Origin: Owenia fusiformis
Lineage: Eukaryota > Annelida > Polychaeta > Sabellida > Oweniidae
Direction: 5' to 3'
Assembly: GCA_903813345.2 (NCBI GenBank)
Contig: CAIIXF020000005.1
Location: 1,982,001 to 2,046,000, forward strand
Length of the DNA stretch: 64,000 nucleotides
Every line of letters starts with the position of its first letter. The stretch's first letter is position 1. This document shows, in pieces, positions 1-64,000 of the stretch. The notes beneath the pieces are model-generated. The model searched no databases. It saw nothing but the letters and a program-made list of their open reading frames with translations, and was not told the DNA's origin. Both the position numbers and the translations under genes were made by a program.

Positions 1-195
1 TAAAGCAATATCTCTATCCAACTGCTTTCCTGTTGAAAGAATGGCATCCTCCAGAATTGTATCTAAAGTCTTGAAAACTTTCATTAAAATCCGTTCCTCC
101 CTTCGGTATTTCTGAATTTGACTAGAGCCATCAGCAATTCCTATAAGTCCACACTGGAGCATAAGAGCTAACAAAAAGCATGTACTAAGATGCAT
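1..195 (-). CDS. Secreted protein, N-terminal exon (partial, runs off the window)
   Basis: An open frame starts with ATG at 195-193 and stays open to base 1 (65 codons). The first about 23 residues look like a signal peptide: MHLSTCFLLALMLQCGLIG, then a likely cleavage after the ADG stretch. After that comes a polar, charged helix-prone segment (KYRREERILMKVFKTLDTIL). I do not recognise the family. Secreted lophotrochozoan proteins with a signal peptide, a short helical neck and a C-terminal lectin or C1q domain often begin like this, but the rest lies outside the window. A TATA-like stretch on the minus strand at about 306-315 sits 115 bp upstream of the ATG. It is probably a real first exon; the product is unknown. 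Confidence 0.55.
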   Translation of the reverse strand, partial: MHLSTCFLLALMLQCGLIGIADGSSQIQKYRREERILMKVFKTLDTILEDAILSTGKQLDRDIAL

Positions 196-1102
196 TTTTG
201 ATTTTTGAACTATCTTGTAAAATATATGTTGGGAATTAATGAAAGCTTTGTGTTGTTGTTATGTGTATCGCCAATACACACAAGTAGCTGATTGTTGAGA
301 GAGATCCATATAAACTCCAGAGGTAGCTCTAACTTGATTGGTCTTTCCTGTTGCTGTTCTATGTTTGTATCCTAATTTCCTTCCTCAGATCGTACTCTCA
401 TAAGTAGATGTCTCAGTTATATATCGCCCCAGGTCTGCCTTCTCACGCATCAAAATTAATCAACTTATTCCCCAAGTGAATATCTTAAGAAAGAAGTATC
501 TCTGAATCATCGATTATGACAATATACCATTTATTTTTCAATTAAAAAGGTTTCACTAATGTCGATTTTAGTGAGACAGAAAGTTCGCAAACAAATGAAT
601 CATTACGTCTTGAGAGAGTTGGATTTAATGTTGTATTTACGTAGTACTATCATAAACTGCTCAATGGGGGTTAGTAACGCCCCTAATGATAATCCGATTG
701 AGATATTATGATGGAACTAACTGAATATATAAGAACTATTTTATGCCTTATCTTTTTACATAAGTTACTGATGGAAATTAGCCAAGGAATTCTGGCAACG
801 TTTGCACAGCGTCACTCTTACGTCACTTTGCCATGTTAATTTGCTTAAAGATTGTTGAAATCTTCTAAGAATGTGTTGTTAACACGAGATAATTAGCCCC
901 GGTGTCACTCAAAACCTGCTTAACAAGATCAGATATATTCAGGGTTATCAGAGCAAAATGAACAAATCAGTTGACATCTAGGCTAGAACATATTTAATTT
1001 CCGTTAAGACATTTTGCCTACTTTGAAAAAACAGACACTCTTTTTTTATAGATCACCAAAGGATATGAGACAGGAAAAATTATTAACGAGGGAAAATTTT
1101 TA

Positions 1103-1167
1103 AATTGCAACACCACCAATTTCAAAATTGCAACACCACCAATTTTAAAATGACAACACTATCAATT
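1103..1167. repeat. Short tandem repeat, about 24-bp unit x 3
   Basis: The motif AATTGCAACACCACCAATTT recurs about three times with small changes; the third copy is diverged. Confidence 0.6.
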
Positions 1168-2090
1168 GTACAAATCTCATCAAATATATGTCTCCAAGAT
1201 CTCTCCTTTTATTTGGCTAATCAAATAAAAAAACAATACTCCCACTCTACGTCAACGTCACTCATAGAAATATATAATTATTGATTAACAAGTGTGAGTA
1301 TATCTCAATGTCACGATCATCAGTTATCAGATGTCATAAATGATCATTTTATCTTCTTAAACTCAAGATTTTTCAGTATCCTGGAGAGGTTATTGACAAA
1401 GTGGAAACCTACACAAGTACAGAATCACCGTATCAGGAAATCAAATCATTTATCTTTTTCTGATTACAGTACAATGAAAGCTTTAGTCTGAGCCCATAAG
1501 CCTCGGTAAAACAGGGACTAACGTCATGAAAAATTACGAATACGTACTTCGAATACCATTATATAAGACAATATAAGACATGTAAGAGCACTGTGTTTCA
1601 GGTCTCTTTTAATCAAAAAGTTACATCTCACATGTCCAGCGAATGGTACCTCATCAATTTTACCAATTCTAGAAATCCAATATTCACACAGTGTTGTCAT
1701 TGAAAAATTGAAATGATTACATTGTGATCAGTAGTGTTTGAAGAACCTTCAAGTAAAATAACATAAAGTGACACCTTATAAGAAATTCTTTCTCAATAGT
1801 CTTATACCCAAATGACATAAGGCGATGAAAAGACCAAATCGGATAACTGGTATTTGTATAATTTTTTTTCTTCTGAACAATGGGAGCATATTGAATTCAG
1901 CAGCCATCTTGAATTGTTTTCTTGAGTAGAGTCTTATGACCATGCAGTGTCAGTGAAAAAAAACTGAACCAAGTCTGACAACTGAGTATTTTGAATTGAG
2001 TGGCTTAACATTACTTGTTAAATTCACAATTCATCAGCCTTGTTGGCATGGAGCCAAATCTAACATTTGATATATCACACCACAGATATT

Positions 2091-2676
2091 GGCCAGATCG
2101 TTTTGTAGTAGGATCTCATAAGCTCAAAGAATAATTCATAAGATACGACACTAAATTGGAAAATTTCAAAAAAATATGACCACCTTTCAAAAATGTCCTT
2201 ATATAAAATGGTACCTGCTTCCCCATGACAGATTTTCCACTTATTTTATAGCTGAGATCTTCATCTTTCTATTTCTACTTCTTTGGTTCGAGTAAATAAC
2301 CTATGGATACAGTTATTTGACTTTTAATACGGCGAATATTTTTCAAGAGATCCGGACTCTGGTGTGTCCAAATATCATTGTAATGATGACGTCACATTTC
2401 TGGAACCAAGGGAGCACCATTCAGATTTGGACAGACAAGAGTCCGGCGATAAATTATCACTGTTTTGGCCTCTTATCAACGCAGCATTGCTTGAATAACG
2501 GTCATTGATGATAAAAAAGTTAAAGAATAACAAGATGCTTCGAATGAGGTATGATTTGTCCCATATTTTTCGGAAATGGCTCCATAATCGTCATTTTAAA
2601 ATTTGAAATTTTCTGAGGTGTCTCATCTTGAGGAATACTTATTGAGCTACTGATCCTACTACAAAAGAATCTGGCC
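2091..2676. mobile_element. Foldback (MITE-like) element with a nested inverted repeat
   Basis: The left arm beginning GGCCAGATCGTTTTGTAG at 2091 is matched in reverse complement by the right arm ending CTACAAAAGAATCTGGCC at 2676. Inside, a second inverted pair (CCGGACTCT near 2350 and AGAGTCCGG near 2440) suggests a nested insertion. No transposase is encoded. Ends and target duplication are not clear. Confidence 0.5.
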
Positions 2677-3470
2677 GGGATCTATGTATCACACAGACAG
2701 ACAAATGGACTGACAATTGGATGGCTTCTCTATATCCCTCCGTCCATTCAGAGGGATAATGAATCTTGAGTCTATTGTCTCACATGATTTTATCAGTTTA
2801 CAAATGTTTGCCAAAAGACAAATTGGCTCAAAATTAATTACATTCTAGCACACCTCCAAGCAGTTAGTACTGCCAGTGCCCGTGCATAACAGTAATGACA
2901 GACAATCCTCCCCTTGAGCTTGTCAGTGAGATAAACGAATGCTTCAATCCATATGTCTTTTTATCAAGGCTATAACTCAAATACTGTTTTGGTATAGTTT
3001 TTTTGACACAACTTATCAAATTGTATATTTTAATGCAAGAGATTATAATAACTCATAAATGAAGTTGTAATATTTATATGTTTATATGTTTCAATGCAAA
3101 AAATTATTAATGATAAACCAACATAGCATTAATAATCTATATCATTTAATATAAATATGGCAATTTCATACTTATAAAATTGTAACCATCTCTTGAATTA
3201 ACTTTCAACCCCTCTGTTGTTCATCTCTCCTCTCCCCCTTATGATTTCAAAAATCCTGAATCCTAAAATTAATATCCACCTCAAAAATAAAATAAAATGT
3301 ACTTTACTTATTTTGCACTCCTTTAACAAGAAAATTAATTCCAAGCTTACGCAGATATTGATATGATAGTCTGATCCCTTCCCTAATTACTTTGTTTATG
3401 TCTTACATACTGGACTGGATACCAGACACAAGTCATCACTGTCACATATATTACCCTATATAGAAAACAG

Positions 3471-3711
3471 CATTTGCATTGATTTGGCATTGGCAGAGAT
3501 GAATAGAGTGGTATGGAGATACAATGGTGCATTTGCATTGATTTGGCATTGGCAGAGATGAATAGAGTGGTATGGAGATACAATGGCGCATTTGCATTGA
3601 TTTGGCATTGGCAGAGATGAATAGAGTGGGATGGAGATACAATGGCGCATTTGCATTGATTTGGCACCGGCAGAGATGAATAGAGTGGGATGGAGATACA
3701 ATGGCGCATTT
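3471..3711. repeat. Tandem repeat, 59-bp unit x about 4
   Basis: Copies begin at 3471, 3530, 3589 and 3648, each opening with CATTTGCATTGATTTGGCA. They are nearly identical, so the array is young. Long minus-strand open frames here are products of the repeat and not genes. Confidence 0.85.
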
Positions 3712-3965
3712 AGAGAATGATGTTCAGAATAAAGAGACATCTTTACATAAGGCTTGGAATACATAATAGTAATAATAACAAAACTTTTCAAATCATTTTC
3801 TTTTAAAATATTTTATCTATTGCTCTTATATTTAATTGTGAATAATAATAGGTATCAAGCATTAACTTGAAATAAATATAATCAGAACACTTTGGGTGAA
3901 GAGAATACTATAAAGGCAAAAAAAATCGAATAATTCATATTCAATTGATATACAAAAATATGTAT

Positions 3966-4137
3966 ACAAGGCATTAACATGCATTATGTCACCACCTGCC
4001 ATTTGTCACAGATGCTGAACTATTGAATGGTGAACTCTGAATGCCAACTACTGAACACTGTCCACAAAAAGGTTTGAGACTATAAAAATATGTAACCAGT
4101 TCCAGTGGTGACATAACAGGAAGTGGTGACATAACAA
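3966..4137 (+). mobile_element. Interspersed repeat family 'ATGTCACCACC', near full-length copy
   Basis: The copy starts with ACAAGGCATTAACATGCA, continues through ATGTCACCACCTGCCATTTG and a degenerate 'GCCAAC..GAAC' core, and ends with GTGGTGACATAAC, duplicated here. The subterminal ATGTCACCACC and GGTGGTGACAT motifs are inverted relative to each other. Other copies lie at 4256, 19870, 30891, 43590, 52964 and 56573. It has no coding capacity. Confidence 0.6.
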
Positions 4138-4255
4138 ATAATTCCCATCATTTTACTAGCATACATGTATGTTTGAATACTTATATATAACAGCTTATAT
4201 ATCCATTCATGCTAAATTGACTTATTTAACTATATGTTTTGCTCAAATCATTTCT

Positions 4256-4377
4256 GATGTCACCACCTGCCATTTGTTACAAACACCAACCGCCGAACAC
4301 CAGACATTGAATGATGAACACATTCCATAAAAAGTTAGAGACTATAACAATATGTCACCACATCTGGTGGTGACATA
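4256..4377 (+). mobile_element. Interspersed repeat family 'ATGTCACCACC', second copy
   Basis: It starts at GATGTCACCACCTGCC and ends with a hairpin-like tail, TATGTCACCACATCTGGTGG followed by TGACATAA. It lies 120 bp downstream of the 3966 copy in the same orientation, and lacks the ACAAGGCATTAACATG leader. Confidence 0.6.
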
Positions 4378-4685
4378 AAAATCCTGAAGCTAGTACCTAA
4401 ATCAAGGGAGTATAAAGATTTTACTATCTTTTATGAGCTTTATGTGGTTTAAATGATTTTATAGTTAATATATTTGTTATTTAATATTACTGCATGATAT
4501 TTTCTAAGAGAAGGTCCTTGCTAGAATATATCTTATTTATGTATTAATGTATATAATCAAGCAGTTTCAGGTAAAGCTCAATCAGTCATATATTTCATAA
4601 CATGTTTTTCTTTTCATGGGATTGTTTCTTGCAGAAGAGACAGAAGGAACATTGCAATGATATGGTAAAAGTTCAGAACACTCCA

Positions 4686-4765
4686 GAAATACGTGTATAA
4701 TGGTCCTGAAATATGTGTATAATGGTCCTGAAATACATGTATAATGGTCCTGAAATACATGTATA
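4686..4765. repeat. Tandem repeat, 22-bp unit x about 4
   Basis: The unit GAAATACGTGTATAATGGTC is repeated with single-base changes just downstream of the RAD18 stop codon, possibly within its 3' UTR. Confidence 0.8.
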
Positions 4766-4855
4766 TGTAGCATCCATGTCACATACACATGGAAATCCCC
4801 TTCTGTGGTTCAGTTTATCAAATATTGTTCCTGATTTGTGCTGTGTCTAAGAGGT

Positions 4856-7800
4856 CTATTTTTGGCGTTTCCGTGAGGGCTTGACAACATCAGTTACACT
4901 CCCAGTTGACCCAGGTTGGTTACGCTTTCTCTGGGAACGTCTTGTTTTTACAGGACTGGAAATACAGACATTCATTGACAAGATTTTAGATATTGATAAT
5001 TTTGGTCTAACATTAACACACAAAAGTAGTTTATGCATCTCAGTTTCAGTATAATTCAACACAATGTAAGGCATCCCCAGTCTTTGAACAATGAACTGCT
5101 ATCTATTAAGACTCCATATTATCATAGCTCATGAGTGAGTACTGTATGGTTTTAGTACAGCTCAGTTCAAATATTTGAGTCAATGAGCAGTCAATATATC
5201 ATTAATATAGTAAGTATTAATTTTTCCAGACATTTCACATTTTCTTCTGACAAACAAAAGGGAAATTATATCCAGAAATATCATTCACTATCCTGACATC
5301 TTTACTTCAAAGTTAAAAAGAGAAGTCTAAATCAGATTCTTCATTTTAGTGCAAGTATTCATCCTTAACATTTGAAAAAGTGCCTAATATGCTTACATAC
5401 TAAATGAACTTGCCTACTGGTGTAACTCCCATTGTTAAAAGATATCCTAATGTAACAAAAGTCATTGAAATGTTCAATAAATACATCAGAATTGATAATT
5501 GTCATCTTTAATTACCTTGCAGGAATGAAGCCACTCTCAGCAACTGCATCTCTGATCTCTGTATAACAATTACAACATGTCACCACTTGTGGTAGTGACA
5601 TAATAAATATATCAAATTGCCACCTTACCTTGCAGGAATGAAGCCACTCTCAGCAACTGCATCTCTGATCTCTGTATTACAATTACAACATGTCACCACT
5701 TGTGGTAGTGACATAATAAATATATCAAATTGCCATCTTACCTTGCAGGAATGAAGCCACTTTCAGCAACTGCATCTCTGATCTCTGTATAACAATTACA
5801 ACATGTCACCACTTGTGGTAGTGACATAATAAATATATCAAATTGCCATCTTACCTTGCAGGAATGAAGCCACTCTCAGCAACTGCATCTCTGATCTCTG
5901 TATTACAATTACAACATGTCACCACTTGTGGTAGTGACATAATAAATATATCAAATTGCCATCTTACCTTGCAGGAATGAAGCCACTCTCAGCAACTGCA
6001 TCTCTGATCTCTGTATTACAATTACAACATGTCACCACTTGTGGTAGTGACATAATAAATATATCAAATTGCCACCTTACCTTGCAGGAATGAAGCCACT
6101 CTCAGCAACTGCATCTCTGATCTCTGTATTACAATTACAACATGTCACCACTTGTGGTAGTGACATAATAAATATATCAAATTGCCACCTTACCTTGCAG
6201 GAATGAAGCCACTCTCAGCAACTGCATCTCTGATCTCTGTATAACAATTACAACAGGTCACCACTTGTGGTAGTGACATAATAAATATATCAAATTGCCA
6301 CCTTACCTTGCAGGAATGAAGCCACTCTCAGCAACTGCATCTCTGATCTCTGTATTACAATTACAACATGTCACCACTTGTGGTAGTGACATAATAAATA
6401 TATCAAATTGCCACCTTACCTTGCAGGAATGAAGCCACTCTCAGTAACTGCATCTCTGATCTCTGTATAACAATTACAACATATCACCACTTGTGGTAGT
6501 GACATAATAAATATATCAAATTGCCACCTTACCTTGCAGGAATGAAGCCGCTCTCAGCAACTGCATCTCTGTTCTCTGTATAACAATTACAACTTGTCAC
6601 CACTTGTGGTAGTGACATAATAAATATATCAAATTGCCACCTTACCTTGCAGGAATGAAGCCACTCTCAGCAACTGCATCTCTGATCTCTGTATTACAAT
6701 TACAACAGGTCACCACTTGTGGTAGTGACATAATAAATATATCAAATTGCCACCTTACCTTGCAGGAATGAAGCCACTCTCAGCAACTGCATCTCTGATC
6801 TCTGTATAACAATTACAACATGTCACCACTTGTGGTAGTGACATAATAAATATATCAAATTGCCACCTTACCTTGCAGGAATGAAGCCACTCTCAGCAAC
6901 TGCATCTCTGATCTCTGTATTACAATTAAAACATGTCACCACTTGTGGTAGTGACATAATAAATATATCAAATTGCCATCTTACCTTGCAGGAATGAAGC
7001 CACTCTCAGCAACTGCATCTCTGATCTCTGTATTACAATTACAACATCTCACCACTCGTGGTAGTGACATAATAAATTTATCAAATTGCCATCTTACCTT
7101 GCAGGAATGAAGCCACTCTCAGCAACAGCATCTCTGATCTCTGTATAACAATTACAACTTGTCACCACTTGTGGTAGTGACATAATAAATATATCAAATT
7201 GCCATCTTACCTTGCAGGAATGAAGCCACTCTCAGCAACTGCATCTCTGATCTCTGTATTACAATTACAACATGTCACCACTTGTGGTAGTGACATAATA
7301 AATATATCAAATTGCCATCTTACCTTGCAGGAATGAAGCTGTTCTCAGCAACTGCATTTCTGATCTCTGTATAACAATTACAACTTGTCACCACTTGTGG
7401 TAGTGACATAATAAATATATCAAATTGCTACCTTACCTTGCAGGAATGAAGCCACTCTCAGCAACTGCATCTCTGATCTCTGTATAACAATTACAACATG
7501 TCACCACTTGTGGTAGTGACATAATAAATATATCAAATTGCCACCTTACCAAGAATGAAGCCACTCTCAGCAACTGCATCTCTGATCTCTGTATTACAAT
7601 TACAACATGTCACCACTTGTGTTAGTGACATAATAAATATATCAAATTGCCACCTTACCTTGCAGGAATGAAGCCACTCTCAGTAACTGCATCTCTGATC
7701 TCTGTATAACAATTACAACATGTCACCACTTGTGGTAGTGACATAATAAATATATCAAATTGCCACCTTACCTTGCAGGAATGAAGCCACTCTCAGCAAC

Positions 7801-10800
7801 TGCATCTCTGATCTCTGTATAACAATAACAACATGTCACCACTTGTGGTAGTGACATAATAAATATATCAAATTGCCACCTTACCTTGCAGGAATGAAGC
7901 CACTCTCAGTAACTGCATCTCTGATCTCTGTATAACAATTACAACATGTCACCACTTGTGGTAGTGACATAATAAATATATCAAATTGCCACCTTACCTT
8001 GCAGGAATGAAGCCGCTCTCAGCAACTGCATCTCTGTTCTCTGTATAACAATTACAACTTGTCACCATTTGTGGTAGTGACATAATAAATATATCAAATT
8101 GCCACCTTACCTTGCAGGAATGAAGCCACTCTCAGTAACTGCATCTCTGATCTCTGTATTACAATTACAACATGTCACCACTTGTGGTAGTGACATAATA
8201 AATATATCAAATTGCCACCTTACCTTGCAGGAATGAAGCCACTCTCAGTAACTGCATCTCTGATCTCTGTATAACAATTACAACATGTCACCACTTGTGG
8301 TAGTGACATAATAAATATATCAAATTGCCACCTTACCTTGCAGGAATGAAGCCGCTCTCAGCAACTGCATCTCTGTTCTCTGTATAACAATTACAACTTG
8401 TCACCATTTGTGGTAGTGACATAATAAATATATCAAATTGCCACCTTACCTTGCAGGAATGAAGCCACTCTCAGTAACTGCATCTCTGATCTCTGTATTA
8501 CAATTACAACATGTCACCACTTGTGGTAGTGACATAATAAATATATCAAATTGCCATCTTACCTTGCAGGAATGAAGCAACTCTCAGCAACTGCATCTCT
8601 GATCTCTGTATTACAATTACAACATGTCACCACTTGTGGTAGTGACATAATAAATATATCAAATTGCCACCTTACCTTGCAGGAATGAAGCCACTTTCAA
8701 CAACTGCATCTCTGATCTCTGTATAACAATTACAACTTGTCACCACTTGTGGTAGTGACATAATAAATATATCAAATTGCCACCTTACCTTGCAGGAATG
8801 AAGCCACTCAGTAACAGCATCTCTGATCTCTGTATTACAATTACAACATGTCACCACTTGTGGTAGTGACATAATAAATATATCAAATTGCCACCTTACC
8901 TTGCAGGAATGAAGCCACTTTCAGCAACTGCATCTCTGATCTCTGTATAACAATTACAACTTGTCACCACTTGTGGTAGTGACATAATAAATATATCAAA
9001 TTGCCATCTTACCTTGCAGGAATTAAGCCACTCTCAGCAACTGCATCTCTGATCTCTGTATAACAATTACAACATGTCACCACTTGTGGTAGTGACATAA
9101 TAAATATATCAAATTGCCACCTTACCTTGCAGGAATGAAGCCACTCTCAGCAACTGCATCTCTGATCTCTGTATTACAATTACAACATGTCACCACTTGT
9201 GGTAGTGACATAATAAATATATCAAATTCCCACCTTACCTTGCAGGAATGAAGCCACTCTCAGCAACTGCATCTCTGATCTCTGTATAACAATTACAACA
9301 TGTCACCACTTGTGGTAGTGACATAATAAATATATCAAATTGCCACCTTACCTTGCAGGAATGAAGCCACTCTCAGCAACTGCATCTCTGATCTCTGTAT
9401 AACAATTACAACATGTCACCACCTGTGGTAGTGACATAATAAATATATCAAATTGCCACCTTACCTTGCAGAAATGAAGCCACTCTCAGCAACTGCATCT
9501 CTGATCTCTGTATAACAATTACAACATGTCACCACTTGTGGTAGTGACATAATAAATATATCAAATTGCCACCTTACCTTGCAGGAATGAAGCCACTCTC
9601 AGTAACTGCATCTCTGATCTCTGTATAACAATTACAACATGTCACCACTTGTGGTAGTGACATAATAAATATATCAAATTGCCACCTTACCTTGCAGGAA
9701 TGAAGCCACTCTCAGCAACAGCATCTCTGATCTCTGTATTACAATTACAACATGTCACCACTTGTGGTAGTGACATAATAAATATATCAAATTGCCACCT
9801 TACCTTGCAGGAATGAAGCCACTCTCAGCAACTGCATCTCTGATCTCTGTATTACAATTACAACATGTCACCACTTGTGGTAGTGACATAATAAATATAT
9901 CAATTGCCACCTTACCTTGCAGGAATGAAGCCACTCTCAGCAACTGCATCTCTGATCTCTGTATAACAATTACAACATGTCACCACTTGTGGTAGTGACA
10001 TAATAAATATATCAAATTGCCATCTTACCTTGCAGGAATGAAGCCACTCTCAGCAATTGCATCTCTGATCTCTGTATTACAATTACAACATGTCACCACT
10101 TGTGGTAGTGACATAATAAATATATCAAATTGCCACCTTACCTTGCAGGAATGAAGCCACTCTCAGTAACTGCATCTCTGATCTCTGTATAACAATTACA
10201 ACATGTCACCACTTGTGGTAGTGACATAATAAATATATCAAATTGCCACCTTACCTTGCAGGAATGAAGCCACTCTCAGTAACTGCATCTCTGATCTCTG
10301 TATAACAATTACAACATGTCACCACTTGTGGTAGTGACATAATAAATATATCAAATTGCCATCTTACCTTGCAGGAATGAAGCCACTCTCAGCAACTGCA
10401 TCTCTGTTCTCTGTATAACAATTACAACTTGTCACCATTTGTGGTAGTGACATAATAAATATATCAAATTGCCACCTTACCTTGCAGGAATGAAGCAACT
10501 CTCAGCAACAGCATCTCTGATCTCTGTATAACAATTACAACATGTCACCACTTGTGGTAGTGACATAATAAATATATCAAATTGCCACCTTACCTTGCAG
10601 GAATGAAGCCACTCTCAGCAACTGCATCTCTGATCTCTGTATAACAATTACAACATGTCACCACTTGTGGTAGTGACATAATAAATATATCAAATTGCCA
10701 CCTTACCTTGCAGGAATGAAGCCACTCTCAGCAACTGCATCTCTGATCTCTGTATAACAATTACAACATATCACCACTTGGGGTAGTGACATAATAAATA

Positions 10801-13800
10801 TATCAAATTGCCACCTTACCTTGCAGGAATGAAGCCGCTCTCAGCAACTGCATCTCTGATCTCTGTATAACAATTACAACATGTCACCACTTGTGGTAGT
10901 GACATAATAAATATATCAAATTGCCACCTTACCTTGCAGGAATGAAGCCGCTCTCAGCAACTGCATCTCTGATCTCTGTATAACAATTACAACATGTCAC
11001 CACTTGTGGTAGTGTCATAATAAATATATCAAATTGCCACCTTACCTTGCAGGAATGAAGCCACTCTCAGCAACTGCATCTCTGATCTCTGTATAACAAT
11101 TACAACATGTCACCACTTGTGGTAGTGACATAATAAATATATCAAATTGCCATCTTACCTTGCAGGAATGAAGCCAATCTCAGCAACTGCATCTCTGATC
11201 TCTGTATAACAATTACAACATGTCACCACTTGTGGTAGTGACATAATAAATATATCAAATTGCCACCTTACCTTGCAGGCATGAAGCCACTCTCAGCAAC
11301 TGCATCTCTGATCTCTGTATAACAATTACAACATGTCACTTCTTGTGGTAGTGACATAATAAATATATCAAATTGCCACCTTACCTTGCAGGAATGAAGC
11401 CACTCTCAGCAACTGCATCTCTGATCTCTGTATAACAATTACAACTTGTCACCACTTGTGGTAGTGACATAATAAATATATCAAATTGCCATCTTACCTT
11501 GCAGGAATGAAGCCACTCTCAGCAACTGCATCTCTGATCTCTGTATAACAATTACAACATGTCACCACTTGTGGTAGTGACATAATAAATATATCAAATT
11601 GCCACCTTACCTTGCAGGAATGAAGCCACTCTCAGTAACTGCATCTCTGATCTCTGTATAACAATTACAACATGTCACCACTTGTGGTAGCGACATAATA
11701 AATATATCAAATTGCCACCTTACCTTGCAGGAATGAAGCCACTCTCAGCAACAGCATCTCTGATCTCTGTATAACAATTACAACATGTCACCACTTGTGG
11801 TAGTGACATAATAAATATATCAAATTGCCATCTTACCTTGCAGGAATGAAGCTACTCTCAGCAACTGCATCTCTGATCTCTGTATTACAATTACAACATG
11901 TCACCACTTGTGGTAGTGACATAATAAATATATCAAATTGCCATCTTACCTTGCAGGAATGAAGCCACTCTCAGCAACTGGATCTCTGATCTCTGTATTA
12001 CAATTACAACATGTCACCACTTGTGGTAGTGACATAGTAAATATATCAAATTGCCATCTTACCTTGCAGGAATGAAGCCACTCTCAGCAACTGCATCTCT
12101 GATCTCTGTATAACAATTACAACTTGTCACCACTTGTGGTAGTGACATAATAAATATATCAAATTGCCACCTTACCTTGCAGGAATGAAGCCACTCTCAG
12201 CAACTGCATCTCTGATCTCTGTATTACAATTACAACATGTCACCACTTGTGGTAGTGACATAATAAATATATCAAATTGCCATCTTACCTTGCAGGAATG
12301 AAGCAACTCTCAGCAACTGCATCTCTGATCTCTGTATTACAATTACAACATGTCACCACTTGTGGTAGTGACATAATAAATATATCAAATTGCCACCTTA
12401 CCTTGCAGGAATGAAGCCACTCTCAGCAACTGCATCTCTGATCTCTGTATAACAATTACAACATGTCACCACTTGTGGTAGTGACATAATAAATATATAA
12501 AATTGCCATCTTACCTTGCAGGAATGAAGCCACTCTCAGTAACAGCATCTCTGATCTCTGTATAACAATTACAACATGTCACCACTTGTGGTAGTGACAT
12601 AATAAATATATCAAATTGCCACCTTACCTTGCAGGAATGAAGCCACTCAGTAACAGCATCTCTGATCTCTGTATTACAATTACAACATGTCACCACTTGT
12701 GGTAGTGACATAATAAATATATCAAATTGCCACCTTACCTTGCAGGAATGAAGCCACTCTCAGTAACTGCATCTCTGATCTCTGTATTACAATTACAACA
12801 TGTCACCACTTGTGGTAGTGACATAATAAATATATCAATTGCCACCTTACCTTGCAGGAATGAAGCCACTCTCAGCAACTGCATCTCTGATCTCTGTATA
12901 ACAATTACAACATGTCACCACTTGTGGTAGTGACATAATAAATATATCAAATTGCCACCTTACCTTGCAGGAATGAAGCCACTCTCAGCAACTGCATCTC
13001 TGATCTCTGTATAACAATTACAACATGTCACCACTTGTGGTAGTGACATAATAAATATATCAAATTGCCATCTTACCTTGCAGGAATGAAGCCACTCTCA
13101 GTAACTGCATCTCTGATCTCTGTATAACAATTACAACATGTCACCACTTGTGGTAGTGACATAATAAATATATCAAATTGCCACCTTACCTTGCAGGAAT
13201 GAAGCCACTCTCAGTAACTGCATCTCTGATCTCTGTATAACAATTACAACATGTCACCACTTGTGGTAGTGACATAATAAATATATCAAATTGCCACCTT
13301 ACCTTGCAGGAATGAAGCCACTCTCAGTAACTGCATCTCTGATCTCTGTATAACAATTACAACATGTCACCACTTGTGGTAGTGACATAATAAATATATC
13401 AAATTGCCACCTTACCTTGCAGGAATGAAGCCACTCTCAGTAACTGCATCTCTGATCTCTGTATAACAATTACAACATGTCACCACTTGTGGTAGTGACA
13501 TAATAAATATATCAAATTGCCACCTTACCTTGCAGGAATGAAGCCACTCTCAGCAACTGCATCTCTGATCTCTGTATAACAATTACAACATGTCACCACT
13601 TGTGGTAGTGACATAATAAATATATCAAATTGCCATCTTACCTTGCAGGAATGAAGCCACTCTCAGCAACTGCATCTCTGATCTCTGTATTACAATTATA
13701 ACATGTCACCACTTGTGGTAGTGACATAATAAATATATCAAATTGCCACCTTACCTTGCAGGAATGAAGCCACTCTCAGCAACTGCATCTCTGATCTCTG

Positions 13801-16800
13801 TATTACAATTACAACATGTCACCACTTGTGGTAGTGACATAATAAATATATCAAATTGCCATCTTACCTTGCAGGAATGAAGCCACTCTCAGCAACTGCA
13901 TCTCTGATCTCTGTATAACAATTACAACATGTCACCACTTGTGGTAGTGACATAATAAATATATCAAATTGCCACCTTACCTTGCAGGAATGAAGCCACT
14001 CTCAGCAACTGCATCTCTGATCTCTGTATAACAATTACAATATGTCACCACCTGTGGTAGTGACATAATAAATATATCAAATTGCCACCTTACCTTGCAG
14101 GAATGAAGCCACTCTCAGCAACTGCATCTCTGATCTCTGTATAACAATTACAACATGTCACCACTTGTGGTAGTGACATAATAAATATATCAAATTGCCA
14201 CCTTACCTTGCAGGAATGAAGCCACTCTCAGTAACTGCATCTCTGATCTCTGTATAACAATTACAACATGTCACCACTTGTGGTAGTGACATAATAAATA
14301 TATCAAATTGCCACCTTACCTTGCAGGAATGAAGCCACTCTCAGCAACAGCATCTCTGATCTCTGTATTACAATTACAACATGTCACCACTTGTGGTAGT
14401 GACATAATAAATATATCAAATTCCCACCTTACCTTGCAGGAATGAAGCCACTCTCAGCAACTGCATCTCTGATCTCTGTATAACAATTACAACATGTCAC
14501 CACTTGTGGTAGTGACATAATAAATATATCAAATTGCCACCTTACCTTGCAGGAATGAAGCCACTCTCAGCAACTGCATCTCTGATCTCTGTATTACAAT
14601 TACAACATGTCACCACTTGTGGTAGTGACATAATAAATATATCAAATTGCCATCTTACCTTGCAGGAATGAAGCCACTCTCAGCAACTGCATCTCTGATC
14701 TCTGTATTACAATTACAACATGTCACCACTTGTGGTAGTGACATAATAAATATATCAATTGCCACCTTACCTTGCAGGAATGAAGCCACTCTCAGCAACT
14801 GCATCTCTGATCTCTGTATAACAATTACAACATGTCACCACTTGTGGTAGTGACATAATAAATATATCAAATTGCCATCTTACCTTGCAGGAATGAAGCC
14901 ACTCTCAGCAATTGCATCTCTGATCTCTGTATTACAATTACAACATGTCACCACTTGTGGTAGTGACATAATAAATATATCAAATTGCCACCTTACCTTG
15001 CAGGAATGAAGCCACTCTCAGTAACTGCATCTCTGATCTCTGTATAACAATTACAACATGTCACCACTTGTGGTAGTGACATAATAAATATATCAAATTG
15101 CCACCTTACCTTGCAGGAATGAAGCCACTCTCAGTAACTGCATCTCTGATCTCTGTATAACAATTACAACATGTCATCACTTGTGGTAGTGACATAATAA
15201 ATATATCAAATTGCCATCTTACCTTGCAGGAATGAAGCCGCTCTCAGCAACTGCATCTCTGTTCTCTGTATAACAATTACAACTTGTCACCATTTGTGGT
15301 AGTGACATAATAAATATATCAAATTGCCACCTTACCTTGCAGGAATGAAGCCACTCTCAGCAACAGCATCTCTGATCTCTGTATAACAATTACAACATGT
15401 CACCACTTGTGGTAGTGACATAATAAATATATCAAATTGCCACCTTACATTGCAGGAATGAAGCCACTCTCAGCAACTGCATCTCTGATCTCTGTATAAC
15501 AATTACAACATGTCACCACTTGTGGTAGTGACATAATAAATATATCAAATTGCCACCTTACCTTGCAGGAATGAAGCCACTCTCAGCAACTGCATCTCTG
15601 ATCTCTGTATAACAATTACAACATGTCACCACTTGTGGTAGTGACATAATAAATATATCAAATTGCCACCTTACCTTGCAGGAATGAAGCCACTCTCAGC
15701 AACTGCATCTCTGATCTCTGTATAACAATTACAACATGTCACCACTTGTGGTAGTGACATAATAAATATATCAAATTGCCATCTTACCTTGCAGGAATGA
15801 AGCCAATCTCAGCAACTGCATCTCTGATCTCTGTATAACAATTACAACATGTCACCACTTGTGGTAGTGACATAATAAATATATCAAATTGCCACCTTAC
15901 CTTGCAGGAATGAAGCCACTCTCAGCAACTGCATCTCTGATCTCTGTATAACAATTACAACTTGTCACCACTTGTGGTAGTGACATAATAAATATATCAA
16001 ATTGCCACCTTACCTTGCAGGAATGAAGCCACTCTCAGCAACTGCATCTCTGATCTCTGTATAACAATTACAACTTGTCACCACTTGTGGTAGTGACATA
16101 ATAAATATATCAAATTGCCACCTTACCTTGCAGGAATGAAGCCACTCTCAGCAACAGCATCTCTGATCTCTGTATAACAATTACAACTTGTCACCATTTG
16201 TGGTAGTGACATAATAAATATATCAAATTGCCACCTTACCTTGCAGGAATGAAGCCACTCTCAGCAACAGCATCTCTGATCTCTGTATAACAATTACAAC
16301 ATGTCACCACTTGTGGTAGTGACATAATAAATATATCAAATTGCCACCTTACCTTGCAGGAATGAAGCCACTCTCAGTAACTGCATCTCTGATCTCTGTA
16401 TAACAATTACAACATGTCACCACTTGTGGTAGTGACATAATAAATATATCAAATTGCCACCTTACCTTGCAGGAATGAAGCCACTCTCAGCAACAGCATC
16501 TCTGATCTCTGTATTACAATTACAACATGTCACCACTTGTGGTAGTGACATAATAAATATATCAAATTGCCATCTTACCTTGCAGGAATGAAGCCACTCT
16601 CAGCAACTGCATCTCTGATCTCTGTATAACAATTACAACTTGTCACCACTTGTGGTAGTGACATAATAAATATATCAAATTGCCACCTTACCTTGCAGGA
16701 ATGAAGCCACTCTCAGCAACTGCATCTCTGATCTCTGTATTACAATTACAACATGTCACCACTTGTGGTAGTGACATAATAAATATATCAAATTGCCATC

Positions 16801-19800
16801 TTACCTTGCAGGAATGAAGCCACTCTCAGTAACTGCATCTCTGATCTCTGTATAACAATTACAACATGTCACCACTTGTGGTAGTGACATAATAAATATA
16901 TCAAATTGCCACCTTACCTTACAAGAATGAAGCCACTCTCAGTAACTGCATCTCTGATCTCTGTATAACAATTACAACATGTCACCACTTGTGGTAGTGA
17001 CATAGTAAATATATCAAATTGCCACCTTACCTTGCAGGAATGAAGCCACTCTCAGCAACTGGATCTCTGATCTCTGTATTACAATTACAACATGTCACCA
17101 CTTGTGGTAGTGACATAATAAATATATCAAATTGCCATCTTACCTTGCAGGAATGAAGCCACTCTCAGCAACTGCATCTCTGATCTCTGTATAACAATTA
17201 CAACATGTCACCACTTGTGGTAGTGACATAATAAATATATCAAATTGCCACCTTACCTTGCAGGAATGAAGCCACTCTCAGCAACTGCATCTCTGATCTC
17301 TGTATTACAATTACAACATGTCACCACTTGTGGTAGTGACATAATAAATATATCAAATTGCCACCTTACCTTGCAGGAATGAAGCCACTCTCAGTAACTG
17401 CATCTCTGATCTCTGTATAACAATTACAACATGTCACCACTTGTGGTAGTGACATAATAAATATATCAAATTGCCACCTTACATTGCAGGAATGAAGCCA
17501 CTCTCAGTAACTGCATCTCTGATCTCTGTATAACAATTACAACATGTCACCACTTGTGGTAGTGACATAATAAATATATCAAATTGCCACCTTACCTTGC
17601 AGGAATGAAGCCACTCTCAGTAACTGCATCTCTGATCTCTGTATAACAATTACAACATATCACCACTTGTGGTAGTGACATAATAAATATATCAAATTGC
17701 CACCTTACCTTGCAGGAATGAAGCCGCTCTCAGCAACTGCATCTCTGTTCTCTGTATAACAATTACAACTTGTCACCATTTGTGGTAGTGACATAATAAA
17801 TATATCAAATTGCCACCTTACCTTGCAGGAATGAAGCCACTCTCAGCAACTGCATCTCTGATCTCTGTATAACAATTACAACTTGTCACCACTTGTGGTA
17901 GTGACATAATAAATATATCAAATTGCCACCTTACCTTGCAGGAATGAAGCCACTCTCAGCAACTGCATCTCTGATCTCTGTATTACAATTACAACATGTC
18001 ACCACTTGTGGTAGTGACATAATAAATATATCAAATTGCCACCTTACCTTGCAGGAATGAAGCCACTTTCAGCAACTGCATCTCTGATCTCTGTATAACA
18101 ATTACAACTTGTCACCACTTGTGGTAGTGACATAATAAATATATCAAATTGCCACCTTACCTTGCAGGAATGAAGCCACTCAGTAACAGCATCTCTGATC
18201 TCTGTATTACAATTACAACATGTCACCACTTGTGGTAGTGACATAATAAATATATCAAATTGCCACCTTACCTTGCAGGAATGAAGCCACTCTAAGCAAC
18301 TGCATCTCTGATCTCTGTATAACAATTACAACATGTCACCACTTGTGGTAGTGACATAATAAATATATCAAATTGCCACCTTACCTTGCAGGAATGAAGC
18401 CACTCTCAGCAACTGCATCTCTGATCTCTGTATAACAATTACAACATGTCACCACTTGTGGTAGTGACATAATAAATATATCAAATTGCCATCTTACCTT
18501 GCAGGAATGAAGCCACTCTCAGCAACTGCATCTCTGATCTCTGTATAACAATTACAACATGTCACCACTTGTGGTAGTGACATAATAAATATATCAAATT
18601 GCCATCTTACCTTGCAGTAATGAAGCCACTCTCAGCAACTGCATCTCTGATCTCTGTATAACAATTACAACATGTCACCACTTGTGGTAGTGACATAATA
18701 AATATATCAAATTGCCACCTTACCTTGCAGGAATGAAGCCACTCTCAGCAACTGCATCTCTGATCTCTGTATAACAATTACAACATGTCACCACTTGTGG
18801 TAGTGACATAATAAATATATCAAATTGCCACCTTACCTTGCAGGAATGAAGCCACTCTCAGCAACTGCATCTCTGATCTCTGTATAACAATTACAACATG
18901 TCACCACTTGTGGTAGTGACATAATAAATATATCAAATTGCCACCTTACCTTGCAGGAATGAAACCACTCTCAGCAACTGCATCTCTGATCTCTGTATTA
19001 CAATTACAACATGTCACCACTTGTGGTAGTGACATAATAAATATATCAAATTGCCACCTTACCTTGCAGGAATGAAGCCACTCTCAGCAACTGCATCTCT
19101 GATCTCTGCATAACAATTACAACATGTCACCACTTGTGGTAGTGACATAGTAAATATATCAAATTGCCACCTTACCTTGCAGGAATGAAGCCACTCTCAG
19201 TAACTGCATCTCTGATTTCTGTAAGATCTGGGATCCAGTCGGAGTCAGCAGTTGATCTGAAGCAATAGTGATATCTCCAATATAAATGTCTTTAAGGTTG
19301 GGGATGTCTTTGATTAATGTCATTAATGCACTTTTTACTATTCCTTTTTTAATATGTTTTTATGGCTTTTTCCTTTGACCAATGTGCTTGCATATCATCA
19401 AAATGAATACAGCTTAAAAGCCACTTTTACAAGTTCCAAACTAGATAGTAGGGCCATTGATGCCAATTCTGAAAATTATTTGGAGAAAAAATAAGAAGTC
19501 TGACACAAGCATGTACAAAGAAATTATTCTTAAGACATGATTCAAAAGGTTGGTGTACATGTGGTTACTCATATATTTTCACAATTTGAAAGTCATTGTC
19601 TTGTTTTATTCCAATAGGATGGTACAAACTACTCACTTTTGCTTCTTAGCTCTAGCAGCTCTGGTTTTCTTGGCCTTGTTTACTGTGTTACCACTGGGTT
19701 CATCCACCAAATCATCACTGGGGTCATCAAAGAGATTGTCAGACCTCTGGAACATCCACATGTTCAATTTTATAGTGTCTTATCAAGAGATGCTATCGAA

Positions 19801-22800
19801 TAGGGGGATGCAAGGTTACTTTATTTCCTTATTTTATAATATTACTAGCATACAGTATGAACAGCATTAACATGCAAAATGTCACCACCTGCCGTTTGTT
19901 ACCACTTGTAGTGGTGACATGACAAACCAAACTAGATCACAGGCATGTGTATTACATATTGTCTTGTTTTACAGCCTTTAGAAAACTTTGGTAGTCAAAT
20001 TCTAGAAAGGTCAACATTTGTATATTATTTTTGAAGAAAAAATTCATGATCCATCCATAAATCCATATTACAAGAAAGTTTGAACCACGTGCATGTCTTG
20101 CCCCTCACGTGCATGTCTTGCCCCTGGTATATTAAAAAGCCTACCTGTGTTTCTGTAGGTCCTTGAAGTATCAATGTAGATGTAGTGCTCAGGTCAGAGT
20201 CAGATCTAACAAGGTCAGGCTTGGAAAGTGGCCCATCTGTAGTATCAGCCAATAAATCTGAAACATTGGAATCATATTTTCAATATATTGAATTTAATTA
20301 AAATTATGTTATTTTTCACAATAGAAATGTGTTATTTTTCAAAAGAACTATGTTATCAGGCTTAAAATTATAAACTTTATATGTATGATACTGGAACTTT
20401 AGATTTAGTGAGTATGTGAGGATTGGTCTTAACAAAGTCCCAAGGGAATTGAAATTATTTTAACATAAATTGTGTTTTTGTTTCAATTCTGTCTTTTGCC
20501 ACAATCCTGGTTTGTTATTTCACAATCTTCACGAAATAGTACATGTACATGTATAGGAGTATTTTTCAAGATATGGGCCATTTGCTTGAATATGATTCTG
20601 GTTAGATCAATGTTCCTTATAGATAGTATTCCAAACCTGAATTCTGTCTGACCATGTTGTAAGGCAGTGTGTCAGTTGTGTTGTCATCTTGAAAGGATGG
20701 CTCAATCAATGCAGATACTTTTGCTTTCTTGTTTTCAACAATCTTGTTGCTTTCATGACTTGTAGGTCCTAATTCTTCCTGCTCCCTCAGATCTGCTTCT
20801 ATCTGTTTAGCCACCTCTTGTCCCGTAGTATGGAGGATATCAGTTAGGGCAGTGTCTAGTTGATCAACCGTCTTAACAGTATTCATGCTTACATTTTTAG
20901 GAATCAATTCTTTTGGTCTTTGATTTGTTTTCACATTCTTAATCGATGGTTTTGTTTCAGAGTTAACACTATTTTTCAAGTTTGTGGATTTATTCATTGA
21001 TTTTTTCATACTTGAAGGTAATGGGCCTATGTTAAAATCCTCATCAGAGTCCACTTTAGATGTATCTAGTGTTTTATCAATCCCGGAGGGTTTCTTAATA
21101 AATGTTAAGGGAGTTAGAGTTCTTTTATGATTTGGAGCAGACTTGGGTGTCTCAGAAATAAATGTTTGAGTCTCTTTAAATGTGTTGAAAGCACCAATGA
21201 AATCAGTAGATGGGGTTATACCAGGTGACCTCCCTAATGTCTTATGTGTTGAGCTGCCTGGAGTTTCTGCCAAGCTGGAGGGTTTCTCAATAGAGGTCGC
21301 ACCAGGAGATGTGGGATCTGCCATGCTTTTAACTGGTAGCTTTCCTAAGTCCCCATCAGGAGATGTATCTGTAAAGAGGTTCTTAAAAGTATGTCTCTTG
21401 GAGGGAATAACATTGGGAGTTTTAGATGTTGATGTTTGTATATTCTGTTTGGTTGGGTTGTCAAGGTTACTGGAGACTGATGAGGCACTGTCACCATGGT
21501 TACCATGTTTACTTGAACCCTCTGTACTGTAACCTTGGTTAAAAGAGACATCAGATGTACATGAAGAATCAGAAGTCGTTGAACTGTAACCTTGGATACT
21601 AGAGTCTGATGTCACAGTGTCTGAGCTTGTAGATGATTCTGCAGGTTTAATCTTGCGGCCTTTCATCCTCTCTTTGGTAGCCTGGATCAAGTCCTTGAAA
21701 TGGGAGTTGTGTTTCTTAACTGGAAATATATTGATTTGATCAAGTAATGTATTCCATTCAAAGGGATATTTTTGAATTAAAATCAATATTTAATTCATAG
21801 ATGAAATTTAACTGATTCTTCATTTTTTGGTATTTTTAGTTGTCATTCTTAGTTACATATAATGCAAATAATCTGAACATCCCAACATCTCAAAATTCAA
21901 TGCAAATTCAAATAAATCTTAAAGATTAATTTACAGAATTCATGACAGTGGACAACGAGAATGGAGACCACTTACCATAATTTTTCTGTGCTTTTTCAAC
22001 AGCATCAGGTGGCGCCCCCTTCTTTATGACCAGACTCTAAAATAATACAATCAGCGATAATATCAGAATGTCATCTAATACCAAACAAGTCTGAGAATTA
22101 AAAACAACAACACACTGCATGCAATGATGCAATATTACAATAGCCCCTAAGGAAATTAGAAAAAGTGAAATTGATGAATGAGTAAAAGTTAAAAATAATC
22201 AAGTAGTTTCAGAAGAGTTTGGTGTATCACAGTTATATATGACCCCTCATCAGACAAGGCCAAGAGACAAGTAATTTTAATCAGAGCTAACTGATGTCTT
22301 CAGCAAGCATAGGAAAATAATAATAATAATAACAACAGGTTCATTATTAAATTTTTACCAGTATGTTTGGAATGGTTAAGACTCAATATACACATTCTAG
22401 ACTTACATGTGCGTTAACGACCATTGGTTTAAAATTGAGCATCTCATTCCTCTCAACCTCGGCAAGAATGGCAGACACTGAAATCAAAATATGTGAGTTG
22501 CTATACATCTCTGTATTCAATTTCAACTGAGTAATGAATGAATTTGCAGAGTTTATATTAATACATTTGTTCATAGTGCACACTAATATAAGATGGTATA
22601 AACCTGGTCTTGGTGAAGCAGCGTCGCATTCGCTGTTGTATAGCAAGGTATACTCATGATGCCTCTTTATCATGGCCTTCCTGTCCCCCTGTGTACTGAG
22701 ACCTTCGTTCTGTAGCCTCTTTTTCAAATCTTTATCCTTAATCAATGTGTATACAAGCTTAGGGAGTCGCTTTCTCTTCGGCATTGGTCTACAGAAAGGG

Positions 22801-25800
22801 AGGATTGAGTAAGTAAAGTTCAAATGATTTTTACAGAGGCTTACATATTGGTAAAATCCAGTGCATGTACTATGCATGTTTGTTCAGTTTTGATGATCCA
22901 AAATATGAGGTAAATGATTTAAATGAAAAGTCATGCATGTAATCTATGGAAGATGAAACACCAAATAGTTAAAATAAAAGTATATCTGGGTCTGGAAATG
23001 GTATAGTCATAGTGTAAAAATCCACATATAATTTAAACCTGACCAAAATATAGAACTAGGAACACTAAGAGTATGGCACTGTATATTGGTTATGGTACCC
23101 TTCAATTTTGGTGCTGTATAGTGTTTACGTTATCGTATGGCACTGTTTTAGTCTACAGTACTTTGTGGTACCATATTTCATGGTACAGTACAGTAGCCAA
23201 ATCAGTAACATAGGGTACTATTAGAGATTCGATATGTTCAGAAACTACATTTCAAAATATGTGCTAACTCACGGAGGACTAGGTAAAGAATCTGAGGGAT
23301 CTTCAGTTGATTTCTTGAGGCAACGGTCTAGATGTATGTTGATGAAACGTTCCTTCACAGGCACACCACAAATTGGACAAGGCACTACAATTAAAATAAA
23401 AATATACATTTTCAAGTAACATGTATGCGAAAAGTTGAGACCACTTATACGTGTATATTAGAACTTGGTTACTATGGTGTCCATGTCAACCTAGGCAGAT
23501 TCAAATTATTTCAGATAACTCAGCTCACATGTAGTTGTAATTGTGATATAAAGAACGGACTGGCAAACCAAAAATGTAATTGATTTCACTTGATCCACTC
23601 ATGTATTTAGCTTATAGGCTTTCATTTTTTCATGTAGTTGGCCAAGTGTCTGAAGAGACATCTTTTCAAATATGTGGGGTAATTTTCATGTTAATTTTCC
23701 ATACGAAAGTTACTAACCTTTTGGCAAATTTGGATTGGAGCTAAAGTGTGGAGTCTCTATTGCTGCATCAGATCCAGCCACTGGGGAGACCGACTCAATG
23801 GCTTGAGGGCTCCTTAGACTCTGACTATGTGTCACTGAATCACTGTCTGTGGTCTGGTTTATTCCTTGAGTTGACATTGCACTACTAGTATTTGTTGAAG
23901 ATTGGAATGAATTTGATCCAATATTTGTATCTGCACCAATGGAATGATTGTCTCTTTCAGGTATGGAACTATTGTTTGTATAAGTACTGGTATTGTTTAT
24001 TGCATGACCACTGACAGGGCCAGTGTGGATGTCCTCTAACCTTGTATCACTGGGAGTAATGTCTATGTCCGTATCTGTCACTGAGGAAGTTAAGGTGTTG
24101 GGTGTAGACATGGGGAGGGGGGTGTTGGGCACACTGTCTGCTTCATTGGGCTGAACCATGCTCTGAAATGATATATAGGCATTATAGTTCATTGAACATG
24201 TAATTCATTTCAGTTCATGAGGATAAAGAGAAAAAGAGAATTATTCATTGAATTTCTGTTTTATTTGTGGTGTTTGCTAAGTTGTATTTATTAAAAGATG
24301 GCATATATGTTCTCATAGTCAGGAAAGCTTTAGTCCATGCAAGGAGGATTGGATCCCAGGATCGAAACTAAATATTTTCCAACAATGAAAATGTTGAAAT
24401 GTCATTATTTTCTGAAATTATAACCAACTATATATTCAAAACAGTTCAAAAGATTCGGACCAATATCTTGATTATTTCTTGTGAGTTTTGGAATTTTTCG
24501 TTAGAAATTAAGACCAAAATTCAGGATTCAAATGTTGAAGTAAACAAAATGGCAGCTGTTTGAATTCAAATTTTGTATCACAACATGCCCGTATATGGAA
24601 CAAAATATCGATGCTGAACTCTGGGAGCCAATCCTCCTGGAGTCCATGCATGCAGAATGTTGAGCCGTGCATTTGCTTTCCATTTCGATATACATTTGTA
24701 TTGGAATCATTAACAATGTTAATAGGATGGATCTTCAAAATAATTACTTTGTGGTTATATCATAAAACATTCTTTACATTTAATGAAAAAACAGTAATAT
24801 ACAAGTTTAGGATGTTCACTTTAATAATTCAATATTAAGCTAATAATGAAGTAATAGGGTCAAGATGACCTTAATGTTATCGCTTCCCTCAACACAATGT
24901 GTAATATTCATAAGAGAAGTAACATGCATTGAATACAATTCAAGACCAAACATCTTTATACATACCATTAATACTAAATATACTTAAGGTGAGGAATAGA
25001 GACGAAAGATATACGAGTATGACCATATGCTCTAGTAAATATGGTAATAAACACAGCCCCACACAAAAGTTAGGCCCTTGTAGATTAATCAGTTGACTAT
25101 TGAAATCATTTCTGAAAAAAGATCCATAAACCAGATTTTTTCTTTTATCTCAAACAATATCAAATCAGCAAATGAAACAAAATGCCTTAAATTCAAAAAA
25201 GAAGAATAGAATGGTATAGCCATGTTGGATTTTGAATTTTAAACAACTGATTCATATTAAAGGGCCTCATAACTTCAAAGGTTGACTTCACCTCCATAGC
25301 ATCTGTTTATATGCTGGATTGCAGGTTAAATAAAACAGTAGCTATTGAGAATAGAGGAAATAAGCAGTAAACTTAAGTGTTTCAAAAATAATGATGAATC
25401 ATTGACAAAAATACTGATATAACATTGGATATAGGAGTTAAAAAAATATTCATCTTCATGGTAACAAGTAACATGTCTAGTTTTTCAGCATCAACATTAA
25501 AAGTAGCATTACTTTTATTCCTAGCAATATTCATGTTAGCGACATGGCTACTATATCATCAGCTACAACCAGCTGGAAGTCTTTCAAATCGAAGTAACGT
25601 GAAAATTGAGAAAATCAACACAAAGAAAATCGATGAAAATGGAAACTACAAACCATTTCCTGGGTATACAGTTATTGCAAAGTGTCGCCAAGACCAGAAG
25701 TTAGATATTCTAAAGGACTTCATTGAGAAATCGCATTTGAGAAAATATTATTCCCCGCTGCCAGTGTCATCGTATCACATGTCACTCAGTAGGTTACCGA

Positions 25801-28800
25801 AGCTAAACAATTCCTTTCATGACGCATCCAATAAAGCGATACATGTACCATTAAAACGAGCGATGGAATTATCAAAGAAAATGTTACCCAAATCCATGAA
25901 AGTGAGGTTAAAACTGGACAAGAAAGGAAATCCATCGCGAATACTTCCCAGCATGCTTGTGGAGATCATTGATAAAAAGAAGCAAGACTCAGTGAATAAA
26001 TTTCAACGTAAATGTAAGGAGGAATTTGGAGTACAGTTAAATTGGTTAGCCAAACATGGATTCCATATTGCCCTCGCATACAGATATAAAGAGATTCCAC
26101 AAGAAGATAAATGGATTATAGATGGCGAGATACGCAAACTTGGGAAAACTGCATTGAAGTTATTCCCAATTGAACTTGAGCAAGGGGGTGTTTTCACATT
26201 TAAAGATATGACAGAATTTATGCCTTATAAAGCATAAACTTGCCTCATACATTGAGCTCAAAGAGTAAAAATGAGTGATGTACGTACAAGCTTGCATGAT
26301 ACAAGATAGTGACTGATCTATGCAAAACATCGTCGTCTTGTGGATGCTTATATTATAGTCTAAATAAATGAACACGGTAAATCCTATATCCTATACAGTA
26401 CCTGACATTGAGAGAAACATGAGCAAGATTGTAAATAATATTCTACAGTTTTTGACCATTTTGGTTTACGTTTTTTATAACTATACTCAGTGACAAACTA
26501 CTGTGTTCCAGTTAATAATCAGGGAGTCTTAGGTGCATCACCTTTTTCTGATTTGCTTTTACCTACTTTAAAATAGCAATTAATGTGTAGATTTGAATAG
26601 ACATTTTTAAAAATTTAAATTGTGTGTGATTTTGATCAAAACATTTTGAGATCATCTTTGAGCACAAAGTAGCATGTGAAGACCAAAAATATCACCCTTG
26701 GTACATGCAGTTACCAATAATGTGCTGGGCGGATGTGAAAGCATGACTTTGGCTGTGCCAATAGTTCCTTTTGAACTTTAATAACCTATATCTCACTTCA
26801 TGTCAACCTTTTTGTCTCATACAGTATTTCAAATGTATGATGCCTTGGAGTGTTTGGAATGCCCCAAGAACTTGCTCATTGTAGTTTGACAGGCACACTC
26901 CCAGCCAATGGTTATTTTTGAATTTAAATTACACTTTCTAATTTAAATTCAAAAACACCCATCCCACCCCCAGTCAAACTTTTGAACCCGTCAATTATCA
27001 GTAGCTGCGTATACCAATGGTGCTATATGGGTGATAAAAGACCATGATTACTTACAGTTGAACCTGAATCTGTCTTTACAGGTTTTCTGCCATTGTTAAG
27101 GTTCTTTAGAAAGAACTCCAGCTTTATCAGGTGATTCCTCTTAGTAATTCCTAAGTCATTAACCATCATCTGAATCAAATATGTGTAAATGTTTAGTCAT
27201 GTATGGAATATTCAATTACAAATTAATACAAAAGTGTACACGAGGGATGCCCAAGAAGTCAAGCATTTTTGTTCAAACTTTCCCATATACTTTTGTAATG
27301 ATTTGTCATTATGTTTATACTGTATTAAAACAAACATAAACTTATATTATCATGGACTTGCGCATTATTTATCTCATTATTATGTCAATCTCTTCAAAAG
27401 GATTAAATGAACTGCTGCTACTGAAATAATTGAATTGAATACTGACCTCTTTGGTAAGGCTACCAATGGTATCCATGGTGAATCCTGCACCTCGTATTGT
27501 GTCATACAGCTCCTGGAGATTGATACTGCTTAGCCACGTAAACATGGGACGATCCTGGTGGTTAAAACATTCAATTAAAACTTCACTATGATATACATTC
27601 TACCAAACAGCCTTACTATATATTCATGTCCAGGGTGGACCAATAAAATGAATACCCTTATTATAGTAGTGTCAATCAAAATGGGTAACATTTTTTTGGC
27701 CCAGCCAGTAGCATACAAATACTTTTTTGTATTTTTTACGAAAAGAACATCATTTATTTTTCAGTTTTTTTTAAATGATATTTACTTCAATTTTGGCTTA
27801 AAAAGAGTGGCAATAAGAAAGTCTTACTTTTTTGTTGTTGTGTTTAGGTGTGTTGCCTGATGTGTGGATTGGTCTCCCAGGCGATGCAAGATCAGGCACT
27901 GCCTTGGCTGCTAACACAAGGTTATCCCTACAATGATCAGTTGCATACAATTAATAAATGAACCAAATTAGTGCATCCACATAAAATAATATATCAATTC
28001 TTTCGAACTTTAAATGTAGATTTTTTCCCTGCTTTTAAGAAGATTGATAAGAATATCAACAGAGTATACAGAACCATAAGAATATAACCAGTCATAATGA
28101 TAATAAACCCAAATACAGACTGTACTGCAAAATATGGTCTAAAGTACAATGAAACAATGTCTAACAGTACTACCCTCCCCATCTTTAAGGAACCTTTATC
28201 AAATATCGTTGTAGATACTAGTATTAATACAAGATACAGCATTCAGTCTTTAACATATTGAGTACATGTAATAAAATTTTGCAACATTCAGAGATACAAC
28301 CAATATGTGATTTTGCATCATAATGAGACCTCCATTTTCCATAGAAGTGTGCCACCTTTTTAACATATATAAGTTTATTCTCATATAAGACAGACACATT
28401 GATCACAATGTGTATGACCACTGGGACTCTATTGCAATTTTGCAGCTCCTACCTGACTTCTTGATATTTCTTAATGATCTCATCTACCAGTCTGTTGTTC
28501 TTTAGTTCTGGGGCAGATACACTCTACAATAAATTGAAATAAATGTACATTTGTGTTTACTCAGAACTTGAAAAAATCAGCCAATGGACTTATTTTAGGT
28601 AACTACTACAAAATCACAAGTTATTTTACGCTAAAATAAGTTAGAGTAGCCGGGGACAGCACTAATATAATAATACTTTGCAGATTTCAGTACAGTGCAT
28701 TAAAGTTTTGGCCAATGCTATACAGAAAATGTATAGTAGTCCAACTTACCACAGAACATGTTGGACATTGTGACTTGTAATTGATGTAGCGGCGTATACA

Positions 28801-31800
28801 TCTTGAGCAGTCTGAAACAATAAGGATAACAAAGGACATAGTGAATAACAATTAGGACCACATAGAACAGTGTGGATAACACAAAAACACAGTGGATAAC
28901 ACAGGGACAGGGAAGATAACATTAGCCAGTTTGAATTCCACCATGATTAAAGCATGAAATCTGGTATGATTGGGTTCAATTCCCAGTTCAGGCAAAAGTA
29001 TGCATTGTTATCTATGAACAATTGAACATATGTCAGTGTCTGTGTTTTGGTGCAAAATAACACTGAGAACGCTTCAAATCACCAGGTCTGTGAAATGTAT
29101 GTACCAATGGATTACAGAAAAAGTTACAGAAATACAGCAATATTGAGATAACCCAGACAAAAGTGATGGCAAAAAGTCTACTGATATTGATACAGTGATA
29201 AGTTCTGTTGATTTTATTCCATTTTTGTGGAATATAATTGATGAATTGTATTTGTCACATATAGTGACTGAGGTATCATGTCATTTCATAAGAACATTCT
29301 ATCGTTTTTATGTGGTATTACCATAGCTGTGTTGAAGTATTTAAAACAATCATATTTCAGTATACATGTACATGTATTACCTTGGCATTACATGTATTAT
29401 ATATCATATTTATTACTTACAAGTATGGCTGCACTGTGGTATTACCATAGCTGTGTTGAAGTATTCAAAACAGACAGGACATCTTAACAGGTTGTCAAGA
29501 TCCTACAATAAAAATTGTAAACAAATTACCACAATTGCAAAAATATTAATTAATCTAACCCAGGCATCCACCATGACCTACATGTATCATGATTCATTGT
29601 CGAATCCAGGGTGGGGCCAGAATTTTTTTTAGGGCTCAATTTTCCGTTTTAAGGGCCCAAAATCTTTTCCCCCTTGTGTGGGGACAGAATTTTTTTTTGG
29701 GGTTTTAAGGGCCTAAAATTTTTTTCTTGACTTAAAATGTGCCCCCCCCCCCTCTTGTTAGCTTCTCGATCCACCAGTGTGATCTATCATCATATAGGAT
29801 ACAATTGTCGACCTCTCTAGAGGTCAACTGGCAAAACTGTATACCGAGACTGTAAACTGAGAAACTACTGTTGACAGAGACCGAAGGTCAAGGTAGTTTC
29901 AAGTAGTAGTTTCAAGGTTTACAGTCAAGGTGTATGACTCTGACGGTTGACCGAATGGAGAGGTCTACAATTGCTTTGTTAGTCAGAATAAACTAATAAT
30001 ACACATATAGACGACAATCATCAATCATGGCTTCATTTCACAATCCTTTCTCCGAACCACGCCAGACAGACAGTGGTAGCTAATCTCTCAGTTTTCGGCA
30101 CATGACAGCGTACTCACTAGGAAATTAATGTTAATTTTATGTTTATATTTGTATTTTTGCTACACTTGTCATCTAGTAAAGTCAAAATATCACTTTCATC
30201 AACGTTTACAATGTCCATCTACCATGTTTTTTCTGTAAACATTATGAGGTCATATTCCCCATAATTCACAAGTGTAGTACAGTAACATACATGGTCAATA
30301 ATATGATATCCCATGATGAACAGGTAGGGTACAGGCAAAAATGTTGACCGCTAATTGACCAATCAGATGCGAGTATTTACACTGAAGTACTAACTACATC
30401 ATTTATTCCATAATTATTTTATCATCCTCTGTCATCCATTATTATCACCTTTGTTCACCTACTGTCATATATCATCTATCATCAGCAATAACCATAAATA
30501 ATCATTTATCATCATCTTTAATAATCTATCACCTCTTGCAGGCCCGAAGCTAGGATTAGCCAAGGGGATTCACTTATTAAATAAAAAATTCCAGGGGGGG
30601 TTCACTTTTTGACAACTTTTGCCCAAAAAGGGTCAAAATCACTTGAAAAGTGGCTTCCCCAAATTATTTAACATTTCTATACAAAATTAACTCTAGCTTG
30701 GGTAAAATAAGCGTTATTTCATAATGCAATCGATTCTTCATATTACTATTAATATATGATAATAAAAACGCATAATGCTTTCAAGTCAGTAAAGGCAGAT
30801 TTGAACTTCTGAAAACTTGTAGCTAATTTTGAAAAAAACCTGATGTCAGTCTAAACAGTATTTGCTAAGTTATTGGAAGTTTTTTAAGAATTTGTTACAG
30901 ACGCCAAGAAGATTTATTACAGACGCCAACCGGGACCACAAAAAAATGGAGACCATAACAATATGTCACCAGCTTTTTGGTGGTGACATAATAATACCCA
31001 AACAATCAAAGCAAATTTTAAAGCGAATTTGCGTTATCAATTCATTTCCAAAGAAAGTATCCTTATATCACACCCTGTTCAATCGGGAGTGTATTGGTGT
31101 ATAAATTGATAATTTATCTACTTTGTAATAGGGGATAATCATTGTCTAATTGTACTTAAGTGTTATAATGAATTATGGACAAATTATATTTCTTTTAATT
31201 AACTGCGTCTTTTATATTTAGAATGAAGTGATTACGTTATCATAATCCAAGTAATCTAACCTATCTGTATCAGCATTAATTAGTGTACAATGTACATGTA
31301 ATATGAAAAAATATTAAAGAAGATATAATAATCCGGTCTCTCATGAAAGCATTTTCTGCCATACTTCTTGACTTTGATAATTATTTAAAAATTAATTCGA
31401 GGCTCCAGATGCAAGAAAGTATTCCTATATCCCTGAGAGCAGCTACATGTAAATCAGGCTTAACAAATGCTTACTTCATAAGTTATCGAAAATAATCAGA
31501 CTTAGGAACTCTAGGGTTAAGAGTCATATACCATTTCATTGATGGATTTTATAGTGTTTTTTAAGTGTATAATTTTCTGCAAAAGCTTTTGAGCACACAT
31601 TACATGCAAAACGCTTTTCTCCTGTATGTACTTTTAGGTGCGCAACAAGATTACAATTTGTTGCAAATTCTTTAGAGCAAACATCACATTTTAAAGTTTT
31701 TTCTCCTGTGTGTAGTCTATAATGTCTTGAGAGAGTATAGGAAACTGCGAAGGTTTTCGAGCAAACATCACATTTGAAATTCTTTTCCCCAGTATGGGTT

Positions 31801-34800
31801 TTATAGTGCCTTGTAAGAATAGAGGAGGTTGCAAATGTTTTAGAACAAACATCACATTTGTAATCCTTTTCTTCTGTATGTACTTTATAGTGTACTTTGA
31901 GGTGATATTTCCGCATAAATGTTTTATAACAGATATTGCATTTGAAGTCCTTTTCTCCAGTATGTATTTTTACATGTTTTGCTAGGTTAGACTTTTGAGC
32001 AAATGTTTTAGAGCAAACATCACATTTGAAGTTCTTTATTCCAGTATGGCCTTTATAGTGCTTTAAAAGCTGATAATTCGTTGCAAATGTTTTAGAACAA
32101 ACATCACATTTGAAATCCTTTGCAGAAGATTTGAAAACACTTTCTCCTGTATGTACTTTGAGATGGGATTCAAGATTAGACTTTCGTGCAAATTTTTTAT
32201 AACAAACAGTACATTCGATATTCTTTTCTTTAGAATGGCTTTTCATGTGACTAGTAAGATGACACTTTTCTGCAAATCCTTTAGAACAAACATCACATTC
32301 AAAGTTCTTTTCTCCTGTATGTATTTTAAGGTGTACTACAAGACAAGATTTCCGTGCAAATGTTTTAGAGCATATATCACATTTAAAATTCTTTTCGCCA
32401 GTATGGATTCTATAGTGTCTCGTAAGATGATACCTACGAGCAAATGTTTTTGAACAAACATCACATTTGTGATTCTTTTCTCCTGTATGTACGTTAAGGT
32501 TCAAGTTCCCACATTGATTCTGCATATCCATAACAAATCTTTGGTAGAACTATATAAGTAAAATTCCAAGTAATTCAAAGTTCAGCAGTCAGTTGTTAGA
32601 CTTTCTAAGGGTTTCTCCAGTAGAGTAGATCTAGATGATACTGCATACAATTCATTCAATTGATGTTTGAAGTAAGAGGCAGTGGAAATGTAAGTCCATC
32701 AAACCTAGAATAAGTAATCGAAGGAAGACAGTGCAATACTATATGGAAAAATACATTCATATATTACAGTGCTCGCCATAAGTCTAGTTGAAAGCCCATG
32801 GCTGAAGTGAGGATTTCCCAAGTTAAAAAGAAGAGAATTTTCAAGAGGCTATACATCAGTGGATGAGAGTATACAAAATGTAAAATAAACAAAACTTAAG
32901 GGATGTGTATCTAGACATTATTGGAAAGTATGAAGTCTCAAATTACCATGGTCTGGAAATGGTGATAGAAAATCCAGGTGTTATTTATTCATGGTGAGCA
33001 CTTTAGACACAATTATTTTGCATATTCCAGATTAGTAGCTTGATGGCAGTAAATCTGTGGCATTTTAGAGCTAACCAAAATTTTCAAAATTGCCTTTGTA
33101 AGGTGAACTGGAAGTGAACAGAAAATTTGAAAAATATGCAAGACTGCTTTGATCTTCAGTCAGTTGTACTACTCCCATATATCATCATATATCCCATATA
33201 TCATATATGGTCATGGTCAAAATGACCCTTACCATGCTGAAATAACTTTTTCAGCCCTCTGAAAATGTAACTGAAAAAAGGTCCGAGTTAGCATTTCGGA
33301 AAGGTCACTGACCAGAATATTTTGAATTTTTCAGAAAATGTGCCTAACATATTGCTAAATGGTAAATATTTCTGATAACTACCCGAGACCTAAGTATTAT
33401 GAGACTATGAGACCTTAGGTAAAGCTGAAAGTGGATTCTAGCAATACTATCCCACATGAATCTATAAATGGATAAACTTGAGTTGTTAGAACTTTTTGTT
33501 GGCTCTATTTCAGAATTTTGGATTTTTCAACCTTTATATTTTCTAAAATATAACAAAGAGAAGCTTCAAAATACAAGAAGTCACGCAGTTTTTTGCAAAG
33601 CTACAAACATTCTAAAAGCATGTCAAACATTTTGCATCTAAAACAAGTAAAATATGAACATATTTTTCCATATAATATTGCACTGTGGTCAACTGGTTAC
33701 ATATTTTCATGTTATGAACTTACACTTCCACTGCCTTGTACTACACAAGTATTACACTGTATTATCATCTACACAGAAGGGCACTCACTCGGTACATGTA
33801 ATTTATTGGCATAATGACCTTGTTATTCAAAAGCCCTATTGTACATGTTGTATTGTGAAATCAGTGAGTTGATATTGTACAGTATCACAGGGTGTGTACC
33901 AAATTAGCGTGACAGTTAAATGCGCGTGGTAAACAGGCAAACTGATGTTTTTATTGTTTCAGAAAGATCTTGTCTAGTTTCTAGATATTTTTAAATGTAA
34001 ATGTCTATAATAACATCCTAGACAGTGAACTTGACAGGGAACTTCATAGTTTAACCTACAAAAACTCAAAATGTAGAATGCAGTATAACGCGGGATAAAG
34101 GTAAGGTAAAACACAAGGAATTTGATTTTGCTTATACCATATCTCAGGTAAATTGACCTTCGCATTAAACCATATACTATGTTCAATGAATGAGCAGGTT
34201 TAATTATAAAATTCACTGTAAAGTTCACTGTCTAGGATGTTGTTGCAGATATTAACATATCAAAATATCCAGAAACTATATCAGATCTTTCTAGAACAAT
34301 GAAAACATCAGTTTGCTCCAATTTCATCACCCTCATGTTGCACCTAACCCGGCGCGTCCAACTGTCATGGTTAATTTGGTACAGCCCCTGTGAGTATACA
34401 TCATAACATGACTGCATAATTTGAATATCACAGTCACAGTGTGATAAAAAGCTGATACATTCACTCTAATTCATCTCTTTAATGCGAAAATCTCATCAGT
34501 TTTTTAAAAGTTTTTTTTATGTCAAATAAAATTTGCCAGGCATTGTATTTCATACTTTTGAGAGTCGTAACATATACAACAAGCCACAGGGTGAACAGAA
34601 TCGCACCCTTAAACAGAATACACTTTTTGGGATGGAAAATTCAAAATGGCCACCTTAACATTTATCCAGACTGCCTAAAAACTAATCAGTTCTAAACTTT
34701 CCAAAGAAACATCTCTAAAGTTTTAGGATGAATCCATGAAACCTGTAAACAACCCTCAAGAGACACGTTTTAAGGTATTACTTCACAGTGTAACAGCTTT

Positions 34801-37800
34801 TTTTCTACAATTCAGATTTCCCTGAAAAAAATCCTGGTAAAAGATATACTGATATTTTACAAAATATGTGAAAATCGAAAAGATTGACCGTTTAGTTACT
34901 TCTAAAAATAATGTTTTAATTTAACACTGCTCTCAATGGGAAATTCTTTTTTATTTTTTAAAACAAGCCTTCACAAACACCATTTTAGGAAGAAAAATCC
35001 AAAAAGGCCGCCTTAACATTTACCAAGAATGCCGAAAAACTAATCAGTTCTAAACTTTTATAGTTAGAAACATCCCTGAGAATTTCAAATGAATCCCTCA
35101 AACGGTTTGGCTGGAAACCTGTAGACAAGCCTTGACAGACTAGATTTTAGGACGGAAAATCTAAAATGGCTGCCTTAACATTTACCCAGAATGCCGAAAA
35201 AATAATCAGTTCTAAACTTTCATAGGTAGAAACATCCCTGAGAATTTCAAATGAATCCCTCAAACGGTTTGGCTGGACACCTGTAGACAAGATTATTTGG
35301 GACACCCGCCCGCCCAACCGCCTGGCAAACTTATTACAATATAGCACCTTAGGGTGCGATAAAAATAGCTTGCATCAATATAGAAACTTAGGAGAATCAG
35401 GCTTTTCAAATTACCTCATGTAAATAGTCAGCCAAGTAACACAATAATAACACTTCCTGTCTTTTGCCAGTCAAAATATGTCTTTTTCCAATATCTTAAG
35501 AACTGTGTTTGGTAGATATTTCCCACCACCATAATTCATACTCAAGAGCATTTCTCTGTTTGAAACACAAACTGATAAGTCATATATTTGGCATATTTTC
35601 TCGAATTTTAACATTTAATGTCCCAAACTACCCCAAACTGCAGAAAAGTGTAAACTGTAAATTATATTTACCAAAATGAGTGCCTCCAAGGCTTCATACC
35701 AGCGTATGCAATGCATGATCATGCATTTGTCACGAGTTTGAGCTGAAATTTTGCTGAAATGAAGTGAGGGTCATCTCCACCAGGTTTGTTTATTGTGGTT
35801 AGCTTTTAATGGTTAGTGCTAAGAAGCAAATAATTCATGTGCGCAAAATATTCCAATAATCTGATTGGTTTCAACTTAAGTGTGCATGCGCACAATATGT
35901 GCCATGATTTTTTCTAGTGATTTCATTTTGTTCCATGGAGTTTGTGTTTCAGTTTCCGCAAAAATGGCAGACCAATGACAGAATTAACAGGTAAAATCAC
36001 TTCGAAATTTAAGATAACTTTTTACCTATAATAGCAAAACTTTTGTTTAATTTGTGCATAAGATAAGAAGGAGGGGTAAGGTGACTGATTATATTCACCA
36101 GGTTATGAAGGTGAAATTCCCCATTCATATCTTCATGGCTATTGCGCATGCGTCTCATATGCGTTACACTTATCACGTGCTAGGACTATAGTCTCACGAT
36201 CTGATTGGTCCAATTGCAAAATAAGGTGCTCCACTTCTAGAAACCGAATTTTACGATGGTCTTACATATGCAGTATTATCTGGCCGAAATAGCATGGTTG
36301 TATGAATCATATTATATATCATTAAGGGTGTTATCTCGGGGTTGTTTGACTGGATAATGAATAATGATGAAAATATCAATATTTGGCTCTTGCTGAGCAT
36401 GGCCATGTGCTGAGGCAAGAGCCATATCTCACTTGGGTTTAGTAGTAAGTTTAAACATTAGTTTACTAGTAGAAAACCTGATGGGTTATATTTATTGATG
36501 AAAATGAGTTAATTCCTCGAGCAAAAGTTTAACCCTAAGGTGTTAGTTAGAGAGGGTTTCAAACGACATATACCCACATTTTACTACAACCACACCATGA
36601 ACAGTGCGCACTGATTTTCGGCAACATGATTTCCTAAATACGACAGAAATACGAGCGACTTCTTGATTTAGAATTGTGAACAATTTACAGCATTAAAAAA
36701 ACTCTGAACATTTAACTATTTTATTAATATCTTCGGAGAACGAGAATCAAATTGACCCATCTTCACTTTTTGAAGTTTGGATGTTTTCTAAGAGGTCCAG
36801 GTACTCAGACCTTCACAATTTAAAGATCTTAATCCGTTCAAAATGTTTGGATTTCTACTTTTACCGTTAGGTAAATTACAACTGCGTTAAAAGTAAGCTT
36901 GGCAATTTACTTAACATAGAAAACACTCTTCTGTAAGGAACACCTGCTTTACAACTCGATACAATTCATTACAACACTGCAAACATCTCCTTCGAGCCTT
37001 CATTTTTTTAAAGTGATCTCTTGTTTTCTCTGAAATTACTTTCACGACCTCTTGATCACGGATAGTGGGAAGTCCTCCATATATTACTTATATTATTTCT
37101 CAGGTAACGCAGCTTCCATCCAAAATAAAAAATATGTTTTTTTAAAATAAATTATTTGTCTAGTTTTCGTTAAACAAATATCCTGAGACACATAGGGCCT
37201 GTAGAAAACACTAAACAGAAAAATAAAAAAAATATTCATACCTCCAAATCTGCTTTATTGGTCAGATAATGCACCAAATCATAATGGTTGTTCAAAATAA
37301 AAATTTAAGGGGACGGAGCGCCTATCTCGCGAGAATATCAAATAATATGTACATCATGCTACGATTCATTCTAAAATTGAATCTAGAGGACAGGTGACCA
37401 TATTTTTTTCATATTTTTTTAATTTTTAGTAGCATTACCTGGTGTATATACAGATGGAGGATATATACTACTTTTTTCAAGGCCTGACTGCGTCGCTAAC
37501 ATGCTAAATATAAGAGTTAGCTGACGTTTGGGAGTCTGACTTACCTTCTAAAGGTTAGAACCCGAATCTTAATGAAACCATATCACCTTTGTTGCGTCGA
37601 TGATGATGCATAAACATAGCATTTGATAGAAATTAGCGTAAATGCTTTTCCGACTTTTTCATTTTTCATCAATGTTGACTTCCGGGAAGGCGTTGTAGTT
37701 ATCACGAAATAACGCATTGACTCTAGGGCTGCCATCGAACTCAAATGTCAGTGTCGACAGTCGAACTCTGCTGTCGAAAATATTGTCGACAATCGAACTT

Positions 37801-40800
37801 TCCAGGGAGAAAAAATCATCGGGAAAAAAAGAAAAATTATTTCTGTGTTGTTGGTTCGTTTTTTCCAAATCTATCGGGGAAAAGCTTCATATAACTTATA
37901 TTCATATTGGTATGTAATTGCCTAATATTGTTACTAAATGCCAAGTTAATAGAATATTATAGACGAAAATGGGACAAATACCTGCAATGTTTCGACCGGG
38001 ATTTATTTCGACTGCTCGGGCGAAATCTCGTACAACGTCTCGCAAGAGAGAAGAGAAGTCATGAAGGGAACTTCCGGGTGAATTTATTTTTTGAAAATGA
38101 AATGAATGTGAACAATATTTCCGCAGAATACGCGCACATAACACGTTGAAATGTGTATTGAAATGTATTGGGGCCATTTGGATATTTTCAAGTAAGTATT
38201 GATATCGTTTGCTGTCGACATGACGGGAATTTTTGTCGACTTCGTTGTCGAACTTGCATTTTGACTGACAAGTCGACGTTCCGACTAATGATGGCAGCCC
38301 TACCCTTGAACTTTACTTTGTTGACGTGTCAACCAAGCATGTCTGGTGTGAAAATTAAAAGAATATTAAGCAATGTTCTACATCCGCCAAGCTAAGTGAA
38401 GTAGTCAATATTTAAAATTACCAATTTCAAGTGAAGTACGCAACGAACGAAACTGCGTGATCTACACTCCCACTATTGGTCTGAATGAAATGCTACGTAG
38501 AAATATGAGCCGTCTGCTGTATTAGTCGATTAATAGAGTAAGACCTGTTGGTGATGCTTTATAATTTAGACCAAAACATTGAAGAACAAACGAACCTGTA
38601 AATCGTGAAAACAACGAACAAATATTCGGTTTTCACATATGTTCGGTAATTTTTCGTATTGAAACTTCCGGAACTTACAAGGAAATCATTCATTTTCTCG
38701 ATCCATGATTTACCTCTTGGATGTTGTGGCAAATGCTCCATGGTTGACGGAACAAAGGTGATATGGTTTCATTAAGATTCGGGTTCTAACCTTTAGAAGG
38801 TAAGTCAGACTCCCAAACGTCAGCTAACTCTTATATTTAGCATGTTAGCGACGCAGTCAGGCCTTGAAAAAAGTAGTAGATGGAGGACTTCCCACTATCC
38901 GTAGCATTGGACAACCATTTTTTTAAATTAACCCAACCCCATTAAACTATATATTTTCTGAAAGCTTGGAGTTTCAATAAAAAGAAAATCTATAACCGAA
39001 ATTTTTAGAAAATGCATACTGGCCGTGGCACCCATTTAAAGTAGGTCACCCTCAGGGGGTCCAAAAATCGTTTTTGCTAAAAACTGACCCCAACTTTGAA
39101 ATTTAATTAAAAATTAACAATAAGGTTTATCTTATCATACCTTATATTTTCTTGTAACTCTAACTTTTATTTAACCAAACAAAAAAAATGAAGGTCTAAT
39201 ATAAGTTCATATTTTCGTAAATTAGAGTCACAGAGTATCACCCATGGGCGTTTTTTGTATTTTTTTTAAAATAAACATTTGCAATGTACAATTTCCTATG
39301 TCTCTTTCATTTGGATCAATGGAGAACATTAGTACAAATATTTTTTTATTACTTGAGTAATATTCTTTCCATGTATACAAATAGTGTATCTATAAGCTGA
39401 CACTACATGTATATCACTAAATTGTTTACCATAATATATAATATACATATGTCCATATGTACATGTATTATAGTTTTCAAAAGTCTTGAGAGAGACCAAA
39501 ATAAAACTTTCCAAGTCGTTAAAACAAGCATGCTGCATTTAGAGATCAATGGTATGAGACATCAAGTGATTAGTGGTATGGGACATCAACTAACCAATAG
39601 TATGGGGCATCAAGTGATCAATGGTATGGGACATCAAGTGATCAACAGTATGGAACATCAAGTGATCAACAGTACTGGATATCAAGTAATCAACAGTCTT
39701 GGACAATCAATAATCAATAGTAATTAATAAGTATTAGGGAATAAAATAATTAACAGTGTGGGAAATCAAGTGATCAATGGTATGGGGTAGTAAGTGTTAA
39801 ATAGTATGGGACATCAAATGATCAATAGTATGGGACATCAAGTGAACAACAGTATGGGACGTCAAGTGATCAATAGTATATCAAAGGAATCAACAGTGTG
39901 GGACATCAAGTGATCAATAGTGTGGGACATCAAGTGGTCAATAGTATGGTATACATGTATCAAATGATCAATAGTATGTGACTTCAAGAGATCATTAGTA
40001 TGGGTCATCAATGATAAACTTTTACAGTATGGGGCATCAAGGGAGGTGAGACTGCAAGTAGTCAAAGTGATTATCCGATGATAATAGATTGGGGCACCTG
40101 TAATTACTGAATTATGCATTGGTAATTGTCAAATAATCATACCAACCTATCCACATCGATCCACGTGCTTGATCGCGAGAACAACAACAAACTAATCACG
40201 TGACAATAACAATCTTTTAATCTGTGTCTAATAAGTCCAAATTCAACGGACATCGTATGAAGAAGTTTTCAATAGCATATTTGATTTCATAAATATACAT
40301 TTATTTGAAGTAACAACCATAATTGAACACAGATTAACCAAAATTAACGATTTTATTTTTGCGCAAGACACGCGACCCCGGAAGATAAATATGGCCGCCA
40401 TCTTGCATGAGAATCGGAAGATTACACCAGCCACTTTAAAAGTTGAATTTCTACATTTGCGCATATATATATCAGTGTAAGTTTTAATTTTTACGATCTG
40501 AAGACTTTAAACTTTACAAATAACTGCTAAATCAAAGCGACCAAAAATTATTGAGGGTATAATTAAATGATTTAAACTTTACCTCGTGAAGTTCGTCCTC
40601 GCCAAAAACGATTTTCTTCTATTCTTCAGAATGCGCGAAGACTTCATTCAATTATTAAACAGATTTTATAAAGAAATAACAGCAATTCGACTTTTAACAT
40701 AGTTAAAATGAGCGACCAAAATTGCATATAAAAGCGGGGTCAATTTTTTAGTGAATAAAATTTCCCGCGAAAACGCGCCATCTATTCGTTGTCCATTGCT

Positions 40801-40910
40801 ACTATCCGTGCTCTTGATCCTTGAGGGAAAAAAATAAATCAAATTTTCTAACTTACCCTCATTTGCTGGAAATTTTCTGGCCAGTCAGATGGATCGAATT
40901 CCTCAGACAT
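4856..40910 (-). CDS. RAD18: RAD18, E3 ubiquitin ligase of post-replication repair, with an extra SAM domain
   Basis: Coding exons (minus strand, in order): 40857-40910, 29421-29502, 28750-28811, 28453-28523, 27828-27927, 27447-27554, 27056-27169, 23718-24162, 23273-23384, 22604-22788, 22407-22477, 21976-22036, 20637-21719, 20145-20257, 19637-19746, 19176-19256, 4856-4955. They total 2952 nt with matching phases and GT-AG sites, giving 983 residues against about 495 in human. Domains: C3HC4 RING with Cys26, Cys29, Cys42, His44, Cys47, Cys50, Cys61, Cys64; a SAM domain at about 128-186; a UBZ4 zinc finger with Cys348, Cys351, His363, Cys367; a SAP domain at about 394-428; a RAD6-binding-like helix at about 475-515; a basic C-terminus. 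In other animals RAD18 with RAD6 mono-ubiquitinates PCNA at stalled forks in the nucleus. Long Ser/Thr-rich linkers (exons 8 and 13) explain the length. The last intron is a decoy-exon array. Failure to splice intron 15 would stop translation at TGA 19635-19633. Confidence 0.93.
5512..19223. repeat. 113-bp tandem array, about 121 units, made of RAD18 exon-intron fragments
   Basis: The period is 113 bp (for example AAGCC at 5528 and 5641). The copy number comes from length over period, not from counting each unit. Read on the minus strand, a unit is a 43-nt exon-like block, the donor CTGCAAG|GTAAGG, then about 70 bp with ATATATTTATTATGTCAC, a 25-nt imperfect hairpin (ATGTCAC..GTGACAT) and TTGTTATACAG or TTGTAATACAG before the next block. 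The block is a copy of the 3' half of RAD18 exon 16 (19176-19256), which forms the right-hand end of the array. Units are mostly 95% or more alike by eye, with marker indels: a 2-nt deletion at about 8806, 12645 and 18177; a 1-nt deletion at about 9901, 12837 and 14756; a shortened unit near 7550. The array fills nearly all of RAD18 intron 16 (4956-19175). Confidence 0.97.
19870..19922 (+). mobile_element. Interspersed repeat family 'ATGTCACCACC', internally deleted copy
   Basis: AACATGCAAAATGTCACCAC is joined almost directly to TACCACTTGTAGTGGTGACA. It keeps both ends and has lost the core. It lies in RAD18 intron 14, about 650 bp from the right end of the 113-bp array, whose spacer carries the same terminal hairpin. 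Confidence 0.55.
24163..25424. other. Part of RAD18 intron 7, nothing recognised
   Basis: AT-rich intronic sequence. Short open frames on both strands around 24508-24838 have no family features. The last 100-200 bases probably hold the promoter of the nested gene that starts at 25425. Confidence 0.5.
25425..26237 (+). CDS. Membrane-anchored 2H phosphoesterase-like protein (DUF1868/RNA-ligase-like fold), nested in RAD18 intron 7
   Basis: A single-exon frame of 270 residues on the strand opposite to RAD18. Residues about 25-45 form one hydrophobic segment, suggesting an N-terminal membrane anchor. The 2H superfamily signature follows: His118-Met-Ser120 in SSYHMSLSRLP, and His214-Ile-Ala216 in KHGFHIALAYRYKE, near the C-terminus. 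The order, the YYSPLP lead-in and the HxxLAYRY ending resemble the DUF1868 group of cyclic phosphodiesterase/RNA-ligase-like enzymes. In the family each motif is normally His-x-Thr/Ser, so Ala216 is unusual and may alter catalysis. Met17 is an alternative start that keeps the anchor. The substrate is unknown. The absence of introns, inside another gene's intron, suggests a retroposed origin, though I see no poly(A) tail. Family assignment is moderate. Confidence 0.68.
   Translation: MDIGVKKIFIFMVTSNMSSFSASTLKVALLLFLAIFMLATWLLYHQLQPAGSLSNRSNVKIEKINTKKIDENGNYKPFPGYTVIAKCRQDQKLDILKDFIEKSHLRKYYSPLPVSSYHMSLSRLPKLNNSFHDASNKAIHVPLKRAMELSKKMLPKSMKVRLKLDKKGNPSRILPSMLVEIIDKKKQDSVNKFQRKCKEEFGVQLNWLAKHGFHIALAYRYKEIPQEDKWIIDGEIRKLGKTALKLFPIELEQGGVFTFKDMTEFMPYKA
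26238..27055. other. RAD18 intron 7 remainder and 3' region of the nested gene
   Basis: No coding signal. It contains the perfect hairpin at 26915-26955. AATAAA-like sequences near 26360 could serve the nested plus-strand gene. Confidence 0.5.
26915..26955. repeat. Perfect 17-bp inverted repeat with 7-nt loop
   Basis: TTTTTGAATTTAAATTA at 26915-26931 is the exact reverse complement of TAATTTAAATTCAAAAA at 26939-26955, with loop CACTTTC. It lies in RAD18 intron 7; no function is evident. Confidence 0.85.
29812..29973. mobile_element. Small foldback element in RAD18 intron 1
   Basis: Left arm CAATTGTCGACCTCTC is matched by right arm GAGAGGTCTACAATTG, and the inner segments (GACTGTAAAC and GTTTACAGTC) also pair. 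About 160 bp, non-coding, imperfect stem. Confidence 0.6.
29974..31535. other. RAD18 intron 1, left part, no gene
   Basis: AT-rich intron with a TCATC-rich simple stretch at about 30420-30540 and one interspersed repeat copy (30891-30993). No exon was recognised. Confidence 0.5.
30891..30993 (+). mobile_element. Interspersed repeat family 'ATGTCACCACC', 5'-truncated copy
   Basis: It contains TTACAGACGCCAACCGG and GGAGACCATAACAATATG, then TCACCAGCTTTTTGGTGGTG and ACATAATA. It shows the 3' hairpin most clearly; the leader is missing. Confidence 0.6.
31536..32531 (-). CDS. C2H2 zinc-finger protein with 11 fingers, nested in RAD18 intron 1
   Basis: One uninterrupted frame of 331 residues, ATG 32531-32529 to a stop at 31536. 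After a short leader whose tail (NVHTGEKNH) looks like the end of a decayed finger, there are eleven fingers of the pattern C-x2-C-x12-H-x3-H with TGEK-type linkers. Most open with KCDVCSKTFA. Finger 4 has a longer linker (GESVFKSSAKDFK). Near-identity between fingers outside the helix positions points to recent internal duplication. There is no KRAB, BTB or SCAN domain. Poly-C2H2 proteins usually bind DNA in the nucleus; the target cannot be read here. It lies on the same strand as RAD18, inside its 11.4-kb first intron. An upstream 5' exon is possible. Confidence 0.85.
   Translation of the reverse strand: MDMQNQCGNLNLNVHTGEKNHKCDVCSKTFARRYHLTRHYRIHTGEKNFKCDICSKTFARKSCLVVHLKIHTGEKNFECDVCSKGFAEKCHLTSHMKSHSKEKNIECTVCYKKFARKSNLESHLKVHTGESVFKSSAKDFKCDVCSKTFATNYQLLKHYKGHTGIKNFKCDVCSKTFAQKSNLAKHVKIHTGEKDFKCNICYKTFMRKYHLKVHYKVHTEEKDYKCDVCSKTFATSSILTRHYKTHTGEKNFKCDVCSKTFAVSYTLSRHYRLHTGEKTLKCDVCSKEFATNCNLVAHLKVHTGEKRFACNVCSKAFAENYTLKKHYKIHQ
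32532..33885. other. RAD18 intron 1, upstream of the zinc-finger gene
   Basis: It probably holds the promoter or 5' UTR of the zinc-finger gene. Apart from a TCATATATC-type simple stretch at about 33175-33210, no structure was recognised. Confidence 0.4.
33886..34392. mobile_element. Long-TIR foldback element (507 bp) with candidate 5-bp target duplication
   Basis: The ends CACAGGGTGTGTACCAAATT and TTTGGTACAGCCCCTGTG are inverted. Similarity continues inward for well over 100 bp (GCAAACTGATGTTTT, AGAAAGATCT, CATCCTAGACAGTGAAC on each arm). AGTAT flanks both ends (33881-33885 and 34393-34397), consistent with a target-site duplication. No transposase. Confidence 0.72.
34601..35359. mobile_element. 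Inverted-end element with internal 161-bp direct repeats
   Basis: TCGCACCCTTAA at 34601 and TTAGGGTGCGA ending 35359 are inverted. Inside, a module containing GCCTTAACATTTACC, AATCAGTTCTAAACTTT and CCCTCAAACGGTTTGGCTGG occurs at about 34990-35135 and again 161 bp later; a more diverged copy starts near 34640. Non-coding; it lies in RAD18 intron 1. Confidence 0.55.
35360..37467. other. RAD18 intron 1, central part
   Basis: No gene seen. It contains a short foldback at 36385-36423 and several ATTGCGCATGCGT-like sequences near 35880 and 36140. The sequence at about 37060-37085 reappears inverted at 38880-38901, on the other side of the element at 37468-38876. Confidence 0.45.
36385..36423. repeat. 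Short hairpin
   Basis: GGCTCTTGC and GCAAGAGCC pair around a 21-base middle that itself contains TGGCCA. RAD18 intron 1; role unknown. Confidence 0.6.
37468..38876 (-). mobile_element. TA-flanked inverted-repeat transposon copy B (1409 bp), carrying a nested insertion
   Basis: Terminal inverted repeats begin CTACTTTTTTCAAGGCCTGA, run for about 100 bp (TAGCTGACGTTTGGGAGTCT, GGTTAGAACCCGAATCTTAA) and are flanked by TA. It is the same element as the one at 41464-42223 in the opposite orientation, interrupted by a 579-bp insertion (37724-38302). A 60-codon frame (38559-38741, minus) is shared with the other copy. The family is unknown; a TA target fits Tc1/mariner-type or related cut-and-paste elements. 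Confidence 0.75.
37724..38302. mobile_element. MITE nested inside transposon copy B
   Basis: TAGGGCTGCCATC at 37724 and GATGGCAGCCCTA at 38302 are perfect inverted ends. The inside is rich in GTCGAC and TCGAA motifs. The pre-insertion site can be read from the uninterrupted copy at 41464-42223. The target duplication is not clear-cut. Confidence 0.75.
39545..40041. repeat. Minisatellite, about 22-24-bp unit x about 20, degenerate
   Basis: The unit ATCAATGGTATGGGACATCA plus AGTG recurs with substitutions and small indels. It produces repetitive open frames on both strands (QVINGMGH-type repeats) that are not genes. It lies in RAD18 intron 1, about 0.8 kb from RAD18 exon 1. Confidence 0.85.
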
Positions 40911-41081
40911 TATAATTTGTTCACTTCTGCCTTCGATTACATTAATTGGTGAATGAAGTGCAATGTATCTTGTAAAATAGTGGAAATGTGGAGATTTTAC
41001 AAAATTTGCAGTTTGGCGGTAAAATGAGGTCAAGGTCAAACTGGGAATTCCCTGCGCAAACGGAAGTGCGCAGTAAAAAAT
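40911..41081. promoter_or_regulatory. Divergent (bidirectional) RAD18/TIMM17 promoter
   Basis: Only 171 bp separate the two start codons. Readable motifs: an E2F-like TTTGGCGG at about 41012-41019; an ERR-type nuclear-receptor half-site TCAAGGTCA at 41030-41038; NRF1-type half-sites TGCGCA at 41053-41058 and 41067-41072; an ETS core CGGAAGTG at 41061-41068 between them. ETS, NRF1 and ERR sites are a known combination at nuclear genes for mitochondrial proteins (TIMM17), and E2F fits a replication-linked gene (RAD18). No TATA box at the usual position. Factor binding is inferred from motifs only. Confidence 0.75.
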
Positions 41082-44000
41082 ATGGAAGAATATGCACGTG
41101 AACCTTGGTTAGTTTTTCATGTTTTACTACTTTTATAGCGATAAATTTATTCAAAATACGCAAAATTTGTATTTTGTAAGTACATATTATCTTATTTTTC
41201 AAATGTTTTAGGGAATCACTGGAACAATGATGTCACAATTCTCGTTCAAATTTCAACCTTCAAAAAATTATCAAACTCACTCAGTCTCAAGTGCAAGTGA
41301 TTTTGAAATCAAACCATGATGAAATCTCTTGGTTGGAGACCGTAGAAGAGATATACATGTTATATCCTCTACACTCTACCTCTCTCTCTCTAAAACTTTT
41401 TTATTCTGGGAACTACTTCATATGGTTAAAACAACGAAATTGTGTGATGTAACCACGTATTTAGAATTGTTTTCATGGCCTGAGTTCGTCGCTAACATGC
41501 TAAATATAAGAGTTAGCTGACGTTTGGGAGTCTGACTTACCTTCTAAAGGTTAGAACCCGAATCTTAATGCCATATTGCCTTTGTTCCGTCAACCATGGA
41601 GCATTTGCCACAACATCCAAGAGGTAAATCATGGACCGTGAAAATGAATGATTTCCTTGTAAGTTCCGGAAGTTTCAATACGAAAAATTACCGAGCATAT
41701 GTGAAAACCGAATATTTGTTCGTTGTTTTCACGATTTACAGGTTCGTTTGTTCTTCAATGTTTTGGTCTAAATTATAAAGCATCACCAACAGGTCTTACT
41801 TACAGTGTAGATCACGCAGTTACATTTGTTGCGTACTTCACTTGAAATTGGTAATTTTAAATATTGGCTACTTCACTTAGCTTGGCGGATGTAGAACATT
41901 GCTTTATATTCTTTTAATTTTCACACCAGACATGCTTGGTTGACATGTCAACAAAGTAAAGTTCAAGGGTCAATGCGTTATTTCGTGATAACTACAACGC
42001 CTTCCCGGAAGTCAATATTGATGAAAAATGAAAAAGTAGGAATAAGCATTTACACTAATTTCTATCAAATGCTGTATTTATGCATCATCATCGACGCAAC
42101 AAAGGTGATATGGTTTCATTAAGATTCGGGTTCTAACCTTTAGAAGGTAAGTCAGACTCCCAAACGTCAGCTAACTCTTATATTTAGCATTTTAGCAACA
42201 AACTCAGGCCATGAAAACAATTCTACTTACCAGTATGTTCTATGGCATCCATCGGATTAGGTTACATTTTGGAAGTCAGCCAAACACGTCTTTAGTAGAT
42301 ACCCTTCTAGATACCCTCAGCACACACTCCACTGGGTTCTGAACTAAATTGCCTCTGTATAGTGAACACCTCTCTGTAGTAAACTCCTGTCTTTAGTAAA
42401 CACTTGTCTTTAGTAGACACCCTTCTCAACACACACTCCACTGGGTTCTGTACAAAATTGCCTCTGTATAGTGAACACCTCTCTGTAGTGAACTCCTGTC
42501 TTTAGTGAACACTTGCCTTTAGTAGACCCCCTTCTCAACACACACTCCACTGGGTTCTGTACTAAATTGCCTCTGTATAGTGAACACCTCTCTGTAGTGA
42601 ACTCCTGTCTTTAGTGAACACTTGTCTTTAGTAGACACCCTTCTCAACACACACTCCACTGGGTTCTGTACAATATTGCCTCTGGATAGTGAACATCTCT
42701 CTATAGTGAACACCTGTCTTTAGTGAACACTTGTTAATGAGAAGTTAATGCTCTAGTTACCCATTGAGTATCAGTCATGTATTCTATTTTATTTCCAGCC
42801 CTTGGCGGATAGTAGATGATTGCGGAGGAGCATTCTCCATGGGTGCAATAGGGGGCTCTGTCTTCCACTCTATTAAAGGATACAGAAATGCACCAGCGGT
42901 AAGGGCAAACATTAGTACAATATATACGTATAATAATCCAGATTTAGTTTTCTTGTTTAACCTATCCCAGTTGAACACTGCTTGGACCAGCTGAAAGTGT
43001 TCAGTTTGTGAAATAACCATTCTACAATTCTGACAATCTACACATAAGACCATTGGACCATGAAACCATGGGATATCAAAAATGGAACTGAAAAAATCAA
43101 GTCATTTTGGATGAGAATTTATCAATATTCCAATGGATTGTCAATGATTTGCCATGAATCAGTCAGTCATTATAATATTCTTACATGTATTTCTTGTTTT
43201 CCAGGGCCACTACAGGAGACTTATAGGGAGTTTAACAGCAGTGAAAACCAGGGCACCGATAACAGGAGGTATGGGTGTTAGTGTTATACTACTATGTAGG
43301 AGGATTCATGTCAGTGATAATGAATAGATGCTGAAATATTCTAAAAAAATATTTATTTGTAAATTGAATAAATTATGGGATATTATACAAAGATTTGCCT
43401 CAAGGTAAATTTTGATTCATGAAATTAGACTGAAATTTCTGACTGCACCCCAAGGCCCAAATATTGTTTCTATAATAAAAATTATTCCTGCATTTAAGCA
43501 TGGGAAAATGCTTGAATGTGAGTTTATTTACAAAGTAGCTGAGAGTAGCAAACTTGACAAAATGCTTATGATTAGCTCACATGATGATTTTTATGTCGCC
43601 ACCAGAAGTGATTACATATTGTTATAGTCTCCAACTATTCTGTGGATTGTATTCAGCCTTTTGGAGTTTGGTGTCTGTGACAATTTGTGTTTGGCGTTTG
43701 TAACAATTTGCAATAACTTATAAGGTTGTAACATTTTGTCATATAATGTCTTGTTCTTGCTTCAATGCGAGAATAAAATTACACTTTTAGAATCTGTTAC
43801 TTAACTTCTCATCTTTCAATTTAGGTAATTTCGCAGTTTGGGGAGGTTTATTTTCTGCAATAGACTGTTCACTTGTGTATGTGCGTAAGAAGGAAGACCC
43901 TTGGAACTCTATAACCAGTGGGGCTGCTACTGGCGCTATTCTGTCAGTCAGGAGTGAGTACAGAATTTAACGATTTCCTGTCTTTGTGCCTTCACTCAAT

Positions 44001-45421
44001 TTCCAAATTACACTAAACTTTATTCCCTTAAAGCTAGAGAAAAAGAAAGAAAAGGAGAAGAAATTTCTATTAGGTTTACAACAAGGCTGTATCTATGAGG
44101 GTTAGGGAGTATTCATCATTAAATCAACTTGTAAAACTTTCTTCACTTAAAATTCTAATATTTTTGAAACACAGTTGTATACAGGGTGTCCCGAAAGTAT
44201 GGGGCCCCCCCTAGGCAGACATATACCAGTATCGTCATAGTATGTGTTATATATCATTTGAAAGCTTATCCAAAGTTACATTGATTCGCCAAGTATCATG
44301 GTTCCACTCTCAAATGTGAAAAAATTACAGGCATATCAAAATTTAGTGTTTGGTCAAAATTAAGTTCAATTTTACACCAAATCACTAGTCAATGTGTCCT
44401 CCTGGGCCATCTTAACAGCAGCAATTATTTTCGGGTCGGGGGGATATTGAGTTGGAAAAAGATAATGGTGAGGGTAGAAACTCTAAGGAAACTCTTCTAA
44501 AGTCCCTTAATAGGTTTTAAGAGGGTTATAAAATCCCACTCCCCTATTTGAAGGGCTTTTAAGGTCATGTCTGAAAATAATTGCTGCTGTTAACATGGCC
44601 AAGGGGGGACACATTGACTAATAATGTGGTGTAAAATTGAACTTTATTTTGGCAAAACACTAACTTTTAAAATGACTGTAACTTTTTCCCATTTGGGAGT
44701 TAAACCATGATACTTGGCAAATCAATGTAACTTTGGATAAGCTTTAAAATGATATATGACACATAGTATGAGGACACTGGTATATGTCTACCTAGGGGGG
44801 GCCCCATACTTTCGGGACACCCTGTACATATCAAAATGTATAATTAATTACATTAAACTAAACTTCGTCAAAATACATGTAACTATTTTCTTAGTAATTG
44901 AAGACTATTTTTTTTATTTCTATAGATGGCGTTGCTGCAATGGCAGGTTCAGCACTAATAGGTGGCGTACTTCTAGCTTTAATAGAGGGCATAGGAATCA
45001 TGTTCACCAGATTCTCAGCAGAACAGTTTAAACCAGGTACATTTAAACAAATTTGCTTCAATTTTAGAAACAGCCTAAGATCTCATGAAATGTTGGTGTG
45101 GTTTTCAGCTCTGGTAAACCCACTCTATGTAAATAAAAAAATCAAAGAGTAATAGCTCCTTCTTTACATTATGGTGTTAAAAAAATTATAAATCAATTGT
45201 TATGAGTACAATTATGTCGGAACAGTGCTAGTGATTCCTTAGAAATTTACATTATTTTGAAAAATACAGCTAAAAATTATTCCGGACATAAAGTATGCCA
45301 AATGATTTAATTTTTAATTTTCTGTGTTTCAGTTGATCCTACACAGATGCCCCAGGATCCACAACAATTACCCCCTAAACCTCTATTTGGCGGAGAACAG
45401 ACTAGTAACTCTTACCAATAA
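41082..45421 (+). CDS. TIMM17: TIMM17, mitochondrial inner-membrane translocase subunit Tim17
   Basis: Six coding exons: 41082-41107, 42799-42898, 43205-43268, 43825-43953, 44926-45036, 45333-45421. They total 519 nt in frame, 172 residues, the same size as vertebrate TIMM17A/B. The N-terminus [20 protein letters not shown] is essentially the family consensus. [43 protein letters not shown] and ALIEGIGI follow in the expected order, covering the four membrane segments and the Gly-rich packing motifs. Tim17 is the core of the TIM23 complex that moves presequence proteins across the inner mitochondrial membrane. The C-terminal tail is Pro/Gln-rich. It is divergent from RAD18 and convergent with MDM1. 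Introns 1 and 4 carry transposon insertions. Confidence 0.96.
41464..42223 (+). mobile_element. TA-flanked inverted-repeat transposon copy A (760 bp), in TIMM17 intron 1
   Basis: Ends GAATTGTTTTCATGGCCTGA and TCAGGCCATGAAAACAATTC are inverted, flanked by TA, with TIRs of about 110 bp. It is an uninterrupted version of the element at 37468-38876. It carries a 60-codon frame (41596-41778) shared with that copy. The right TIR contains a consensus splice donor, AGAAG|GTAAGTC, in the direction of TIMM17 transcription. Confidence 0.78.
42321..42735. repeat. Tandem repeat, 109-bp unit x about 4, in TIMM17 intron 1
   Basis: CACACACTCCACTGGGTTCT starts at 42321, 42430, 42539 and 42648. Within each unit, smaller 'TAGTGAACACTTGTCTTTAG' motifs repeat every 16-18 bases, so the unit grew from a shorter repeat. 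Confidence 0.88.
43590..43735 (-). mobile_element. Interspersed repeat family 'ATGTCACCACC', reversed copy in TIMM17 intron 3
   Basis: ATGTCGCCACCAGAAGTGAT, then TATTGTTATAGTCTCCAAC, and later GGCGTTTGTAACAATTTGC are the reverse complement of the family's 3' end and core. The outer 5' end is diverged. Confidence 0.5.
44182..44824. mobile_element. MITE with CAGGGTGTCCCGAAAG ends, in TIMM17 intron 4
   Basis: The inverted ends CAGGGTGTCCCGAAAGTATG and CATACTTTCGGGACACCCTG are flanked by TA. Arms of well over 150 bp pair almost to the middle (for example GGTGTAAAATTGAACTT). Non-coding, 643 bp. CAGGGTGTCC-type ends at TA sites are typical of mariner-like MITEs in many animals. Confidence 0.85.
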
Positions 45422-45492
45422 CATAGGAGATTTTTAGGAAATTACAATTGACCATGGAGAAAATCTCACGGTGTTCATGTTTTGAAATGTAA

Positions 45493-45498
45493 AATAAA
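45493..45498 (+). terminator. Candidate TIMM17 poly(A) signal
   Basis: AATAAA lies 72 bases after the TIMM17 stop codon. Alternatives lie further downstream. Confidence 0.35.
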
Positions 45499-48037
45499 AG
45501 TGGAATGGGCAAGGAATATATTTTACAGGCATGTAGTTAATACTCTAAATTGTATAGAAAAGCAAGAAAATGAAGTAGTTCATTCAGTTTAAGAGAGAAA
45601 AACATGGAATAGGCATGATCACTTTGAGTATTTTCTCATGGGAGTGTATAATAGTTTGAATGTGTAACACTGTATACAGTACACGTATAGACAGACTTTG
45701 GATATTTATTTGCCTAACGTACATGGAGGCTGAATGAGACGGTGATTTCGTTAGGGATATCAAATTATACATGAAGATACACAGTGTACCTAGTGATTAC
45801 TATATCGTGGCTGGTATGTGGAGCAGAATATCAGTAGTTGATCAGTCTTGCATTTGCAACACATTAAACACAATAAGCAAGACTAATTATGGAAAATGTT
45901 TTATACAATTGATGGATATGATCAGGGTTTTAGTCTGACAATAGAGACAAAGTGGAAAACGGTATTTGTCACATGTATGATTTTTATTTTGTTAAAATGG
46001 TAGAATCTGGATTCTGACCTTCCTTTGAAAACAAGCCAGTTATTAAGGACAAAATGAAAGATGCCATGTTTTAGATTCTAGTTATTCTACCAGATAACAA
46101 TCCTGTATTTTTTGCATTTGATGGTTGATTAGACATGTTTTTAATTATTAGGAACTTGTTTTGTTGGGAAAAAAGTATTTTGAGATTTGTTTGGAAAAAG
46201 AGGAAAATGTTAGTCTTTCCTCAAGTTCCATTGAACCAGCATTTACCTAACACTTGATAGGTGTAAAATATCTGAATGTATATAGGTATCTTGTGCTGAA
46301 TACTTGTAATTACATGTACAAAGCAGTTGATGTATTTAACTTAAGCATAAATATATTGTAAATATATGTAAACTTAAAATTGAAAGCTGACTTTTTGTGC
46401 AGATGAATTTAAATCCATTTACCCTTGTAGGGTAAGTGTTTACCCAAAAATAATTTTTATTGCACTTTGAAAAAGTGCCATATTGCTATCGTCTTGTGCA
46501 AATGGATATGTTGGCAGGTCCCACATAAATACAATTTTGTCATCCCATGAAAACTGCCTGTTCAACTTTAAATCTTTAGATGTAAGAGCAAATTAGTGTC
46601 AAAATCTGATTAGGTTTTGGGCATGCTGCTGGATAAATTACTTGGTGTTACATCACTGTGTCTTGTTTTATGTGCTACTTTCATTATTGATTAACGAGTA
46701 TAAGCTCTGTGGGCACAGGACATATATTAATTCTCAATATATTCTGCAAAAATAATTACATATTCCTCAATACATCTCAGTGAACTCACATCATAATGCT
46801 TTAAGTTTATGTTTAGTTTGTCAAGAGGGAAACAAATCTACATTTGTTTCATCCATATTCAATTTCCCAGTGAATGTAATTTCTTGCACCATGTAGAATA
46901 TCCAAAAGCGATCTCTCTGCACAAGTTGAAATAAAAGGGCAAATTGGTAAAAAATCAATAATTCAGTTTATTGCAAATATTATACTTCGGTTTTAATAAC
47001 TGGCAGATGTCAGATGTGCAATAGACATTTAGATGGATTACCTCCACTGTATCCTCTTTCATGTCTTTACCATATTTTTGTTAGAATTGAATAAATACTT
47101 AGAGAAAGTAGAAGGATAGACTGACATGAGTTGAGAGTATGTTTCCATGTCACACTTCAAAAAAGTCCTAATAGGTCTGACTTTATTTCGGGCATCCTCC
47201 TAAGCAGGTGTCCAGAATCCGTACCCCCCCCCTCCCCCTGCTATAACCAATTTGGAAGTGCCCGATTTAACTGAATCAAATCATCTAATTACGCGCAATG
47301 ACTTTTACATGATTTCTGTTTCTGTTGGGGTAAAAAAAATATATTCTGGATTTTGAAGCCCTGTGATCGGAGGATGTATTTCAGGATAATCTGAAAATTT
47401 CTGCATTTAATATCTACTAAAATTTAAATATAATCAACAGAGAAAAAAGCAAGATCAAGTTTCAATATTTTATTTCTTTTTACAATTACAATACACAATC
47501 TATTGCTGTGAAATCGTATTTACACTGTATGCATTAACATTTACAAAATTTCAAAAATACTAAAACTGAACATTCATTTACAAGAGAATGTTAGATCAAT
47601 TATCACATTTAACAATTACCATTTGGGTTCGTGGCTTAATACAAAATATGTTAAGATAATAACATGGAAGTGGGCCATGTAAAATGGCCATAAAATAAGT
47701 AGAAACAGTCATGCCTGTTGGCCTTATTCATTTTAACACACAATGTTTGTTTGTCCATATTTGCTGTAAACTGATGAAAATCAAAATAATGATGGATTTC
47801 AACCTAATATGTGCTTCATCATCATCTAAATCTGTTGTACTACGTACAAGAATAAACTATTATAGTTGAGTATTGTATAATTATAAAATATAAACATTTG
47901 ATTTTAAATATTTACATTAAGTATATAAATCATATATATCTGTACAACTTTTGTGCCCTTGCAGTGCTGTTAATGGAAGGGATGGGTGTTAACTTGAATG
48001 TGACAATGAGGTAGTACAAATATACTTTTGACATGTA

Positions 48038-48117
48038 TGATATAACCATATAAGGCTTAAGAGTGATATAACCATATAAGGCTTAGAGTGATATAACCAT
48101 ATAAGGCTTAGAGTGAT
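48038..48117. repeat. Tandem repeat, 25-26-bp unit x 3
   Basis: TGATATAACCATATAAGGCT plus TAGAG is repeated three times with near identity. Confidence 0.85.
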
Positions 48118-49475
48118 ACAAAGAATGTTCGTGAAAACATAGCAATGCAGTCAACCTGTTTATATCTCAGAAGAGAGACTATTAATATTATGAACTTCAC
48201 TTATACCATCTTTTATATTGGCCCAAAACCCAGGCCGATAGCCAATCCTCCTTTAACCAAAAGTTTTTTGAAAATCATGCAATTTTTTACTATTCTGAGC
48301 AAGTAAATTTGGGAAATATTGCCAAATTTGAACCCGCTTTGCAAATGTTGGCTACGGGCCTGAAAACCTATGTTTTGTATATAGTATCAGATGAATCATA
48401 TGGTTTGGAAAAATGTGCATCTTTTTATCAATTGACCTTTGAATCCAACCTACTCATGACTTGACTGAACAGGTATTTGTATTTGGATAAATCTTTCTAT
48501 TTAATCTGGTTTGTGAGACATTGATATATAACTGCCCACTCTTTTCACATAAAATATAAAATAAATTCTATCATTTTTACATCACATAAAATAATCTAAT
48601 CAAAAATATAAGAATGGTATATATACATGCATATAAAGCACACTCTGACAACATTTACTCCACACAGGGCCTTTAACCCTTTATGAGATCTATGAGAGTA
48701 TAAAATTATTTTACATGTAATGTTTGAGATACATTCAATTGCTTCTAGTCTGTTAATAGTTCTGTTATATTTATAAATAGTAAGAATCATGCTGTGCATA
48801 TTTATATTCATTTTATTCATTAGGCTATAAATTAACTAAAAACTGTCACTGTACATGTATAGTACTTACTACACTTGTTATTATAGTAAATTACATATTA
48901 TTCTAGACTAGTTGATATTCTAGAGATTATATTAGACTAGTCATTATAATAGAATAGTTCCACCAGTTGTTTCTCAACTACAAAGGAATTGTTGATTGAA
49001 TCAATCAAATCACTTTTACTTATAATACATGCAATATTTTTAAAAATCGGGATAATTTGATGTTTTTCTACTAAAATCATGCAAGGATGTAACGTTTCTG
49101 CTGTATGTATGACAATCACAGTGGAATTTCAATTTAAATTAATAGCGCAACATATCTATTCAATTTTAATTTGGCTGTACTATGATGAGTTATTAATGGG
49201 CTACATAATACACTGCATTTCTTATCTTAAATGGGAGATAATTCACGCAATGGTACTCATAGAAATAAAGATTCAGCCTATATTTCTAGTACTATACTGA
49301 TCATACATGAAGTATGTATGTTTTAACTTTTAGGGAGATTATCTATATGAATATATTTGGCAAAGTTTAGCCTATGCTCCTAGTACATTGCCTAATACAT
49401 ATGTATTATACATGCCTTATTTTTACAATAAGGGAGTTTGATTTTGAATCCATGAGTTAAAGTCAGCCTACATGC

Positions 49476-52400
49476 CTATCGCCCTGTCTCATCATTTGAG
49501 TCACCACTCCAGAACTGATCTCTACGTTGTCGCGCCCGATCAAGCACCTCAGAGGCCAAAGAACAACTGGAGGCCACTGACCTGGCAGATACTGATAGGA
49601 GGTCATCATCATCATGCAACTCTGCCTGCAGGCCTGGAAAACATGGGGTAAATGGGTTATAGTACATGAGCACTACTAGCAATACAAAATGGGTTATAGT
49701 ACATGAATAGTACTAGCAATACAAAGTGGGGTAAATGGGTTATAGTACATGAGTAGTATTAGCAATACAAAATGGGGTAAATGGTAGTGGTGCAACTCGC
49801 AAGAAAAATGCTACTCGAGTAGAAAGTGTGAAAATGCCACTGTAATCGAGTACCACTCGCAAAAATGAGGGAAAAATTTAAAAAAATAAAAAACTCACCT
49901 AGTAAACTGTTTGAAGACGAAATAGATACAATTTCTTCGTTTCTTCTATATGTTATTGATGTTATATATAGTTTGTATCAATTTAGTGAGAATAAATGTA
50001 GTTATTCATGCCATAATTGTGTTTGTTTGTTTGTTTTTAAATATTTTCATTTTGTTTCCGGAATCGATACTTTGTTTCGCTCAGTGCATCCAAAAATGAT
50101 CATTCCCGGGGTATGAGATCGTTGTTTGGGAATTCAATGCCTACTCGAGTTTGAAAAAACATACTCGAGTAACTATCTTGGACAGGTTCAACGAGTGAGT
50201 GGCGAGTACTGGCATTCGAGTTGCACCACTAGTAAATGGGTCATTAAGTACATGAGTAGTACTAGCAATACAAATGGAACAGGTGCTATATAGTACATGA
50301 ATGGTGCTAGGAAATAGCACTACAAATGGAACATTTTAGTACATGAATAGTGCACAGGTAATGCTATTAGATTGTTGTAGTATCAATATTTGCATATGAA
50401 TGTCTGTGAGGTGATCTTACCTCCAGGCTTGTTGTATGTCTTCCCTATGCCCTCATCCAACCTCTCTAACTGTCTGTTCTGGGGAATAGCAGACATTGGA
50501 CGGCCATCTTGTTTGCCAGAGTTGGGTCGATCTCTTCGCGCTGTAAATACATGAAATACATTGAATATGTTGTCACTTGTCAGTACGCTTTTAGCAGCTT
50601 TATTTCACCTGTCATAGCATGCTGTATAGTATAAAACATGTGAATGATTGACTAAACATTTGAAAATGAAATCTTTCAATCTATAAATTTGAAAGTCGTC
50701 ATCAGCCATACCTCCAGCACCTGAAGGTCTTGGTTTGCGCTTAGCATTGGGACTGTGTACATATCTGGTCTCTAGTGGTTTATCATAAGGAACCTCATCA
50801 TCTATGAGTTGGTGGGTGTCCCTGGTTGGCATGCCATACGTAGGTGAAGCTGGCCCCACTGGAATAGCTATTGTCTGCAAGTGAATAGTTATGCAATGTT
50901 AGATGGAGTATGGAGCATTATCACATTTATAGAATAATGTTGAATGCATGTGTCATATAGCATTTTATTATGAAGTGACCAATGCTATTTCTTTTACATA
51001 TTTTTATGAACTTGAATTTACATTTTACTTCTATTTACATTATAGCATTTTATGGCAATTATTTTGTGGAGCATAATAATCATACTGACATTAAAACTCC
51101 CTATCAAAGTACTAAAATATTATTAGTTCAATATAGCGTCCACAACTAATAACTATATAATAACAACTGAAAATGATCATGCTCTGGCATTGTCTAGTGA
51201 CAGAAGTTAAGGGATAGCATAGAGAAACACCCATACAAAACAATGTTAAACTACTACAGGGTTTTACCCATTTTACCAAAATACATAAAACCAAAGATTA
51301 TATGGTAAAATCTGCAGCTTGGTGCAATATGTTTCAGTAGATGTACCCCTTTTCAATGATAATATGTATATCCCATTACTCCCAAACTCATGCAAAGATG
51401 ACAACAAACCCCTCACCATTGAGTTATTACCAACAAGGTCATGCATTCATGCAGTCAACTACATATAACAAGTAACAATTAATAGTAACTATATGTAAAA
51501 AACCAATGCAGCAGTATCTATATTGTCTAAATTAGACCGAATTGTTTACGAAAACCACTGCAAAGATATTGTGGATGAACAGACTAGACAGACATCTTTG
51601 CAATAATTTCAATGCAGTTCCGAGCACCACTAATTTCAAGCAGTACAATAAAGTCCAACACCTAATTATCCTATCTAAGATACCTTAGAGATCTTTACAA
51701 TGTCTCGCATATTCTCTGCACCACCAGACAGGACGTTATTTACTTCGTGTTCCTCTGCAGAAGTTTCTTTTGCTTTCTCAATGTTAACACCGTCCCTCAC
51801 ACTCTCCGAATCACTGACATTTACCACTAAACTTGGGGATCTAGCTTTTCTAGCTCCGTTAAATTGATCAAGTTTTTGCTTTGTCAATTCACTGTCCTGT
51901 ACATTACTGGCTATATTATCACCACTTGTAATGTTAGAAGAGGTAGCATTTGAAATGATATGGGGTGGTTCATGATCATCCCGAAGTGAATTACTGGCAT
52001 TTCTATTGAGTGAGGATTGTGGCCTACAAGTGCAACTTACCTTAGTAGGCTGAATATTTGGTTTAGGCCTTGATCTGGGAGCTACTGAGCTCTGACTGCT
52101 ACTGCTGTCTGCACTATAACCACCTGCCCTATAGGTGTGACCTATAAACAATATGAAATGCTATGAATTAAATATACAGTATAAGGAGTAATTTTAGCTT
52201 TTATACAGGGTGTCAAATAAGTCTGTTCTCCCCACTTAACTTTTTTATCTTTAAATTTATCACACTTTCCCATGTATCATTTTGAAGCTCATTGAAAATG
52301 CTGATCACCCTCAAAAAATCAATCATAAACTCCTCCTAATAAAATTGCTACAATGTTTCTTGTAAGGTTGTAGTTGACCTTTGATGACGTCAAAACAAGT

Positions 52401-55400
52401 AAAATTACCAGGTAAAGTGAATGAAATGTGAAAAGTTGATACTGCAGTGACAATGCCAACATTGGGTGATTTTGATGTTCCTCAATATCATTACAGAGTA
52501 AAATGTGTTACATTCAGAGGAGCCTTTGAAGCAGGGGCATCTCTCATCACAAAATAGTTGATAACACCTAAAATTAAACGTACTGAATGATTTATACAGG
52601 ATCATATCCTCGTAGAATTGAGGTCCTACGGGCTGCTGGGGGAGACATCAGACTATTAAAAAAGTGAAATATGGACATCACTAAAAATACTCTAAAAAAA
52701 TTGGAATTTAACCAATCACTCTGAAATTTGGTGTGTGATCAGCAAATTAAATTCTTTTTAAGATGATATATACCAATGCTATGTTATCTCTGATTTAAAA
52801 AAGTAAAGGGGGGAGAACAGACTTATTTGACGCCCTGTACAAATGATGTACCAAAAGGGCAAAAATTACAACAGCTATACAGTCATATGAGGGTAGAACA
52901 ATATTCAGACTTTGGATGGAATGTATCTGAGGGAGGGTGGTTCCTGATTCATTATCACAATTTACAAGGCATAAACATGCAAAATGTCAACATCTGCAAT
53001 TTGTTACAGATGCCAACCGGAATTTGCTACAGATGCTGTTTCAGATGCCAAACACGGTCTACAGAAAAGTTGGAGACCATAGCAATATGTCACCACTTCT
53101 GGTGGTTCATTTTTATCACCAATGTGAGTGTCAAAGTATTTAATGTAATTATATGCCATTAGATTTATTTAATAAATGAACCATGACTTCTACCTTTAGT
53201 TGGTTGTCGTTTTGCTTTATGTTTTGGTGATGTGAGGAGAGCTCCACCTATAGCAGGTGTGGTAATATCAAGATGGTGGCGGCTGACAACTTCATTCTTT
53301 TTTATCTCAGGGGTAGGCGGTCTACCCAGGTCTGAGGTGAGAGTATCATTGTCTGATATATCCTGGGATATTAATGTGCCATCCAAGCTCCTGGCATCTC
53401 TGAAATAGATTTTAAGTTCACAACCCTTTAAAACAAGTTTTTGTAATTAGATAGTTAAATCATGTCAAATTGATATTTTAAAATGAAAAGATAATGCTGA
53501 TAGAATTTAATGTAATGGATAAATCAAATGTCAGTCATTTAGGGGAGAAATGAGATTAGTAAAGCAACTTACGTGGATGATGACCCAATGTTTGATTCAG
53601 TTGACATAGAGTGTTTTGGGGTGGAAGACCTATCACTGTTACCCCCCTGGCCCCCTCCCCAGGCTAACTTCCTCCTCACTGGGCTTGGCTCTTTCCTCTT
53701 CTGGGTCACTTCTTTTTTATTTGGGCTACTGAAAGAGAAATGTTAGTTTGGTTGTATTTCAAGTCCATATGCATCTTATCATAAATAATTTACATTTCGC
53801 CAACAGGGATTGTTTCTTGATATTGATGATTTTAGAAAAGCAATTTTGAAATGTGACTATACAGCATCATATATGAGTGGAAATTCTTTTAAAACAGTGA
53901 TATATAACTAACCACTAACCAGGCATTTGTGGGCTTTGGACTAATCGCCCAAATAGAAATAACTTGAAGATCTAAGTACTTTAAGACAAGAATTCTATTC
54001 AATTCTATGACAGGAAATTGTAGAAAATTCAAATACAACAAACCTTATATCTGACATTGAAGATTCTAGTGACAAAGCTGACAATGAGCTACTATTACTG
54101 ACATTGTCCCACAGATCTGCCTGCCTTGCCCACAGCTGTGCTAAATGTTCCCGAGAGAAATGTGTTCCCTGAGCCCTACGTCGATACTCATCTGCCTTAT
54201 TCCTGAGTTCAATGACCTCTTGATACCAGCTACTGAGGGATTTGTCATTCTGTTGCTCACCATCAGATTCCTAATAAGGAGCACATGAAGTATGAATGCA
54301 AGCTTCTGGACATGGGATTCTCCAATGAAGAGTCATTTATCATACAAAGTGTGAGAATTAAAATCAAAAAAAGACAAATCCAGTAAAGTAGTGCTGTATT
54401 ATGTCCATACATAAATTGTTTGGATTCATAAACAAATTAAATGCCCAGTTTTAGACATTTGAATTTTATCTAATCATATGTTAAGTTTAACTTTAAAGTT
54501 TTGTTGGTCTTATTGGAGAAATAAAATTTTGATATCAACTCACTTTTCTTGGGTTGACCTGAGGAGGTGCTGCCCCCACCCAGGCACCTTCATTGTAGAC
54601 AAACTTTGAAGGGGCCTTGAAGTTGGTTTTATACTCAGACCTATACTTCCTGAAAGTAAAACATTACTATTAGATATTGCATTTCTAACTTTCTTTAATT
54701 TTTCATTTAAATCAATTCTTCATGTGATAACATAATCAATTCATGTCATAAACAAGACATTACAAATGGTTACAAAAGTGTAACAACTGTTACAGAGATT
54801 GAATGCCAACCACCGACCATGAAAAAGAGGCCATAACAATGTAATGAACAATACAAACAAAATAAAGAAAATCCATCAAATCGACACATTATTTCATATC
54901 AAGTACTCACTGGTGTTTCCCATGTGGAAAGAAAGGTTTCTGTGGGTTCATGGATTCTCTAAGTAATCTTGGATCCTCTTCATTTGTGACAGCCTCAGTG
55001 CCAGCAGCCTTCTTCTTGTCAGGGGTTAGATCTACAGAACAAAGTATAGCATGTTTTGGTCATGTCATTTGGATACTCAGCGCATCTGTCTTGCAAAGAA
55101 TGTAAGAGGGCTATGATCTCTTACAACGATGAGGTCATATAGAAGTATACAAATATTATGTAACAAATATTAGGTAATGCATTATGTAATGGATAAACAA
55201 TGAATCTTGGGGATTAGAAAAAATAATGGCCAAGGGGCGAAGCGGCCATTATTTTTCCTAAGACCCAAGACGAATTGTTTATCTAACTTAAACCACACAA
55301 TGGCATCATGCTTTTATTCAATGATATCTCCAAATAAAACTTGAAATAGAAGCACTTACTTGGTTCACTTTTACTTCTTTTCATCTTTGACTTTTTCTTT

Positions 55401-58400
55401 GGTGTTTCCCCGTTCTCTCGTATCTGACCAGAAGGCTCATAGCGGACCATGTGCCACGGTTTATACTCTCGCTTGTATTCACTGGTCTTTGGCACATGGT
55501 CGGACTTGTAGGCATTCATATGTGGATTGTTGTTGTAGATTACCTACAATGATAACAGTTCATTATTTTATATTAACTGTATAATAGTATTTGCATTTTG
55601 AAAAACTTGGATTCATAAATACTATACAGTATTCTTTAACGAAAACGCAGTGTTTAAAAATATCTTAGGTAGATGTCGACTGTCGAGTAAGTTATCTGGA
55701 TAATTCACTGTTTACTATACATGTACACATATAATTGACATTTCCTAATATAATTTCTTTAAAATGCAAGGATATGTTCTACTGCACCATCTTAATCTTA
55801 TAACAACACATGCAACTAACAATTCAAGGTTAAATGTTAAATACAACCACATGTCATTTTTTATTGAATAAATAACAAGGGCAAAAGGTGCATATATCAA
55901 TGTTATTGATAACATTTAATAACTTTAACTATGTCTTAACTATGTACCTTTTCTTCATCTAAGTCCTGTCAAACAACATGAAATGAAAAAGTTAACAGAA
56001 GAATGTAACTTCTTGCTATACAATTCATTACAATATTTGAAGTCAGATGTAAATATATTTCATATTTTTCAACATTAAATGCTCCCATTGGTGCTCTTAA
56101 TAACATTTAGTTAGTTCCCTAAACCTTTTTTTGTCAAATTCACTAGGCTCAATTAAAACATATGGGAATGCATAATTGTTTATGTAACACTATTAGTTCT
56201 AACCTGTTCTGCAGCTAATAAAGGCGAATTCTCTGCAGCATTTTTCCAAGCAAATTCTTTCTGATATTCTGAGAGTCGTTTTGGTCCTACTGCCCTCTTA
56301 GGGGGTACCCCTGCCCTGTACTGCATAGCATACTGGGGCTGAAATCAAGACCATACATATAGATGGGACTAATGAATAGCTATGAAACTGCATTGAAACT
56401 GGGAATGATTGAATGTGAAAAAATAAAAAGTTTAGTATTCATTTGAACAGCCACATGCAACACACAGTAAAACTTGTTTAATTTGAAGGCCACTAAGATC
56501 AGCCAAAAGTGTTGGAATTAGTAGGTGTTCACATTTCAAAGTTTTTTAACATGGTAATCTATTCCAGATTTAACAAGGCATTAACATGCAAAATGTCACC
56601 ACCTGCCATTTGTTACAGACAAAGACCGCCAAACTCCAAACACTAACTGCTGACTGCCACGACAAAAATTGAAGGCTATGACAATATGTCACCACCAGTA
56701 AGGACATAAAAACAGAATGAAAAAAATTTCACATTTAGAGGTTTTCAGATTAGAGAGGTGTTCAGATATAAGTACTATATACTAAGTTTACTGTATATGT
56801 TTATTCCATTTTAAATTTCAAATATATAGGAATATAAGCTTACTGGAGCCTCTTGTCCTGAGTCCTGGACACCTTGGTCCATATTTGTCTGCACAAACTC
56901 ATTCATCACTCCTGGTCTCTTGTCTCTCTTGTCCACTGCAGGGACACCATGGGAGAACTTTGACTTTGGAGGAGGCTTTATCTCTGGTTTTGGTAAGGAT
57001 TTCTCAGCCTGAAATTAAAAATAAACAGTTGATCATGCACTCCAAAACATGTAGTATTACTCAATGTCAGTTATATATGTCAGCTGTATTGATACAAGCA
57101 AGTGTTTCAACTACTTAAGATTTTCAAAAGACTTGCCTTGGTGCCCATTTAAACCTCATCTATCTGCACCTATTTAAAACTAGGAAGATCAACATATTTG
57201 GCATAAAATTTTGAAGAGGGCTATAATTATAATGCATCCACTTAAAAAGAAATCCTGGAGAACAGTGCATGCTTAAGAGATGTTTTAATAAATTGTTATT
57301 ACCTTATATGCCTTGGCTAAAGGTGGTTTCACATTTTCCTTCACTCTGTTTTTGTATTTAATACTTGGAGCAAACTTGGTCTGGTTTCCTATTAGCGTAT
57401 ATTCATCATTGTTTGAGTCTGACACAAACTTTGTGGTTGACGTCACAGGGATCTGAATTGGTTTACGCCTACGTTGTAATGGTGGCTCCATTTGGGTGGC
57501 TGTAAATAAAGTACTGTAAGTAAAGTACTTTCTGGACGTCTAACACTTGAGTTCCGACTTTATTCCAGAATAATCTTTGGGATTTTAAGAATCTTTAAGA
57601 TTGAAGATAGCCCTTATTTCATCTTAAATTTCATTTAATAATTGGTTTACTATATTAGATATCTCAATTCTTTACTTTCAGAAATTAAAATTAGGATTAT
57701 ATAACAACCCTGGATAGCAAGTTGCTATTACATCTCAGGTGTGGTGATTTAAGTCTCGTTAGCTCAGTCAGTAGAGGATCACAAGGTGCTGGGTTCAATT
57801 CCCGCATAGGGCACTGAATTTAGCACACTCCCTTTCATGCCTGTATCTGGCTTGTTACACTACATCTCCCGGAGATTCCACTACAATTACTTCCAATGTT
57901 TACACTCTCTATTATGGGACAAAGCATTTCACTTACCTAGCTTGCCAGAGTTAAGTCCTGCCATTGGACCACTCTGTTCAGGTGAGGGGACGAAAGATGC
58001 AGATTTCCTTGAATCTGCCCATTTAAACCTCTCTTTATATTCTGATGAACCCTGGAATATATAAACTAAGAGTCACATCGTTGTTCTATTGTTTGGATCA
58101 TATCTTTTCAAATAAGATCATTACGAAACGAAGAGAGTGAGCCCATTGAAATCAGATGTAAACATGACTTTAACTTTAACAGTGAAAGTAAAATTTAGGA
58201 AGAATATGATTTGAAATCTAATAGTAGAAATTTATACGTCTCTGACATAAGACACACCCTCCAAAACGTGTACCTAGATGACTATCAAGAGTCTTAATTG
58301 TTTCACGGATTATAATAATGTGATATTGTATCATTAATCTCAAAACCCAATAGATGTATAGTATAATACAGTGAGTGTACCCATATATAAAAAATTCTCT

Positions 58401-60195
58401 TCGAGTAAGTGGGGATTCCGGGTAGGGGTGAATTCTAGTTCCCTTGCCTGTAAGTCTTGCCCCTATGAATGTAAGCCTCATTTGATTTTTTCAGGCCCAC
58501 ATTTATTTCTCAGCCTATACGCAGTAGTGGTAAACCATGGTGTAAATGCGGGGGTAAAGGGGACATAGGATGATGGCACATGCTATCTACTGCAAGACTA
58601 ACGCCTGGTGTAACGGTCACCATGTTATTCAGTGTTTTTAAGTAGCGCAAGGATCCTGCCATGACCTTGGTAGTGTTATCGTGAAAGCCTGGTATAACCG
58701 CGACAATGCTGTATTATATTACAATGCCTTCCATGACCGTGGTAGTGTAATTGTGTAAGCCTGGCGCGACCGTAACCTTTATATGACATTTATGACATTC
58801 ATGTTTCGCCCTTTGCTGTTATTATTTTTTATGGATTTACCTTATAATTGATCATTATAGAAAGTATGTGCTTTCGAATCGAACCTTCTTGAATAAGAGT
58901 AGAGATATAGTTTGTTCGCAAATTATGAGTTAAAAATTAGGGTTTCGCTGTGAAATTAATACACATTTTTAGTAGTCTTGATTTAGGGGAAGTGGTCCTA
59001 ATTATCGCACGGTCCTAATTATCGCACGATTGTCCTAAATAGCTAAAATATGCACCCACCATCTTTTAAACCAGTGTTACGAAAAACAGTTCAACACCAT
59101 TACTCCCAATCTTCATGATTTATTCATATATTTTGAAATATCTCTTCATTTTTTAAGAATTGTTAACTTCCGCCATTGTCATAAATGCTTTTGCGCAAGA
59201 AGTGAAATTCGTCTGACAAATTTTGACCCCCTCCAAATAAAGACAGAAAAGTAAGTGTATAATGTATATTTTGTTGATATTTTACACTAAAACTGATAGA
59301 AAAATGATTACAGCATATGTATGTATCTGTTATAAACAGAGAAATGTATACAGTATCGTGAAATGACATCTGAAACATAACTGTGCGATAATTAGGACGA
59401 CTGTGCGATAATTAGGACCACCGCACATGCGAGTCTAAGGGGTCTTAAAGTGTTAGCGTTCGGAGATTGAGAAATGTCAAACACTACTTAGATTTTAGAG
59501 GAAAGGTTGATCTTTCGTCTCATATTCTCAAAGTAAGTTGAAGTTATCATATTTGAAATCGTCAGTAGTTTCCCTGAGTACCCGTGCGATGATAGGACGA
59601 CTTCCCCTACATATTTACATGTAAGGTAGTTAAACACAAGGAAAATTGTCATTACGGTGTTCTCATGCTACTTTAAATGTTATTTAATACAACCACGGTC
59701 ATGAGAGGCCTTGCAACTATTGTCACGGTCATATCAGGCTTTAAGCTTACCACGGTCATGACACGTTTTAACATTATCACGGTCATGACAGGCCTTGCAA
59801 CCATTGTCACGGTCATATGGGTCTAAACATTACCAAAGTCAAGGCAGGCATTGCAATATAATACAGCATTGTCGCGGTTATACCCGGCTTTCACGATAAC
59901 ATTACCACGGTCATGGCAGGATCCTTGCGCTACTTAAAAACACTGAATAACATGGTGATGGTTACGCCAGGCGCAAGTCTTGCAGTGATGGGACTGATTA
60001 GATATTTGTTTACTGAATACAACTACTATCCTGGCATCTTTGCTTTCGTAACACAATGGACGACAATGTAATATGTTGGAAGAAAGTAAGCATGCCATGA
60101 AAAAAAGAATGCAAATAGATCTAACTCAAGCACAGTAGAGAAGTTCAGATTTTTAGTACATCTCATTTCATACTCACCCTAAAACGCACAGGCAT
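49476..60195 (-). CDS. MDM1: MDM1, centriolar microtubule-binding protein
   Basis: Coding exons (minus, in order): 60178-60195, 57937-58051, 57303-57499, 56844-57008, 56204-56338, 55948-55965, 55360-55543, 54911-55031, 54544-54649, 54044-54270, about 53573-53728, 53194-53399, 51684-52141, 50712-50874, 50421-50540, 49476-49633. They join in frame to 848 residues (human about 714). The start MPVRFRGSSEYKERFKW matches the MDM1 N-terminus. SEY-type repeats recur (LSEYQKEFAWK, TSEYKREYKPW, KYRSEYKTNFK), as in the microtubule-binding repeats of the family. RRAQGTHFSREHLAQLW, PSPVRRKLAWGG, LDITTPAIGGALLTSP and the C-terminal SVSARSVASS..RRDQFW blocks also match. In vertebrates MDM1 sits in the centriole barrel and restrains duplication. 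Exon 1 codes only six residues and exon 6 is an 18-nt microexon. An acceptor-like TTTTTACAG just 5' of the ATG suggests an upstream UTR exon. Confidence 0.94.
49641..50345. repeat. Degenerate tandem repeat of about 45-50 bp, split by a hAT-type insertion
   Basis: GGGTTATAGTACATGAGTAG and CTAGCAATACAAAATGGGG alternate several times on each side of 49785-50231. It lies in the last MDM1 intron. Confidence 0.7.
49785..50231. mobile_element. Non-autonomous hAT-type element (447 bp) with an 8-bp target duplication
   Basis: The terminal inverted repeats TAGTGGTGCAACTCG and CGAGTTGCACCACTA are flanked by a perfect direct repeat GTAAATGG (49777-49784 and 50232-50239). An 8-bp duplication and the (C/T)A-GTGGTGCAA-type end are hAT hallmarks. 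Subterminal ACTCGAGTA motifs repeat on both arms. It contains no transposase; the 83-codon frame inside is not family-like. In MDM1 intron 15. Confidence 0.88.
52206..52837. mobile_element. MITE with CAGGGTGTCAAATAAG ends, in MDM1 intron 12
   Basis: Ends CAGGGTGTCAAATAAGTCTG and CAGACTTATTTGACGCCCTG are inverted and flanked by TA; arms continue through TTCTCCCC. 632 bp, non-coding. It shares only the first 8-9 bases with the TIMM17 intron 4 MITE, so it belongs to a related but separate family. Confidence 0.85.
52964..53109 (+). mobile_element. Interspersed repeat family 'ATGTCACCACC', full-length copy in MDM1 intron 12
   Basis: It opens ACAAGGCATAAACATGCAAA, repeats ACAGATGCCAA-type motifs in the core, and ends GGAGACCATAGCAATATGTC and ACCACTTCTGGTGG. 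The final GACAT is diverged. Confidence 0.6.
55192..55283. repeat. Imperfect 92-bp hairpin
   Basis: GATAAACAAT and ATTGTTTATC, TCTTGGG and CCCAAGA, AAAATAATGGCC and GGCCATTATTTT pair successively around a GGGGCGAAGC loop. In MDM1 intron 7, just upstream of exon 8 in transcript order. It is a probable short foldback element. Confidence 0.7.
56573..56710 (+). mobile_element. Interspersed repeat family 'ATGTCACCACC', full-length copy in MDM1 intron 4
   Basis: ACAAGGCATTAACATGCAAA followed by ATGTCACCACCTGCCATTTG, a core of CCAAAC/CTGCC motifs, and an end in GACAATATGTCACCACC with a damaged right half of the hairpin. Confidence 0.6.
57753..57813 (+). pseudogene. tRNA-derived fragment (A and B boxes, no anticodon arm)
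   Basis: GTTAGCTCAGTCAGTAGAG fits a tRNA D-arm/A box and GGTTCAATTCC fits a T-arm/B box, with GTCTCGT before and a poorly pairing end. The region between is about 12-14 bases too short, so the anticodon arm is missing. It is a tRNA relic or the head of a tRNA-derived SINE, not a working tRNA. Confidence 0.55.
58590..59985. mobile_element. Long-TIR foldback element in MDM1 intron 1, hosting a nested MITE
   Basis: The left arm (CTGCAAGACTAACGCCTGGT, GTTATTCAGTGTTTTTAAGT, CATGACCTTGGTAGTG) is matched by an inverted right arm ending GCGCAAGTCTTGCAG. Arms are about 150 bp or longer, and their inner parts repeat 'CACGGTCATGACAGGCCTTG' several times. No transposase. The interior is occupied by 58986-59607. 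Confidence 0.75.
58986..59607. mobile_element. MITE (622 bp) with GGGGAAGT ends at a TA site, nested in 58590-59985
   Basis: GGGGAAGTGGTCCTAATTAT and the inverted ATGATAGGACGACTTCCCC are flanked by TA. CCTAATTATCGCAC motifs are tandemly doubled inside the left arm, with inverted copies at about 59385-59420. Confidence 0.8.
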
Positions 60196-60362
60196 CGCTG
60201 GCTCTGTAAAAATTTAATGCTCAGGTAGTATGTTAGACAATCCAAAAGTGATATAAACTATCACATCTTTCACAAGAACAAGAATATTAACATATCTTTC
60301 AAGAACAATGTGGAGATTTAAAAAAATAAACAAAACCAGTGAAAAATACTACAACAGTACGC

Positions 60363-60374
60363 TGCGCATGCGCA
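60363..60374. promoter_or_regulatory. Perfect NRF1-type palindrome upstream of MDM1
   Basis: TGCGCATGCGCA is the NRF1 consensus and lies 168 bp upstream of the MDM1 ATG. The role is inferred from motif and position. Confidence 0.5.
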
Positions 60375-61197
60375 ACAAACAACGTTAAAATACGGGTATA
60401 AAACTGTTCTTTGCGTGCTATTTATAAACATGTTTGTTTAATTTTAACAAACTTATTAGTTTGAAAAATAAATACATATTGATACATTACCTTTATATTG
60501 TATAGTGTAAGTAGGAAAAAGTAATTTTATATGATTTTATCATGGAAACTAAATTTTGAATTGAATGCACGATATGTTTGTTTGATAGCCGTGAAATTGT
60601 GGGAGAATTTCAAGCTGACGTCATTTGGGAAAACACCTTACCTGTCGTTAGATGGCGCACCTGTAATTATTATTGAAACATGAGAAAAATTCACCATTTA
60701 TCTTGGTTTTGTTTACTAAATAGAGGACTTTATCACGTAGAACTTTGATGGATTACCAGCCAACTGTATAATCGTTCGATAAAGATCAAATATCCAGTAA
60801 AATACCTTTCAAGGAGGGAAATGCAGAGAATAAGTGCCCGATAAGAAAATTAAAAAATCAAAAAATCAATCAGGCTGTTTCTAAGGAAGCAAAGTTGCAG
60901 ATTTTAGCTGTGCAGTTGTGTAATAATGTAAGTTCTTTATGGTACTAGCAAGTAATAAATAAGGGAATATTCGTCACCTGGCATATGGGGGGCATATGTC
61001 AACGTTTCTAGACCATCTCAGAGCTAGAGGGATCATGGGCTGGTGCACAAACAACATTAAAATATGGGTACTCAGAGAGTATCTCCAACTTTGCCACAGT
61101 TGCTTGCTGTAAAATGACTAAAATTTTGTATATTTATTTTTTTAGAGGGGTATGATCAGTGATGGAGTTCTTGCATTATTAGACATAAAAGTCAGCT

Positions 61198-61215
61198 GGG
61201 GGGGGGGGGGGGGGG
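61198..61215 (+). repeat. Poly-G run of 18
   Basis: Eighteen consecutive G on the plus strand, able in principle to form a G-quadruplex. Its length may be affected by sequencing error. Confidence 0.8.
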
Positions 61216-61572
61216 TAGTATGTATCCAACAGACTGACTAAGTCAGTCTGTTAATGATGTACTACTTTCCTGTGGAAATTGCAGTGAAATTTTTTGCACA
61301 AAATTATCAATTAGAGGAACCATTTCTTCAATAAAATAAGCATTACAAAATTTCAATTAAGTAGTAAGGTACAATTAAATGCCATAAAAAGTAACACAGC
61401 ATATTGTCAAGTGGAAATAATGCTAGTTGAAGTAAAAATGTGCAAATTAATTTTACCTAATCGGCCATTTTGAATAGCACTTCCTATGTAAACAAATTTT
61501 AAAAATTACCAAACTTTAACATAGGTGCCTTATAGTCTGAATATAAATTCAGACTAAATAGGATATAGTCTA

Positions 61573-61589
61573 GGGGGGGGGGGGGGGGG
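61573..61589 (+). repeat. Poly-G run of 17
   Basis: Seventeen consecutive G about 360 bp from the first run, on the same strand. Confidence 0.8.
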
Positions 61590-63345
61590 TAGAAGATGAC
61601 TGTATAACCTCCACTTATGACTGATGTAACTAAAATTAAAGGCTCCATAATATTTATAAATATTCATGAAAGGTTGAATAAGCCTTAATATGAGGCAGAC
61701 ATGATTATTATTAAAGAGAACCTGTACAAAACGTGTCCTCTGTCAAGTACATATATTTCGTAAAAATGGCCTTTCTCTGGTTACACCGACAATTCCCAAA
61801 AACTTAAACTTATATGGAGCACAAGCACAAGTTCAAATCTAATGAAATGCTCTACTGCTAAGACAATAGTGGATGCAAATCGTGTAACATTGTTTAAAAT
61901 CCTAATTTTATTTATTGTTGAAAATAAGTAAGATCGAAGAATTTCAGAATGTTTTACTTAAAAAATTACAAGTAAGTCATCTCTGGTCTTTGTTTCCCCT
62001 TTAATTAAACTCATTATTATCAGTCAGTTAAGGCAAAGCAATATGTGTATGCAGAGTCATGAAATGTAGAGTTATGAAATTGTAACCGATTTTATCAAGC
62101 CCCAGGATTTTATCAAGCCCCAGGTGTTCTAATCATATGACTTGACTCCAGGACTTTTAATTTGTGAGAATTGTTCATTTGCAGATTGTTCATTGTAGAG
62201 ATTGACCCTTACAATTGAGAATAAATGAGTTTTACATTGAATTAATATCTGCAAGGACTATTTCATTTGGTCATGACAAAAAGCGATATCAGTCTAACTT
62301 TAATTTCACGAAATTATTTTTGTATTTTTGTACTTCAGCTATAATAAAATGTTTCCTACTTCAGTGAGAAGCAAGATTAATTGAAGCGTTGTCAAGAGAA
62401 TTCTTCAATTACACCAGTTACATTGAACCATGTGAACATTTTCCCTGAATCAATAAATCAAATTAAAAGAACACCATCGCCAGTTTCATGTTCTGCACCA
62501 TCACTATTCTTAATCACTTGCTCAAGGCTGCAAGGTTTAATAAGGACAACTCTTTGCTTCCATACAAAACCCATCAATTTCATTTATATTCTCTGTGTTT
62601 CCAAGACACTGAGTTGTAATGTGGACACACAACGGTCTTAGTTGTCTCAGATGTACCTAATGTTACAATAAATCATCACTGAATAATTACAGCTCACATA
62701 TTATGAATGTCAAGTAAGACTTACGATCAAACGAAACATTTCTGTGGCGTTTTTTCATTTGCAATTTATCAGTCTAATGCAATTTAGCAGCTGAGGATGA
62801 AAGATATGATAGAATATAATTCCAGCTTTCAGTTTTAACCTTTACATCATAAGGCTATAATGATCAAAGTCAATCCGCTTGTGTATTGCATGCCAATAAA
62901 ATCTGACAACATTTGCTATAAGCTACAAAGCCTAGTTCAGTAGCTAGTTATGATAATTCAAGGCTAATGAGCCCTGGGCTCTCTGGGAATCAATGTCCAT
63001 ACTTTGTATTAAATGAATGCAGTTATTTGGTGCAAGAGGACATTTACAAGGTAACTTGGCATTTGGAATGATATTAGATTCCTCACTGACTTAATAAGGA
63101 TTTAGTGTTAAGTCTCTTGGTTACCTTGGAGAGATATTATGTGAGTCAAGCAGAATAAATACTTCTCGTAACTTGTGATGGAGCTCTAATTTTGTTTTAT
63201 TAAACCTTGTCCGTAACCAATTTAATTCACATTAATCAAGGGTTTGTTGTTGAAGATCTTAAAAGTGTTTTCTAATGTTGAATAACTTTATCTTGTATCA
63301 CTGTTCTGAATTAAATTTTAATTTTTAGCACAAATAAAAAATTTT

Positions 63346-63495
63346 GAGGTCATGGTCATACACATTCAAATTGAGGTCATTTTGAGGTCATGGTCATACA
63401 AATTCAAATTGAGGTCATTTTGAGGTCATGGTCATACACATTCAAATTGAGGTCATTTTGAGGTCATGGTCATACACATTCAAATTGAGGTCAAG
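63346..63495. repeat. Tandem repeat, 38-bp unit x 4
   Basis: GAGGTCATGGTCATACACAT begins at 63346, 63384, 63422 and 63460. The repeated AGGTCA hexamer is identical to a nuclear-receptor half-site, probably by chance. Confidence 0.9.
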
Positions 63496-63693
63496 GTCAC
63501 TGTAAATTGCATTCCATCAGAAGGAAAATTTCATCATGAAGGAAATTGCATTTCATCAAATAATAAGAAACCAACTACAGTATTATGTAATATAAATTTC
63601 TTGTCACATCCTGTTACATCTAGCTGATCTCATTGTCTTGCATCAGTTAATCCCTACTCCATTACATGCATTGATCATAAAATTGATGATGTA

Positions 63694-63870
63694 CAGTAAA
63701 ACCTGAATAAGTGGAACACCTTTGGTACCTCTAAAAAGTGCTCCACTTGGGAGGCGTTCCACTTACAGAGGTTCATTTAGCAGGACTTTGAAAAGTGTTC
63801 CACTTATGGAGGTATTCTACTTATGGAGGTGTTCCACTTGCAGAGGTGTTCCACTTAACAGGTTTTACCA
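63694..63870. mobile_element. Short MITE with internal minirepeats
   Basis: CAGTAAAACCTG and CAGGTTTTACCA are inverted and flanked by TA. Inside, GTGTTCCACTTATGGAG-type motifs repeat every 16-23 bases. About 177 bp, non-coding. Confidence 0.7.
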
Positions 63871-64000
63871 TATAAGGGTGGAGACATGAAATGCATTATA
63901 ATTACAAAGTTACCTTCATTGTGATTCATATAGTACATTCAGGTATTGGCTGTTTCTATGTAGCAATAAATATTATGACTCAAGCATCCTTGTATTAAAC

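Follow-up and report, generated by a model that had tools for sequence, protein, structure and literature searches.

The last intron of RAD18 in the annelid Owenia fusiformis is occupied for the most part by a tandem array whose unit copies an exon end together with its donor. This raises the question of what kind of repeat the array is, and whether 121 copied donors behind the real one affect splicing of the gene. All positions refer to the window, i.e., the whole stretch of 64,000 nucleotides that was analyzed.

RAD18 and the array in its last intron

We placed 12 RAD18 exons in the window (the ordinal 16 given to the penultimate exon in the preliminary description follows its own numbering):

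40857, minus: end of the presumed first RAD18 exon
20145-29502, minus: stretch with upstream RAD18 exons
29502 and 28811, minus: first bases of the RING exons
28523, minus: first base of a RAD18 exon
23384, minus: first base of the UBZ4-like exon
22788, minus: first base of the SAP exon
22477, minus: first base of a RAD18 exon
21719-20637, minus: long RAD18 exon
20257-20145, minus: RAD18 exon
19637-19746, minus: exon preceding the penultimate one
19256-19176, minus: penultimate coding exon, 81 nt, in phase with both neighbors, acceptor CTTCAG|ATC
19175, minus: start of the last intron, at the real donor AAG|GTAAGG
4956-19175, minus: last intron, 14,220 bp
4856-4955, minus: coding part of the last exon, with basic tail, TAG stop and acceptor TGTATTTCCAG|T

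The RING, UBZ4-like and SAP segments match those of human RAD18. In Pfam, SAP scored above its cut-off, and no match above a cut-off was obtained for the UBZ4-like piece. Searched against the genome, the RAD18 query reached at least 78% identity at the present locus only. A RAD18 paralogue or retrocopy was considered and none was found, the 12 further matches being only 28-45% identical and limited to the RING side of that query. The phases of the penultimate and last exons fit each other, giving ...FIPA|SPVKTRRSQRKRNQPGSTGSVTDVVKPSRKRQK*.

The array and its surroundings are as follows:

5512-19223, minus: tandem array of a 113-bp unit (TRF; unit alignment and counts)
within each unit, minus: 43-nt exon piece, donor mostly AAG|GTAAG[G/A], and 70-nt GT..AG stretch
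5512-5558, minus: last partial copy, exon piece and GTAA; the intron behind it (TTAAAGATGACAATT..TATTTATTGAAC) lacks the element
19862-19920 (core 19896-19920), minus: deleted relic of the dispersed palindromic element whose end is part of the unit, located in the intron upstream of exon 19637-19746

TRF reports a single array with period 113, 121.5 copies and 97% matches. The exon 3' part is present in 122 minus-strand copies, i.e., the real exon and 121 copies behind it, spaced by 113 bp in 114 of 121 intervals and by 109-112 bp in the remainder. The first copy is the 3' 43 nt of the real penultimate exon, and 557 bp separate the end of the array from the start of the last exon at 4955. The location proposed in the preliminary description, i.e., a 14.2-kb last intron with 121 donors after the real one and an array running from the penultimate exon to 557 bp before an in-phase last exon, was thereby reproduced, including the phases.

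In the same description, the unit joins the 3' half of an exon to its near-consensus donor and to some 70 bp of intron sequence. The minus-strand unit alignment gives these three parts, and adds two that had been missed: every array unit ends in AG, a weak acceptor, and the "intron" consists partly of a palindromic end that belongs to a MITE-like repeat with copies dispersed over the genome. Each unit is thus formally a 43-nt exon with a 70-nt GT-AG mini-intron. The GT after the exon part and the CAG before it are kept in 122/122 copies; the CAG of the real exon copy is exon-internal, unlike those of the array copies. Satellite arrays derived from mobile-element ends are a known kind, and when searched for, the element core was also found in other tandem arrays of this genome (24, 27, 34, 41 and 47 bp units). 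The RAD18 unit differs from such satellites in that it additionally carries a coding exon end and a donor. Since the exon-donor word GCTTCATTCCTGCAAGGTAAG (112 genome occurrences, one strand) lies only inside the array among the matches listed (100 of 112), and the exon 5' part occurs once in the genome with up to 2 mismatches allowed, a generic satellite is ruled out, as had been claimed.

The 121 copies comprise 61 distinct unit types, with a mean of 3.1 differences per unit pair. Their order is irregular, and the unit variants are scattered. No long block is repeated, the longest identical block covering 4 units (lag 43 units), and no fixed higher-order period was found among lags 1-109. 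The word ACAGAAATC occurs in the first copy alone, and the last copy reads GTAATT at its donor. The intron after this last copy shares homology with the first part of the intron in the unit, with a local alignment score reached by 0/1557 random window stretches. No long open frame runs through the array (longest 93 codons). A structured RNA was also considered and dropped, as the window holds no Rfam family or tRNA.

Splice signals of the copies and predicted consequences

The splice matrices were built from 11 RAD18 sites each, with the unit donor itself among the 11. The donor AAG|GTAAGG scores 10.26 with the matrix that includes it, a value reached by 0/551 other GT sites. Left out of training it scores 8.81, which is reached by 8 of the gene's 560 GT sites, a count that covers the true donors as well; leave-one-out scores of the real RAD18 donors range from -0.77 to 9.15. 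The unit acceptor scores -1.61 compared to 2.38 to 12.73 in the 11 real acceptors, and 202/535 other AG sites score as high. By these scores, the copied donors are comparable to real RAD18 donors and the copied acceptor is weak. Because the copied acceptor falls below all 11 real acceptors tested, splicing is predicted to join the real donor to the acceptor of the last exon.

Every translated array inclusion runs into a stop, ending RAD18 early as ...FIPARDQRCSC* (or a variant from a second AG), and intron retention gives ...FIPAR*, with loss of the basic tail.

The splice sites of the array show at most suggestive signs of selection. No variant was found in the GTAAG and AG columns of the 121 copies compared (last copy left out). 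Tested as columns, intact GT and AG in all 122 copies is not unusual (P 0.105), and GTAAG plus AG jointly gives P 0.018 for a column set chosen after looking.

Known mirages and similar arrays in the genome

Contrary to the preliminary description, which knew of no such case, there are precedents for tandem repeats that cross an exon-intron boundary. In amphioxus they are known as "mirages", with Adh3, the globins BflGb6 and BflGb9, troponin C and PGBD5 as hosts in the available parts of the reports (PMC3087553; PMC3902484). Those mirages likewise have a boundary-spanning unit, many copies with splice signals, and homogenization within the array except at its edges, and in the same parts they are said not to disturb splicing (PMC3087553; PMC3902484). 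At RAD18, the unit spans the host boundary (exon 3' 43 nt, donor and 70 nt), and the copies lie in the intron beside the intact authentic exon 19256-19176, which is the 5'-most copy. AG and GT signals are present on all copies, and pairwise differences and edge copies indicate concerted evolution that excludes the edges. Mirages are further marked by length instability between haplotypes or cells. BflGb6 has 3 and 6 units in two haplotypes vs 121 in RAD18, and the amphioxus units given are 10-72 or 150-160 bp vs 113 bp (PMC3087553; PMC3902484). In addition, the RAD18 unit holds a dispersed-repeat end and a spacer that is as long as an intron and carries a separate AG, and its host is an annelid. 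No report of mirage arrays in protostomes was found in a limited literature search.

Two human cases are also comparable, as far as the available text of their reports goes. The 31-bp VNTR of CBS, c.1444_1467+7(16_21), has a name that implies 24 nt from the end of an exon and 7 nt of intron, repeated 16-21 times, so its unit carries the donor; unlike the RAD18 array, it has spacers far below intron size and fewer copies, and a mobile-element part is unmentioned in that text (PMC2630376). The internal tandem repeats at exon-intron boundaries of De Grassi and Ciccarelli (2009) are likewise boundary minisatellite expansions, able to create new introns, but have units of about 30 bp on average in about 4 copies and lie in segmental duplications (PMC2812944). 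Tandemly duplicated mutually exclusive exons were rejected as a class for the RAD18 array, given that a length of 43 nt is not divisible by 3, stops are present and the acceptor is weak. Introner-like mobile introns are a further class for comparison, defined by dispersed copies that are themselves spliced introns; for the element end in the RAD18 unit, dispersal is the property that was observed.

The layout is not unique within the genome either, as donor-anchored arrays start at other apparent exon ends. A targeted search gave ten of these, five without and five with a Pfam match (KCNT-like, NIF phosphatase, PP2A-B56, kringle and kinase), and two further arrays, at zinc-finger and homeodomain exons, came from 180 kb of sampled genome. 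Copy numbers include about three donor copies at the kinase exon and 14 at the KCNT-like pore exon. The RAD18 array is the largest among the donor-anchored arrays seen in the genome, and the only one with an intron-length intronic part among the eight whose unit was measured. Arrays with a RAD18-like layout thus appear to occur in other genes, which is shown in part. From the random sample of 31 non-redundant arrays, three were read closely (L031, L038 and L041:6397), the open frames of six were scanned with Pfam, and 22 were left out; open frames at these six and at two window arrays gave no Pfam match. A near-consensus donor within the unit (8/9 matches) was found in 2 of 47 TRF rows (period at least 60, 180 kb), one of them the L041 array without a recognizable exon, and is therefore not rare alone.

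Preferential formation of arrays at donors was also considered, and found no support. Pairs of CAGGTAAGT at 89-119 bp spacing number 177 vs 108 for a reversed control word, and the single ten-base words 1329 vs 1667. By eye, the donor-word matches listed (100 of 177, as far as C9) fall into 18 loci and 10 matches of one dispersed repeat, and the control-word matches listed (100 of 108) into 18 loci and 2 of one dispersed repeat, i.e., about as many array loci.

Origin of the array and competing readings

Within a rare but known kind of repeat, the RAD18 array stands out as extreme. We consider it probable (about 0.7) that it is a very large mirage minisatellite that disturbs splicing little, and therefore a near-neutral passenger with 121 latent donors. 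A tandem duplication across the boundary may have copied the 3' half of the exon, the donor and the intron start, with the MITE-like palindromic end at the junction between copies. The unit variation suggests that unequal exchange and local conversion then expanded this to 121 copies that are about 97% alike. The acceptor of the 81-nt exon and the donor closest to it would define that exon, the array AGs are weak acceptors, and the acceptor of the last exon would be used across 14.2 kb. By translation, RAD18 would end early, without its basic tail, if splicing leaked into the array or left the intron in place.

Alternatively, messages might include one or many of the units as 43-nt cassette exons, leading to truncated RAD18 or nonsense-mediated decay. 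Each unit has an AG, a 43-nt exon, a strong donor and a 70-nt GT..AG spacer, and the splice-site columns are invariant, as described above. The spacer folds as a hairpin joining its two ends, which could help splicing (-18.5 kcal/mol, z -1.98, 7/200 shuffles as stable); exon and spacer folded together are no outlier (z -1.11, 31/200 shuffles). However, the weakness of the acceptor speaks against this, 43-nt exons are short, and variation is higher in the exon part than in the rest of the unit (21/41 vs 22/67 minor columns), which makes cassette splicing unlikely. It is somewhat less likely still that the array acts through its donors, with 121 U1 sites competing with the real donor, slowing the splicing of the last intron or protecting this long intron from early polyadenylation. 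The copied donors equal the real one, and the transcribed strand of the array has no AATAAA or ATTAAA, with about 9.5 AATAAA expected from base composition, but the repeat of one 113-bp unit amounts to roughly a single draw. Against such a function, the donor columns show no clear selection and amphioxus mirages are said, in the available text, not to disturb splicing (PMC3087553). That unrelated genes carry arrays with this layout also does not suggest a RAD18-specific role.

The remaining doubts concern the gene model and the assembly. That RAD18 ends elsewhere than at 4856-4955 would agree with a tail that matches vertebrate RAD18 sequences at chance level only, and with the signals downstream, where only ATTAAA was found (4485, 3836 and 3150) and no AATAAA within 1.8 kb. 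Phase, acceptor, basic tail and stop nevertheless all fit this exon, and a stop at the penultimate exon would leave no poly(A) signal across the array or in the flank between it and the last exon; another gene end is therefore very unlikely. Equally hard to credit, and if anything slightly more so, is a copy number produced by the assembly, which would have expanded a shorter array or collapsed a longer one. One amphioxus mirage does look aberrantly assembled in its draft genome, according to the available part of the report (PMC3087553). However, the irregular order of 61 unit types without a long repeated block is unlike a duplicated contig piece, and the window does not contain any N.

A more far-reaching proposal, which we regard as improbable, goes beyond a near-neutral mirage. 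Donor-anchored mirages would be a large class in this genome, and that of RAD18 would have passed a threshold at which an intron-length unit with acceptor, exon and donor amounts to about 120 nascent cassette exons, some of them spliced or circularized and tuning the amount of full-length RAD18.

Gene finders and read mappers likely mishandle such loci. The array offers a natural test of donor choice among 122 near-equal sites, i.e., whether the donor nearest to the acceptor is taken, as in exon definition, or whether the donors compete. Duplication of exon ends is a proposed raw material of intron gain, and the kinase, KCNT-like and RAD18 arrays may represent several stages of it in one genome.

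The RAD18 array and its host gene

The tandem array in the 14.2-kb last intron of RAD18 is real. TRF recovered the repeat proposed in the preliminary description, with a period of 113 bp, 121.5 copies and 97% matches, and the claim of about 121 extra exon ends was confirmed by a count of 122 exon pieces, i.e., the real exon and 121 copies. The features are as follows:

19746-19637, minus strand: RAD18 exon preceding the penultimate exon
19256-19176, minus strand: RAD18 penultimate exon
5512-19223, unit on the minus strand: tandem array
4955-4856, minus strand: probable RAD18 last exon

Each unit reads AGATCAGAGATGCAGTTGCTGAGAGTGGCTTCATTCCTGCAAG (43 nt, a copy of the 3' end of the penultimate exon), followed by a 70-nt spacer running from GTAAGG to TTATACAG. 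GT and AG are intact in 122 of 122 copies. In undisturbed register the commonest donors are AAG/GTAAGG (84/122) and AAG/GTAAGA (30/122), the remainder being small variants, and the final copy reads GTAATT. Units differ on average at 3.1 positions, and five positions carry common variants which are dispersed along the array. No fixed higher-order period was found among lags 1-109, and repeated blocks of identical units extend over at most four units, the two blocks lying 43 units apart. Since the variants are scattered irregularly and without higher-order period, the pattern is what unequal exchange would be expected to leave, unlike that of a misassembled duplicate.

Exons coding for RING, UBZ4-like and SAP segments lie upstream of the array on the same strand, and these match human RAD18. 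In a Pfam scan of two of these pieces, SAP scored above the cut-off and the UBZ4-like piece below every cut-off. This locus is the only good match to the RAD18 query in the genome, and 12 RAD18 exons were placed. The penultimate exon is in phase with the preceding exon and, as previously claimed, joins 4955-4856 in frame, ending in TADSDWIPDLTEIRDAVTESGFIPASPVKTRRSQRKRNQPGSTGSVTDVVKPSRKRQK and a stop. Phase, acceptor and stop suggest that 4955-4856 is the last exon of RAD18, with a tail whose homology to the vertebrate tail is not demonstrable. Elsewhere in the gene, 29311-29348 is a 38-nt, 97% identical copy of the RING-exon piece 29435-29472, placed 124 bp downstream in the next intron, which makes it another exon-to-intron duplication in this gene, here of a single copy. 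Between the RING exon and the presumed first exon, the minus strand carries a C2H2 zinc-finger open frame of 337 codons (31539-32549).

Origin of the unit

The earlier view that the unit is not a generic satellite holds, as the 5' part of the penultimate exon is single-copy in the 498-Mb assembly and, of the 112 matches to the exon-donor word, which share one strand, all of the 100 listed lie within the array. Part of the spacer, by contrast, is dispersed, with at least 43 scored matches spread over 11 of the 12 large contigs (contigs are numbered below with a C). In the copies fetched it makes up the 5' terminus of a short element which starts near TTATTATGTCACCACCACAAGTGGTGACATATTGTTA, often ends near GGCAGGTGGTGACATTTTGCATGTTAATGCC, and appears MITE-like as judged by its inverted ends. 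Beyond the last copy the intron, GTAATTAAAGATGACAATTATCAATTCTGATGTATTTATTGAAC, aligns to the start of the unit spacer with a score attained by none of 1557 random stretches, and the element is absent there; the element is thus located at the junction between copies. We infer that a duplication spanning the exon-intron boundary, with the element end at its breakpoint, would have been followed by amplification.

The core of the palindromic element recurs, as further copies or relics, at 4352, beside the RAD18 3' end, and at 19896, in an upstream intron. The core, AAGTGGTGACAT, is also present in five other tandem arrays, of which the one with 27-bp units has little in common with the element beyond the core.

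Tandem arrays holding the element core (unit, locus)
24 bp, C5:16204972
27 bp, C4:25450062
34 bp, C11:7314774
41 bp, C6:13418012
47 bp, C6:33481783

Donor-anchored arrays elsewhere in the genome

A genome search for consensus donor pairs 89-119 bp apart gave 177 pairs. The 100 pairs listed include 18 non-dispersed loci, and the upstream edges of 13 of these were fetched. The array starts at an apparent exon end (open frame into the donor) in 10 of the 13, the picture being unclear in the other three (L051, L053 and L056). Five of these ten exon ends have Pfam matches, above the cut-off for an ion-channel pore, NIF phosphatase and B56 and below it for kringle and kinase; the other five have none. 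By PDB matches, the pore exon is KCNT1-like and B56 a PP2A subunit. The KCNT-like array (L047/L058, C3:3138007-3139603) comprises 14 units of 115 bp with the pore exon end, including the selectivity filter, and the donor. At its breakpoint the donor GTAAGT runs into exon GTCACATTC, GT being common to both. A dispersed repeat beginning CAGGTAAGTATGACGTAATATT carries a pair of donor words separated by about 92 bp and is present in at least ten places (e.g., C1:58205010 and C8:146711).

Two further donor-anchored arrays were found among the minority of arrays examined for exons in a random sample of 18 stretches of 10 kb. The homeodomain array begins exactly at the exon's donor, and its units all lie on the intron side.

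Donor-anchored arrays in the random sample
C2H2 zinc-finger exon end and donor, L031:4717-5761 = C3:20,004,717-20,005,761, 119 bp x 8.8
Homeodomain-exon minisatellite with GGTGAGTTGTT-like units, L038:8719-9171 = C8:10,008,719-10,009,171

Six loci were read to both edges (KCNT-like, NIF, B56, C6:28053, C1:58193 and zinc finger), and all six open with the complete exon end as their first copy. After the last copy, non-repeated sequence begins at most 9 nt past a donor in four and slightly further in two. Units of these six and of the kringle array carry between 2 and 33 nt of intron sequence; among the eight arrays measured, RAD18 alone, with 70 nt, has an intronic part of intron length. Reading through the first donor meets a stop at 8 of 10 loci, these eight being seven from the donor search and the zinc-finger array. 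The other two, L045 (C9:14148774 on) and L046 (C8:16840457 on), have 51- and 54-bp units with the donor word in each and frames open to the end of the fetched stretch; they may perhaps be coding repeats that expanded from an exon end.

Preferential array formation at donors is not supported by a reversed-word control, which gave 108 pairs against 177 for the donor word. By eye, the control showed 20 loci among 100 of its 108 pairs (two being one dispersed repeat) and the donor word 28 among 100 of 177 (ten being one dispersed repeat), while the single ten-base words number 1667 and 1329, respectively. As these counts are comparable, we do not claim that arrays prefer donors. The genome sampled is rich in minisatellites, and those overlapping a donor seem to be tolerated.

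Splicing and known precedents

Splice matrices were built from 11 donors and 11 acceptors, all from RAD18. For the unit donor the score is 10.26, falling to 8.81 when it is left out of training, a value reached by 8 of 560 GT sites including the true donors. The unit acceptor scores -1.61 versus 2.38 to 12.73 for the 11 real acceptors (leave-one-out); 202 of 535 other AG sites score at least as high, and the exonic ancestor of the unit AG scores 5.16. The copies are thus predicted to be strong donors and poor acceptors, which would favour the donor nearest the real acceptor. By translation, inclusion of one, two or three units would end the protein in FIPARDQRCSC, use of the second AG in FIPARSEMQLLRVASFLQVL, and read-through past the real donor in FIPAR, each followed by a stop.

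Two results count against this preference for the nearest donor, namely a spacer hairpin that brings both ends together (z -1.98, 7/200 shuffles) and the absence of variants from GTAAG and AG in 121 copies (P 0.018, with the seven columns chosen afterwards). For the GT and AG columns alone, P is 0.105. Judged from sequence, the array most likely has no function or a slight one.

The preliminary statement that no such layout had been described does not stand. Amphioxus mirages, i.e., minisatellites whose unit spans an exon-intron boundary, have AG/GT signals; they are described as unstable, two haplotypes having 3 and 6 units, and no splicing effect was observed (PMC3087553; PMC3902484). The CBS c.1444_1467+7(16_21) repeat is a further case (PMC2630376), and human boundary repeats are described as creating introns (PMC2812944). 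Among the papers listed by searches aimed at annelids or Owenia, none has a title on boundary-spanning repeats. Compared with known mirages, RAD18 adds the element end, the intron-length spacer and an AG in every unit. Among repeats of this known though rare type the RAD18 array is very large, and arrays of the type appear to recur in other genes of Owenia fusiformis.
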